A stretch of DNA of 64,000 bases from Grammothele lineata. Lineage: Eukaryota > Basidiomycota > Agaricomycetes > Polyporales > Polyporaceae. Made by a program: the position numbers and the translations under genes. Positions 1 through 64,000 of this stretch are shown here, in pieces; position 1 is the first letter of the stretch; each line of letters opens with the position of its first letter. The DNA lies in assembly GCA_002150815.3 (NCBI GenBank), contig NDFF03000320.1:496001-560000 (forward strand). The letters are read 5' to 3'. The notes beneath the pieces are model-generated. The model did no database searches and was not told the origin of the DNA. It was given only the letters and a program-made list of their open reading frames with translations.

Positions 1-592
1 CGGACAGCGGGTAGCACTGCACATTACGGAAGACGCGAGACGCGAGAAGAAGCTGTGCATCTGTCACGCGCGTTTCGTTTTCACTCCGTCGAGGGAGGGC
101 TCAGATGGGGATTGGACCCCAACGGACCTCTTCGGTTCTGATCGCTGTGCCCTTCGCCGTAGCAGGCACCCGTCATTCGCCGGCGAATGCTGTGAGGTCG
201 TACGGCTAACGTTAGTGATGAACCACGACAGCTGCCATAAATGGGCAGCTGATCGTGGGAGCCGCTGGGCACGGGGGAGTCGATTGCAGACGCGGGTCTG
301 TCCGGCCGATGAGATCGACCTGGGGCCTCAGGCCTCAGGCCTCATTGTGCACGGCAGGCCAACCACCGTTCGGCTTCCCACCGAGGCAGCAGAGGGCTTT
401 CACTGCGCCGTCGCCTCGCGTGCGCGCCATGAGCTCATCGCCTCATCAACCGCGACCCGATTGCCTCGCCAGATGTTCCCCTCTGCCCTGTGCGTCGAGA
501 TACTATAAGGCGTTTCGTGGTCCTGCCCTCTGCCCGCTCTGACTTATCATCGGTACCTCCGCCGTCTTACCATCTCTCCAACGGCTCTCTGG
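1..592. other. Intergenic / 5' region, no gene seen
   Basis: No convincing coding region on either strand. The only visible structure is a perfect 3-copy tandem repeat of GGCCTCA at 324-344. The last part is presumably promoter and 5'UTR of the 14-3-3 gene; an ACTATAAGG stretch lies about 90 bp before its start codon, but I cannot show that it functions as a TATA box. Confidence 0.5.
324..344. repeat. Short tandem repeat (GGCCTCA)x3
   Basis: Three perfect head-to-tail copies of the heptamer GGCCTCA. The same heptamer is tandem (two copies) at 40630-40643 in the gene-poor region. Probably simple sequence; no function inferred. Confidence 0.85.
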
Positions 593-1693
593 ATGTCTCC
601 CGCGACGAGCACGACGACGACCAAGGCCACCGTCTCCGACTCGCCGTTCGCGCTCTCTCTCGTCGGCGGTCCGTCCAGGATGGAAATGCCGCTGTCGAGG
701 CTAGATTGCCTCTTCATGGCTAAGCTAGCGGAGCAGGCGGAGAGGTATCAGGGTACGTACTTCACACGTCTAATGTGCTTCAGGACACGGCGATAATCTA
801 GTGCGGTTTCTCTGGGATCTGTCGTGCAACGCGCTTGTTGCGATCTGGCGTGTGATAGACGTCATAGACCAGCTTAAGCAGATCATCAACCAGAATAATG
901 CGCAGCTCACTATTGACGAGCGTAACCTCCTCTCGGTCGCGTACAAGCAGTTGACAGCGACCCTGCGCTCAAGCTGGCGGACGATTGACACGCTCCAGAA
1001 GAAGGAAGCGCTCTCGTCGACACGCCAGCAGGTCAAGCTGATGCGCGCCGAGAAGGACGAGATCGAACGCGACCTCGACCGCTTATGCAGGGACCTTTGC
1101 ACTCTCTTAGAGCAGCACCTCATTCCCGCCGCAAGCGACGGTGAGGAAAAGGTCTTCTATCTGAAAATGTACGTCGCCTCAGTTGCTTGCCGAGGGCCCC
1201 GCGTTCGCGTCGCGCCTCCGACTCTACAATGCTAACGTTTTCACCTCTGATCGCGACCTCGCATTGACGCACACCAGGCGCGGAGATTACTACAGATACC
1301 TCGCCGAGCTGACGCGGATCAACTCGCAGGAGGAACAGGGACGGGTCTCGCTGGAGGCGTACAAGCTCGCGTACAGGCATGCGCTCGCGACGCTCGCGCC
1401 TACACACCCCACGCGCCTCGGGCTCGCGCTCAACTTTGCGGTCTACTTCCACGATATCATGCACAGCCCGGAGCGCGCGTGCCACCTCGCGAAGCACGCC
1501 TTCGACGAGGCCGTTAGCGCAGCCGTCGCGGAGGGCACGTCGGCCGTGCATAGCCTGGAGGACACGTTGATGATTCTGCAGCTCATGCGCGACGACATCG
1601 TCCTATGGCAAGGGGAGATTTCAAAGGGTGAGTCAGCATACGCCATTCATCCACCCAGACGTCCGTGCTCATCCTGAGGTGCTAGCAGAATAG
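593..1693 (+). CDS. 14-3-3 family protein, divergent paralog
   Basis: Predicted exons 593..752, 859..1168, 1278..1627, 1689..1693 (274 aa). 14-3-3 proteins are dimeric phosphoserine/phosphothreonine-binding adaptors in the cytosol. Family landmarks are AKLAEQAERY near the N-terminus, LLSVAYK, VFYLKM-RGDYYRYLAE, and a C-terminal helix ending MILQLMRDDIVLW. By alignment the phosphopeptide-binding Lys (AYK), the Arg before SSW, and the Arg-Tyr pair (YYRYL) are retained. The protein is unusually diverged elsewhere: the GARRASW-type segment reads TATLRSSW. It carries roughly 29 extra Ser/Thr-rich N-terminal residues if the first ATG is used. A start at 680 would give a canonical-length N-terminus. 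The last coding exon is only 5 nt (GAA completed, then TAG). It converges on the deoxyhypusine synthase gene. Certain as 14-3-3; probably a second paralog rather than the main housekeeping copy. Confidence 0.9.
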
Positions 1694-1793
1694 GGACGGA
1701 TATCGATACACCATTTATGCTCATGCTTGCTGTACTCCATTAGTTTACGCTATGCTCTGTCCCTGCTTTCTACGTTCTTCCACATTTCGAACT

Positions 1794-3353
1794 TCATGAG
1801 CATTGATCTTGTGCGAACGTCGCTGCGACCAGCAAGGGGAAGACGAGTGTAGCGTCAGCGTACACCTAGGTTGACAGTTAGCCATCTCAGAAGTGTAGAA
1901 GGTTCCACCGCGCTTCGAACCTTGACCGACTCCGACCCTGCGCGAATCTTGCCCCATGAGATGGCCTCGTCTGGCCGAGCCCCAGAATCGGACCCGTCGA
2001 ACTCCTGTCCGGTATTCTGCGCCGACGATGGTTCTATCAATAGGACAGGATAGCGGTGTTTATCCAGCACGTACAATGTATACCGAGAAATCGGCGCCAT
2101 TTCGCTGATAACACATGTGAGGCCAATGCAGTATATGGGTAAGGCGGCGAGACACGTACAATGAGCATCGCGTTCGCGATCTGGTGCTTACAGACACCGC
2201 CACCGAGAATGATCATGCCCGCTTTCTTGGATTTTCGTGACAACTCGTTAAGGTTGCGGATGTCTTGCACGATGTCAATGATCAGGCCGGGATTACGGAA
2301 GGAATGAAAATAGATCATGTCCCCCAACGAGCCGTCTGTCAATGCGGGACAAAACACGGGAATGTCGTTCTACAACGGATACATTGGCTTAGTGCGCACT
2401 ATGTAGGGGCGGGAGGATGAGATATATTCACTTTGTAAGCCCAGTAGTATACAGATTCCTCGTGATCAATCTCCTTCCCGAGCCGGCGAATGAATGAGCT
2501 CGGTGTCCAGACCTGACCCGACGTTTTCTGTTCGGCTAACATGGCGTCGAGGATGGGCGTGAGCCAGTCCTCAAACTTGCAGTAGTTGTCGTTGGGTACG
2601 ATCAGGTTTCCGATGCGGTTCATGCCGCGGCGACGGAGATCGGCACCGTCCATATTGAAGTCAGCGAGGTAAGTCTTGCCAAGGCACTTGATGAAATCTT
2701 CTTCTATTCCTCCGGCGGTCGTGACGATCGCGCTAACATGTTTGTTTTTGACAAGATGAAGGATGACCTCGCGCAAGCCGGAAGATATCAGGTTGGAGGT
2801 ATAGCCAAGGAAGACGTCGCATTTGGTGTTTTCGCGGACCTCTGGGACCAGGTAATCGTCCGCCTCGTCTTCTTTTATTGGCTCGTCCGCAAGTCTCCAT
2901 TTCCTCTGTGACATCAAATCCGTCCGTAAGTTTAGCTGAGATGCTTATACTCAGAGACCCGCCCTCCAGCGTCTCGCACTGCAACCCATCGCTTCACGGG
3001 ATTGCCCTGAGGCTTTGCAAAACCTACCTTGAAACTAGAGATATTACGCGCGCGCACAATGCGCGGAGAGCAACGCAAGTGCATGTGGGGTGCTTGCAAT
3101 GTGCGAGGAGGCAGGGTTCTGTTGACCCAGGAAAAGGAGACGGGTGTCGCACCATTTTGTTGACAATGTCAATAGCTTTTCCTAGACTGCTTGCTTGAAA
3201 GCCGATGCGTTCGTAGCTTGCGAGGAATTTTGGGAGGGTGATGCCTTCGTCAAAATTTGGACCTTGGACGGTGACCGCAAGGTCCGGCATCGGCTCTGAC
3301 GGCTTCAGCACTGCTGCCGAGGCCCCGGACGGAACGGGATTTGAAGGCGTCAT
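1794..3353 (-). CDS. DYS1: Deoxyhypusine synthase
   Basis: Exons on the minus strand: complement(join(1794..1865,1921..2016,2075..2104,2160..2369,2432..2905,3153..3353)), 360 aa, the normal family length. The enzyme transfers the aminobutyl group of spermidine to a lysine of eIF5A, the first step of hypusine formation, in the cytosol. Recognised by [64 protein letters not shown] and SWGKIR. The Lys of SWGK (about residue 328) is the catalytic lysine that forms the enzyme-substrate intermediate. One 30-nt exon (2075..2104) encodes [10 protein letters not shown]. The first intron (2906..3152, 247 nt) is long for this window and could hide a further short exon, although joining NKM to RKWRL reproduces the family sequence. 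Divergent from the SEC7 gene, 281 bp between start codons. Confidence 0.95.
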
Positions 3354-3634
3354 TGCCGCAGAGAGGCTTGTAGCAGAACGGTAGAGGACAACGTGCCGTG
3401 CGGGAAAATAAGAAACGCAGCAGGGGACGCGGGCTGAGGCCAGGAACGCGGAGGCGCAAAAGAGGATCTCGATTGCGGGCGGCGGCGCCCACAGCCGTGG
3501 CGGGAGCGACGCGTCTCGTGATGAGCGAACAGCTAAGTACTCACCGCCCTCATCCTCATCTCGACCGTGTCCTGGCCCTCCGCCTCACCTCTGCTCGATC
3601 CTCTACCGCCACAGGTGCCAGCGCAGGCTACGCA
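3354..3634. promoter_or_regulatory. Shared divergent promoter region, DYS1 / SEC7
   Basis: A 281-bp gap between the start codons of two divergent housekeeping genes. An open frame runs through it on the + strand, joined to the Sec7 exon, but its only start candidates far upstream are poor and it is Arg-rich. I treat it as promoter and 5'UTR. If translation began at the ATG at about 3521, Sec7 would be about 38 residues longer. Confidence 0.4.
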
Positions 3635-6600
3635 ATGGACGCCTCCGACTCAGCCCAGGTGGTAGAAGCACCGGCCCCTCCCCCCGAATCCGTACCCCTC
3701 CCGCCATCTCCGCCTCCCCACGACGAGCCCATGCCGAGCATCATGGCCACTCTGCCTCTGAGGGACCCCATGGACGAGAATAGAGCGCGTTCGGCCGATG
3801 GTGAGCGTCCTGACTCACCCGTCCGCAACGGGCACGCCGTGGACGCAGCAGACCCTGGTGCACCTCCGCCCACTCCTCCAGCCAAGCCGGTCCCATCCAA
3901 CCCTGCCTCGCCAGTAGCGCGACGTCCAAATGTCCCCCCGCATATTCCGCTGTCTCCTCGCGCCGTTAGCGGATCCTCGCTTCCTTCACCGAACAGCAGG
4001 CCTGCTACGCCAAACGGGCGTAGCCCGGCGTCACGCATGTCCAGCGACTCAGCACAGGCCCACAAGCGTTCGCTCACGCTGTCCAAGGGCAATACTGTCT
4101 CTGTCGTTCTCATCTCCTCCGCTCTCGAGACAATCGCGGCTTCCAAAGAGGCGAAGCGTTCAGCCCCGCTGCGCGATAGCGTACAGCGTGCTCTAGAAAT
4201 GGTCAAGTCGGGTCGCGGCGGCGACCGTCCACGGGAGATATTCGAGCCTCTCCGCCTAGCTTGCGAAACACGCAACGAGAAGCTCATGATTGCAAGCTTG
4301 GACTGCATTTCGAAGCTAATTTCCTACTCGTTCTTCGCGGAGTCCTCGTCCTCGACACATGCGCCAACGTCTCCGCCACCCTCTCCCGGCCCGAATTCTC
4401 GTAGCTCGATGCAGTCGACACAAGAACCTCCCTCGTTGGTGGATCTTGTCGTACACACTATCACGGCCTGCCACACGGAGAGCACTCCTGAGGCGGTTTC
4501 GCTGCAAATCGTGAAGGCGCTCCTCGCGCTAGTGTTGTCTCCTACTGTGCTTGTGCACCAATCGTCGCTCCTCAAGGCGGTTCGCACCGTGTACAACGTC
4601 TTCCTTCTCAGCATGGATCCCGTGAACCAGATGGTTGCTCAAGGAGGGCTCACCCAGATGGTCAACCACGTCTTCGCGCGCTGCAAGATAGGTGATTCGG
4701 GTTTCCCGCAGTCGGAATCCGCCACGACGCTCAGCAGCCCGCGCTCGTCCAAACGACCTTCGCTAGTCTCTTCCCCTCGCAACTCCCTCCCCCTTCCTCC
4801 CCAGAGCCCTTCACTCAACGGGTCAGACCTCACTGGCCCTACCTTAGTACAGGAGCCATCCGAAACCGCCTCAAGCGCTGCGTCTATTGCACCGACTGAG
4901 GCCACTGATGCTACCCTGGATGAGAATGCGCCCTCGTCTGAAGAGCGGCCGAATGGAGCGCAAAATGGTGTGCACTACGAACCGTAGGTAGTCTATTTAC
5001 GACGTTCCGCTATTGCCCTGATTAGTTCCCCAGAGAAGCTTCAGATCCGGTAGCAGACGAGTCGCACCACGACGAGGAAGACGGGGATGGAGCGCACGGA
5101 CACCCACACAGGGAGCTCTCGACAAACGACCTGTTTATCAAGGACGCGTTCCTCGTCTTTAGGGCGCTGTGCAAGCTGACCATGAAGCCTTTGAACAGTG
5201 AGAGGTGCGTTCATACTACTTACCGTTGGGTCGCATATGTTCACAGACGTGGCAGCGAGCGGGACCTGAAGTCGCATTCAATGCGGTCGAAACTTCTCTC
5301 TCTCCATTTAGTGCTCATGATCTTGAACTCCCACATGCCTATTTTCGTATCTCCCGCGGCGATCATCTATTCTTCGTCGTCCAATGAGGCCACTACATTC
5401 GTTCAGGCGGCGAACCAGTATTTGTGTCTCTGTCTGAGTAGGAATGCTGTAAGCCCCGTCTCTCAGGTGTTCGAAATCAGTGTGGAGATCTTCTGGCGGG
5501 TCATCTCTGGCATGCGCACAAAGCTCAAGGTGGGATCTGCCTTTATTGCATTTGTTATCGTCGCTAATGGAAATCTTGTAGAAAGAGATTGAAGTGCTTT
5601 TACACGAGATTTTCATTCCTATACTGGAGATGAAGACTTCCACGCTGAAGCAGAAGGCCATGATTATCAGCATGCTACATCGTCTCTGCCAGGACCCTCA
5701 GGCGCTTGTAGAAATTTACCTGAACTACGACTGCGACAGCGAAGCTGCGGATAACATCTACGAGCAGTACGTCACCACTCGAATGCTAGCGGATCGGAGT
5801 CAGCTAACCCGTAGACAGTTTGATGAACATCATCTCGAAGATTGGGACCGCTCCGGTGTCTCTTGTCCCACAGAAGGGGAACGATCCCACGAGTCCCGCC
5901 CTTCAGCCACAGACGAAGCAGCAGCAGAGTGGTACTCAAGTGCCGCCTTCGTTCAGCACGGCTGCGCTCTCCGTGCCTGGAAACATCGACACATCGACTA
6001 TTGGCAATTCGGAGACTCAGCTACGTCGACAAGGGCTTGAATGTCTTGTCGCCGTGCTGAAGTCACTTGTCACGTGGGGGACCGCATCGACTGCGCTGCC
6101 CGAGCACGCGTCAGACCCGACGATACGTTCCCAATTAGGCGAAGAGGCACGAAAGGAAAGCAACATGACACCGGATAATTCAATGGACCGCCTCTCGCCC
6201 AATGTCGCAGACGCGTCTCGTGGAGCAACACCTGAGCTTGTTGACGACCCGACGAAGTTCGAGAGTGCGAAGCAGAAAAAAACGACTCTGCTGGAAGGCA
6301 TCAAGAAGTTCAACTTCAAGCCCAAGCGGGTCAGTACAGAGTTCGATCATAGCATTACGTGCGGCATTAACCTCCTAAACGCGCCAGGGGGTCCAATTCT
6401 TCATCGAAACCGGTTTCATCCCCAGCAAGGAACCTAAGGATATTGCGCGCTTCTTGCTAGATACCGATGGTTTGAGCAAGGCGGCTATTGGCGAGTACCT
6501 TGGTGAAGGGTCAGTATACGTCCATTTTCAGTGGCTATATGCACTCACTCCGATATAGTGACGAAGAGAACATCGCAATCATGCACGCGTTTGTCGACAT

Positions 6601-9600
6601 GTTGGATCTCAGCAACATGCCGTTTGTACATGCGCTACGGTCTTTCCTTCAAGCGTTCCGTCTACCTGGAGAAGCTCAAAAGATCGATCGGTACATGCTG
6701 AAGTTCGCTGAGCGGTATATCGCAGGGAACGCGGACACTCCGTTCGCGAACGCCGGTGCGTGTGGTGGATGTATATGTTCCGAGTCAAAACATTTAAACA
6801 TATTGTCTAGACACGGCATACGTCCTCGCATACTCAACGATCTTGCTGAATACGGACGCACACAATCCTCAGGTTAAGAACCGAATGACGAAACCGGGCT
6901 TCATCGCGAACAACCGAGGTATCAACGATGGCCATGATCTACCGGAAGATTATCTGAATGCGATCTATGACGAGATCGTGAGCAACGAGATTCGTATGAA
7001 GGACGAAGTCGAAGCGGCCTCCACTGTCGTCGCTCCTGGTCCGGGTATCGCTGGTGTCCTTGCCAATGTTGGTCGAGACCTACAGAAGGAAGCATACGTG
7101 ACGCAGTCAAATAACATGGCCAACAAGACTGAAGTACGTTTCAGCCATCAATAGACCTATTCGCCGTACTTACCGACGAGCAGGCTCTCTTCCGCACGTT
7201 GATGCGCTCGCAACGCAGGGGCGTTAAATCGAACGACTTCTTCAGCGCCTCGCACTTCATTCATGTTCGTCCTATGTTTGAAGTCGCCTGGATTCCGTTC
7301 CTCGCTGGGCTTTCAGGCCCACTGCAGGATACAGATGACCTCGAAATTGTCGAACTTTGCCTGGAGGGCTTTAAAGCCGCGATTCACATTGTGTGCTTCT
7401 TCGACCTCGAGCTTGAGCGTAACGCCTTCGTCAGCACGCTCTCCAAGTTCACGTTCCTCAACAACCTGGGGGAGATGAAGACCAAGAACATGGAGGCGAT
7501 CAAGACGCTCCTCGATGTTGCAGTCACGGAGGGCAATCACCTCAAGGCGTCGTGGAGGGAGGTCCTTACCTGCGTTAGCCAGCTCGAGCACATGCAACTC
7601 ATCAGCAGCGGTGTGGATGTCCCCGACTCGGGACGGAAGGGGTAAGCGCACTGACGTAATGGTGTAAATGGATAACTTACCAAGATAAACAGACGCTCGC
7701 GAAAGCCACCCACAGAGGAGCTCGCCAACGAGAGTCGATCAACGCACATCACAGTCGCCGCGGACATGGTCTTCTCTCTAAGTCACTATCTGTCTGGGGT
7801 GGGTACTCTGATGACGTCTGCATGATGTTGTATTGAGCTGTCATACAGACTGCGATTGTCGAGTTTGTTCGGGCTCTCTGCGATGTTTCGTGGGAGGAGA
7901 TCCAATCGTCGGGTCTATCTCAGCACCCACGGCTATTCAGCTTGCAGAAGTTGGTCGAGATCTCATACTACAACATGAACCGTATCCGTATGGAGTGGTC
8001 GAACATGTGGGAGATCTTGGGCGAGCATTTCAACCAGGTTCGTTCTAACGTGTAGACAAGATTGGTTCTGTTATCTGACTTTGGAACACGCAGGTCTGCT
8101 GTCACAAGAACCCCCACGTTGGCTTCTTCGCGCTAGATGCGCTTCGGCAACTTGCTATGCGCTTTTTGGAGAAGGAAGAGCTGGCTCATTTCAAGTTCCA
8201 GAAGGATTTCTTGCGGCCATTCGAGTACACGATGATTCACAACTCCAACCCAGACATCCGTGACATGGTTCGTGGTGTGTTTATCCGATCAAAACGCGTG
8301 CTCACTTTTGGCTAGGTACTCCAATGTTTGCAACAAATGATCCAAGCGCGAGTGCACAACCTGCGATCAGGCTGGAGAACTATGTTCGCAGTGTTCTCTG
8401 CCGCATCCAAGGCTGCTACGGGTGAGTCTTACTGATAAGTGTAGTTGGCTAGATGTTGACTCGCGGTGCATCAGAGCGAATTGCCAGTTCTGCTTTCGAG
8501 ATTGTCACGCGGCTGAACAAGGAACACTTTTCCTCCATTGTACGGCATGGCTCGTTCGCGGATCTTACGGTCTGCATTACCGACTTCTGCAAGGTTAGCA
8601 AGTATCAAAAGATCAGTCTGCTCGCCATTGGTATGCTCCGCGATACGATACCCACTATGCTCGAGTCACCGGACTGTGGTTTTAAAGAGGAGCATCATTT
8701 ACCTACCGATGATCCCATGATCAAGTACTGGTTTCCTGTTCTGTTCGGGTTCTACGACGTCATCATGAACGGAGAGGACTTGGAAGTTCGCCGTCTGTAC
8801 GTGGATCCCCATCTTCTCTTCTGAATACCTCACCAACAGTGCCATTAGCGCTCTAGATTCCCTCTTTAGCACGCTCAAGACATACGGATCAACATATCCC
8901 CTGGAATTCTGGGATACTGTCTGCCAAGAATTGCTCTTTCCTATCTTCGCGGTACTCAAGTCCAGCCAAGACGTTTCACGCTTCAGCACACAAGAGGACA
9001 TGAGCGTGTGGTTGTCGACAACCATGATCCAGGCGTTGCGCAACTTGATCGATCTCTATACATTCTATTTTGAGACGCTTGAGCGGTTCCTCGATGGCTT
9101 GCTCGATCTGCTTTGCGTGTGCATTTGTCAAGGTTAGCATTTTGGCAATCTAACATGGGGCTCCATCTGACCGCCTTCGCAGAGAACGACACCCTCGCTC
9201 GTATTGGGACTTCTTGCTTGCAGCAGCTGCTCGAGAACAATGTCAGGAAATTGAGCGCCGCTCGGTGGGAGCGCGTGGCTACCACATTCGTCAAGTTGTT
9301 CAGGACGACGACTCCACACCAGTTGTTTGATGAAAACCTCAGGGTAGAGATCAGTGACGGGAACGCTGCCGATGTGCAGGATTCGGAGTCCAGCGAGCAA
9401 GCCATGGTCCCTGCCCCATTATCACCGAACAACGAAAAGCCTAAGGCTGGCGCCAGGATCTCGCTCAATGAACGGAGACGGATCTTCCGGCAGATCATCG
9501 TCAAGTGTGTTCTACAGCTGCTGCTTATCGAAACAACGAACGATTTGCTGCGTAACGACGAAGTCTACAACACCATTCCACCCGAGCATTTACTTCGCCT

Positions 9601-10256
9601 GATGGGCGTCCTGGACCACAGTTATCAATTCGCGAGGATGTTCAACGAGGATAAGGACCTTCGGACAGGACTTTGGAAAGTTGGTCAGTACCACGAGTCT
9701 CGAGATCCGTGGTCATCCTATTGATGGTACATTCATCCAGGCTTTATGAAGCACCTCCCGAATTTGCTCAAGCAAGAGTCGAGTAGTGCATCCACATTGG
9801 TGCATGTCCTTCTCCGAATGTACTATGACCCGCGTCCCGAGCATCAAGCGGCGAGACCACAGGTGGCTGATCGGTTAATGCCGTAAGTTGGTGTGATCTT
9901 TGTTTGCGTGGCACCCCATCTCACGTACGAGCGCGTAGGTTGGGTCTCGGTGTTCTGCAAGACTTCAACAAGCTGCGTCTAGACACGCAGGCCAAAAATA
10001 TAGCGGCCTGGACGCCGGTCGTCGCCGAGATCCTCCAGGGCTTTGTCCGCTTTGATGACAAGGCCGTATGTGGCATCTTTTTTGTGGAGGTTTGGCTTGA
10101 ACTGACGGCATTTTGCAGTTCACAAGGTATCTGCCTGCAATATATCCTTTGGCCACTGATCTCCTTTCAAGAGAGATGGCGTTGGACATCCGTGAAGGCC
10201 TACGGGATTACTTCCTAAGGGTCGGCTACGTCCAAGGTATCGTAGAGCGCCCATGA
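3635..10256 (+). CDS. SEC7: Sec7-type Arf guanine nucleotide exchange factor (BIG/Sec7)
   Basis: Nineteen exons: 3635..4983, 5034..5204, 5247..5529, 5582..5766, 5819..6329, 6388..6509, 6559..6755, 6811..7133, 7184..7641, 7693..7798, 7849..8037, 8094..8267, 8316..8421, 8475..8796, 8840..9132, 9183..9683, 9741..9882, 9939..10065, 10119..10256; 1898 aa. Large Sec7 proteins activate Arf1 at the trans-Golgi. Visible in order: a Pro/Ser-rich N-terminus, the DCB region (from about residue 155), the HUS region including a segment resembling the HUS box ([23 protein letters not shown]), the catalytic Sec7 domain (about 820-1010) with [14 protein letters not shown] carrying the glutamic finger (about E911) and the [15 protein letters not shown] helix, then HDS helical repeats to the C-terminus ([14 protein letters not shown]). 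Length matches the family. Introns are 42-60 nt with clean GT-AG ends, and all phases close. The exact start is the least certain point. Confidence 0.95.
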
Positions 10257-10452
10257 TATCGCCGGTCTTCATCACGTACTATCTTATTACTCCGCATGGT
10301 TGTATAATGGCATCTTCTGCTATATTAATGCATCGCTTCCGTTTCGTCCTGCCTCGAGAGAGAACACCGAGCACGAGATCGAAGATAAAGCCGTGATTGT
10401 AAGGTAAATAATAGTGCTGTCAATCAGAGGTATCGAGGTCACAAGTCCCTTC

Positions 10453-13400
10453 TCACTGGTAACCATAGCCACCGCCCTGGAAGCCATTCGTACCGCCGAA
10501 CCCTCCCCATCCGGTCTGCTGCGCCATTAAGGGCATCGCTAAGATACAGGAGATGTCAGAGCTTACGGTAACGTCAATAAAACAGAAACTTACGATTGGG
10601 ACGGAGGGCATCGTATTTATCCACACCCTGCGGTGCGTTGTCATCTTGCGCAAACGTACCACTCTTCATCGACGCGAAAATGTTCGCCGGGTTCGTGTTG
10701 ACTGACTGCGGCTGAGGTTGTGGCGGAGGTGTGGGGTTGGCGAACGGAGACTGGCCGAACCCTGAGTTGAAACCCGTGGGATCTACTCAAGACACGTTAG
10801 TTACCGTGCACAAGTACGTCGATAGGAGCTACGTACTGCTTTGCACAGGGTTGAAACCAGTCGGGTCTAAAAGTAGTTCGTGAGTTCCCTAGTGATTAAC
10901 GTAGTCACGAAATACTCACTCATCTGCATTGAGTTGAAGCTGGGCGTTGGCTGGAAAGAGTTCATACCACCGCCCATACCACCACCCATGCCTCCGAAAC
11001 CATTGCCAGGCATACCAGTCGGCTGCGACATGAGCGACTGAGGCTGGAAGCCCGTTGGCTGAGAGAGCATCGATGGCGGTGACGGCGCGCTGACAAAACC
11101 AGTCTGCTGTGGGAGCATCGTCTGCTGCTGGAGCGGTGCGGATTGGAAAGGTGACCCCGTGGGCTGGAAGGGCGATGTCGCAGGGCGAGTGGGTACGAAC
11201 CCATTGAAGCCGGTCGTGGTCGGGACGAGCGGCTGCAGAAGGGCCTGGTTCGCAGGAACCGGAGCGAACGGCCCCCGCGGGCCGTTGGCGGGCGGGAGCA
11301 TGCCCGTCTGTTGCGCCTGGAGCGCCTGGCCCATCGGCACGGGTGAGGGGCCCATGCCCATTCCCGACTGGAAGCCAGCGGGAGGGGAGATAGAGGTAGT
11401 AGGCGTAAGATTGACGGAAGCCGCACGTGGAGGGACAATCGCGGCAGGCTGTGGCTGGGGAGCAGCGGGTGGACGGAGGGCCGCGATGCGGGCGAGCTGA
11501 TCGAAGAGGTCGTTATCGGTCTTGGCGATGGTCTCAGTAGACGTAGCGGGAGCAGCAGACGCGGCACGAGCGGGAGGAGGACTGACAGCCACGGTGGGAG
11601 CTGTAGGCGCGGCCGCTGCAGCAGCAGGCGCTGGGGGAGGGGGAGGAGGTGCCGGTGGTGCTGAAGGTGCACGGGGGGCGAGCACTGGCGGCGTGGGAGC
11701 CGTGGGTTTGGTCGAACTTGGTCGGTTCGTCCACGCGTCATCATCAAACCCGCTGGCCGCGGGCGCAGCTGCAGGTGCCTTCGGAGGGAGCTGTGCAGGA
11801 CTGGAATTCGACTGCTGGATGCCGTCGGGGCTGGCGACTAGCGGCGAACCGGTACGTGTAATCTGCTCGGACGCCGTAGAAATGGATTGAAGGTCAACGT
11901 TGGTGGGCGGTGTGCTCTTGCTGGGCTGAGGACGGCCGCGGCGCATGTTCTTCAGCTCACCGTTCTGGCCAGCAAACAGGTTTGGCGCAGGACTCCTTGT
12001 CTTGAGGTTGGAGCCATTCTCCTCCGCCTGCAGTTGCCTGGCAAGCTCTTCGTCCTTGCGTAGCTGCTCTTCCCGAGCGTCTTTCGCGGTGGAAGGTTTG
12101 CGTTGCTCAATTGCTTTCTTGACGCGGATGATGTCGCCCTCACGAAGGCCCAGCAAACGCATCGAACCCTCCGTGATATCCGGAAGGACTGCCTCGTCAA
12201 TCTTGTCCTTCTCGAATGCCGAGGCGTACCGCGTGCAATCGTCAATATCACAACCCGCGTTGAGGAAGAACTCGAACCAATCGATAGTCGGACCTTTCTT
12301 CTGCGGTGACGCCCTTGGAGAAGGCTTCGCCGCCGCCGCCGCCTCGGGTACCAGTGACCGCCTGCGAAGCTCAAGGGGCTCGTCGTCGTCGTCCGACCGG
12401 CGGCGCGAGGTGGACGAGTGCGAAGACGAGGACTTCTGCTTGGTCAACTTCTGGACATACTTCAGATCCTCTTCCGACATCTTCTCCGCAGGCACTTCGA
12501 TGACGACGCCGTTCACCTTGTGCAGGCGCAACTTGCCGTTCGCGAACCCGAGAAACGCCGCGTCAACGCGGAACTGACCCGTACGGTCGTGCCACTCGCG
12601 CAGCGATTCAGGCGGGGGTCCGCGCCTGCTGGCGTCGCTCGACGAACGGCCCTGCTCGCTGCTCTTCTTGCGCTCTTTCTCTCGCTCCTTCTCTGCTATC
12701 GCGCGCCTGGCGTCTTCCTCCGTCTGTCTGGCTCGCTCTTTCTGTTCTCGCTCCCGCTCTCGACGCTTCTTGTCCGCATCGGCAGCTGCCGCGGCTGCCT
12801 TGGCGCGCTGCTCTGCTTCTTGCTTCTTCCGTTCCTTCTCAGCGCGTTCGCGCTCCACCTGAGCACGGCGTTCCGCCTCTTCTCGCTCTGCAGCTTCCTT
12901 GGCGGCAGCTCTTTCGGCAGCCGCTTTCGCAGCCGCCTCCTCTGCGGCTCTGTTAGGGGCAGCTGGAGGGGGCGCAGCACCGCCCACAAGCTACAAAACA
13001 GTAACTCAGCGCTTGGTAGACGATTCTTCTGAAACCGAAACCTACCTCGACGTAACTTGCAGGAACAACGCCCTCGGCGCCGTGCGCATTTCTGCACTTC
13101 CACCACTCGTCGCTATCGCGCTCCAGAACTACGAGCGTCTCGCCCTCATGCACCGACAGCTCGTCCTCGCCGTCGGCATTGAAGTCGTACAGTACGACTG
13201 CAGCAGAGCCATCGGCGGCGACCATGGAAGCGTGAGACTGAGACTCTTCCTCCTCTTCCTCCTCCGTCTCCTGCGGGTACGTCTCTGAAGGGGGGATGAC
13301 GTCCGGCTCGTCCGCCGCAAAGTGGACGGACTTCTGCGCGCTGCTGCGCGGGCGCTCAATCGGTGCCTCCTCTGCGGGGGGAGAAGCCGCCGCAGACACA

Positions 13401-14593
13401 CCGTTGGGTGTGTGGACATCAGTGACGCTCCCGGCAGCGAGCGCACGGGAGGATTCAAGCTTGGCCATGATCGCCTCCGCTGTGTCCTTCGCACCGGCGT
13501 GGAAATGCAGGTTCGCCGAGTCGGCGCCGCCGACGTCGATATGGACGTGTTTGGACTTCTCGATCTTGGACGACTGGACATCCGACGTCTGCCACTTCCG
13601 AACTGGGTTCTATGGGCGGGGCGCGCGGACGTAGGCGTGTGAGCGCACGGGGGAGGGGGCGGGAAGCAATGGGATGGAAAGTGAAGGGAAGGCGGATGAG
13701 AACGCACCTTGTCGGACTCGCTTGCGAAGAACATCGCGCCATTGCCGATCCCGAGGGTACCCTTCTTCTTCTTGCCCTTGGCGTCAACCTCAGAGACGGA
13801 CCAGGTCTGGATGGAGTCGGCTTGTGCCTTGTTGGACGTAGCGGCGACTCGGTCGGCGGGGTCGACATAGGTGCTCACCGGACGCGGTGGTTGCGGGGGC
13901 TGTCGGGGGAAGTGCACGATGACGTCTCACAGCAGCATGCTACGGAGGAAGCTGCTCACCGAGTCCGGCACGACAATGGACGATAGCGATGGGACAGTGG
14001 CAGCGGGGGGTGCTTCGGACGCTTCATCACTGGTCTGAAGACCACCACACGGGTTAGAAGCACCAAGAGCGGACTGGTTCGCAAGTGCTCACCTCCTCCA
14101 CATAATTCCCCGGGATGTAACCAACCCTTCCTTCCGCCGACGGGTCCTGAACAAGGAACCATTCCTCATCCTTGTCGTAAACATGTAGAATCTCGTCTTC
14201 CTTGACACTCAGTTCTGTAGATTGCGTCGCCTCATAGTCATACAGGACTTTGACTGATTGTACCGGGTCGGCCTAGGGAGTACTCGTGAGATGGGAAGCC
14301 ATCAAGGCGGTGTGGGGTAACTCACTGGCTCGACGTAGGCGGATGGCACTAGCCCGGAGAGCCCCTCCTCATCCTGCGAGTCAGGTTTAACCTTGACCTT
14401 CCACCAGCTGCGGAAGATATTAGTTTGTGGAAGACAGCTATGAGGACGGGCGATCGCACTCGTCGTCAGTCCGCTCGAGGAGAAAGAGGAGTTGGTTCTC
14501 CTTGATGGCTATCTCATCTTCTGCGCCTTCTTGGGGCTCATAGTCGTACGAGGCCTTGAGAACCAAGAGGTACTTCTCTTGTTCTGCGGCCAT
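10453..14593 (-). CDS. SLA1: Sla1-like actin/endocytosis adaptor
   Basis: Exons complement(join(10453..10538,10594..10782,10837..10866,10920..12990,13046..13609,13708..13899,13960..14034,14093..14272,14326..14407,14460..14593)), 1200 aa. Sla1 links cargo, clathrin and the Arp2/3 activator at endocytic actin patches. Seen in order: two N-terminal SH3 domains (VLKASYDYEPQ; VKVLYDYEATQS), a TWSVSEVDAKGKKKKG segment, a third SH3 (AVVLYDFNADGEDEL, ending about residue 409), the SHD1 domain (REWHDRTGQFRVDAAFLG), a Lys/Glu/Arg/Ala-rich stretch before it, the SAM-like SHD2 (DWFEFFLNAGCDIDDCTRYA), then a long Pro/Ala/Gln-rich tail. The tail has repeated xxQxTG motifs (LQAQQTG, MLPQQTG, MLSQPTG, LMSQPTG, LMAQQTG), the type phosphorylated by Ark1/Prk1 kinases in yeast. 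A 30-nt exon (10837..10866) encodes one NPTGFNP repeat unit. Converges on SEC7 (196 bp apart). Confidence 0.95.
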
Positions 14594-15257
14594 GTATAGA
14601 GGGGGAGAGGGGCGGGAAGGGCAGATGAGTCTGGGATTGGTGGTGTTTCGGGAGACGGCGGCGGCAAGCGCTGTGGATGCACGCCGCTCGTAGGCGCCCG
14701 TGCATCATCTTGTGACGGTCAGGAACGGCGTGCGTATGTAGCACATTCTGTGCCATAACGCTGCCGTTCGCACTCGTGGGCTGCGAGTGATTGCCAGACT
14801 GGATTTCGAGGGCTTATATTTACAAGGGATGAAGCGTACAGACGGCGCAAGCATATTCGGCTTCGGGTCTCTGCAATGCTGAGTAGAATAAGTAGTACGA
14901 CAGTCGCGAAGTACTATGTACTATAGAGCGCTTTACTCAAGCTCATTACACACAGGCTACGCTGATCTCGGACAGCGGGCGGTGGGCGTACGACACTGAC
15001 AACGAGTCACTCGTGACGGGATGCGCGTGAATCAGTGTGAGCAATGAACCAGAGCGAGCAGAGCCTGTGAGGATCGGGAGCGAGAACTGAGCTGAGTCGA
15101 GTGGCCGGCCCGGAATGGGCAGGGACTAGAAAACTTGGTCCTAAGACGTCCCCAGTCCACTGAGCACTCGGTCTGCACTTCCTCCCCGACGCCCACCGTC
15201 TCCCCGTGTCCGTCACCTACCCACATTCTCGTCCCTGCACCCCTTCTGACGGCCGCT
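14594..15257. promoter_or_regulatory. Shared divergent promoter region, SLA1 / SUP35
   Basis: 664 bp between divergent start codons with no supported gene. The last 80 bp before the SUP35 ATG are strongly pyrimidine-rich (CT/C tracts), as is common just upstream of highly expressed fungal genes. No specific factor site can be assigned by eye. Confidence 0.4.
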
Positions 15258-17291
15258 ATGAGCAAGCTCAACGCCAACGCCTTTTCCTTCGTCCCCGGCC
15301 AAGCATTCCGCGTGCCCCAGCAGCAGCCTGCTCAGCCCCCTCCTCCTCCCATCGAACGCCCTCCCCAGACAGAAGCACCTGCCCCGCCGCCGACTATCTC
15401 TCTGAACATCGGCGGATCCAAGCCTGCTCCCCCTCCTGCAGCCGCCCCCGCTCCTGCGCCCACAATATCTCTGAACATCGGAGGATCGAAGCCCACCCCG
15501 CCCCCCGCTTCCGCTTCCGCTCCCGCTCCTGCCCCTGCTGCTGCGCCGTCTAAGGCTGCTGTGCCAACCTCTCAAACACCAAAGTCAACCGGGAAGTCGT
15601 CCCCTGCTCCTGCTGCTGCCCCCTCTTCCAAATCATTTACCCTCGATCGCGCAAAAACCGACACAGCAGCTGTAGCCCAGGATGTTCGCAATGCTGCAGA
15701 TGACGAGGTCCTCAAGGATCTCTACGGCAGCAGTAAGTCACATACCACATCATACGCACACTGCTTCTAACCGTGATCTGCCCGCGATCAGTCAAGCAGC
15801 ACTTAAACATCGTCTTCATCGGACATGTCGACGCTGGCAAGAGTACCATGGGTGGCCAGCTTTTGTACCTCAGTGGAATGGTGGACAAGCGTACTATGGA
15901 GAAGTACGAGCGTGAAGCTAAGGAGGCCGGTCGTGACTCGTGGTATCTCTCCTGGGCACTTGACTCTACTCCCCAGGAGCGTGCCAAGGGTAAGACGGTC
16001 GAGGTCGGTCGTGCTTATTTCGAGACGGATACCCGGCGATACACCATCCTCGATGCTCCCGGTCACAAGACTTTCGTTCCTTCCATGATATCCGGGGCTG
16101 CGCAAGCCGATGTTGCGATCCTCGTCATCTCTGCACGCAAGGGCGAGTTCGAGACCGGTTTCGAGAAGGGTGGGCAGACACGCGAGCATATCATGTTAGT
16201 CAAGACAGCCGGTGTATCGAAAGTGATCGTTGTGGTCAACAAGATGGACGAATCGACTGTCGAATGGTCCAAAGCTCGCTATGACGAAATCAGGGAGAAA
16301 TTGGCGCCGTTCATCAGGGCTGCCGGATTCAATCTGAAGACGGATGTCACCTTCATCCCCGTCTCCGCCTACACTGGTATCAACCTCAAGGAGCGAGTGA
16401 AAAAGGATGTCTGCTCTTGGTGGGAGTGAGTGAAGCGGTCCCAGCGTCACACTTGCTCGAGCTAATGGCCAATCCTTTTCAGCGGTCCAGCACTTCTCGA
16501 GCACCTCGATAAAATGCCAATGGTAGACCGCAAGGTCAACGCGCCATTGATGATGCCCGTGTCGGAGAAGTACAAGGACATGGGTACCGTCGTCGTCGGC
16601 AAGATCGAATCGGGCCACATGCGCAAGGGCGACACGCTCCTACTTATGCCGAACAAGAACACCGTTGAAATCGCCGCGATCTATAACGAGATGGAGGATG
16701 AGATCCAGGATGCATTCTGTGGTGATAACGTGCGCATCCGCATCCGCGGCGTCGACGACGAGGACATCAGCCCAGGCTTCGTGCTCACGAGCCCGACGAA
16801 CCCCATCCATGCCGTGCGTCAGTTCGAGGCACAGCTCGCCATCCTCGATCACAAGAACATCATCTGTGCGGGATACTCGGCTGTTATGCACTGCCATACC
16901 CTCTCTGAAGAAGTGACCCTTAGTGTGAGTGATTCTACGACGCGAGCAAAGTGCTGTCTTCTAATAGATCATTCAGGCTCTGCTCCACTACTTCGACAAG
17001 GCTACCGGCCGCAAGTCACGTAAGCCGCCACAGTTCGCGAAGAGAGGCCAAAAAATTGTCGCTCTCATCGAGACCACCGAACCTGTCTGCGTAGAGCGAT
17101 TCGCCGACTACCCTCAACTCGGTCGGTTCACGCTCCGCGACGAGGGCAAGACCATCGCCATCGGGAAGGTGGGGTTGTTCATTCATCGGCGTCTGCTGAG
17201 TTACTCATTTGTTACGTAGATTACAAAGCTTGTCGAGGGCACCCTCGACGAGGCCGCGGAGGGCGTCGCGAATCTCTCGGTGAACGCTTAA
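15258..17291 (+). CDS. SUP35: Translation termination factor eRF3 (Sup35)
   Basis: Exons 15258..15732, 15792..16425, 16483..16924, 16977..17168, 17220..17291; 604 aa. eRF3 is the GTPase partner of eRF1 in translation termination. The GTPase part starts at about residue 159: G1 GHVDAGKST, G3 DAPGH, G4 NKMD, followed by EF-Tu-like beta-barrel domains, including CHTLSEEVTLS and ALLHYFDKATGRKSRKPPQF. The N-terminal about 158 residues are Pro/Ala/Ser-rich, with no Gln/Asn-rich prion-like repeats. Residues 2-12 (SKLNANAFSFVP) fit the PAM2 consensus that binds the MLLE domain of poly(A)-binding protein. A TISLNIGGSKP unit occurs twice. Start chosen at the first ATG of the exon, which places PAM2 at the extreme N-terminus. 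Confidence 0.97.
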
Positions 17292-17587
17292 AGTGTAGTA
17301 GAAGTCTTCCACCGCCTGCGCCCGGCATTGTAACGATAGCACGCCTGTAACGCCAGCTGTACGCCCCGACGACATATCAAACCCTGTAGCATGTTTTCGA
17401 TTGTCGGCCGATTGTATACCGCCGCCCCCGCCGTGGCGCTCGTAGCCCTACGTACCATCTTGACGACGATATCATCATCCATATAGATCTCATGCTGCAC
17501 ACTTCGTATTTATATTCGTACAAACATACATTCTTGTCAGAGATCAAATTGAAGAAGAACAATAGCAGAAGGATGAGCTATCTATCG

Positions 17588-19839
17588 TCAAAAAAGCGTG
17601 CATCGGCGGTAGTGTCTCGACACTGCCGACTTGATCTCCCCCGCAAGAACAGACTGCACAATGAGCTCGCCACACAGGTAGCAAAAATGCCTGCGATACG
17701 AATGAGCACGTTCATCCCTCACATATAGATGCTAAGTACTGAAGTACTGACCCGTTGCACCCTGGAGCCATGCACGTCATGTGGTTGCAGCCATCGATCT
17801 TCTCCGCGGGGGTCTGACAGCCTAGAAAACGCACGGCGCCATAAGCTTCAAGGGTCAGACAAGCCAAAAACACTAGCAAGGACTTGCCAGGACAGTGCTT
17901 CCATCCACGCGCGTTCATCAGGTGCTTGAGCTCCGACGAGCCATCACACGAATGCTTCGGGCCGCCAATCTCAATCGCTTGTGAACAGAGCTTGCACCAG
18001 GCGTAGCCGCACCCGGGGAGTGGGCAGACAATCTCTTGCGTCTCCTGATACTCGGTCTTGTCCACAAAAAGCGTCTTAAGACATCTGCAGCGATGGAGGG
18101 TGTATTAACGGCCGATCATCTTGTTTTGATTAGGAAAGAGACGCACTTCCGGCAGTGGATGATCGTCGAGAAGCGCGCGAGCTGCATCTCGCTGTATACG
18201 TCGTACTGCTTGTCCGTCAAACCAAGGTGCTGGATCATCATGTCTTCAAGTTCTACATCGAATTCTTTAGTCACTCGACGAATTCGTCACGAGGGACGGG
18301 CGATCGGCTTACGACTTGGGTCCGAATTGCCCTTGCCCGCTGTGCAAGTGGGGCACAAGATCGGGTACCGGTGCTGGTCGATGATGGAGACTGCGTACTG
18401 CTTCATGCATGGCCGGCAGAACCTGTGGCCGCAGGGCATAACACGCGCGACGAAGTCTTCTTGAAGACGATCAAAGCAGATCCCGCAATCGAAGAGCTCA
18501 GGTTGGACTGCCTGGAGCGCAAGGCGCTGGCTCTCGAGCTCGCGGCTCTCGCGGTCGAAATCGTGCTGGAGTTGCGCCGCAACGGGGTCAAATCCGACAA
18601 GACCAGGAGATTGTTGTCGATGTTGGTACTGGCGGGACTGGGTTGAGCGGCCATTGATAGGTGGGTGGGGAGATAGGGCATGCGGTACGCCATTTCGAAC
18701 GGGCGGCGTACCGATGGGACTTTGCGAAGATGGCTGCAGGGCTGATGCTGAAGCGATCGACGGCGGCCCGGGGCTGGATCTCGTGCTCTTGGTGGCTGCC
18801 GCGGCACTTACCTTGCGCAATTGCCGGTTCTCCGCCTTCAGTCGCTCGAACTCGTCATCGAGCTCGAGAATTTTGTCCTCCAGATCCGACACCTCTTCGT
18901 TCAGGCGCTTGTTGTCCCCTTCGAAGCTCTCGTTGTTCGATTCGAGCTCGCGCACGCGAGCCTGCAGGCTGAGCACCTGAAGGCTCGCGTCCAGCGCGAG
19001 CTCAGCCCATTGGCGGCCAGTCGTAGCATTGTTGCGCGCGACGAAGATATCCCCGGAGCAGTGAGCGAGAAGTTGGGCCTGCCACTGGACGGTGCTGTCG
19101 GAGAGGAGACGTTCGTCGTAACGAAGGAGGCTGGAGAGATATTCGGCAGTACGGGCGGCGGAGTTCTTGAAGATGAATGCCGCGCCATGGGGGTGTTTGT
19201 CCGGGCGCGGGTGGGAGTCGAATATAGCGAAGAGTTCGGAGGCCTTATTCGACAAACAGAAACAGGCAATAATCTCCGGCGGACGGGTGATAATGACGCA
19301 TGCCGACTTATTTTCCTTCTTAGTAAAGTTTGCGAGTTCGCTGTGGGTGTATAGAAAGAAAATATCAGCGACTATGCGTAATCGACAGAGTGCTAACTCA
19401 CGAGAAAAGTCTCTGGAAATACGGCAAGCCTGCTTGCCCATAGTCCGATCGCACGAGCTGAAGAGACTGCTGGAATACAGGTGCTTTATATATATCATCG
19501 ACAGCGAGATGGGCCGAGTTAGACCACATTAGGCATGGCCTCAGAATATCCTTGAACGATGCTAAGCTCAGTGTTGTGGTATTTTCAGGTGATGAAGCGA
19601 CTAACCTCAAGAAACGGACATTTCACAATCTCCTGCACCAGCTGCGTTGTGCCCAGTCCCGACGCATGAAGACCGAGAACGATTCTCGCACAGTTCAAGG
19701 CTGCAAGTCCACAGGCGGATACGCCGCCGCCGAGCTGGCTATACTGGCTGCGACCGTGATGGGTGACAACGTAGTCTGGGAAATAGCCCGACACGATCTT
19801 GGGCACGTTGGGAGAGTGGTCATAGTCATGGCCCGACAT
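17588..19839 (-). CDS. RBR (RING-IBR-RING) E3 ubiquitin ligase with N-terminal cysteine-protease-like domain
   Basis: Exons complement(join(17588..17690,17752..17821,17888..18084,18147..18264,18313..19340,19402..19561,19620..19839)), 631 aa. The C-terminal half is a complete RBR: RING1 from about C412 (CGICFDRL, CGHRFC, CPTC), IBR (HCRKCLKTLFVD, CPLPGCGYAWC, HSCDG) and RING2 (CPGC, GCNHMTC, HFCYLCG). The Cys of GCNHM (about C586) corresponds to the thioester-forming cysteine of RBR ligases. A Leu/Glu-rich coiled coil precedes RING1. The N-terminal about 240 residues have QLGGGVSACGLAALN (C43) and FAIFDSHPRPDKHPHGAAF (D168, H170), a Cys...Asp-x-His arrangement suggestive of a papain-fold deubiquitinase. 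The intron 17822..17887 has a GC donor (GCAAGT). A 78-nt in-frame GTAAGT...CAG segment (about 18733-18810) is kept as coding but could be an alternative intron. Start at the ATG at 19839; an upstream exon is possible. Confidence 0.88.
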
Positions 19840-20500
19840 CTTCAACTCGTAGTCGACGGGTTTGCGAAGGAATCCGAATGTATCGTGGGGCCAACGTCGT
19901 TCGACGAACGATTGGCTTTGGCGCTCTAGTCGACTCCGGCTGGAGAGAGAGCTGGTGCTGCGGTAGGACTAAGAACATCATCATACCGCTCAGGAAAGAG
20001 ATGCGCGAATTGTAGTCATAAGGGGCGATGACAGGCAGTCGCATGCCTATCTCAGCAGAGGACCCTGCGCCGGTCGAGGCTAGGACAAAGCAAAGTTCAG
20101 ACTGACCTCGAGGCAGGATCCAGGCGTGGCTTGTAGACTGCAGCGTGCAGTGGCCCTGGGTGTTTGGAAGGCGCTCGTGTACGAGTTAGGCGAGACACGA
20201 GGCATGTGACCTCCGCGGGGCGCGTTCCGCGACTGCCACAGACGGCGTGTTGTTGCGTTCTCGTCTCTCAGCTCGTCTCTCTACCACGTTTAGCAGACTT
20301 CCTTGAACCTTGCAACGGATATGGGGACTTCAGCGCTGTACTGTGTGCTGCGGCAGAAGCACGTCTGCACCCTAAAATCTCAAGGACAGCGCCGTTGGAA
20401 GAACGACGCAGGACTGACTCCGTGTCTCATCCGCCTCCGTCCTCATTTTACCGCTGCACCATTTTCAATCCCCCTATCGCCGTCCTCTCCATAGGCCAAT
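19840..20500. promoter_or_regulatory. Shared divergent region, RBR ligase / giant GTPase A
   Basis: 661 bp between divergent start codons. No supported gene. An open frame on the minus strand upstream of the RBR start is in another frame and shows no family features. If the two genes are co-regulated, the signals would lie here. Confidence 0.35.
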
Positions 20501-23500
20501 ATGACCACACCCTCCGACTTCAAACCTCCGGATCCTGACTCGCGATCACTCGACATAGTCACACGGATCCCGGGTTTCTATCGAATCCTGGACCTCATCT
20601 ACGAGTCCGGGACTAGCGGTCTCGGTAAGCTGCACCGTCCCGTCTACATCCCCTCTTGCATGGTTTGACTCCTCACGGTATCAGTCAGCAAGATAGTTAT
20701 CGATCAAACGTCTCTTGGGGATTTCGTCAATGACTTGTACCCCGGCGCATACCGTTCTATCACAGAGCTCGATTTCCGCTCCCTTGACCGGAGATTCATC
20801 AAGCCTCTCGGGCTACATGGAAGCAAAAATGCACTCGTCGATTTCTTCATAAGCCGTGATATCATCGACGCGAAGACGTGAGCTAGCCTTGATAACGTAC
20901 TTACGTTCAAACTGATGTTGGAGCGATCAGGGGAGAAGCATTGCTTCAGCAGGTGGATGATTCTGGTGATCATGGACGACCCTTTCTCCGCTCTGGAATG
21001 TATTTTCTCGATCACAAGGCTTCGGGAAAGCTCTATGTTGTCTACTGGCCTGAGCACTCTACGTGGAACGATGACGCCCCTCCTGCGGTCCGCAAGAATA
21101 GAATCACATTTATGCGGTTATTCCCAGTTATTTCCCTGTGACCGTTTCGCCTGTCGTTGATCCTCGTTATATTAGGTACCTTACGAAAATCACGGACCAG
21201 GTTGTATGCTTGCTCTCAAACGAGCATGCCAAAGCCATCGTCTTTCAGCAAGACGAAGATGTTGAATCAAACAGTGGAAGCGATGAGAGCGACGAGGAAG
21301 AAGAGACTGACCGGTTATACACGTTCAGTGTCAGGAAAACGAATGAGCAAGAAGAAGGAATCACGTGCTGGACTGGTTTTGTGGTAACGCATTGTTCAGT
21401 TTCGCATTGGTATACATGGATCTAAGTCTGGAACGACTGGCAGCTTCGCAGTCCCCATCTTGACGTCAAGGCTGTGCCACAGGATGCAGATGTTGATCCT
21501 GGAATGTTCCATCCTCGCATTGTGCACGGAGAAACACAACAAGCGGTCCTGACGGCTGCATTCGTTCCCTCTTCGCACAAGAAACAGCAAGTGGTAGAGG
21601 CTCATTGCTCCGAAGTACGCCTTCTCGACATCCTGTAAGTGTGTATAGTTGTATGGGCTGGGATCAAAAGAGCTTAATCTCCTCGCAGTCGACGTCAGTC
21701 GATTCGATTGAGCGAATCGCTCTCCACGGAAGCCTTGGATCTCATCTTCGCTGACAAGTTTGTGACTTATCTCAAGGGGGATGCTTGTGGGATTGTCGAC
21801 AAGTACAAGGAAGAAGTGGCACATATCAGAAAGCGAGCCACCGAGGATCGTACCAAAGAAATCAACGACACGGCCTCTCGCATCGACGCCGAGTCACGGG
21901 GGCTCAACGAAAGTATCAAGTGCCGGCTTGTCGCCATCGTCATCGACCATTTCTCGTGAGTGGTAGAATTCGCTCTACTGTTGTTTGTGGTCTGATCAGT
22001 GACAGAGCCCTTACTCGAGAGAAGCTTCTGGGATCGCCTAAACCCGATCCCGGGCTCGATCCGACGCAAGTCCCTCTTCCTCTCGATGAAGGTACGGAGA
22101 ACACTATGTAATTCAAGTGCCGTGTCTTACTTCTTTTCAGAGTATCTTCGCGATCTTTGTGAAATGCATCCGGACATCGAAGCTCTGCTTGCATCCTGCC
22201 GCGATATGACGGGTCTCACCGTTGTGAAGACGGAACAGTTCCGGTCGCTTAAGAAACAGCTGTTGACTCTCCGCTTCTTGCTAAACTCAGACCCCGACTT
22301 CGACGACAGCGAACGCGAGCGGCTGATCGACTCTGTTCTCCACGGTGGTCCCCGAAAGTCTCCGGCCAACGAAAAGAGCGGACGACTACGCAAATTGTGG
22401 GAGTATCTCAGCCTATCCTCTTCCACCAAATCGCCAGAAGACAATTCCGAGATCCCTGCCGATGCTCTCAAGGTCGATGATGCGGAGTTCTTGTCTTCCC
22501 TTCCTGGCATGGTGGAGAAATTCCCTGCTCTTGCCGACCTGGCTGACGCTACCTTCCAACATGCTCACAAATTTCTGCGCACTGAGATCAAGCTGAGGGC
22601 CGAGGATATTGCCAGGAAGATTCGCAAAATCCAGCGCGAACTCTGCAAGGAGCAAATCATACGTCACGTTGAGATCCACCAGAATTCCCAGCTGGAGCGT
22701 CTACGGACAGAGCTCTTGACTAAGCTGAATCCTGTTTTGTGCAAGGCTCACGCTAAGTCAGTGTGACTATGAGTTGTCGGCCTGTGGCTTACGGCATAAT
22801 TACCCAGGAACCTCACTATAATCCAGTCACTGGATGTACAGCGACCCTCTTGTGAGCACTTGTTGAAATCGTAGAGACGAAAGATTTTTGATGTTACCTT
22901 CAGGGGCGAGTAAGGCCTATAACGTTGGGCTGACTCAGGAGTCCTTCGCGGAGCCTCAAATGCAGTACACTATCCGACCCCTCGAGTTGACAGAAGATGA
23001 TACCAGCCGCCTGCAAGCAGATCCTCGCCATGTTCCTTCACCTCTCCTCCGTGATCAATCGTCGTGCTCTTTCAATCTCCCCCCAAATACCGCCATCGTG
23101 TGAGATTTACTCAGTTTATATCCGCGTCTGTGATGGTAATACTTATGGCCTGGTCTAGGTTTATCCGCCTCCTCCCCAAATCCCGCTGTATTATCATAAC
23201 CTGTGATGACACCAAGAACTATTTTGTATATGTCTCGGACTTGGCCAGTTTGGATTCTACTCTCGCGCAACGTCCTCTCAAGACCCTCTTCCGTGAAAGA
23301 ATGGGCGAGCACATTCTCATGGCTTATGACGAGAACAAACGCATTTTGGCTATGTGCGGGACTGTGCAGGTGTCTAAACTCCTATCTAGATGGGACGTAG
23401 CCCAGCTAAATCGTTTTACAGGGTAAAATCAATCCTCAAGTCCATGCTTTGATCTTTGACGAGACCTACAACACACTTCAAGGATTCGGAAGTGCTATGG

Positions 23501-26500
23501 AGATGTGGTACGATACCCCAGTGGCCATCCGGTACTTCGAGTTTGTACGTGGGAAAGAGGAGTTGCTTGTGGTCAACGATCGCGGCTGCGCACGGATTTT
23601 CTCCCTTGTCATGCAGAAGTTCAAGTAAATGGTTTAATAACTTCAAGTGCCAACCACTAATATCCTGACTCTGCATCTAGGCCTGCAGCGATTGAGAACT
23701 TGGCTCCGTCCTCGTCAATCTTTTCCACACCCGATGGCTCATGCTTCCTCGCGCTTGCTCCTTCCAGCGGCACCGGCGATGGTGCACAATCCCTGCGCGC
23801 CTACCACTGGTCCAGCTTTGGCTCTTCGGAGGGCATCACAGTCGATCTCGGCATCTCGATCTCCAATCCCGATGAGTGCGTCGTAACATCGCTCATGTCG
23901 CGTGGCAACGTGCACTTCCTGTCTTTCGACTCCGCTGCTCGGGTCGTACGATCGGTCGCATTTGCTATCACTAGCAAGGTCACCCAATACTTACTCAACG
24001 AGAGCGGTGCAACGCATCTGGAGGGCAAGCAGCAAACCACTCGCCATAATTGCGTTGTCGATTGCCACGCAGATGTATGGACACGATTCCCCGTCGTCCC
24101 AGCCATTCGACGGGAGACTATCACCACTTCCCGTGAGCCGCGCGCCCTCTATTTCGCCTCCGATATCCCCCAGCTTCCGTTTGCGGCTCACTTCTCAAAG
24201 TTGATTGACGAATTCAAACGTACTACCCGCAAACCAGCTGAGAACGAGCTCTCATCCATCCTCGTCAAGTATAGCACCCATGCTGCCTTCCAGGACGAGT
24301 GTTCCTACAACTTGTCCGTTTTCAAGGCAGGGGAATGGCTCGTAGAGCTACTATGCTTAATTCCTATCCACATCGCAGTCACCAGGGATAATCGCTTCGT
24401 ACCCCTTAAAGACGGTGTTTGGTCGACCGAAACTGAGCGTGCACTCCTCGGAGCTGACGTCCCGACACTCGTCAATGCCATCACATTTGGCTGGTACGAA
24501 AGTATCTTCCAGTCCTATATGTCCACTAAGGTAAGCATCTCATTTTTACGTCCTGCTGCCTGCTGTCTGTGTGGCTCACCCCACCTGAATCCCTTCAGCC
24601 CGTCAAGGTCGTCTCCTCTATGGGTACGGCTCTCGTCATTCATGCCAAAGGGTTGACAGATTGTTGATCATCGATGGACATAGGCGAGCAATCAGTTGGC
24701 AAGAGTTATGCACTTAACCACCTTGTCGACACATCTTTCGCTGGCTCCGCAATGCGCACAACAGAGGGCGTGTGGATGTCTGTCACTCCCACGAATGAGG
24801 CGCTCATCGTTGCGCTGGATTTCGAAGGTGCGTCAGCACCACCTCTCAAAACCTGCTTGCCTGTGGAATCGACCCTCCCTTTTTCCAAATTTCAGGAGTT
24901 CATAGTATCGAACGTTCGGCCCAGGAGGATATGTTGCTCGTCCTGTTCAACACCGCTATATCTAATCTTGTAAGTAGTCCTATACCGAGTCGGTCTCTCG
25001 TGGTCCAGATGTATTTTCATAGGTTCTCTTCCGTAACAACTACGCTCTTTCCCGCGACATCACCGGCCTGTTCCAATCATTCCAATCGTCCGCGTCCGTG
25101 CTCGACCCCGATGCCAATCCAGAGCTGTTCAAGTCGTCACTGATGGTGATTATTAAGGCAAGTGTTATAGTTGGGTACCTGGTGGTAAGGCATTGATCTT
25201 ATCCACGGACTGTAGGACGTCCCGGACTCTGACCAGATTGAGATCAAGAAGGAGTAATTTGTCCACGAATGTCTAACGGAAGCATAAATTGATCCATGCT
25301 ACAGGTTCGAAAACAAATTCCGACAGATCGTCCAGACGGAACAGGACATGAACTTCATCTCGCGCTTGCATCGGGGTCGTGACATGAACATTATCCCTTG
25401 GCCCGTGATAGAGTCCAAGCGGTTCTACACACTTTTCAAGACGGTCAGGAAGCGACTAGTTCAAGAAGATAGCACACATCCGCCGGGGGCTGTCTTCCTC
25501 GATACCGTCAAAACGCTCATGGCGAAGCTGAAGGTGAGCCGGCCCTTTGACGCCCACAACATTGTCATATCTCGAACGACAACCACGCAGGCAAACGATT
25601 GGGGAGCAATGTCGCGTACGTTCCAGAGCTTGGCCGCAACGCACGCAGAATCATTAATCAGTACTCTCGGATTCTAGAAACCATGGCCGCTCGTCGGGTT
25701 CAGCTCTTGCGGTCCATACTTCCGAAAGCTTTTGCCTTCGGTGCCGAGGAGCTCGAGCCCTCATTTGAACCCCTCAAGGTTTGCAGCCTTACCATGTTCT
25801 TACTACATTACCAATACTCACGCGGATAATGGTAGGAATTTGATACAAAGAATGTCATCAACGCAGAAGACATCACGCATATGTTGTTCCTTGCAAGTGA
25901 CGGACCTCCAGGCCAGCCGTCGAGTCGCGAAGACATGCTCAAAGTGCTTTGTGACTCTTGGGGCCAATATGATCGACGCTCCGCCTGTTCCGAGCCGACA
26001 TGGAAGCAAGATCTTCAAGTATTCCTTGACGAGATTGTCCGCGCGCGGGATCGACATGTCAGGGCGTGGCTCAATGCCAATACATCTACATATGGGACCA
26101 AGCACGCCGAGATCCAAGACTTGTTCCGGCATACCGATAATGTTGTGGATGAGCTGAAGTCAAGTGTTCGCTTGTGCAGCTTCCATTGCGACCAGTGCAG
26201 CCTTTCCTGTCTCCTTGGGCGGAACCACGACGGTGAACACGCGTGCCGCACCAACCATCGCTGCGTGCATATGTGCCAGTACAAGGAGGCCGAACATGGC
26301 GACGCCGAGCCATGCGGACTTCCGTAAGTGTTGCCGAGCATCCTCGAAGCCGCTATCGATACACTGACTATGCTTTCAAATAAGTGCGGGTCACCCAGGC
26401 ACACATCTGTGAGCAAGATTTGTTCCTCTTTGCGATGATGTCTGACAATCACTGGGTCCTTTACTTCATCAGCTGTGAGGTGACAGAGCATCTCTGTGGC

Positions 26501-29327
26501 CAGAAATGCAAGTTGAGCGACAAGAAAGGGTGTCAGACAGCGTGTGTGAAGGTATGTTCAAGCAAACTCAGTTTGCTATATTGATATACAGCTCATCGTC
26601 GCTGTGCTAGTCGGTCGACCACGAGGACCCAGAACATGTGTGTTCCGCGACCGTGCACGAATGCGGTTCGGTGCGTCTCTATGGTGCATACTAATTATAT
26701 TGTGCAGTACGTTGATGCATTATTCAGCCTTGCAGCCTCTCCGAAGTTTTGCTCCAGGATGGGAGTCGTTTTTCTTGCACTGGGCTGTGCAGGATTCCGA
26801 GGCAAGTGCAGTCACGAATTTGTCGATTGCACGGATCCTAAACTTGCTTATGATAGCAATGACATTCATCAGGAACATCGATGCAGCAACTCACAATGCC
26901 CAATCGATTGCCAGCTCTGCAAGAGTCTCTGCTCCGAGCATAACCATCTTCATGGTTTGGACCTTTCTGCTGTACACCTTTGCGGGTTCGTACCACATTC
27001 AATAGCCTGTGTTCCATATATCTGATTATGGCCACCAGGAAAGAGCATACATGCAAAGCTCTTTGTGCAGCCCAAGGGGTCTGCAAGATCGAGACTACCC
27101 CCCATTCGATAGAAGCAACATTCGTCGGACGTCATGAGAGCTTCCAGTATACCAAGGTCAGTATTTCTTACTACCAGCGCGTCAATGTATTTATCGACGA
27201 TCATATAGTTTACTCAAGGTGATACGCATCCAGTCTCGCTGTATTTTTCTTACAGTACTAATTAGTGTTATTCGCCCTAGTTTCACGGCGGCTTCAGTGC
27301 GATATTAGCATTCCTCCCGGGGAAATCGTCCACCAAGGGTCCCACTCGCATTCACGCGATCCCGACACGTTCCACTTTTGCGACGAGCAGTATGCGTGGC
27401 TCCTGTGGATCATACACTTGGTATGCTTACGCGTGATATTCTCAGATGCCCCAACTGCTCCTACGTCTGTACCTTACCTCTAGGTAATACCGATGTCAGG
27501 CTTATTAGTTGCCTCGCTAATGTTCCTGTACCGTAGGGCATGTCCAGGAGCACGAGACTAGTCACGGGTCAATGTCAGCGACTCAATGGACTGTTGCCGG
27601 TCCTGATGGAACAGCGCTCGAAGTTGACGGCCACAAGTTTGCGAACAACGACAGCGGTGCGCCCATGATGTGCTCGATGTACTGTCGCTCCTTGGGACGT
27701 CACGTGCACGTCAATTTCTGTTGGACCTTGGATGCATCAGCCCCATGCGGTGGAGCTGAGTATCAGCATATCCGCACACCTCTGGAACCCCAGCTCGATC
27801 GCCCCAAAGATTGGGTTACGCACAACCTGTATTGGAGGCGTATTGGTATGTTTTACAACGGGTATTGCAAGCTTGATCTAACTGTGAATGTTTCTCACAG
27901 GTTTCAAGGGTGAGTCTTCCTGGAATTCTTGACGACCCCGGGTTTGAATTAACAATTTCTAGATCCCTACTCACAGGAAGATCAAGCAAACTTCGCCAAG
28001 TGGTGAGCATTGAGTAGATGATTATAACATCATATAGCTTACAAGAAATCGTAGTGATAGTATGTGCAGCGGTACGTCTCAACGCAGCAAGGAGACGGCA
28101 TCGTGCCTCATCTAAAATCATGTTAATTTCTCTAGGGCAGGAACATACATCCAATGCACACGGCGGTGCCGCTCAACCTTCCTACTGCACACTTCCGATT
28201 CTACACGCTCCTCAGTCTCAAGGTGACCGCGCTCTTGTTGGCAATGGGCTTGGCTACATCTCTAGGGATGGGCATGTATTCGAGTGTCGCAATCCTACAA
28301 TGATGCAACAGGCCTACCACGTGTCAGTACTTTGCTCATAATATCCAGGAACTCCATTTGACCATCCTCTTTCATTAGTATCTTTGTGATAGACCGGTCA
28401 GCTTTCTTTATTCCGACTTATGCGGCTTTGATGCTTTTGAACTGATCCTTTCAAATACTACTAGCTCGGGTTCAATGTCTTGCAATGATCGTCGTCCTCT
28501 CGGGCACACCGCAAATTCTCGGCTGATTCAGGTTGCCCACAATGATCGCCTTGGCGCGGTGTATTCCTCTTTACAAGAGTTTTGGGAAGAACGCGATCGT
28601 GTTGCTACGGCTGCTGGTGCTGTCCGCAGAGACGCGTATTCCATCATCATGTTCGACCACGAAGTCGACACTGTGATCTCCCACGACTTCGCCAGTGCTC
28701 CTGGTCAGCTGCTGAACGCTGTCTTAGCTTATCACGCGAGGGGAGGCACAAATTACGACCTAGCTCTGCAAAATGCTCAGCAATGCATGGATCTTCACTG
28801 GAGCACGGAAAGGTATGAATGTCGATTGAGAGTATATATAGGCCCCTGACAGTATCGGCTCCCTAGAGCACCTGTGATTATTTTCTTGTCCGACGGCGAG
28901 TGCCACATCTCAGACGGGGCCATGCGTGATCTCTGCCGGCGCGCAGTCGCTCTCGGGTATGGATATCTACAGTCTGTCGGCTCTCTAACTCGTAAGACTG
29001 ACCAACAATCTATCACCTAATAGGAGACCGCTCTCCTTCCACGCTGTTGCCTTTGGACCGAGTGTGGAACGACTACGGCAAATGGCACAGATTGCTACCA
29101 TGATCGAGAACGGGACCCCACCAGATCCCCTGCGTCCTCACGTGCCCTCGTCATATCACGCAGCCATCAACACTGTGAGTCTTCAAAGCGACCCCTCCCG
29201 AAGGGTAACGGCACAAAATTTGTGTACAAAACTGACGTTACTTTAGGTCCGTCTGGCAGAAACGTTCCTCGCGATCGCAGACTCTCTTGCGAAGCCTCGC
29301 GGGGCTCTCGTTCCACGCCGAGGATAG
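20501..29327 (+). CDS. Giant GTPase / Cys-His-rich / vWA protein, tandem copy A
   Basis: 41 exons, 2174 aa: 20501..20624, 20685..20877, 20931..21116, 21176..21383, 21444..21634, 21689..21955, 22006..22091, 22141..22756, 22808..22851, 22904..23099, 23159..23369, 23422..23624, 23681..24530, 24599..24623, 24684..24827, 24896..24969, 25023..25157, 25216..25253, 25305..25533, 25591..25615, 25678..25778, 25836..26323, 26385..26408, 26473..26551, 26611..26670, 26728..26801, 26857..26985, 27039..27156, 27209..27218, 27281..27389, 27446..27483, 27537..27845, 27901..27909, 27963..28002, 28055..28071, 28136..28322, 28379..28396, 28465..28812, 28867..28956, 29024..29174, 29247..29327. Domains: an unassigned N-terminal module with helical segments; a region rich in beta-type motifs (about 650-1120, AYHWSSFGSSEG); a GTPase domain with G1 GEQSVGKS (1134-1141), switch TTEGVW, G3 DFEG (1179-1182) and KD (1251-1252), as in the GBP/VLIG/Sey1 branch of dynamin-like GTPases; a Cys/His-rich array (about 1490-1915); a vWA domain with MIDAS DRSGS (from D1951), GGT (T2047) and LSDGE (D2077). 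Two introns use GC donors. No breaks seen. Function unknown. Confidence 0.88.
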
Positions 29328-30458
29328 GAAATATCTGTGCATTGGTAACACCTCCCCCACTTCGAATAATGTGTCTACCTCCGAAACGCTTCGCTATGCA
29401 ATTCCTCCCAGTACTGTCCCGTCCTATCTTCCCTTACTCGACTTACCGCAAATCCGTTGTATTGATTGTATGATTGCTGCTCATGTGTGGAATGATATTC
29501 CATTGAGTGTTTGATTCGTATTGTACCGTTCGAATGGCTGAGTTTCGTGCTGTGCTGGTGGAAGTTACCGTTAATTCGCCACCCCGCTGACAACGTCTTC
29601 GATACTCGACATTAGAGCCTCACAACAGCTACATGGGTATTATCGAAGCTCTGGCGGTTGGCACTGGGTTTCTGACGGTGGCTTACCCAGCTATTGAGCT
29701 GCATCTGTCTATCCCACGTCATGCTCGTTCCAAGACGGCTCCGATCACGGGAGGAAGCGGAATGTTTTGCAGCGATTGCGCAAGGAACGAGCGACATGCT
29801 CTCGGATTCTCGCAACGGCGTACCGTGAACCACGACGATTCGATATCGCGCGACTGGCGTTGTCGTGAGTCGGAAGCATAGCTACACAAAATTCAGGGCC
29901 ACTCCCGGAGAGCGGCTGCGTGAGGCTCGCGTGAGGCCCCGGGGTGTAAGGGGAAAGGGAGAGGGAAGGGAAGACAGTCGTCACTGCAGACGCCACAGCC
30001 TGCCCAGAGGGGAGATGCAGGACTAAGGCTGTAGGGGATGAGGTTGAGGTGAGGGGCGACCCGGAGCCTGCGATACAGCCACAGCTCCAGGGGCCGATAA
30101 GTGCTGGGCAGTGTTAATGGAGGAGGAGGAGGGTGATTTTGACCGGCATGGCGCATCGCGGCGGCGCATCGGATGACAGACGACCGTGGACGGGCGGATA
30201 GACGCCTGTCTGACGCGCCATCGTGACAGTGTCAGTGACACGGCCCGGCCGACGCGTCTTACCAGCTACCGCAGCTCACTGTCTCTGGGTGTCCCTTGCA
30301 GTTGCTGCACTCCCTTGGGGAGAACTCTTCTGCCCTGCCCTCTCAAATGTCATCCTCGATCGAGCAAGATGGTGCTGCGGGTGAGAAAATGAAACAACTC
30401 GGTACGCCTTATCTTGCGCCTCCGCGACGCGGTCCTTCACCCTACCCCTCGCTTTACC
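29328..30458. other. Intergenic region between tandem giant genes
   Basis: 1131 bp between the stop of copy A and the chosen start of copy B. Short open frames exist (for example 29633-29881) but none has family features or a splice partner. It should contain the copy A terminator and the copy B promoter. An alternative upstream ATG for copy B at 30347 opens a short frame that is not needed to explain the gene. Confidence 0.45.
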
Positions 30459-33400
30459 ATGTCCTCACCACTGGGTGCTACCTTTGCGCCTCCCAGTACC
30501 TTTCCAGATGTGATTGGTGAGCTCGAGTTGATTATTTGCATTCTCGGATCTCTCATCCGCCTAATTCAAGCTGGACCTATAACCCAGGGCAACCGATCAG
30601 AGTCGCCGACACGCCCCGTTCCAAATGCGTTGCCCGCTGAGCCCTATACCGTAACGCACCCCGGCAGTGATATTCAGCGGCCCAAGACCGAAGCCTCGAA
30701 CAACAACGAGCTTTCAGGAGAACGTCGAGGTCGTGGTAACAACAGCGCATCTCTTGAGTTGAACCCACCAGACATCGAGAGTCCACAACGCCCCCAGAAC
30801 CTTGATCTTGCGCTGAAGATTCCGGGATGCTATCGAGTCCTGGACTTGATCCACGACCAGGGTTCTAGCGGCCTCGGTAAGAATACGGACCTACTTGATT
30901 TGGCATTGTGTTGATCTAGGCTTCCTTTAGTCGACAAGATCATCATCGAGCAGGATGCCCTTGGTCGCTTCATCAATGACATCCGTCCAGGGGCGTATAC
31001 CTCGATTACCAAGGTCGATTTCCACGCACTCGATCAACTCGAGATCAAGCCGCTGGGCATTTATGGAAGCAAGCCGTCCATCGTGCAATACCTTCAAAAG
31101 AAGGCTTTCGTCAATGAAGAGATGTACGCTAAAGAAACTTGGACAAACGCACCTGCTGACCGTTCCACAGCGCCACCGACTTGTTATCACCGATTGACGC
31201 ATCAACAAGACGAGGACGGCCTTTTCTGAGGCCTGGCATGTACATCTTTCACCCTCAATGTGATGGCAGCAGCTTCCTCGTGGTATTCTGGCCGGAAGAC
31301 ACGACGTGGGACGATAATTCGGCGTCTTCTGTTCGCAAGAACAGGATTACCTTTATGCGGTATGTAACGAACCAGGGTAGTCATCGTATTTCAAGTCCCT
31401 CATACGCGCCAACAGGTATCTTACAAAGATCGCTGATCAGGTGGCATGCCTGATCTCGGACGAGCACGCCGAAGCAGTCGTATGGCGACAGGATGAGTCT
31501 CGTAGTGACGATGAGAGTCTAGACGACGAGGACTCCGACCGACTCTTTGCTTTCGAAGTCTCGAAGACGAACGAGCAGGAAGAAGGGGTGATATCGAGGC
31601 CTGGCTTTGAGGTCTGTAACGGTGCATGACCTGATTTGGGTATTTCTCAACGTCCTGCGTCTTAGATCCGCACTCCCCTCGCCATCCCGAAGACTGCCGT
31701 AGGCGTCGATACAGTGACGCTGGATATGTTGCGCCCTCGGCTCGTACGAGGTGAGACTCAGCAAGGTATTCTTACTGCTACGTACGTCGCCGGTCACAAG
31801 AAGACCGAGACGAAAAGAGAACGTCTTTCTGAAGTAAGGCTAAGAGACATATTGTATGTTAGTACTTGTACGGCGCCAGAGCTGTTACTGACTATCTCCA
31901 CCCTGGCAGGAAAAGAAGTGTCGTTCGTTTGGGCAACGAGTTGTCGTCAGATGGGCTCCGTGTCTTGCTGCAGCTCGGGCTGAGACACAAAGAATCTGGG
32001 GCTGTCGCAGAGTATGAGCAGGCCCTGCAAGTCGTCCGCCGAGAAGCCAATGAAACTTTGAAGCAAGAGCTGGACCAGATGATAACCCGCATCGACGGAG
32101 AGTCGAAGATCGTTGAGGCCAATATGGTGGAATATCTGACGAGTGTCGTGATGAAACAATTCCCGTCTGTAAACAGTCTCGCATCATCACGACGAGAGCC
32201 TTAACATTTCACAGGACTCTGCTTCAACGCTCCGTGCCTGAGAACCTCGACCCCTCTAATGTTCCTCTGCCCCTCGATACCGGTACTAGCTTCTATAACC
32301 TCTACATGGGATTTCAAGCTAATTGTAACACAGAGTACATACCAAACCTTTGCGCGATGTATCCGGAGATTAGTACTCTGCTTGATGAAGCTCCCCGCCG
32401 TCCCAAGCTCAAGGCCGTCAGTTCCGACGTCTACAAAGGGCTCAAAGAACGCATCCTCACTCTTGATTTCCTCCTCTCGGCTGAAACTGGTTTGGATACC
32501 GACCAGCGCACAGAACTTGTGAAATCAACGCTTGAGAAGGGATACAGGCAGTCCTCACAGGCGCAGAATGGCCCATGGTTCGTGAAGGTTTCGATGAAGG
32601 CTGTGAGCTTCCTCTTCGGCTCGTCCGAGTCTCCCCGGACCACCGTCGAAGTGCCCAAAGACGTCACCAACATCGACGACGCAACATTTATGGCTCAGAT
32701 CCCGGTCATTGCTGATCGCTCTCCGGCTCTCGTCGACGCACTCGCCAATGTCACCGACCTGGCACAGAAACACTTCCGCGATAACATCAAGAGAGAGTCG
32801 AAGGACTTCGCTCGCAAGATTCGCAATATCCAGCGCAACGCCTGTCGGGAGCAGATCACGCAGAAGGTCAGGATCAATGAGTCAAACAAGCTCGAAGCGC
32901 TTCACGCGAGTATCTTGCACACGCTGCGATCAAGTTTGGGCGAGGCCTCTGCGAAGTAAGTTGTACATGGCGCCATTTTCATCTTTTCTCAAAAGTTCTG
33001 TTCTAGACAGACTGTTACATTGAAATCCGTTTCGTCGGACACATCGTCCTTTAGCTACAGTAAGGTTATCAAAATATCGACTATATTTGCCGCTGAATTT
33101 CTCACATCGTTAGATTCTCAACATTGGTACAGCGCTACCTGGGTGGAAGAGAATCTGACTGATCCCGAAATGATGTACACTCTCTACCCTCTCGAGCTTG
33201 TACAAGATGACCACCAACGCATGCAGGAAGACTCCGGACACATCCCAACGCCAAAGATTCACTCCCAATCTTCCGTGTCATTCAGCTTGCCTGTAGATAC
33301 CTCCATCCTGTGAGTATGACCTGGTGTAACCTTTCGAGACAAGGATTGCTGTTCTAACTCCAACGCAGATACTGCCACCTCCTTCCCAAGGGATTTTGTC

Positions 33401-36400
33401 TTCTCGTAACGCGTGACCGTTCCGGAGATTGTCAGGTATACGCCTCGCAAATGGCGGGTCTCAGCAGTGCAGTCCACCGGCAAGCCAAGAAGCCGTTGAG
33501 GAAAGACAAGATTGGAGATCACTTCCTGTTAGCATACGATGAGACCACTCGCATCCTCGCCGTCTGTGGTTTCCTAGGGGTAAGCTGCTCTCATGCCCTA
33601 CGTGGCGCAGCACTGACTACGTGTACAGCGGGAGAATCTTCTCCAGCTGCATACGTTCGAGTTCGACGAAACATACGCTTCGCTTCAGGGCAGAGGGACT
33701 CCCGTCAACTTAAGCAGCTGGTATGACTCTGCTGTGTCGATTAAGCATCTTGAGTTTGTCAACGGAACGGAAGAACTCATGCTCGTGGATGAGCTTTGTC
33801 GAGCTCGGATATTCTCCCTAATCACGTTGCAATTCCGGTAGGTGATCTCATTGCTGCTGTGCCCTACCAAGGCTTAATATTATCGCCTCCGATTCTAGCC
33901 CGGCAACTTGCCAGTTGACGAGTAGGCCACGCTCAGTTCACTCAACTCCGGACGGGTCGTGCTTCATCGCCGTCGACGACGCTACTGACAGCAATGACGA
34001 AGTCTCTCTTTGCGCCTATCACTGGTCGAGCTTTGGGTCGTCCGAAGGTATCAGAATCAATATTCCCAAGGCGGTCAGCTACGGCTGCGTCGTCACGTCT
34101 TTCCACTCCCGCAGCAATGTGTTTCTGCTCGGTCTCGACTTAGACAAAGGAACAGTGCCATCCGTTGCGTTCACCATCACTCGTCGGGTCACGGAATTTA
34201 CATTCAAGGAGAGAGGTGGTCCAACCACCGCCCGTCAGCAGCAGATGACCCGCAACAACAGTATCATCGACTGCCACTCGGAAGTGTGGAGCCGATTCCC
34301 AGTTGTGCCCGCTGTTCGGCGGGAGACAATCGTTTCGGGTCGCCGCGAGCCTCGTTCACTAGTATTCGTATCCAACCTCCGCCACTCCCCTTTCGAAGAC
34401 CACTACGCTGCTCTCATCGAAGACTTCGAGCGAACTACTCGCAAACCGGTCGGCGACGAGCTGAAGGACGTCCACATCGTCACGGTGAACCACGACAGTT
34501 TTTTGGAGGAAGATGCTTGTGAACGCTCCATGTTCTGCGCAGGAGAGTGGCTCGTTGAACTTCTCTGCCTCATCCCAATCCACATTGCTGTCACTCGGGA
34601 TAACCGCTTCGTACCGCTGAAGGATGGTATCTGGTCGGCCGAACTTGAGAAGACGCTACTGGGTGCAGATGTTGCGAAGATTGTCGACTCGATCACCTTC
34701 GGGTGGTATGAGTCTCTCTTCCAGTCATACATGGCTAAGAAGGTTGGTCCCATCCGCACGCTACGTTAGGCATGTACTTGCAACTGACTAACACGCTCTC
34801 CAGCCCGTGAAGGTAGTGTCTTCAATGGGTACGTGGTCGGTTTCGTGCTAGCAGTAATCACACTACTCATGTTTGGGATAGGCGAGCAATCCGTAGGCAA
34901 GAGCTTTGCATTGAACCACCTGGTTGACACGTCCTTTGCTGGTTCAGCAATGCGCACAACCGAGGGAGTGTGGATGTCTGTTACCCCGACCAATGATGCG
35001 CTTATTGTCGCTCTTGATTTCGAAGGTATGTCAAATTCACACTGATCAATTAAATATTGTTTTTAACACCAGCATCAGGCGTCCACAGCATCGAACGCTC
35101 TGCTCAAGAAGACACACTGCTCGTTCTATTCAACACGGCAATCTCTAATCTTGTATGCCATGACTTGAGCTCGTTTTTTGATGGTGCTCACATCTTCATT
35201 AGGTACTCTTCCGCAACAACTTCGCGCTATCTCGGGACATCACAGGTCTCTTCCAGTCGTTCCAGTCTTCTGCGTCTGTTCTTGACCCTCAAGCAAACCC
35301 GATGCTCTTCCAGTCCACTCTCGTTATTATCATCAAGGTCAGATTGGTTGCACGATGGGCCTTTTCTTACTTATCTATCCTGACTTTGATCTCCGTAGGA
35401 TGTCGTCGAGTCTGATAAGAATGAGATAAAGAAGGAGTAAGCCTTTTGAAGGAATACGTGTTGTCTCATGCTCACCTTTCCTCAAGGTTCTATCTCAAGT
35501 TTCAGCAGATCGTCCAAGCAGAGCAAGCTATGAATTTTATCTCTCGCTTGCATCGCAACAGGCTCGACATTGTTCCTTGGCCCGTCATCGAGTCGAAGCA
35601 ATTCTATACGCTTTTTAAAGCCATTAAGAAGCGTCTTGACCAACAGCCCGTGACTCACGCAGGCGGTGCTATCTTCCTCCAGACGATGAAAACCCTCATG
35701 GCGAAGCTGAAGGTATGTACATGTCCACTGCAAGTAGAGCAGAAAGGATGGCGGATATTGATTAAAATTCATAGGCGAACGACTGGGGTGCAATGTCGCG
35801 TAAGTCGTGTTTGAAGTGCCGATCATACTGGAAGACACTGACACGAATCCATCTCGTTTGTTAGAAAATCTTGCTGCCCACCGAGCACACCTCCTTCTGA
35901 CACTCCTGCCGAAGGCACTTGCGTTTGGCGCAGCCGAAGTTATCCCCGATTTCGAGCCATTGATGGTGTGTCATATCGCTCTCAGAGTTGGGTCCCGGGA
36001 TGGCGTTAAGGAATCGATTGCTTTGCGTCAGGACTTCGACTCAGCAACGGTGATCGAAGCTGCAGACACTCCGGCTCGTCTATTTCTGGGTGACATCGGT
36101 CCTGCAGGCCAGCCTGGGAGCCGAGCCGAGATGATTCAAGCGCTCAGCGGTTCATGGGAACAATTCGGCGAGCGCTTCTCGCTCCAAGAGCCCGAGTGGA
36201 AGCAGCAGCTCCAGGCCTCTTTGGATCATGCAGTTGATCTCCGTTCCGCCCACGTCCGGATCTGGCTCGACGCCAACACCACCAAATTCGCTCCAAACCA
36301 TGCCGACGTGCTCGATCTGTACCGGAAGTTTGAAGAAGTCACCATCGACCTCAAGTCAAGTGTTCGGTTGTGCAGTGCGCAATGTGCCGAGTGCAACCTC

Positions 36401-39400
36401 TCGTGCGTCCTTGGACGTCACCATGATGGTTCCCACGACTGCGGTACGGATCACGACTGCGTGCATTTCTGCGAATTCGAAGGCGCAAGTCACGGTAGTT
36501 CTGAGCCATGTGGTCTTCAGTCAGCTCATCATCCTTAGATCCTGTGCTGTTATACTCACTGTTCTATTTCCCAGAGCCGGTCATCCTGGAACACACCTGT
36601 AAGTTCATGTCCTAGCCCGAAGGCTTTTGAGGCTAGAACACTGTAGTGACGCTTGTGAAATAGATGTGACGTTTCAGCGCATCTCTGTGGAAAACCATGC
36701 AAGCTCACAGGCAAGAAAGGCTGCCAAGATGCCTGCACAAAGGTCTGTCCATATTGACAACCAGTACAAATGGCTCTGTGTTTCATGCTTATTATATCAC
36801 TAGGTGGTTGATCACGAAGACGAAATCCATATGTGCTCCGCAACAGTGCACGAGTGTGGCATAGTATGCGCATCTGATAAACCTCGGTGCCGACAGCGTG
36901 GTGACATCATGTGTTCTCTAGCCCTGTAGTTTGTCAAACATTCGTCTTCACAATGGGCGGCCATTTTCATGCGCAGGATTCTGTAAACTTGCCAGGTATG
37001 ATTTTGATGAGGCTGACAGGGCCACTCACTACGAGAATTTATCTGCTGACTGTACCCGTTTCAGCGACATCCCACACACTGAGCATCGATGTGACAATTC
37101 CCAATGCCCCGTAGACTGTCAACTGTGTAAACGGTTGTGCTCAGAACATGATCATCTTCACGGTCTCGATCCAGGCGCAATTCATCTCTGCGGGTACGCA
37201 TTTTATGCTGTTTGCCATAGATGGAGAACAGTCATACATCTAACTTCATAACAGGCAGGATCATGCGTGTCAAGCCCTGTGCACGGCGCAGGGCATTTGT
37301 CAGATTGATACAGCGCCACAGTCGGTTGAAGCAACCTTCACTGGCCGGCACGAAAGCTTCCAGTACACTAAGGTCATTTCCTTCGAACTACATCCTGTCC
37401 GATGTCTCAAGTACTGATTGATGCTTGACGGATTGTAGTACACGCAAGGTGAACATTGAAAGTCTCTTGCAGCATATCGCATCTCTCACTAACCTTTCTC
37501 ATTAGTGTCAAAGCGCCTACCTTGTGTCATCACTATTCCAGCAGGGGAAACAAAGCATGACGGCGCTCATTCCCACGACACAGGTCCAAGAACGTTCCAC
37601 TTCTGTGAAGAGCGGTAAGCTATAATTTGAATCTTTGAACAGTGTTGTTGCATCTTGCGGTGCTCATCATGGAAACATTCACTTATGCAGATGCCCTGAT
37701 TGCGGCTATTTTTGCACCTTACCGCTAGGTAAGTGATACCCCAGATCTACTATCCGCTACATACTATCCCTTGTCTCAATGTCTTAATCATGTCTAGGGC
37801 ACACTCAGGAGCACGACACCAGCCACGGCTCAATGGCAAGGACCAAGTGGGCTGTCGACGGTCCTGATGGAACTGCGCTCGAAGTCGATGGCCGGAAGTT
37901 CGGTGCAAACGACGAAGGCGCGCCAATGCTTTGCTCGATGTACTGCAGATCCCTAGGACGACATGCACACATCGACTGGTGCAGGACTGATCCCCAGGTA
38001 GCCTGCGCAGGGCCTGAGCATGAGCACATCAAGACACCCATGCAGCCTCAGCCAGCTAAGGCCAAGGATTGGATCACTCACCACATGCACTGGAAACGCA
38101 CTGGTACATACTCCCTCTAGTCTGCGTGTCTGTGGTTCAATATCTAATGTTTCTCTATAGGGTTCAAAGGTAACCAAGCATATCACCATTCCGAGTCCGC
38201 GGGCGCTTCATTGACAAACTACGTCAGACCCGTATCCTCAAGAAGATCAAGCAAACTTCGCGAAGTGGTATGTCATGATACGAGTCGGGATAATACTATT
38301 AGCTATAAGCACTCACCATGTCTATAACTTAGCGATAAGATGTGCAGCGGTAAGATTCTTTCATATAGATCATGACAAGACAGAAAAAATGAACGACCTT
38401 GTATTCAGGCCCGGAACATAATGCCACTGCGAATATGGCGGCCCAGCCGTCTTACTGCACTTTACCGATGTTGCATCCCCGCCAGCGCCTTGATCAGGCT
38501 CCGGCTAATGGCCTGGGATATATTTCTAACGACGGACATGCGTTTGCGTGCAGAAACCCCATTGTCCTGCGACAAGCTTTCCACGTGTACGTGCATGAAC
38601 CTTGAATGATTCAGCGACAAACGTATTGACCGGTGTGTGGCAGTATGTTCGTCATTGACAGGTATTGCACTGAGATTCTCCGTCAAATGTCTGCTTTGGC
38701 TCACCCATCCATTCTAACTTCCGCTGCTACACAAGGTCGAGCTCCATGACTTGCAATGACCGTCGCCCCCTGGACAACACGCCCACTACACAGGCGATCC
38801 GTCGTACCCACAACAACAGGCTTGGTGCCGTTTACTCGTCACTGCAAGGATTCTGGGAGGCACGACACCGGGCTGTCGCCGCTGGTGCTGCTGCCGGCGC
38901 AGCTCGTAGAGACGCTTATACCGTCATCTTGTTTAGTCACGAGGCCACAACAGCCCTGTCGCATGATTTCAACAGTACTCCGGCACAGCTCCTGAATGTC
39001 GTCCTCGGTTACCGGAGCTCCGGTGGAACGAATTTCACCGATGCCATAGCAGCAGCGCAACGCTCCATGGAGGCGCACTGGAGTACCGAGCGGTATGATG
39101 GCCGATAACGAGACCAGTTCATACTATTAACATGCGCATGGTACATAGCTCCCCTGTGATCATCTTCTTGTCCGACGGCGAGTGCGGGATTGGAGATGAA
39201 GTCATGCAAGATCTCTGCAGACGATCCATCGCTTTAGGGTATTGACAATCATTTCCCGTCAGCCGTTGTCAATCACACTGATATTTTTCAATACAGGAAA
39301 CCACTGTCCTTCCATGCTGTGGCTTTTGGGCCAAGCACGGGGCAGCTTCGACGGATGGCACAGATTGCCGCCGACGTTGAGAGTCGTGCCCCGCAAGATC

Positions 39401-39588
39401 CCCTTAATCCGCATGCGCTGGTCCCTTCCTCCTATCATGAGGCGTTGGACACGGTACGTACCAACACTCACGAGATGTCGGTCTAGGACACTCACTCCCG
39501 TATGCTTTAACAGGTACGCCTGGCAGAGACCTTCCTGGGCATTGCCGACTCTCTTGCGAAGCCTAGAGGCGCCCTTTTCCGTGGATAA
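30459..39588 (+). CDS. Giant GTPase / Cys-His-rich / vWA protein, tandem copy B
   Basis: 42 exons, 2233 aa: 30459..30516, 30601..30876, 30931..31123, 31171..31359, 31416..31611, 31666..31853, 31910..32164, 32215..32282, 32334..32955, 33007..33059, 33114..33309, 33369..33579, 33629..33837, 33899..34742, 34804..34828, 34882..35025, 35079..35152, 35203..35337, 35399..35436, 35487..35712, 35775..35799, 35865..35965, 36032..36519, 36575..36598, 36664..36742, 36804..36863, 36922..36995, 37065..37193, 37255..37372, 37439..37448, 37506..37614, 37691..37728, 37798..38103, 38161..38169, 38228..38267, 38333..38349, 38409..38586, 38644..38661, 38736..39092, 39149..39238, 39297..39453, 39514..39588. Same architecture as copy A with nearly every intron at the same place. 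G1 GEQSVGKS is at 1195-1202; MIDAS DRSSSM starts at D2007, with GGTN and LSDGE also present. Unlike A it has about 70 extra, probably disordered N-terminal residues and GT donors throughout. The GTPase core is almost identical to A; other parts look roughly 50-65% identical by eye. Confidence 0.88.
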
Positions 39589-40546
39589 CCTGTACGCCCG
39601 CTTGTGGGAATGATGGAGCAGTGACGGAAGTTTGGTGGGCCGGCTTGATGAGCACGAATGATTTCCTGGTATTATGACGCGTATATGTATTCCTGGACAC
39701 TTCAGTGGACAGGTCTTGGGGGGTAACATTGTCGAATCTTTGTATCAGATCTGGCGTATATAGTAGAAAAGGCATACCGCTGAGAACGACTTGCCTTGTA
39801 AGGGAAGAAAATCATTCACGTGAACATACCCACGATCATGTGCGGGCGATACGCTCAAATCGGACCGGAGGATTACTCAGCTTTGACGCTGAACTGCCGC
39901 CCGCTCAGCGCCGGTCGGATCGGGATCGGACTACTGAACGTTTCACGGCCGGAACAAGTCGATCTGAAGCTTGTCCCGACTCTTTGGCTTGGAGTTTGCT
40001 AGAGGAGGTTTACGAATATTGGGCCACACATTGCTTTGTAGCATTTTGTGGTAGGTGAGCTACGAGATAGGTTGGGACACGGTGTTTGTGTGCTATAGCT
40101 ATAGTGGCTGCTTGAGACCACAGCATTCAAAATTCTGGACACTTCAACGTTTGACTGCTCTGCGTTTTGTGGAGAGCATCTGTCGATTTTGCGTTCGCTT
40201 GGCCAGCAGTACTTAAGTGCACCCGCACTCTATCTAGGCTTGTAGTGTTTTCTCTACCGTGTGATGAGCACCTTCGAACACCTTCAACGGATTCCATCCT
40301 CGGATGTGCTGGCTCCGGAGGGAATTGCTGCAGCCTGCTCGCATCGGTCGAGCCGCCAGTGCCAGGCTCTCGGCCGTGTAGTGTGCACTGCTGACATTGC
40401 ACCCCTGGTAAAACTGCCAGATGATATGGCCGTACTGGCTTACTGTCTGAATTGCCAGGCACTCTGGTTGCAGAGGAAACCACATCCAACTCAGTGAAGC
40501 TTGAAGCTTGAAGGTCGGGCCACCGATCAGGAAAAGACAACACTCG

Positions 40547-40597
40547 GGGCGCTCGGGAGTCTCGAGAGCCACACGAGCCGGCGAGACTCGAGCGCCC
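40547..40597. repeat. Inverted repeat / hairpin
   Basis: Left arm 40547-40564 (GGGCGCTCGGGAGTCTCG) and right arm 40582-40597 (CGAGACTCGAGCGCCC) are complementary over 16 bp with one 2-nt bulge, separated by 17 nt. GC-rich, so the hairpin would be stable in DNA or RNA. Function unknown. Confidence 0.8.
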
Positions 40598-40629
40598 TGC
40601 CCCTGCTCGTGGCTGCTCAAGAGCGCTCA

Positions 40630-40643
40630 GGCCTCAGGCCTCA
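40630..40643. repeat. Short tandem repeat (GGCCTCA)x2
   Basis: Two perfect copies of the heptamer also found in three copies at 324-344. Recorded because it recurs; it may be chance in GC-rich DNA. Confidence 0.7.
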
Positions 40644-42001
40644 GGACGATTGCTTGATGACTGTGGCCGAGCAGTCAAACAGCCTGAGGTCGGACTATTC
40701 CTTGGTTCGCCTCAATCAGGCGCACGCATCACACAATAGAAGTCATCTCAGAACAATGCATTCGTAATGGGACGATCTGATGGGCTATATCATGGACGAA
40801 ATACTGCAACGCGCGGAGCAGGGCACCATCGCCTCACATCTGTCCACACAGGCTCTTTCAATCCCGGTAGCCGTATACCACACACTCCATGCCATACAAC
40901 CTACCAACTAGAGTACCCTATCTCATAGCGCTGCCTGCCGTGTAGCTCGGAATCGCCGGGAGTTGCAAGCGGACGTAAGCGGCTGGGTGGAGAGCGGCGT
41001 GCGAGAAGTAGGCGGGTGGAGAGCAGCCAGGCGGAGAGTGATGTGCATGCGAAGAGCGATGCGCACAGAGAGGCGTGCGCGTGGGTGGAGAGCAACGCAT
41101 TCTTGAACAGCTCTGTACGTGAAGACGAGTACTTATGTTCAGATTCGCCGGGCAACACGCGCAATAGGACATGACTTATTAAGGGAGAGACATTGTAGGC
41201 GGCACAAAAGGAACTGTGGGGCCTAAATACGACTGGACGTTGCAAGAGGTACCTGCCGAAGCGGGCGGTCCTACTGTGATTGCTGAAGGCGAGACATGCG
41301 GAAAGTGATACAGAAAAAGATGAGAAGGAGGGCATTGGGGGGAGAGGGGACACGGGGTGACTTACTTATGATGACTCCCTACCATATGCACGAGTCTTGT
41401 AGGCGGTGTACTCTGTATGCTTACCGAGAGGATGAGTTCCGTATCCAGGGAAGGGGTTTTGAGCTTGGAGGTCGCTTCAAAGTAGATTGCCCGAAGATGT
41501 TGATAACTTAGTTTTGAAACGAGCGCGAGAGGACGAGAGACAAGACGGAAGCAAGTCGAGCCTACGCGGCGTGGAGGAAAGCCTAGGCGCGGCGGAAGCG
41601 GAAAGACTCTAGGAGAGACTGAGGGCAAGACCAAGATACGTCAGCAGACCAGATCCGAAGCATCGTAAGTCTTCTTAAGCGGCGGCAAGACAGGGAGTTA
41701 GAGGAGTGGAGTGGAGGTCGCTGTCGCCGCCAGTGAGGCGGCGAAATTCGAGTGGTCTCTGCTCGGCATAATCGAGTCCGCTCGCGCGTGCTCGAGAGCT
41801 GTGCTTGCGTCTCGCGCGCCTCGGGAGCCTCGCAGGGGTCGCCCGAGCGAGCACTTTTTCCTCCAGTGATCGGCGCTGACTCTCGAAATTGTCAGCTCCT
41901 GTGCAGACGATGTTCAAGTCACATTGAGCAACAGCAGAGCTGCTGCAATGCTCTGTGAGCCTGAGCACATCATAACCTCGCAATCCCTGAAGTCTGAATT
42001 A

Positions 42002-42081
42002 AGTGGCCTGTCCCCAGCGGCGCTGCGTTAGCTCGAGCGCGGAGCGCGAGGGCTAACTCCGTCCGCTGGGGGCAGGCCACT
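42002..42081. repeat. 80-bp imperfect palindrome (possible MITE or structured RNA)
   Basis: The outer arms are 19 bp: left 42002-42020 (AGTGGCCTGTCCCCAGCGG) and right 42063-42081 (CCGCTGGGGGCAGGCCACT). They match at 18 of 19 positions, and the exception would be a G-U pair in RNA. Inside, GTTAGC/GCTAAC and CTCGAGCGC/GCGCGAG also pair, so the whole element folds back on itself. TTA/TAA-type sequence flanks both sides. It ends 46 bp before the predicted start of the orphan gene at 42128. Confidence 0.85.
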
Positions 42082-42127
42082 AATAAGACTATACGAAAGC
42101 AGAAGCATTATACATATAGCTACTGAA

Positions 42128-43061
42128 ATGTCTGTCTCCAGTGAGGAAAAGTGAGTACCTTCTGCTGCCAGTGACTCGTGCGTTCAATTGTGTCCAGGTC
42201 TGCCCGGAGGGCTATAACTATACAATCTGACGGTACTATGAACACGATTCTTCCATAGCTTGTACGATATCACTAGGTCGATGTAGGTTGAAGGCGCGAA
42301 TTCATATTGTTGTGTTTCCCAGTGACGTGAGCGTAGCTCTGGCTTGTGTCGACTTGCGATGGCTAGGATGGTAGAAACTCATCTAGGTGTCAAATTTCCC
42401 CATTGATAGTATTGCTCGTGCTCAACGTTTGAGCAAGCATTGTTGGATTCGTAGGTGGCTCTGGCTCTCGAATAGTGCCAGGGCTAACGGACTTGATTCT
42501 TCTTGTCAAGATTGTCAACGTTCGAAAAGTTCTACGGGTCTGCACATCAAATACACTTGTTACCATCCTCGACGGACCCATTGGCTCCTTCTGCTGCACA
42601 AATTGTCATACCTGATGACCACTGGTGCACGGTCGAGTCTGCTGGCACAGGGGCAGCCTACTTGTTGGGAGACGTCAAACATGGATTTCACGCTTTCTCC
42701 TTCGGTGATCGTTCGCTCTCCATAGATAGCGTGTTAAATCTTTCCGTTCGTTCGCGGTGCCGAGACGTAAGACCCACAGCGACGTCGTATCACAGGTGTC
42801 AGTGTTTTCTTACAGGAGTTATTCGACTTCGAAGGATTGGGAAGGCTGAGTCACATCGTGGACCTGGTCCATGGTGGACATCCCGATCAGCTGACGCCCG
42901 TCAGGCCAACATGCCTGACGTAAGCTTACGTTAACTTCACTAGACAAAGTGCCAAAGTCTGCTACCGCTCGCCCAACGCTCGCCCGAAGGGAGCCGCTTG
43001 TCGAACACTTCCATGGTTAGTCTCGATGTCAGTGGTAACGCAGGCAGTTTCTAACCTATGA
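42128..43061 (+). CDS. Unrecognised small multi-exon gene
   Basis: Predicted exons 42128..42150, 42198..42232, 42277..42326, 42387..42454, 42511..42766, 42816..42919, 42944..43061; 217 aa. I do not recognise the family. What can be seen: seven exons whose phases close, intron sizes of 24-60 nt, a basic segment CRLKARIHIVVFPSD, then FPIDSIARAQRLSKHCWI, STFEKFYGSAHQIHLLPSS, VIPDDHW, YLLGDVKHGFHAFSFGD and ELFDFEGLGRLSHIVD. The protein-like composition and regular splice sites argue for a gene. The weak donor after exon 4 (GTGGCT), the very short last intron (24 nt) and the lack of known motifs argue for caution. It may be a decayed gene. Its stop lies 9 bp before the Rtp1-like ATG, so the last exon could instead belong to a 5' leader of that gene. 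Confidence 0.4.
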
Positions 43062-43070
43062 ATCTTAGGC

Positions 43071-46000
43071 ATGGACAACAAAAGCAGGGAGGACTTATTT
43101 CAGGCAGCAATTATACTTACCGGCCCGTCGTCTTCAACCGAAGCGCGGCCCGCGGATCTGAAGGATGTTCTCCTTCGACGATTACAAGACTTCCATACTT
43201 TCGTGGGGGATTCAGAATATCCCCTAGAAATATCTCTTGAAGGGATCCAGTCCCTGACCGCAGTAGAAGCTCTCACAATCTTGGAACACTTGCACACCCG
43301 TATCGCGTTTCGCGAGCACGCTAAATCTCGATTCCAACCTCAGGATGGACCCGTCCGCGATGAGCGCAACGGCAGAAAAGACGACCCATCTCTCGTAGGA
43401 GCTCGCGATCTAGCACTAATACGCACCCTCGTGTCCATCGTCTTCAAATGGGCGGTGGAACCTCTCATCCAGCGCGTGGTGTCTGCAATCCCATCAACAT
43501 CGTCTTCACACGTTTCCAGAGGTGCGAGGATCATAGACCTCACGGGGCTTCCCCATGACTACGCTACTCTTTCTTCAATCTTGTTGCGACTTCTAGCTAT
43601 ACCGCTCTCCGATGGACTTTCAGCACCCCTAGTCCATTCCGCCGTGTCTGCAACGTTGCTGAATCAACACCTCTCTGACATACTCCCTCCATGTATCGTG
43701 ATCGGATGGTTGCCTAAGGCTTTTTCCTCGGAATCAATGCCCACAGCGGAGGCATTGCGACCGCAGGTCATGTATGTTCTATCCCGGTACGTCGTCCGAA
43801 CTCCCTCGTTGTATGAATCTACTCACGGTGTTCACAAGACTTCCCGTGTCCAAGGTTATCTCTGCCTTAGGACAAGGGCTGAACAAAGCTGCCGCTTCAT
43901 TGCCCTACATGCGAAAGACATGCACTTTTCTTCTGAGCCGGCAATTGCTTCGTCCAGACGGAATTAAGGGACTCTGTGAATCTGTCTTCGCGGAAGAAGA
44001 CGTTTCGACCGGTGACATATCCCTGGACAAATTGGAGCATGTCGCTCGTTTGCTGAGCACCGTTCCCTCCGGGATGAAAGCCGAGGTATGCTTTCAAAAT
44101 CCAGCTATAAGGACCCCTGCTCACGAAGAGCTATAAGGACTATTGCAATATCATGATTCCACGCATGCTACTCCTGCTAAGTTCAGACGAACGCGTACTA
44201 CCGTCCGCCCATCGAAGGGCGATTGCGTTCTCCTTGTCTCGGATGCTCACTCGCCAGGAAGTCTCGGCCTTGCATACCGCCACCTCCCAGATTGCATTCG
44301 CAACGCTGCATGATCCTATATTGCACGGTTCGTTGAGAATCCCTAGTTGATTGATATGAGCTGCTATTTATCTATATCGCAGGAACCGGCAATCTGTCTG
44401 CCGCAGCCTCTCTTCGTATCATTGAAGTGCTCCTGACGAACACAGATCCGTCACCGGATTTCATCACCACGCTTTTGACGCCGACTGTACCTTCTCTATA
44501 TGCACTTCATGTCTATTTAGAGACAACAAAAGCCTCGGATCCGACCCTACGAGAGACGTTGAAAGGCTTCCTAGACACCTGGGGGAGAGTCATCGGAACC
44601 ACAGAGATCATCGTGACCCTAAAGAAGATTATTGATGGGGAGGGAGGGACCTGGCGAATAGATATCGCGGGAGAGGTCTCAAGGAGCGAAACGTGAGGAA
44701 TGTATCTGCACCTGATGCAACTTTCGTCTAACAGCTTTCGAGCAGGTCCGACGCAGATTCTGAGCCTCTCTCATTGTTCACGCCTGAGAGTTTGAAGCAG
44801 GCCGAAGACGCGGGAGAGCTCGACATCGATTCCAATGTCCTTGGGCTGAAACCAGACCCTGTGCGATTGGTGAAGTTCGTTCAGGGGATCGGTCGAGGGG
44901 ACGTCTCTTCTGAGATGTTCGTCAAATTGCTGGAGGGCTATCGCGAGCTGAGGAGCCAGCCGAGCTCCGATCCCTTGAGGTACGCTCTGCTTGAGTTGAG
45001 CATTGATTATCCTCGTCTTGAACACCACTCTAGGACGCTGCTATATCTGCAGCTTGTACTCCAGATGCAGAAGCTCTCCGCTCACGACGCATCCGGCGTA
45101 CTCAAAACACCCGAACATATCCTGACCTTCATCAAACATGCGCTGGAGAGTCCGCGTTCTACGCATATACCGACGAAACAGGCCACACCAAGTGCCCAGC
45201 TCAGTATGGACAATCTTCGCATCGTACCTTTAGAGGAGGATGAGGTCGAAGACGGCGACAGTGACGATGAAGAGGAGGGCGGGAACTCTGAACAGCCAGT
45301 CGAAGACATTACGTCCACAGCTTTGAAGCTTTTGCTTGCGGTTCTAGAAGGTAGGTAGCGCAGCTGCCTGCTATCCAATGCTTACCGAATAGCGGCCCCT
45401 CGCAGCAAACCCTGATCTCTCCGCCCGGAACGCACCTATCCTCAACGAAATATTTGAGTCCTTGGATGCGCTCACACGGGTACCCAACGAGGACCTGCGG
45501 TCTCTCGCCCGCGAAGCACGGATGGTTATGACCGCGCGTCTCGCCTCGACCTCAACCTCCAGAGACAGACAATCTGCTAAATCTTCCGACGTCGAGTCTC
45601 CGCAGGAGACCTACCAAAAGGCGCTCAAGCTCCTCCAAGACCCGCTCCTGCCCGTGCGCGCCCACGGCCTCTTGCTCCTCCGACAGCTCGTATCCCCGAA
45701 GCCCGGGTCCGGGCCCGCGCTCGACCGCGCGCTCGTGCCCGGCATTCTCGCGATCTTCCTCCAAGCCGCGCAGGACGACGACTCGTACGTGTTCCTACAG
45801 GCCGTGCAGGGCCTCGCTGCGATGACGGATGGCTTCGGGCGCGACGTCCTCCGCGCGCTCGTGCGTGCGTACGCGGGCGGGCTTGACGACGCCCTCCAGG
45901 CGAGCGCGCTGTCTAAGCAGGACGTCGACGTGCGCACACGCGTCGGGGAGGCGCTTGGACAGGTAATTCGGCGATACGGGGAGGTTCTCCCCTCGTATGG

Positions 46001-46730
46001 TGCGTGCGCATCCTTCGTCTCCGTTGTGCTCGGGTTTGACGCTGAGCCTGGGACATCGCCGTTGCGCTCACCAGCGGAATTGCTCGTGCCACCGTTGTTC
46101 GGCGTTCTCCGTGCGCCGCACATCCCCACAGTGCTCCGTACGTCGGCGCTGTCACTCCTCACGCTGTGCGTCAAGACGAGCGCGCTCGCTGTCCTGCCGT
46201 ACTCGGTCGACCTTGCTGGGGCCATGGTCCATCTTCTCCAGCTCGAGTCTGTCTCTGCGAAGCCGGCCGACCGGCCTTCGCGACCCGAGAACCCTGAGAG
46301 CCTCTCCAGGCCGACAGGCACGCGACAGGCGCAGGACGACCACGGCGCAGGCGCACGAGACTCCAAGATGGACAAGGTTCGGGACGATGACGTGGAGGAC
46401 GCGTCCGGGAAGGCACCGCAGAAGGCGACGCGGGACGCGCAGCCCGCCCAGCCGACTTCCACGGACGCGAAGAGCCCACCGCTGCGGCGCTCCGCCCTGC
46501 ACTTCCTCGCGCTCCTCGTCCAGGCGTGCACCGCGCGTGTGTACGAGGGAGGCGAACGCGGCGACGCGGCGGGCGCGGCGCCTGCGCTGTTCCCGCCCCA
46601 GCTCATGAGACGCGCGAAGACGACACTGGGATACGTCGCCGCGACGGATGCAGACGATGTCGTGAGGGTGATGGCCCGGGAGACGACTCAGGGCCTGGAT
46701 CAGCTCGCCGAGGCCCTCATGGGGCTTTAG
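43071..46730 (+). CDS. RTP1: Rtp1/Tango6-like RNA polymerase II assembly factor
   Basis: Exons 43071..43786, 43839..44085, 44138..44327, 44383..44692, 44746..45350, 45406..46730; 1130 aa. Rtp1 is a HEAT/ARM-repeat protein that binds assembled RNA polymerase II subunits and helps their nuclear import in yeast; animals have Tango6. Recognition rests on the C-terminal part: ALKLLQDPLLPVRAHGLLLL followed by QLV, DDSYVFLQAVQGLAAM, RVGEALGQVIRRYGE and LRTSALSLLTLCV, the usual RTP1-C1 type repeat region, and a final RRSALHFLALLVQA helix typical of the C2 region. An acidic linker (EEDEVEDGDSDDEEEGG) lies near residue 650. The last exon has much higher GC than the first ones and is rich in Arg/Ala codons. 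The start follows a CTTAG, so an upstream noncoding or short coding exon is possible. Confidence 0.8.
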
Positions 46731-47251
46731 CGTGGATGCCGATTTCAATCCTCGTAAAGTGATATCCGGAGCCAAAGTGCGGTTTGTTACGGAGGTGTCG
46801 TGTAGAACGTACAGAATACAGACAAGCAATAGACATCATACTATTCCGGGGGACCGGGGGATGTGACTGAATGGGAATGGCACGATTGTGCCCTTATGGA
46901 GGAGTGTTTACGGCACCCACGACGGCAGCGCATGCGTGATGCTCGAGGGTAGTGCGGACTTGTATGCCCCGTATCTGTCCCAGCACCGGTGCGCGCAAGG
47001 GTGCTGAGTCAATATGAAGGCGTGCGCTTTGCTCTTGGTTCGGGCCCCGCGGGTCAGCGCACGCGCGTGACACTGACGACCTGCGGGGCGGCGTGCTCCT
47101 TCCAAACAGTGAGGCATGGCGCGGGCCGCTGTCTGGAACGAGGCGACGAACCGAAGGTGTGTAGGGAGCTCTGGGGCACGCGCGCACCACACGTCTCCGA
47201 GAGGAGACGAGAGGCGGGGGGACGACGCAACTCCGCGAGGATCACGAAGGC
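46731..47251. other. Convergent intergenic region, RTP1 / TRAPPC2L
   Basis: 521 bp between two convergent stop codons. Contains 3'UTRs and terminators presumably. Frames such as 46894-47190 minus are Arg-rich shadows without features; I see no gene. Confidence 0.5.
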
Positions 47252-47907
47252 TCACGCCGCACTCCCGACCGCGCCGACGGCCTTGCCGATATCGTCGACG
47301 CGCTTGCGAAACGTACGCCACTTCTGCGAACCGGCGGCGAGAATCGTGGCGTGGTCGTTATATCCGTCGATAGGTGCGTTGAGCTTGAGGAAAGGGTTCG
47401 CCACGGCCTGGCGGTAAGCCGTATGAAGCGCGCGGAAGATCTGAAATCACACCAGGCCGTGCGCAATGGCAACGAGAAGGTGACAAATGGGAGAATGAAT
47501 CAACATAGAAGGTGGCAGCGGAGAAGAGAAGTATCAAAAAGCACGTACGGTGAGCACGTCCGCGTCCCGGACGACGGAGTCAGTGAGCGCAAGCGCTATT
47601 ATGATCTTCACCTTGAGGGGGGTCATGTAGCCGTACACCGCGACGTCCTCCATTGTGTATAGCAGATTCATGTAGCATTCAGTCGATTTGGACGCCGCCG
47701 CCGCCGAGACTAATGTCGAGGTCAGGGCTTTGAGGGGCGGGGACCGGTGAGGACTGACGCACTGCGCTCATCGATCACGTCGAGGCTGGTGTGTGCAATG
47801 TAGTGGTATTTGAGCTCATCCTGACCCTGGACGAAGGTCCGAATAAGGACGGGATGGTTCTGCGGAGAGACGAAAGCGACTGCGTTCAGCCGAAGCTGGG
47901 GAGGCAT
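47252..47907 (-). CDS. TRAPP complex subunit, TRAPPC2L-like (sedlin fold)
   Basis: Exons complement(join(47252..47440,47549..47709,47763..47907)), 164 aa. TRAPPC2-like proteins are small longin-fold subunits of the TRAPP tethering/Rab-GEF complexes at ER-Golgi membranes. Diagnostic stretches are LNAVAFVSPQNHPVLIRTF, LKYHYIAHTSLDVIDER, ECYMNLLYTMEDVAVYGY, MTPLKVKIIIALAL, VRDADVLTIFRALHTAYRQA and PFLKLNAPI, with a basic C-terminal helix. Length is normal. The 2-to-3 junction (LT-IFRALH) and the 1-to-2 junction (ER-ISAAAASK) restore the family pattern; the Ala/Ser-rich insert after the first junction is somewhat unusual. Confidence 0.92.
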
Positions 47908-48201
47908 GGTGGAGGAAAGCAAGCTGCTCGCGTTTGACGCCGGTGTCACTGGTGCGGTATGCGGATGCTCGACGTTTCGGTTTCTCGCTCCGGTAAACAT
48001 ACGTCACTTAGCGAGTGCGCTGCACACGATGTCACGGACGAAAAACAAGTCTAAGGTTATGGTAGCAGATACAAACTTCGTGCCTTCGTGCATGCGGACA
48101 GACATACGATGATCGCTGAAGCAAAGATTAAAATATACGGACCAGACCGAGCAAAGCGTAAAGTGGGATGGAAAGCGTGTGGCAGACAACAACATGCATC
48201 A

Positions 48202-48880
48202 TCATATCGAGCCGTTCGTGTAGTAGCGCCATGCGAAGTAAGCACCCAGAACTGCGAGAGGGACAAAGTACATCATGCTGGAATCATGGAGGTCAGACAA
48301 CAGTGTAAGTACATCATAATGAGTACGACATACTTGGAGCCCTGCTGAACCGCAGTGTTGACCGTGCTGTTGTGAGACAGGGAAGACGAGCTGGGCTTCG
48401 TCTTGAGTTCCTAGAGGCCCAGAAGGGAACGAGTCAGGCACTGAGGGTAGATTGACAGGTACTAGACGCACGTCGGTCTTTTCAAAATCCCCAACAAGCA
48501 TGTCCTTGAGGAGGGCACGCGCCTCATCCGAGTGGCCGACATCCTCAAACGCCTCCGTCGCATCACGGGCTGCAGAAACAAAGTATGAGCATGGACAGCG
48601 CTCATGATAGCACCGTGTATACGTACCAGCCTCGGCGAGGATCACCTCGTCGCCACCAGGGTGCTTGAAATCGTAATGAGGACAGACCACAATGGCGCGC
48701 CATGTGAGAAGAGCATACCTCGTCAATGAACTTCGTGACATCGTACACTGAGGCCTGCCGTGAGCTATCTGAGCGGGAACGTGCGAAGAACTGGGACGGA
48801 CCCTTCTCATGCAAAAGAATGTAGAGGGAGTCCTTGGTCTTGTGCTCCTTTAGCTCTGCGTAGGTGACGAGCTTGGACAT
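48202..48880 (-). CDS. CYB5: Tail-anchored cytochrome b5
   Basis: Exons complement(join(48202..48277,48334..48410,48463..48569,48627..48663,48719..48747,48802..48880)), 134 aa. Cytochrome b5 is an ER-surface electron carrier for desaturases, sterol enzymes and P450s. The heme ligands are H37 in HPGGDE and H61 in [24 protein letters not shown] is the classic core. The C-terminal [19 protein letters not shown] (about 110-128) is the single membrane anchor followed by a short polar tail. The exons are very short (29, 37, 76, 77, 79 and 107 nt). The intron 48411..48462 was inferred because reading through it puts the anchor out of frame, while splicing gives a Ser/Thr linker running into the anchor, as in relatives. 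Confidence 0.93.
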
Positions 48881-49616
48881 GGTGGACGAGGACGGTGGGG
48901 ACGGAGGGAGAGAAGGGACGGTGGAAGCTGGGCGGGAACAGCTGGCGTGATTGGCAGCAAATGGGCGTCGTGCTATATGAGCAGGCGCGGATTTCACACG
49001 TGGCCTCGCAGGATTATGCCACCACCAGCGAGCTGATCCCGATGGTCCCGCCTGCCGACTGCACCGGACGACGCGTCCACGCGAAGAAGTCGCGTTCAGA
49101 ACGCGTTCTGGGACCGTCTGGCCGGTTGGCGGCCCTTTTGGTCATTCTGTCTCACTCCGCTCTGCAGGCGTGATCTTCCTGCTCGCACTCGCTTTCTGAG
49201 CCGACCCCTCGTGTTCGTTGGCCACCATACAGCGAGGGAATCCTGTCGGAAACTCGAGTTAACAGTCTGCTGTTATTGGTGACGATCCCATTCGTTCGTA
49301 GCACAATCGCACTACGTTCGCTGTTCGCAAAAGGCAAATCTCGGTCAGGCAATGTCAAGCATTTTCCGCCTTCTGGCCTCCACGCAATAGGCGCCAGTGG
49401 GTAGACGTGGCTTACTTAAGTCGCCGGGAAAAGCCGAAGATCGAATCTCCGCCACGAAGCCCACGGCGCGGGCCCGTCGGGCAGTGTTGTTGTACTCATC
49501 CTTGTTCACACCGCCGTCCCCCTCACTCGCTTTCCAAATCACCATCGACGCGCCAGCCCGACGCCTCCGACGCGATATACGCACGCGTGGAGCGTCCCCT
49601 TGCTCGCATAGCCGCC
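48881..49616. promoter_or_regulatory. Shared divergent region, CYB5 / FG-nucleoporin-like gene
   Basis: 736 bp between divergent starts, no supported gene. An open frame leads into the nucleoporin exon from about 49407, but its earlier in-frame start is not needed. No specific regulatory sites assigned. Confidence 0.4.
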
Positions 49617-52600
49617 ATGAATTACGACGAATCTTCCGACATTCTAGGGGGTCGCATTCGCGTAACCCCTCAGACGTCTTCCGGTTGGTTCAGTGGTGGT
49701 CAGATCACTTTGCTCTTGGGGCTCGGGCTGGTGGCGCTTTACTCGTGGGTGCAGATTGCTCCGCACTACCGGCAATGGAGGGAGACACGATATCGCAAGT
49801 GAGTCCAGATCCTTTTTTCCTCACGCCACCGCTCACCCGTTATGTGCCAGGGCGATGCGTAGACGTCATGGAATTCCCGACGACGATAACCGGCCGTTCA
49901 ACGTAGCGTACGCGGCCGCAACGCAGTCCCGCAAATGGTCGGATAAGTCTAGCAGGGGCCCGTCCGAAGCGGAATCTACACCAACGGATCGGATAGTTGT
50001 GGGTAGAGGTGTGTCGACTCAAGGTTGGACGTATTTGTTAGATCCTGACGGGACCCTTCAGCTTTCCCTCCGACTCCAGCGGCTGTTCCGAAGATGGCAG
50101 CTCCTGTTGGAGGACATCCTTCCTTCTACCGCTCCTTCGACTTGTAAGGCCCATAAACTGATGTTTTCCCTATGTCCTAATGCCTTGTCGTTCAGCTCCA
50201 AATCGGGCATTCAGACTGAACATGCATCCGCACCCCCCTCAGCCCAGAATGACGTCCAGCCTCATGACAACTCTCGAACCGATGACCCCGCTCCTCGTAG
50301 GCAATCCCTTCCCACGAAATCTTCCCGCAGAAAACACAGCCTGGATGCAGAAGGTGATTCTGAGGCTGAGACTTCACCCAAGAAGTCTCGCGTGGATAGA
50401 GGGGATGCAATTGACGAAGTCGAGGAGGCAAGGCTGCATGGTTCGGACGAGGAGATGGAGGTCGACGAGACTCAGCCCACTAAGCGCGGGGCGAAACGCG
50501 TGGCCAGCTCTGAGGATGACGAAGGTCTGCACAGTTCCCGCTCGACACGCCGTGACAAACGTGCTCGTAAGATCTCTGCCCACACGTCTCAGCAGTCGGC
50601 CGACGAAGAGATGGACGAGGATGAGTTGGGCGAGTTGGATGATGACATGCCGGACGCTGCAGCTCGTGGTAAGAAGAGGGACCGCGCCGAGGCAGGCTCT
50701 TCGTTCGGCGGGGATGAGTCGGTCATGGGCGACGAGGAGAAACCCCAGCCACGGAGGCGCAGGCGCACCGTCTCCAACAAGCTTGGACAAGCCTCCACCC
50801 GTGGACAGAAACGCGGTCGCGGCATGGACTCGCAAGACAGCGACGAGTCAGAGCTTGAGCAGCCTACTCGCCAGAACGGGCGCAAAAAGCGCGGGAAGCG
50901 GGCTCAAGACGACGTGATGCCCGTCTCCAATGACCCGCTGTGCAAGGGCAAACGCATCGGTGAAGAGTGGGAGAGTAACGGCGTCCATTACAAGGTCGGC
51001 CCGAATGGTCAGCGGCTTCGTCAAGCACTCGTCAAGAAGACGAAGTCCAGATTCCCCATGGTGAGCACAAGTGCGTATTCACAAAGTCAGCAATTTGCTG
51101 ACCCCATGCCAGCCAAAGGATTCTCAGCATCCCGACCGTCGTGCCAATGTTGAGATCTACGTCGAGACTTGGCTCTCGGATGAAGAATACAAGGCGGCAA
51201 AGGAGCGTCACGAACTTGATTGGCAGGACGCGGCACCAAGTCCCCCGGAACCGCAGACACCCTCTGACATCTTGGTAAGGACATTCTGTGACGACTGAGA
51301 CCTAACTAATGGCGCATATATCCAGGATTCTCCATCTAAAGTCGCGGGCAAGAACCTCCTGTGGTCTTCAACTTCATCGCCTCGTGACAGTCCTTTCAGG
51401 AGGGGGCCATTCAGGCAATCTATCACCTCAAATGTGGAGCCAAAAGCTCAGCCGTCTCTGTCAGTTCGTCGCATCTCTACCGTGTACACGGCACCCTCCT
51501 CTCCCGCCTCGGACAGCCCCGTTCTGCAGAAGACGAAGTCTTACTCGAAGTGGGAGAAACAGGACCTAGAAGCACAAGCAATGCTCAAGATTAGGGACAA
51601 ACTGCAAGGCGTGCGTTCGACAGAAGCACTGAGATTAGCCTCTCCCGGTTCTGCCACTCCAGCGCCAGCTGCATCGGTGTTTGGCAGCCTGAAAACATCC
51701 ACCGACGCCGCCAAGGTTCCTGAGAAGCCCGCTGCAGCGTCGTCTCCTTTCACCTTCGGCAACACTACCGCGAGCAAGCCTGCTTCTGCAGAACCACCTA
51801 AGTCGAACGTTATAGACTCCGTGCAGGCTTCGTCGTCCAACGCCGAGCCACTGAACGCCGCGGCACCTCCATTGTCGTTCGCAAAGCCACCGTCCACAAC
51901 CCCCGCCGCACCTGCGCCAACTGGGTCTGCTCCGTCCAGTAACACGTCCATACCGAACTTCTTCGCCAAGCCAGCGGCCCCTGCATCCGCTCCCCTTACC
52001 CCGTCTACGACTATACCATCCTCGATACCTAACTTCTTCGGTCCCAAGGCCGCAGACGCCAAACCCTCGGAGGCTCCAAAACCCGCGCCCACGGCGGCTG
52101 GCGACGTCTCGAAGCCATTCACCGGTTTTGGTCCTGTCACGCAACCCGGTAGCTCGCCGTTTGGTGCCCCTGCAGCGGCTGATGCGGCCAAGCCATCTGA
52201 CAAGCCGGGTGCCTCCTTGGTCTCCCGCCTCGGCATGGGACCGCCCCCTCAGCAAGCCTCAGCTGCGCCCACGTTCTCCTTCGCAAAGCCCGCCCCAGCG
52301 GCACCGAGTCCTGCAACCCAGCAGCAGCCCAAGGCAGCATCACCTGCACCTGCCCCATCTGCTCCGTCAACGCAACCCAAGTTTGATTTTGGGATACCAC
52401 CAAAGCCGCCAGCGACTGCGCCGACGCCCTCAGCTCCTCCCGCAACCGCACCCGTTGCCTCGTCAACTGCCCCTGCTACCTCGACGCCCAAGTTCAGCTT
52501 CGGCTTGAGTAACGCTGCGTCCCAGCCCACCACAGGTGGTAACCCGAGTCCCTTCGGCGGCGCCAATGCGACGAGCACTAACGCGACCGCTTCATCCGCA

Positions 52601-53644
52601 TCCGCGCCCAAACCGGCATTTGGCGGATTTAACACGATGCCTGGCGCAGCCTCGACCACGGCCACAGCTCCGAGCCCGTTCGGCGCACCGTCTGGGGCCT
52701 CAGGCCCTGTACCCTCGCCCTTCGGTGCGCAGGTGACCGGAAGCGCGAAGCCTGCAGAGACGCCAAGATCTGCGTTTGGCTTCGGGGGTGGTACGCCCTC
52801 AGGCGCGGGCGCGACGTCTTCGCCGTTTGGTGCGACTTCGGCATCTGCCTCCTCGCCGTTTGGCGTGACCTCAACGTCTTCCTCTACGCCGTTTGGGGCC
52901 CCGAAGGCCGCCACGTCAGCGTTTGGCGGTAATGCCGCTTCTTCAACATCTTTTGGAGGCGCTCCGACTACGACGCCATCGTCCACGCCGTTTGGAGGAA
53001 CGTCCGAGGCCACCTCGAAGCCTAACGAAGCACCCAAGTCCGCCTTTGCCTTCGGTGCGAGTAACACGACGTCGTCCTCGACGTCCACGCCGCTCGGTGC
53101 GCCGAAGACAGAAGAGAAGAAGGAAGGCGAGGCGCCGAAACCGACGTTCTCGTTCGGCGGGAACACTGCATCCACGCCGAGCTCGACTTTTGGGGCGGGT
53201 TCGACGCCTGTTTCTGGATTCGGGTCGTCAGCGTTCGGAGCGACGTCCTCGAGCACGCCGGCATTTGGTGGTGCATCGTCTGCTCCTGTGTTCGGTGCGT
53301 CCTCGGCACCCGGTTTTGGCGCGACAAATAAGCCGGCAGAGAGCAAGCCAACATTCCCCTTCGGTGCTCCCTCGAGTACTCCGACTGTGAATGGTGCTAG
53401 CGCCACAGGTCCAGCTACCAACTCGACGGAGAATAAGCCCAATTTCAGTTTTGGCGCCCCTTCATCGTCTGCTCCCTCAAGCTTTGGTAGCTTCGGTTCG
53501 ACGCCGTCGAGTACGACCACCGCTACGTCTTCGCCATTTGGTGCTCCCGCCTCTAATCCGCAAGGCACGCTGGGTTTCGGCGGGTCGTCCTCTTCTAGTC
53601 CCTTCAGCTTCGGTTCGAATGCGGGTCAGAACACTCAAAAGTAG
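49617..53644 (+). CDS. FG-repeat nucleoporin-like protein with N-terminal membrane segment
   Basis: Exons 49617..49798, 49851..50008, 50080..50143, 50196..51060, 51113..51274, 51326..53644; 1249 aa. The N-terminus (MNYDESSDILGG) leads to a hydrophobic helix at about residues 26-45 (ITLLLGLGLVALYSWVQIAP), then RYRKAMRRRHGIPDDD. Next is a long charged region with basic and acidic clusters, several of them NLS-like (KKRGKR, RRRRR), then a conserved-looking stretch (RRANVEIYVETWLSDEEY, GKNLLWSS). The C-terminal about 650 residues are Ser/Thr/Ala/Pro-rich with many FG dipeptides in PFGA, AFGG, FSFG and FGFG contexts, as in permeability-barrier nucleoporins. A combination of one transmembrane helix and an FG tail would anchor the repeats at the pore membrane or inner nuclear membrane. 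The exact Nup identity is not clear; it may be a basidiomycete-specific Nup. Confidence 0.82.
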
Positions 53645-54233
53645 CTACACCTGCATACCAGACACTCCTTTTCCACCGTCTCCCATGTACATATGGCCAA
53701 TGTCACATAGCGCATGCGTTCCTATCCTGTGGTCCCTTCGGTTTGCGTCACTAGTACTGTACAGGGATCTCACTCCTATTACTGTATGTCTCCATCCATT
53801 TCGCCTTCATCTGTAACACGTATGCAATTGCCATCCACCGGTCTTGTTACGGTCAAATTTCCCACGGAGCGTGCGTCGACAACGTTATAGCGACGACAGT
53901 GAAATGAAGGACGCCAGATTGGGGAGAACCGTGGCGGGCATGACGCATGTGAAACCAGAATAGCTGGGGAAGCGGCTGACCCTCGCAGGGCGAGCGCGCC
54001 GGTGGGGGCGACGGCGACGAGCACTCGTCCCTCTTTCAGCCAACTCCCTCAGGGCGCGAAGAGTTCTATCTTTCTACAGGCTCCTCTGCTCTTCTGCTTG
54101 TTCATTTCGAATCTGCGGTGCTCTGAGCTCTCGGAGGCGGTCTCGTACCAGTGCCGCTTTGATCCCCGCGGTACTCCCCGCACTTCCTAGGCCGTCCGCC
54201 CTCGCCTCCGTTAATCCATAGGCCGCTCCTTCT
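53645..54233. other. Intergenic region
   Basis: 589 bp between two plus-strand genes. Holds the 3'UTR of the nucleoporin-like gene and the promoter of the next. No gene or repeat recognised. Confidence 0.5.
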
Positions 54234-56966
54234 ATGCTCTCAACCAGCTCGACGGGGACACCGCGCCGGCCCAAACCGCCGGCGAAGGCCCGCAAGTCCA
54301 GCTCGCTCAACTTCGCGAGTATTGCGCCGCCCCCTCCATATGCCGTGTCCGCACCCCCACTTGAGGAGACAATACTCGATTCACCTATCCGCGCCACGGC
54401 GCAGCTGGCCCAGGCAGCGGCCACGCGGGGGTCTCCCGACGGCGGGATCGGACTACCGGGTACTCCGGGTCTGGATGACTGGATGAACGAGAAGTCGCGG
54501 GAGGAGCTGTCGGGTCTACTTCTGAAGGCGGATGGGATCATCAAGTCGCGAGAGACAGGTGCGCCGTATATCTATTCAGTAGCTCATTCCAGCATTAACA
54601 GAAGGCCGGACGCTGCAGAATTGAGCCTCACTTCTTCATTATGCAAGTCATTGTACTCCGACAACATCACATTAAAGACGAAGCACGAGGCTTTACTCGC
54701 ACGTCTCCCGTCCGCGACCGGCCGCTCGACCCCAACCCTCTCCCCGCGCCCATCATCTCCCGCGTTTCTTGATCCCCAAAGCGTACACCAATCCCTCTCC
54801 TATCCCTCCGGTCCCATCGCGTTTCCTGGGTCGCCGGAAGACCCTGGTACACCTCCCACCGCTGCGCTCTCGCGGAGCATCCGGCGCGCGCGGCGCATCT
54901 CCGTCACGCCCGCGGAACTCGCGCTCCTCTCCGACCAGAACGCGGAGCTGCTCGACAAGCTCGAGCAACTCGAATCCGAGTCACTCAAGGCGGACCAGGC
55001 CGGCAAGCGCAAGCTCCGCCGGCTCGAACAGGAGATTCAGAGCCTCCGCGACGAGCTCGAGCACACGCAGGCACGCGGCATGGAGCTCGAGGAGCAAGCG
55101 CGTTCCGCGACGGCACACGCTGCCGCGGTCGAGCTACGCAAGGAGCGCGACGAGCGGCTGCAGGCGCTTCGCGAGAAGGCGTCCGTAGAAGTGTCCGAGG
55201 AGGGTGTGAGGGACTTCGCACCACCAAGCGCGTTACGCATGGGCCCGATCGGGCGCAGCGCGAGCAGCCGGTCGAACGCGTCGGCAAGCACATCCCATAG
55301 CACACTTGACGGCTTGCCGGATTATCCATCCGAGACCGATGGTCTAGACGAGCAGCAACACCAGGCCAAGGAGTCTGATTCGTACTTCCTTACAGAGTCA
55401 GCCTCTATGCATGGCAAATCCCCGCTGGCTGAGTACGCCATCGTCTCACAGCTATTGGCCAAAATCCAAGAGCTCGAAGAGACGAACGCCCAGATTCACG
55501 AGGACCAGAAGCGGACTGAGGAGCGAATGCGCGCGGCACAATGGGACGCAGAAAGCATACGACGTGTTTATGATTGTCTCGACAACGGCGACATTGATGT
55601 CGAAGTCCAGGAAGAAGACGAAGATTCGTCCCCGGGTTTCAGCTCGTCACCCCTTGTGCCCAAAGACACGATTCGGTTCAGTAGCCTACGTAGATCCATT
55701 GCTGGCGACATGAGCAGATCTCTGATGACCTCAGATTCCGACATCTTCTCGGCCGGCACTACACAAGACATGCGGAGCACTTTACGGGACGGTTGCGGGA
55801 GGTCAAATGCCGCCTTGAAGCCTCGGAAGATCGTCGTCGGGTTGTTCGACTCTGACCCTGACGCGAGCACGGGTCCCGCTGTATGGGGCGAATACCCACC
55901 GGCACTCACAGTGTCCTCATCATTCCGTTCAGGCCCAACGCGGGTCAAATCGGCGTGGTCATCTACGGCGACAGACGGTCTAGCACTTCCTTCACCCTCC
56001 CTCAGCATGATGCCGTTTCCTGTGGAGGGCCGGGGCCGGACATTGGGGAGCGAGCTCGGCAGCGAATGCGGCGACGACTGGGCAGAGCGCGGCATCAACC
56101 ATCACTTGCGCACAAGCAGCCTTTACGGCCTCGCCGGCCTCTCATCCTCACCCGCCTCGCCGAGCAGCGAATCCGCCGCGCCCCTCCCCCCAATTGTCTT
56201 CCCCACAGACGAGCGCCCGGATGCGGCGCAGTGGGGCGACGAGGATGCAGACCCATCCACGCCTCCGCGCGGCCCGCAGCTCAACGTGGAGCCCCCAACC
56301 CCAACGCCGAGCAAGCTGCGCTCTCCCGCGGCCGTACGCCAGGTCCGGCTCTCGCAGACTGTCCGCTCGCGGACGAGTCGTTGGGTCGAGGGTCGCATCG
56401 TCCATACGCCCGCGTCCACACCCGCCGCGCCCGTGGAGCAGCTCAAGCGCGAGCACGAGCCTCAGGCGCTGCGCAAGCGGTCTTCCGTGACGCTTGGCCG
56501 GCGCACGGGCTCCAGCGTGCTGGCCACTGCAGGTGCGAGCGCGCTGGCGGCGGGTACGGGCTTGCTCGGCGAGACGTTCGACAGCGCCGTCGGACAGATC
56601 AGGCGCGTCGCGAGTCGTGGGACGTTCTCTCCGCTCGGATTCGTGCTCCCATCCGAACCCGAGCCCGCACCAACTTCAACACAGGAGCAAGAGCAGCGGA
56701 CAGACGTGCCGCAAGACGGCGAGGAGGCTGACGCCCCCGCGGACGGTACGGCGGATCGTTCGCTCACGATTCGGCCAGACGCGTCGCTCGCGGACCCGTT
56801 CGACGGGAAGCGTGAGGGCGTGGTTGGGTTTGTGCTCGAGGCGTGGTTGTGGCTCCAGTTCATAGTCGTAGTTGCCCTCTTCCTCTGGGCGATGGCCAAA
56901 CGCGGGCCCAAAGTCGTCCTCGAGGCTGAACGACGAAACGCTCAGCGCGCGTCGCCGCGGCCATAG
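54234..56966 (+). CDS. Coiled-coil protein with C-terminal membrane anchor
   Basis: Exons 54234..54558 and 54619..56966; 890 aa. I do not recognise a named family, though similar proteins seem conserved in basidiomycetes. In order: a Pro/Ser-rich start; DDWMNEKSREELSGLLLKA leading into TELSLTSSLCKSLYSDNI and LKTKHEALLARLP; Ser/Pro-rich linkers; a strong coiled coil at about 215-310 (LLSDQNAELLDKLEQLESES onwards, continuing with Arg/Glu heptads); a second short coiled coil (LAKIQELEETNAQIHEDQKR); a long disordered part; and a C-terminal hydrophobic helix (AWLWLQFIVVVALFLWAMA) 20-odd residues from the end. This suggests a tail-anchored tether facing the cytosol or nucleoplasm. The 60-nt intron is in frame without a stop, but removing it joins SRET to ELSLTSSL in a natural helix. 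No function assigned. Confidence 0.75.
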   Translation: MLSTSSTGTPRRPKPPAKARKSSSLNFASIAPPPPYAVSAPPLEETILDSPIRATAQLAQAAATRGSPDGGIGLPGTPGLDDWMNEKSREELSGLLLKADGIIKSRETGAPYIYSVAHSSINRRPDAAELSLTSSLCKSLYSDNITLKTKHEALLARLPSATGRSTPTLSPRPSSPAFLDPQSVHQSLSYPSGPIAFPGSPEDPGTPPTAALSRSIRRARRISVTPAELALLSDQNAELLDKLEQLESESLKADQAGKRKLRRLEQEIQSLRDELEHTQARGMELEEQARSATAHAAAVELRKERDERLQALREKASVEVSEEGVRDFAPPSALRMGPIGRSASSRSNASASTSHSTLDGLPDYPSETDGLDEQQHQAKESDSYFLTESASMHGKSPLAEYAIVSQLLAKIQELEETNAQIHEDQKRTEERMRAAQWDAESIRRVYDCLDNGDIDVEVQEEDEDSSPGFSSSPLVPKDTIRFSSLRRSIAGDMSRSLMTSDSDIFSAGTTQDMRSTLRDGCGRSNAALKPRKIVVGLFDSDPDASTGPAVWGEYPPALTVSSSFRSGPTRVKSAWSSTATDGLALPSPSLSMMPFPVEGRGRTLGSELGSECGDDWAERGINHHLRTSSLYGLAGLSSSPASPSSESAAPLPPIVFPTDERPDAAQWGDEDADPSTPPRGPQLNVEPPTPTPSKLRSPAAVRQVRLSQTVRSRTSRWVEGRIVHTPASTPAAPVEQLKREHEPQALRKRSSVTLGRRTGSSVLATAGASALAAGTGLLGETFDSAVGQIRRVASRGTFSPLGFVLPSEPEPAPTSTQEQEQRTDVPQDGEEADAPADGTADRSLTIRPDASLADPFDGKREGVVGFVLEAWLWLQFIVVVALFLWAMAKRGPKVVLEAERRNAQRASPRP

Positions 56967-57538
56967 GTTGACCGCACGTCACATCACTACTGTTATGTGG
57001 ATGTAATATAGTATGTTGTGATGTTTTCTTGTTGCTTACGTTGCGTACCTCCTACCACAGGATGACGCTACGCCTTTCGTTCTTTTCTAGGGACGGCGCC
57101 GTACATTATACCATACATTCGCTCAATGATCCTGTAACATTCCTCTTCGTCGCTTCGGAGGCGGCTCCCTCTTCCATAATTTGTACAACACTGTATATCC
57201 CGCATATCCTGACAGTTACTGGCCAGTCGCCGCACCACATTTGTAGTAGATACGCACTCCTGCAATCAACATGTATCCAGACGTGTCGTTTGCGTGCATC
57301 AACACAATACAATCGCACGGCTTCTGAGTCCGGCCCGAGCCAAAGGGATGCTCACAGTCCTGTAAAATTACAGCGAGGGTAACGTATCTGGGATACAACG
57401 GGGAATATGATCCGTACAAACGTATACACGATACCTCAAACCCATTAACCGATATACCGTCCAGCCCACTCGACCGCCGGAAGGAGCCTCAAAATTAGAC
57501 ATTGTGTACAATTACTGTCAAAAATCCGATTGACATTC
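56967..57538. other. Convergent intergenic region
   Basis: 572 bp between convergent stop codons, lower in GC than its neighbours. The frames here (for example 57029-57382) lack features. Presumably the two 3'UTRs. Confidence 0.5.
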
Positions 57539-58835
57539 TCAAGCAAGGGCACTCTTAAGCCATTCAGCCAAGGCGGCATTGAGTTCCTTGGAAGCCTCGA
57601 GCTGCACCCAATGGCCAGTGTCGAACGTACGAATCGTCGCGCGCGCGCAGTGAGCCTGTACGACGGCCTCGGAGCCTGCAGCGATGCAAACGTGGTCGCG
57701 GGCACAGCCGGCGAAGAAGAGCGGGTGGGGGAGGTCGATGCGGTCTTTAATCGCTGTGCGGGGGAATCAGCACGATGTTCACAAGGCGGCAGAACAACGT
57801 AGAGGAGTACGCACCTTCATCGTCGTTCGCCAAGATTCCAGGGGTGAGCATGACCTCGAACCACTTCAGGGCCGCCCCGAGCCCGCCCGCTTTCTTCCAG
57901 TCTGCAAGCATGCGCGTTTTATCCTGTGTGCGTCAATGGCATAATCAGACAACAGATATCATGATGACGATGCTCATACGCGAGGCATCCCGCACCTGGG
58001 GTGAGATGAAGGGAGCCACGGGAGCGAGCTTGCCTGCCCTAAGCCAGGACTCGAGTTCGTCTCGCTGGCAAAGAACCGATTTCCAGAGGTCTGGCTCCGC
58101 GGTGTACCAGAGAGATAACAAGGACTCGGACTGGTGAGAGGGCATGAGAATGGGTGGTCAGATAGCGGGACGACGCGCACGGGACCTACATTGGCGTTCA
58201 CGATGTCTCTGGCCCGCTTCTCTCCGAGGAAACTACGAGACACACTGACATTAGCCAACGGCAGTTTGCGACGGCGACATCATACGTACAGCCAATACGC
58301 GAACAGCTCCCCGTTAACGAGTTCCAGTTGCTTCTTGAGCACGTTATGCAGGTCATAGTCCGGGAGGGGCGGACAGTACCCGCTCGAAAGTACCGCGATG
58401 CACAGGACTCTGTCGGGATAGTATTGCCCCAAGCGCGAGCACAGGATCGAACCCCTGCGACATTCAGACGGTGGTCAGTAGGCGAAACGCTCTCAAGTCG
58501 GAACGTCTCACGCACCAGTCGTGTCCAACGGCGACGAACTTGGAGACCTTGCACTGGTCAAGGAGCTCGAGAATGTCCTTGCAGATCTTGCTCGGAACAT
58601 AATGTGTGATGTCTGCGGGTTTTGATGAGCCTCCGTGCCCGAGGAGGTCGGGGGCGATGACGCCGTACCCAGCGGCGGTAAAGAACGGGACCTGTTGGCG
58701 CCAGTCATTCGACGTCGAGGGGAAACCGTGGATAAAGAGGACGGTGGGAAGCGAGGGGTTTCCTGGGGGGGAGACGAAAGTGTGGTAGGTATGACCAGAG
58801 GTGGTCAAGATATTTTTGTATGCGCGAGGGTCCAT
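57539..58835 (-). CDS. Alpha/beta-hydrolase, epoxide-hydrolase type
   Basis: Exons complement(join(57539..57753,57815..57923,57996..58130,58190..58232,58290..58454,58516..58835)), 328 aa. Soluble epoxide hydrolases open epoxides through an aspartate ester. Visible: the oxyanion motif HGFP (36-39), the nucleophile in VGHDWG (about D106), a likely acid in CARDH (about D277) and the general base in TGHW (about H305). The cap region between contains YWLFLGEKRARDIV, ESLLSLWYTAEPDLW and LKWFEVMLTP. Length and exon arrangement agree with fungal members. Asp rather than Ser at the nucleophile elbow excludes an ordinary esterase; haloalkane dehalogenase is less likely. The ATG at 58835 was chosen; an in-frame ATG at 58844 would add three residues. 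The substrate is unknown; fungal relatives act on fatty-acid or xenobiotic epoxides. Confidence 0.9.
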
Positions 58836-59991
58836 TGTGAGCATGCAAATACAATCGGTGGGTTGAGAACGAGAGAGCGAGGGCAGTGCAGTGTGTTACG
58901 AAGAGAGCAAGAAGACGGACATGCAAAACACTCGAGAGCTGGTGGTGGAGGACAATATATGAGAGGCGCAAGATGGTTTTATAGGTGTAGAGCGGAGTCG
59001 AGATATTTGAGGACCAGCGATTCCTTTGTCCGCCGCATGAGACGCCCACTCGGCCACGACATGGTGCGTGACATGTAAGGCTTTGAAGAGAGTTGACAAA
59101 GGCTAACGTGTTCGCCACATGTGTCCTAGCTCAAGCTGTGTGCTTCCAGATTAATAGGATGACGTGTAGACGTGTAGAATGTTGGAATGTGAACGGCTCC
59201 CGTACGTTGCTGTTAGCGTTGAGTACCCTGAGTGAGTCTAGCGGCGAGCGTTTGATGATATTCTGAACACCAAGAAGATAGAAGTTCTATGACAATGACC
59301 AAACAGAATATCAGTTTCATTGTACGCAGCCTTCGCGAGGAAAGGTTCGACTAGCTGAGTCGCCGGATGTACAGTGATGCTGAGATACTTAGTCGGGAAG
59401 GGCGCAGCTTCAAAGCCACAAAACAAACTACCGCATTGTCGTAAGTAGCCATACAAATATCAGCGACGAGAAGATGGAACTTGCCATGGATGCAAGTCGG
59501 AGTGCGTCATCCGGTGGCAGACGCCTGGCCAGTACAAGCATGTTTGAGCTGCCTGAGATCTAAGAATCCGGAAGCTCACATGTATCGACATGGCATTTTT
59601 GCTGATGAAAACAAATGATGTGCGGTCGAAACATAGTTCGATGTTATCCCAGATCGAAGAAGTTATATACGCAGCCGCACCACAGCTTGCTGTCAGTCCA
59701 AAGTGAGTCGGACTCGAGTACTAGGAAGGATCTCTTTAGGGCAGGTCGGCCGCTGTCTGCCGCTCGACCCAGCATCTCCGTGGCTTGCCGTGATCGGTCC
59801 CACGGTCCGGCCAGAGGCGGCTCTAGAGTGGGGTGACGTCACTCCTGTGTCAACGCCTATACTTGAGTTTATTTCGTCTTCTGTCCGAGGCACTCCGCGT
59901 CCAGGTCTACCCTCAAGCATTCCCCAACCATGCTCATCTACCTGCCTTCTCCTGCCACCCACCCGCACACATTTTCTCCCGCCCCTTCAAC
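58836..59991. promoter_or_regulatory. Divergent intergenic region, epoxide hydrolase / RCF2
   Basis: 1156 bp with no supported gene. Frames of up to about 120 codons on the minus strand near 58.7-59.1 kb overlap the hydrolase leader and show no features. Expected to contain both promoters. Confidence 0.4.
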
Positions 59992-60991
59992 ATGAAGGTA
60001 CGCCCTACACTTGTTGCTTTGAGGACCCGATACTTAAGATCTCGAATACTCGCAATATGGTTAGCTTGTGACGAAAGAAGACTTGGATGCATACCAACAC
60101 GAGGTCATCGTCGGCGGCGCCAAGGGTCTCGCGGGAGGCCTTGCTCTCGCTCTCCCCGCCTCCTTCCTCCTCTACCGCCGCTTCCCCTACTACCGCAGCC
60201 TTCAACCGTCCCTCAAGGCGCTCGGTGTAATTGTCGTCGCGGTCCCCGCCTGTGTGATATCTGCGGAACACGCAGGGCAGAGATACGAGCGCTCCCAGTG
60301 GTGCGCCATACTTTCATACTCTTTTCGGTTTGTTCTTGACCGTCGACTGGGCGACGCACCTAGGCGCGGCGCAGGCCAAGCCGAGCTGGAGACCGTGCGC
60401 GCGCGCGAGGAGGCCAAGTGGGAGAGCATGGGCCCCGCGCAGCGCGCGAGCGACTACGTGCGCAGGCACCAGTACGGCGTCATCGTCGGCAGCTGGGCCG
60501 CCGCCATGGCCGGCGCGTGCGCGTACGTCATGCGCGATCCGTAAGTGCCCTCAGCTCATCGGCCCGGCCCGCGGGGCGTAAGCATACAGCTCGCTCACGC
60601 CTCACGCTCGCCGTTGGCGTCCGTACAGGATCCAGTCCGTCCCGCAGAAGGTGGGTGTTGCTGTTTGTGTGTTTCCGGAGGCGTTGCGCCGTCGCGCGAC
60701 CCGCTGTTGACGTGTGAACCGGTTAGGTGGTGCAGGCGCGAATGTGGGCGCAGGGTTTGACTATCGGAATAATCATCGCCGCAGGCATCTTGACACACTC
60801 GCAGCGCGCCAAAGTGTACGAGGAGGAGGACGAGCGGCGTGTCCGGCATCTCGTGAGTGGCAATACACGGCGGTTAGAGCGCGTCTGTAACTGGATATTC
60901 GCAGCCTGCGGACCACTCTTGGCAGGATATTTTGGAAGAAAGCGAGAAGGAGCGCACCACCGTAACCGGAGATACCAAAGCTCGCCCGTAG
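59992..60991 (+). CDS. RCF2: Respiratory supercomplex factor 2-like, HIG1 domain
   Basis: Exons 59992..59997, 60065..60300, 60364..60540, 60629..60650, 60727..60852, 60905..60991; 217 aa. Rcf2 is an inner mitochondrial membrane protein associated with complex III-IV supercomplexes. The N-terminal part (MKLVTKEDLDAYQHEVIVGG) has two hydrophobic helices (GLAGGLALALPASFLLY; LGVIVVAVPACVI). The C-terminal HIG1 domain reads RRHQYGVIVGSWAAAMAGA and, after the fourth exon, RMWAQGLTIGIIIAAGIL. The first coding exon is only 6 nt (Met-Lys) and one internal exon is 22 nt. The last exon gives ADHSWQDILEESEKE, the usual soluble tail; reading through the last intron would replace it with an unrelated sequence. 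Length fits the family. Confidence 0.88.
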
Positions 60992-62038
60992 GTTGAAACC
61001 TTGGATGTTCGCGGTAGGGCTACACATCCGATGTGTGATGATGCCCAGATTGTATTTTACCAAACCTGTTCAGTCCGGATCACACAGATTGAAGTTCCAT
61101 CTTACCACTGTATTGTGACCATGCGTTCATCGGTGTATCGTACGAGATTGCATCCCGAGAATCTGTGAAGAGTGGCGGACAACATGAATATTGTGACCTA
61201 ACTTGACACCGCAGAGATCGACCGTATAGCATAACATCGAGTCACACTGTCCTTTGAGAGCAATCAGTTAATGTTAGGCGACCATGGTTGCCGAAGAGTT
61301 GTGAGTTGAGCGGTGGAGCCTTGGAGCGGTGGCGGTGTCGCTCGCAGAGATGTTCTGGAAAGGGACCACTGCAGTCGCGCATGCGGACGAGGACGTCAGA
61401 TGCACCATCTGGGAGCATCCAGGGCGTGATTTAGGGGACGTGTAAACGTTTGCCAGGATGCACGCACGATATAGACAGGGGCTGCAATGACGAAACGAGC
61501 TCACAAAGACCGCTTACACGCGTCTTACAGATACCAACATGTGCCAGACTCGCACGCGACCTGGCATCTCGATGAGAAGCGTTGGAAGATGGATGACCTC
61601 GTACTGTATCCGTAATCAACAAATACTCGATCCCGCTACCATCGCAGTGGCGTTCAGTGTTGCGGCTAGTTGCGGCCCAGTCGCTGCACTGGCGCGATCC
61701 GGATCTCATGGGGAGAGTGCTCGAAGGATTAGGCTTTCGGACGCGGGCCCGGTCGGGACGAATCGAGTGGACGGGGCTAGGATTTTCAAGCAGGATGTGC
61801 TGCGAACGCCGGTCAGCCGACGATTTATAACGAGGCCTCCGGGGAAGACGCACCTGAGGCACACGTACCGTACCCCCTCGTCCTAATTCTCGTCTCTGTG
61901 CCCCTCTCTCTCCTTTCCCACCACGACCGCGGCCCTGGCCCCGCCCTCGCCTTTGCCGCCCTGCGCCTGCGCCTTCGCCTTGGAGCTGCGTGTGGATATC
62001 TAGCCGAAGAGGCCGACTGGGAAGGATGGGACGATATT
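60992..62038. other. Intergenic region
   Basis: About 1.05 kb between two plus-strand genes. Frames such as 61431-61862 minus and 61539-61886 plus have no features and no splice partners. Holds the RCF2 3' end and the promoter of the following gene. Confidence 0.45.
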
Positions 62039-63874
62039 ATGTCATCAGGTGAGTTGGTCATCGGTAAAGACGGCGGCGTGAGGCGGGGCGCTTCCGACCG
62101 AGGCCTGAGCCCGTCCGCGTCGCACCAGCCGCAGCCGCCCCAGCCGCCGGCGCTCGAAGGACTCGACGCCCCGCCAGCCGAGCCGCCTCCTCTCACTCCC
62201 CGTCGTCATCTCCCTGACGCTCGCCCGCCTCTCCTTCTCTTCTGCCCTCGCTCCTTCACCTCTCTCGCCCGCGGGAGGACATCCCTGCTCCTATTCTCCC
62301 CCTTCTCGCCTCGCCTGGCACGCCCTGCCGTCGCTGGCGCAATTTACCTCCTCTTCCGCCCACCGCCGTTGCACCCGAACCCACCTTGCACCGTCTCCCC
62401 GTCCCCGCTCACACACGCATGTCACTCTCTAGGTCTCTCTCTCTCGCAGGCTCCCTCATCGGGGCCTTGTGCAATCTCGCCCTCGCCATCCGCCTCCTCG
62501 CCCTCTCCCGCTCTCTCGGCTGGGAAAGCGAGACAGAATGGGAGGGCTCCGGCGACATCTGGGCCGTCGACTACGTCCGCGTCGTATGGGCCCTCCTTTT
62601 CGCCTACTTTGCAGCCGCCTCGGCGTCCTGCTTCATTGGGTTCGTCGGGATCGCAAAGGTATGTCTGTCGCCCTCTTTGTTCCCCCACCCCCGCCACCTC
62701 TCGCTGCTTCTCACATGGGAACGTCTTGTGCTGACGGCAACATTCTTCCCCTCCCCGCCTCCCATCGGTCGTTCAAACTGCGTCTTGGCTGCTTCTCGAC
62801 GCCTCGAAAATCCCACATCGCACCATTACCCCCGGCCTATCCTGCCACTCCCCAGCATGTGCGCCTGTTCGTGCGCATCTACCGCGACTACTCGATTGCG
62901 GACTTTGTGTTCGTCACCTTCACGACGCTGAGCGTGAGCTACACTACCTTCAGCTCGCCGTACCTCCGCTCCACCGTCTGTGAGGTATTCTCACGCCATC
63001 CGGAGCTGATGCGCGACATGGGCGAGATGGGTCTCTCGCTCGAGAACTGCGAGCAGTGGTCCGAGCGTGCGGTTGTCGCCCTCCTCGGGATCATGTTCAT
63101 CCTGATCGTCGTGCGGGTGAGTGTCTTGTTTCCCCCTCCCACCTACGTTCGCCTGTGCGCTGGGGGTGCGGCTCGCCATCGCGTCTGTTCGTCCCTCTGT
63201 CGGCCGAGGGGGCCAGTCTGGTCGGGATGACCAGGACGCGATGACGGGCCGGTGTGCTACGGCCGAGATCAAAGGGACAGGTTTGCTGACGGATTGATGG
63301 TCTTGCCCCTTCCGCTGCCTTCTATTAACGCGCTCCTGCTGCGCCCGACACTCGGCATTCGTCCATCCACGGTCCCCGACTTCGTCCCGCACAACTCCAT
63401 GCAACGCAGCTACACATCGTCATCGCCCTCTCGCAATTCTACTCGCACATCTCGCGCGAGTTGCTCGCCAGCACCCGGGCGCGCTTCCTCGGCCTGCGCC
63501 AGATCAAGACCAACGTGCCGCTCCAGCGCATCTACCTCATGCCGACGCCCTCGACACCCTCGTTCGACGGCCAGGCCTCACATCACTTCTCCTCTTCCCC
63601 CTCATCAACGTCCCCACAGGCGCCCGCGGGCGTCACCGTGTACGCGACGGTGCCGATCGGGGGGCTGAGCGAGGAGGAAGCGCGGAGGATGCACGCGATG
63701 GAGGCATGGGTCTCTCCGAGCCCCGTCTCGATTGCGAGCCCGCGGACGCATCGGCACGCGCATTCGCACTCGCACTCGCATGGGCACCGGCATCACGGCT
63801 CGTCGAGTCGTCAGAACTCTGCGGGCAGCGTGCGGCCGACGGGAGACGAGAAAGCGCCAATCTCTCCACCGTGA
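62039..63874 (+). CDS. Multi-pass membrane protein, conserved hypothetical, His-rich C-terminus
   Basis: Exons 62039..62048, 62450..62658, 62856..63116, 63410..63874; 314 aa. No named family recognised. Four hydrophobic helices are visible: SLIGALCNLALAIRLLALS, VWALLFAYFAAASASCFIGF, a weaker FVFVTFTTLSVSYTTF, and AVVALLGIMFILIVV, the last preceded by SRHPELMRDMGEMGLSLENC. A cytosolic-type tail follows (YSHISRELLASTRARFLGLR, RIYLMP), ending in a His-rich cluster (HRHAHSHSHSHGHRHHG) near residue 285. The first coding exon is 10 nt (MSS plus one base), followed by a 401-nt intron, the longest in the window; the start is therefore the weakest point, and an alternative first exon inside that intron is possible. 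Introns 2 and 3 (197 and 293 nt) are also long for this genome. The His cluster may bind metal ions. Confidence 0.7.
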
Positions 63875-64000
63875 GACGGAGTCCCCGTTCCGTCGTCGAC
63901 CTCAACTTCGACCTCGATATTGGCCCGCCCCGCTTCTACCGTCTGACCGTCGAGAGGGCGCAAAGGAACGATTGGGAAGAGTAGCCATCCGACCCCGGGA

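What the first reader, a model, noticed from the sequence alone, without database searches (positions are those of the whole stretch)
20501..39588. Tandem pair of giant GTPase / Cys-His-rich / vWA proteins
Two adjacent genes on the same strand encode 2174- and 2233-residue proteins with the same domain order: a new N-terminal module, a possible propeller region, a dynamin/GBP/VLIG-type GTPase, a zinc-binding-looking Cys/His array of about 425 residues, and a vWA domain with complete MIDAS. I know of no named fungal system with this architecture. Giant GTPases of the VLIG/GBP branch act in innate immunity in animals, so a defence or membrane-surveillance role is a reasonable hypothesis, no more.
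Basis: partly seen in the sequence, partly recalled or inferred. Interest (0 to 1): 0.92.

Follow-up and report, generated by a model that had tools for sequence, protein, structure and literature searches.

The report
Ancient giant GTPase–vWA protein pair
Two neighbouring fungal genes encode giant GTP-binding proteins with a long cysteine/histidine-rich region and a von Willebrand A domain; relatives with the same layout turn up in fungi, plants, algae, amoebae, oomycetes and an animal, yet no description of the family was found, and a role in watching for intruders or damaged structures is plausible but untested.

Summary

It is not a fungal invention: relatives occur in Agaricomycetes, Glomeromycotina, chytrids, gymnosperms, ferns, a moss, a red alga, oomycetes, dinoflagellates, Amoebozoa and an acoel; sampled fungi form one side of a branch. 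Nine of 120 distant relatives listed carry RING, B-box, SAM or C2 domains. Nine literature searches showed no description.

Best mechanism (inferred): a cytosolic, GTP-driven assembling scaffold that binds targets through its Cys/His-vWA half, for surveillance (about 0.4) or quality control (about 0.3). The window genes fail a defining feature of GBP, RHD3 and VLIG/URGCP; this is a separate, apparently undescribed family.

The parts
20501..29327 (+). gene 1 (g1), 41 exons, 2176 aa
   Evidence: exon models; purifying selection
30459..39588 (+). gene 2 (g2), 41 exons, 2261 aa; 5' end (30459 to about 30740) uncertain
   Evidence: exon models; close relatives in other polypores
20501..21452 (+). 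g1 N-terminal module (residues 1-240), detected in several eukaryotic lineages
21630..22850 (+). g1 variable stretch (residues 300-640), the least conserved part
   Evidence: conservation; dN 0.73; coordinates
23050..24119 (+). g1 beta-rich region, probably a WD40-like propeller (about residues 690-990)
24528..25853 (+). g1 GTPase domain (residues 1127-1390): GEQSVGKS from 1136, TTEGVWM 1161, DFEG 1181, IIKDV 1251
25854..26168 (+). g1 helical bundle after the GTPase (residues 1391-1495), matched together with the GTPase to GBP1 chains
26169..28314 (+). g1 Cys/His region (residues 1496-1945); its Cys and His positions are nearly invariant in 43 aligned homologues from fungi, plants, algae and dinoflagellates
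28315..29324 (+). g1 vWA domain (residues 1946-2176), MIDAS DRSGS / GGTN / LSDGE
30795..31674 (+). g2 N-terminal module
   Evidence: alignment to g1
33260..34328 (+). g2 propeller-like region
   Evidence: alignment to g1
34740..36049 (+). g2 GTPase domain
36365..38578 (+). g2 Cys/His region
38579..39588 (+). g2 vWA domain, MIDAS DRSSS / GGTN / LSDGE (start taken as the base after the Cys/His part)

Best explanation
Both genes encode members of an ancient, apparently undescribed family of giant large GTPases. Shown by sequence and models: N-terminal module, propeller-like region, GBP/atlastin-like GTPase with helical bundle, a Cys/His region with about 70 conserved Cys/His positions, and a vWA domain of intracellular fold type. 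Inferred mechanism: GTP binding lets the G domains dimerise and the protein assemble on a target in the cytosol; the Cys/His region forms a zinc-bound arm; vWA domain and propeller hold the target or partners; GTP hydrolysis resets the assembly. In members with fused RING, B-box, SAM or C2 domains the same core would couple to ubiquitin, higher-order assembly or membranes. I think the most likely job is cell-autonomous surveillance of foreign or damaged structures. The tandem pair is a retained old duplicate: g2 the conserved copy, g1 a faster one.
Against: No expression, localisation, binding or genetic data exist here. The position of GBP's P-loop arginine is Ser, so hydrolysis must be arranged otherwise. 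The GTPase evolves very slowly (mean frequency of the commonest residue 0.94 in g1 1151-1200), more like a core cellular machine. The window genome shows two copies only. RING/B-box/SAM/C2 labels appear on none of the 120 rows or; four relatives scanned without such labels had none. No Pfam zinc family matches the Cys/His region, so metal binding is inferred. The first MIDAS motif is not strict in many members.
Confidence: 0.4

Rival explanations
1. Quality-control scaffold: the protein recognises damaged complexes or organelles and links them to ubiquitin or proteasome factors; no dedicated immune role.
For: vWA closest in fold to TFIIH p34/Ssl1 and Rpn10; RING and B-box domains in some distant relatives; slow GTPase and conserved Cys/His positions; close relatives of g2 listed in several polypores (their copy number was not tested).
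Against: Clustered copy gains suggested by locus tags in several kingdoms; no Ascomycota or flowering plant seen among the named rows, though only the best 120 of each were listed; no RING in g1.
Confidence: 0.3
2. Membrane remodelling GTPase of the atlastin/Sey1 kind (tethering, fusion or fission).
For: Atlastin and Sey1 among the fold matches; RHD3 Pfam hit E 5e-8, below cut-off; one conserved hydrophobic stretch just before the GTPase (19-residue mean 1.55 in g1, 1.72 in g2).
Against: That stretch is modelled as a short helix and a strand, not a membrane helix; the C-termini show no CaaX box; a long Cys/His-vWA half follows the bundle. The higher value in g2 (2.08, residues 18-36) lies in its uncertain 5' end.
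Confidence: 0.13
3. Self/non-self recognition gene of filamentous fungi (heterokaryon incompatibility or programmed cell death).
For: Multi-copy in mushrooms; variable stretch at residues 300-640.
Against: Family also in plants, dinoflagellates, oomycetes and amoebae; no death-type domain found in g1; no polymorphism data.
Confidence: 0.1
4. Artefact: several separate genes or decayed copies joined by a reader.
For: No transcript was available; models rest on computation.
Against: One terminal stop per model, 39 of 40 shared introns, strong purifying selection with saturated synonymous sites; 116 of the 120 listed relatives are 1900 aa or longer, and the core order is the same in 119 of 120.
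Confidence: 0.02

Closest known systems
Guanylate-binding proteins (human GBP1/GBP2)
   Different: P-loop QSVGKS with Ser at GBP's arginine position; more than three times longer; propeller-like region, Cys/His region and vWA added; no CaaX
RNF112
   Same: Top Foldseek match of both models; by recall a RING fused to an atlastin-like GTPase; the solved chains are truncated forms
   Different: Short; no propeller, Cys/His region or vWA (recalled); g1 carries no RING
Atlastin / RHD3 / Sey1
   Same: GTPase fold; RHD3 Pfam hit E 5e-8; Sey1 in profile hits
   Different: Below the RHD3 cut-off in g1; no convincing membrane anchor
VLIG / URGCP very large GTPases
   Same: Giant size (recalled); URGCP_GTPase match in all 17 proteins scanned whole, always below the cut-off; precomputed URGCP label on many relatives
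   Different: Best score in my scans 42.4 bits against a cut-off of 55; a Cys/His-vWA half is not part of VLIG/URGCP as I know them (recalled)
Rpn10 and TFIIH p34/Ssl1 vWA domains
   Different: Small subunits of stable complexes without GTPase (recalled)
Database entries 'VWFA domain-containing protein' / 'Guanylate-binding protein N-terminal domain-containing protein'
   Same: These are the family members themselves
   Different: Automatic names; no study found in the nine searches listed

Membership tests
Guanylate-binding proteins (GBP) | GBP-type large GTPase domain | tested here: met
   [not shown]
Guanylate-binding proteins (GBP) | arginine in the P-loop (YRTGKS) used for hydrolysis (role recalled) | tested here: not met
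   aligned position is Ser in QSVGKS; QSxGKS dominates the G1 variants of the family
Guanylate-binding proteins (GBP) | about 600 residues, ending in a helical effector domain, some with CaaX | tested here: not met
   2176 and 2261 aa; Cys/His region and vWA in the C-terminal half; no CaaX
VLIG/URGCP | URGCP-like GTPase model above curated cut-off | tested here: not met
   g1 19.6 bits against 55; best of 16 relatives scanned 42.4. Precomputed labels do assign the model to many relatives, by a threshold not shown
Atlastin/RHD3/Sey1 | RHD3 model above cut-off | tested here: not met
   g1 33.1 against 42.4; precomputed labels assign RHD3 to most relatives, by a threshold not shown
Atlastin/RHD3/Sey1 | membrane anchor | tested here: inconclusive
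   hydropathy scan only: one stretch at 1.55 (g1) and 1.72 (g2), modelled as helix plus strand in a homologue
vWA domain proteins | vWA fold with MIDAS (DxSxS, T, D) | tested here: met
   Pfam VWA_2 42.8 bits, cut-off 27; motifs in both genes
Giant GTPase-Cys/His-vWA family described here | GTPase, both Cys/His halves and vWA in this order | tested here: met
   g1 and g2 by alignment; 119 of 120, 55 of 116 and 92 of 119 listed relatives
Giant GTPase-Cys/His-vWA family described here | Cys/His region binds zinc | not testable with these tools
   conservation of Cys/His positions only
Innate immune GTPases | induced by infection, needed for resistance | not testable with these tools
   no expression or genetic data

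The most novel reading that the evidence does not exclude
The pair belongs to a eukaryote-wide surveillance GTPase family older than the split of fungi, plants, alveolates and amoebae: one conserved sensing/assembly core (N-module, propeller, GBP-like GTPase, Cys/His arm, vWA) onto which lineages plug RING, B-box, SAM or C2 outputs, duplicated in clusters in mushrooms, conifers, ferns and acoels. It would be another, unrecognised architecture of cell-autonomous defence beside NLRs and TRIM/GBP proteins, and would give mushrooms and gymnosperms a shared system.
Probability: 0.28. Interest if true: 0.95.

Novelty: new variant of a known kind. Interest (0 to 1): 0.78.

Why it matters
A eukaryote-wide family of giant GTPases with a fixed layout appears to have escaped description, perhaps because its members are long, intron-rich and named only by one domain. 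It links a GBP/atlastin-type GTPase to a region with about 70 conserved Cys/His positions and to an Rpn10-like vWA domain, and in some lineages to RING and B-box domains. If it is defensive, the question of how mushrooms, mosses and conifers detect intracellular intruders becomes directly testable; if it is quality control, it is still a large missing piece of eukaryotic cell biology.

Tried and rejected
Several-genes or pseudogene reading: rejected by shared introns and purifying selection. Gene conversion of the GTPase: rejected, synonymous sites are saturated there too. Prokaryotic or viral relatives: pattern scans of genome contigs (42 stretches, none confirmed) and viral contigs (23 stretches, none confirmed) found none; such scans see close relatives only. 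PADLOC and NCBIfam gave only weak or partial hits on three homologues. A paper on prokaryotic GTPase/vWA conflict systems, PMC7159879, was searched for five words (passages only): dynamin, GBP, URGCP and VLIG do not occur in it. Literature: nine answered searches, seen as listings and starts of abstracts only, showed no paper describing the family; the library lacks most subscription journals and preprints. PDB sequence searches gave no convincing match to the Cys/His region, but it was never folded and searched alone, so its fold is untested. The N-terminal module (residues 1-780) was not modelled: no homologue of 1200 aa or less covered it. Whole-window gene prediction outside the pair was crude and merged genes. 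Results against my reading: the strict first MIDAS pattern is found in only 68 of 119, 48 of 63 and 81 of 94 proteins with a vWA profile, the GGT pattern in 104 of 119, 34 of 63 and 32 of 94, the SDG pattern in 119 of 119, 50 of 63 and 58 of 94, and the G4 pattern in 112 of 120, 101 of 115 and 27 of 119 (the patterns were written from fungal rows). In the aligned mushroom set (116 of the 120 listed, those of 1900 aa or more, plus g1 and g2) the MIDAS Asp reaches 80-95% and the two Ser 95% or more.

Full report
What is there. The window lies in a 41.8 Mb, 252-contig assembly. Comparing stop-to-stop frames of 20000-30300 with 29900-41000 gave a co-linear run of exon-like matches. A small gene finder of my own, guided by that comparison and finished by hand, gave g1 at 20501-29327 (41 exons, 2176 aa) and g2 at 30459-39588 (41 exons, 2261 aa). 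39 of 40 introns of g1 have a g2 partner at the same place and phase; intron lengths are 45-76 bases, median 57. Identity is 1211 of 2146 residues. Because the finishing used the paralogue, the shared introns are partly built in; the first, unguided pass already gave most of them. The start of g2 is uncertain.

Both genes look functional. pS is 0.785 (saturated), four-fold sites agree at 25-37% in every block, and matched introns are no more similar than mismatched ones (0.591 against 0.583), while pN is 0.281 overall, 0.061 over G1-G4 and 0.465 in the variable stretch. This speaks against gene conversion and decay, and supports the exon models. Own-genome searches with the pre-GTPase exon, the GTPase and the Cys/His-vWA end found these two loci only; the tool scores best candidates only.

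Family. A search with g1 residues 1090-2176 gave 637 proteins at E 1e-3 of 5220 candidates; 120 were listed, 115 with names, all of which I read as Agaricomycetes (taxonomy recalled), typically 'hypothetical protein' or 'VWFA domain-containing protein'. A core profile limited to shorter proteins (263 at E 1e-5 of 7996 scored; 120 listed) added Glomeromycotina, the chytrid Rhizoclosmatium and the dinoflagellate Durusdinium. Profiles cut from the mushroom alignment find the N-terminal module in 59 of the 119 new proteins, the GTPase in 119, the two Cys/His halves in 117 and 118 and the vWA in 94; in the 116 new, mostly partial proteins the numbers are 35, 115, 107, 98 and 63. Where GTPase, both Cys/His halves and vWA are all found they stand in that order every time: 119 of 119, 55 of 55 and 92 of 92; with the N-module, propeller and pre-GTPase profiles added, 114, 2 and 37 proteins carry all seven, always in order. 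The N-module keeps a GxY...W...N...RYL pattern in most of 12 sequences aligned from mushrooms to conifers and Galdieria. Some shorter mushroom relatives end in or before the Cys/His region and lack the vWA, for example P0230 and P0216.

Tree. In a 38-row core tree the 19 fungal rows are one side of a branch (100/100), as are 7 plants (100/100), 4 oomycetes (100/100) and 3 dinoflagellates (100/99); two amoebozoans do not group. This fits mostly vertical descent from an early eukaryote; the root is not known. In 30 mushroom rows, g2 groups in a five-row set with Ganoderma, Dichomitus and one Daedaleopsis copy (98), g1 is a long branch (0.75 against 0.32) inside the 11-row polypore set. The duplication is old within the polypores; its exact place is unresolved.

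Lineage behaviour. Over Imleria badia has seven listed clusters, Pisolithus marmoratus five, Suillus lakei four; Cryptomeria japonica has up to ten. Near-consecutive locus tags (Daedaleopsis 1158351/1158354, Abortiporus 796658/796662, Ceratopteris 35G015100/015200/015400, Geosiphon 007413/007419, Cryptomeria SUGI_0690960 to 0691410) suggest clusters. Listings are capped and clustered at 90%, and split or duplicate gene models cannot be excluded. Precomputed RING, B-box, SAM or C2 labels stand on 9 of the 120 rows and on none of the 120 or. Four of the nine were scanned: P0241 has B-box domains, P0256 B-box plus RING, P0237 (the dinoflagellate Effrenium) SAM plus RING, P0275 C2 plus a below-cut-off SAM match; organism names are not given for the other three. 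Four relatives without such labels showed none.

Mechanism. The fold and motifs imply GTP binding and probably GTP-dependent dimerisation (established for GBP and atlastin; recalled). The lack of GBP's P-loop arginine means hydrolysis must be arranged otherwise. The Cys/His region and vWA look like a long target-binding arm. RING, B-box, SAM and C2 fusions suggest that the core has been used to place ubiquitin, assemblies or membranes on a target. This fits surveillance or quality control; the data do not separate them, and I give 0.4 and 0.3.

Known or new. The proteins sit in databases under automatic names. Searches, read as listings, showed no description of the family. It shares a superfamily with GBP, atlastin and VLIG/URGCP, but the window genes fail a tested feature of each; database labels place many relatives under the RHD3 and URGCP models, so a broad grouping with those is not excluded.

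Noticed in passing
window 18287-19528 (-): Divergent neighbour of g1 is a coiled-coil protein with a RING finger (zf-C3HC4); the crude model extends it with a second cysteine-rich block that looks like a RING-between-RING ligase (recalled).
   Followed up: partly
window 10867-12990 (-): SLA1-like protein (SHD1 domain, E 1.5e-30), an actin/endocytosis gene by recall.
   Followed up: no
window 3374-4987 (+): N-terminal part of a Sec7/Mon2/BIG1-type Arf exchange factor (DCB domain, E 2e-20).
   Followed up: no
P0194 (Rhizoclosmatium globosum): A chytrid sequence falls inside the Agaricomycetes next to Rhizoctonia (98/96), unlike two other chytrids: gene transfer, contamination or long-branch effect.
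   Followed up: no
P0230, P0216: Mushroom relatives of about 1630-1660 aa keep the N-module to GTPase part but lack the vWA and most or all of the Cys/His region; a natural truncation, or split gene models.
   Followed up: partly
P0138, P0180, P0326, P0351: Misleading or odd names on family members (TRIP12, cytochrome P450, VPS13A, E3 ubiquitin ligase).
   Followed up: no
[not shown]
   Followed up: no
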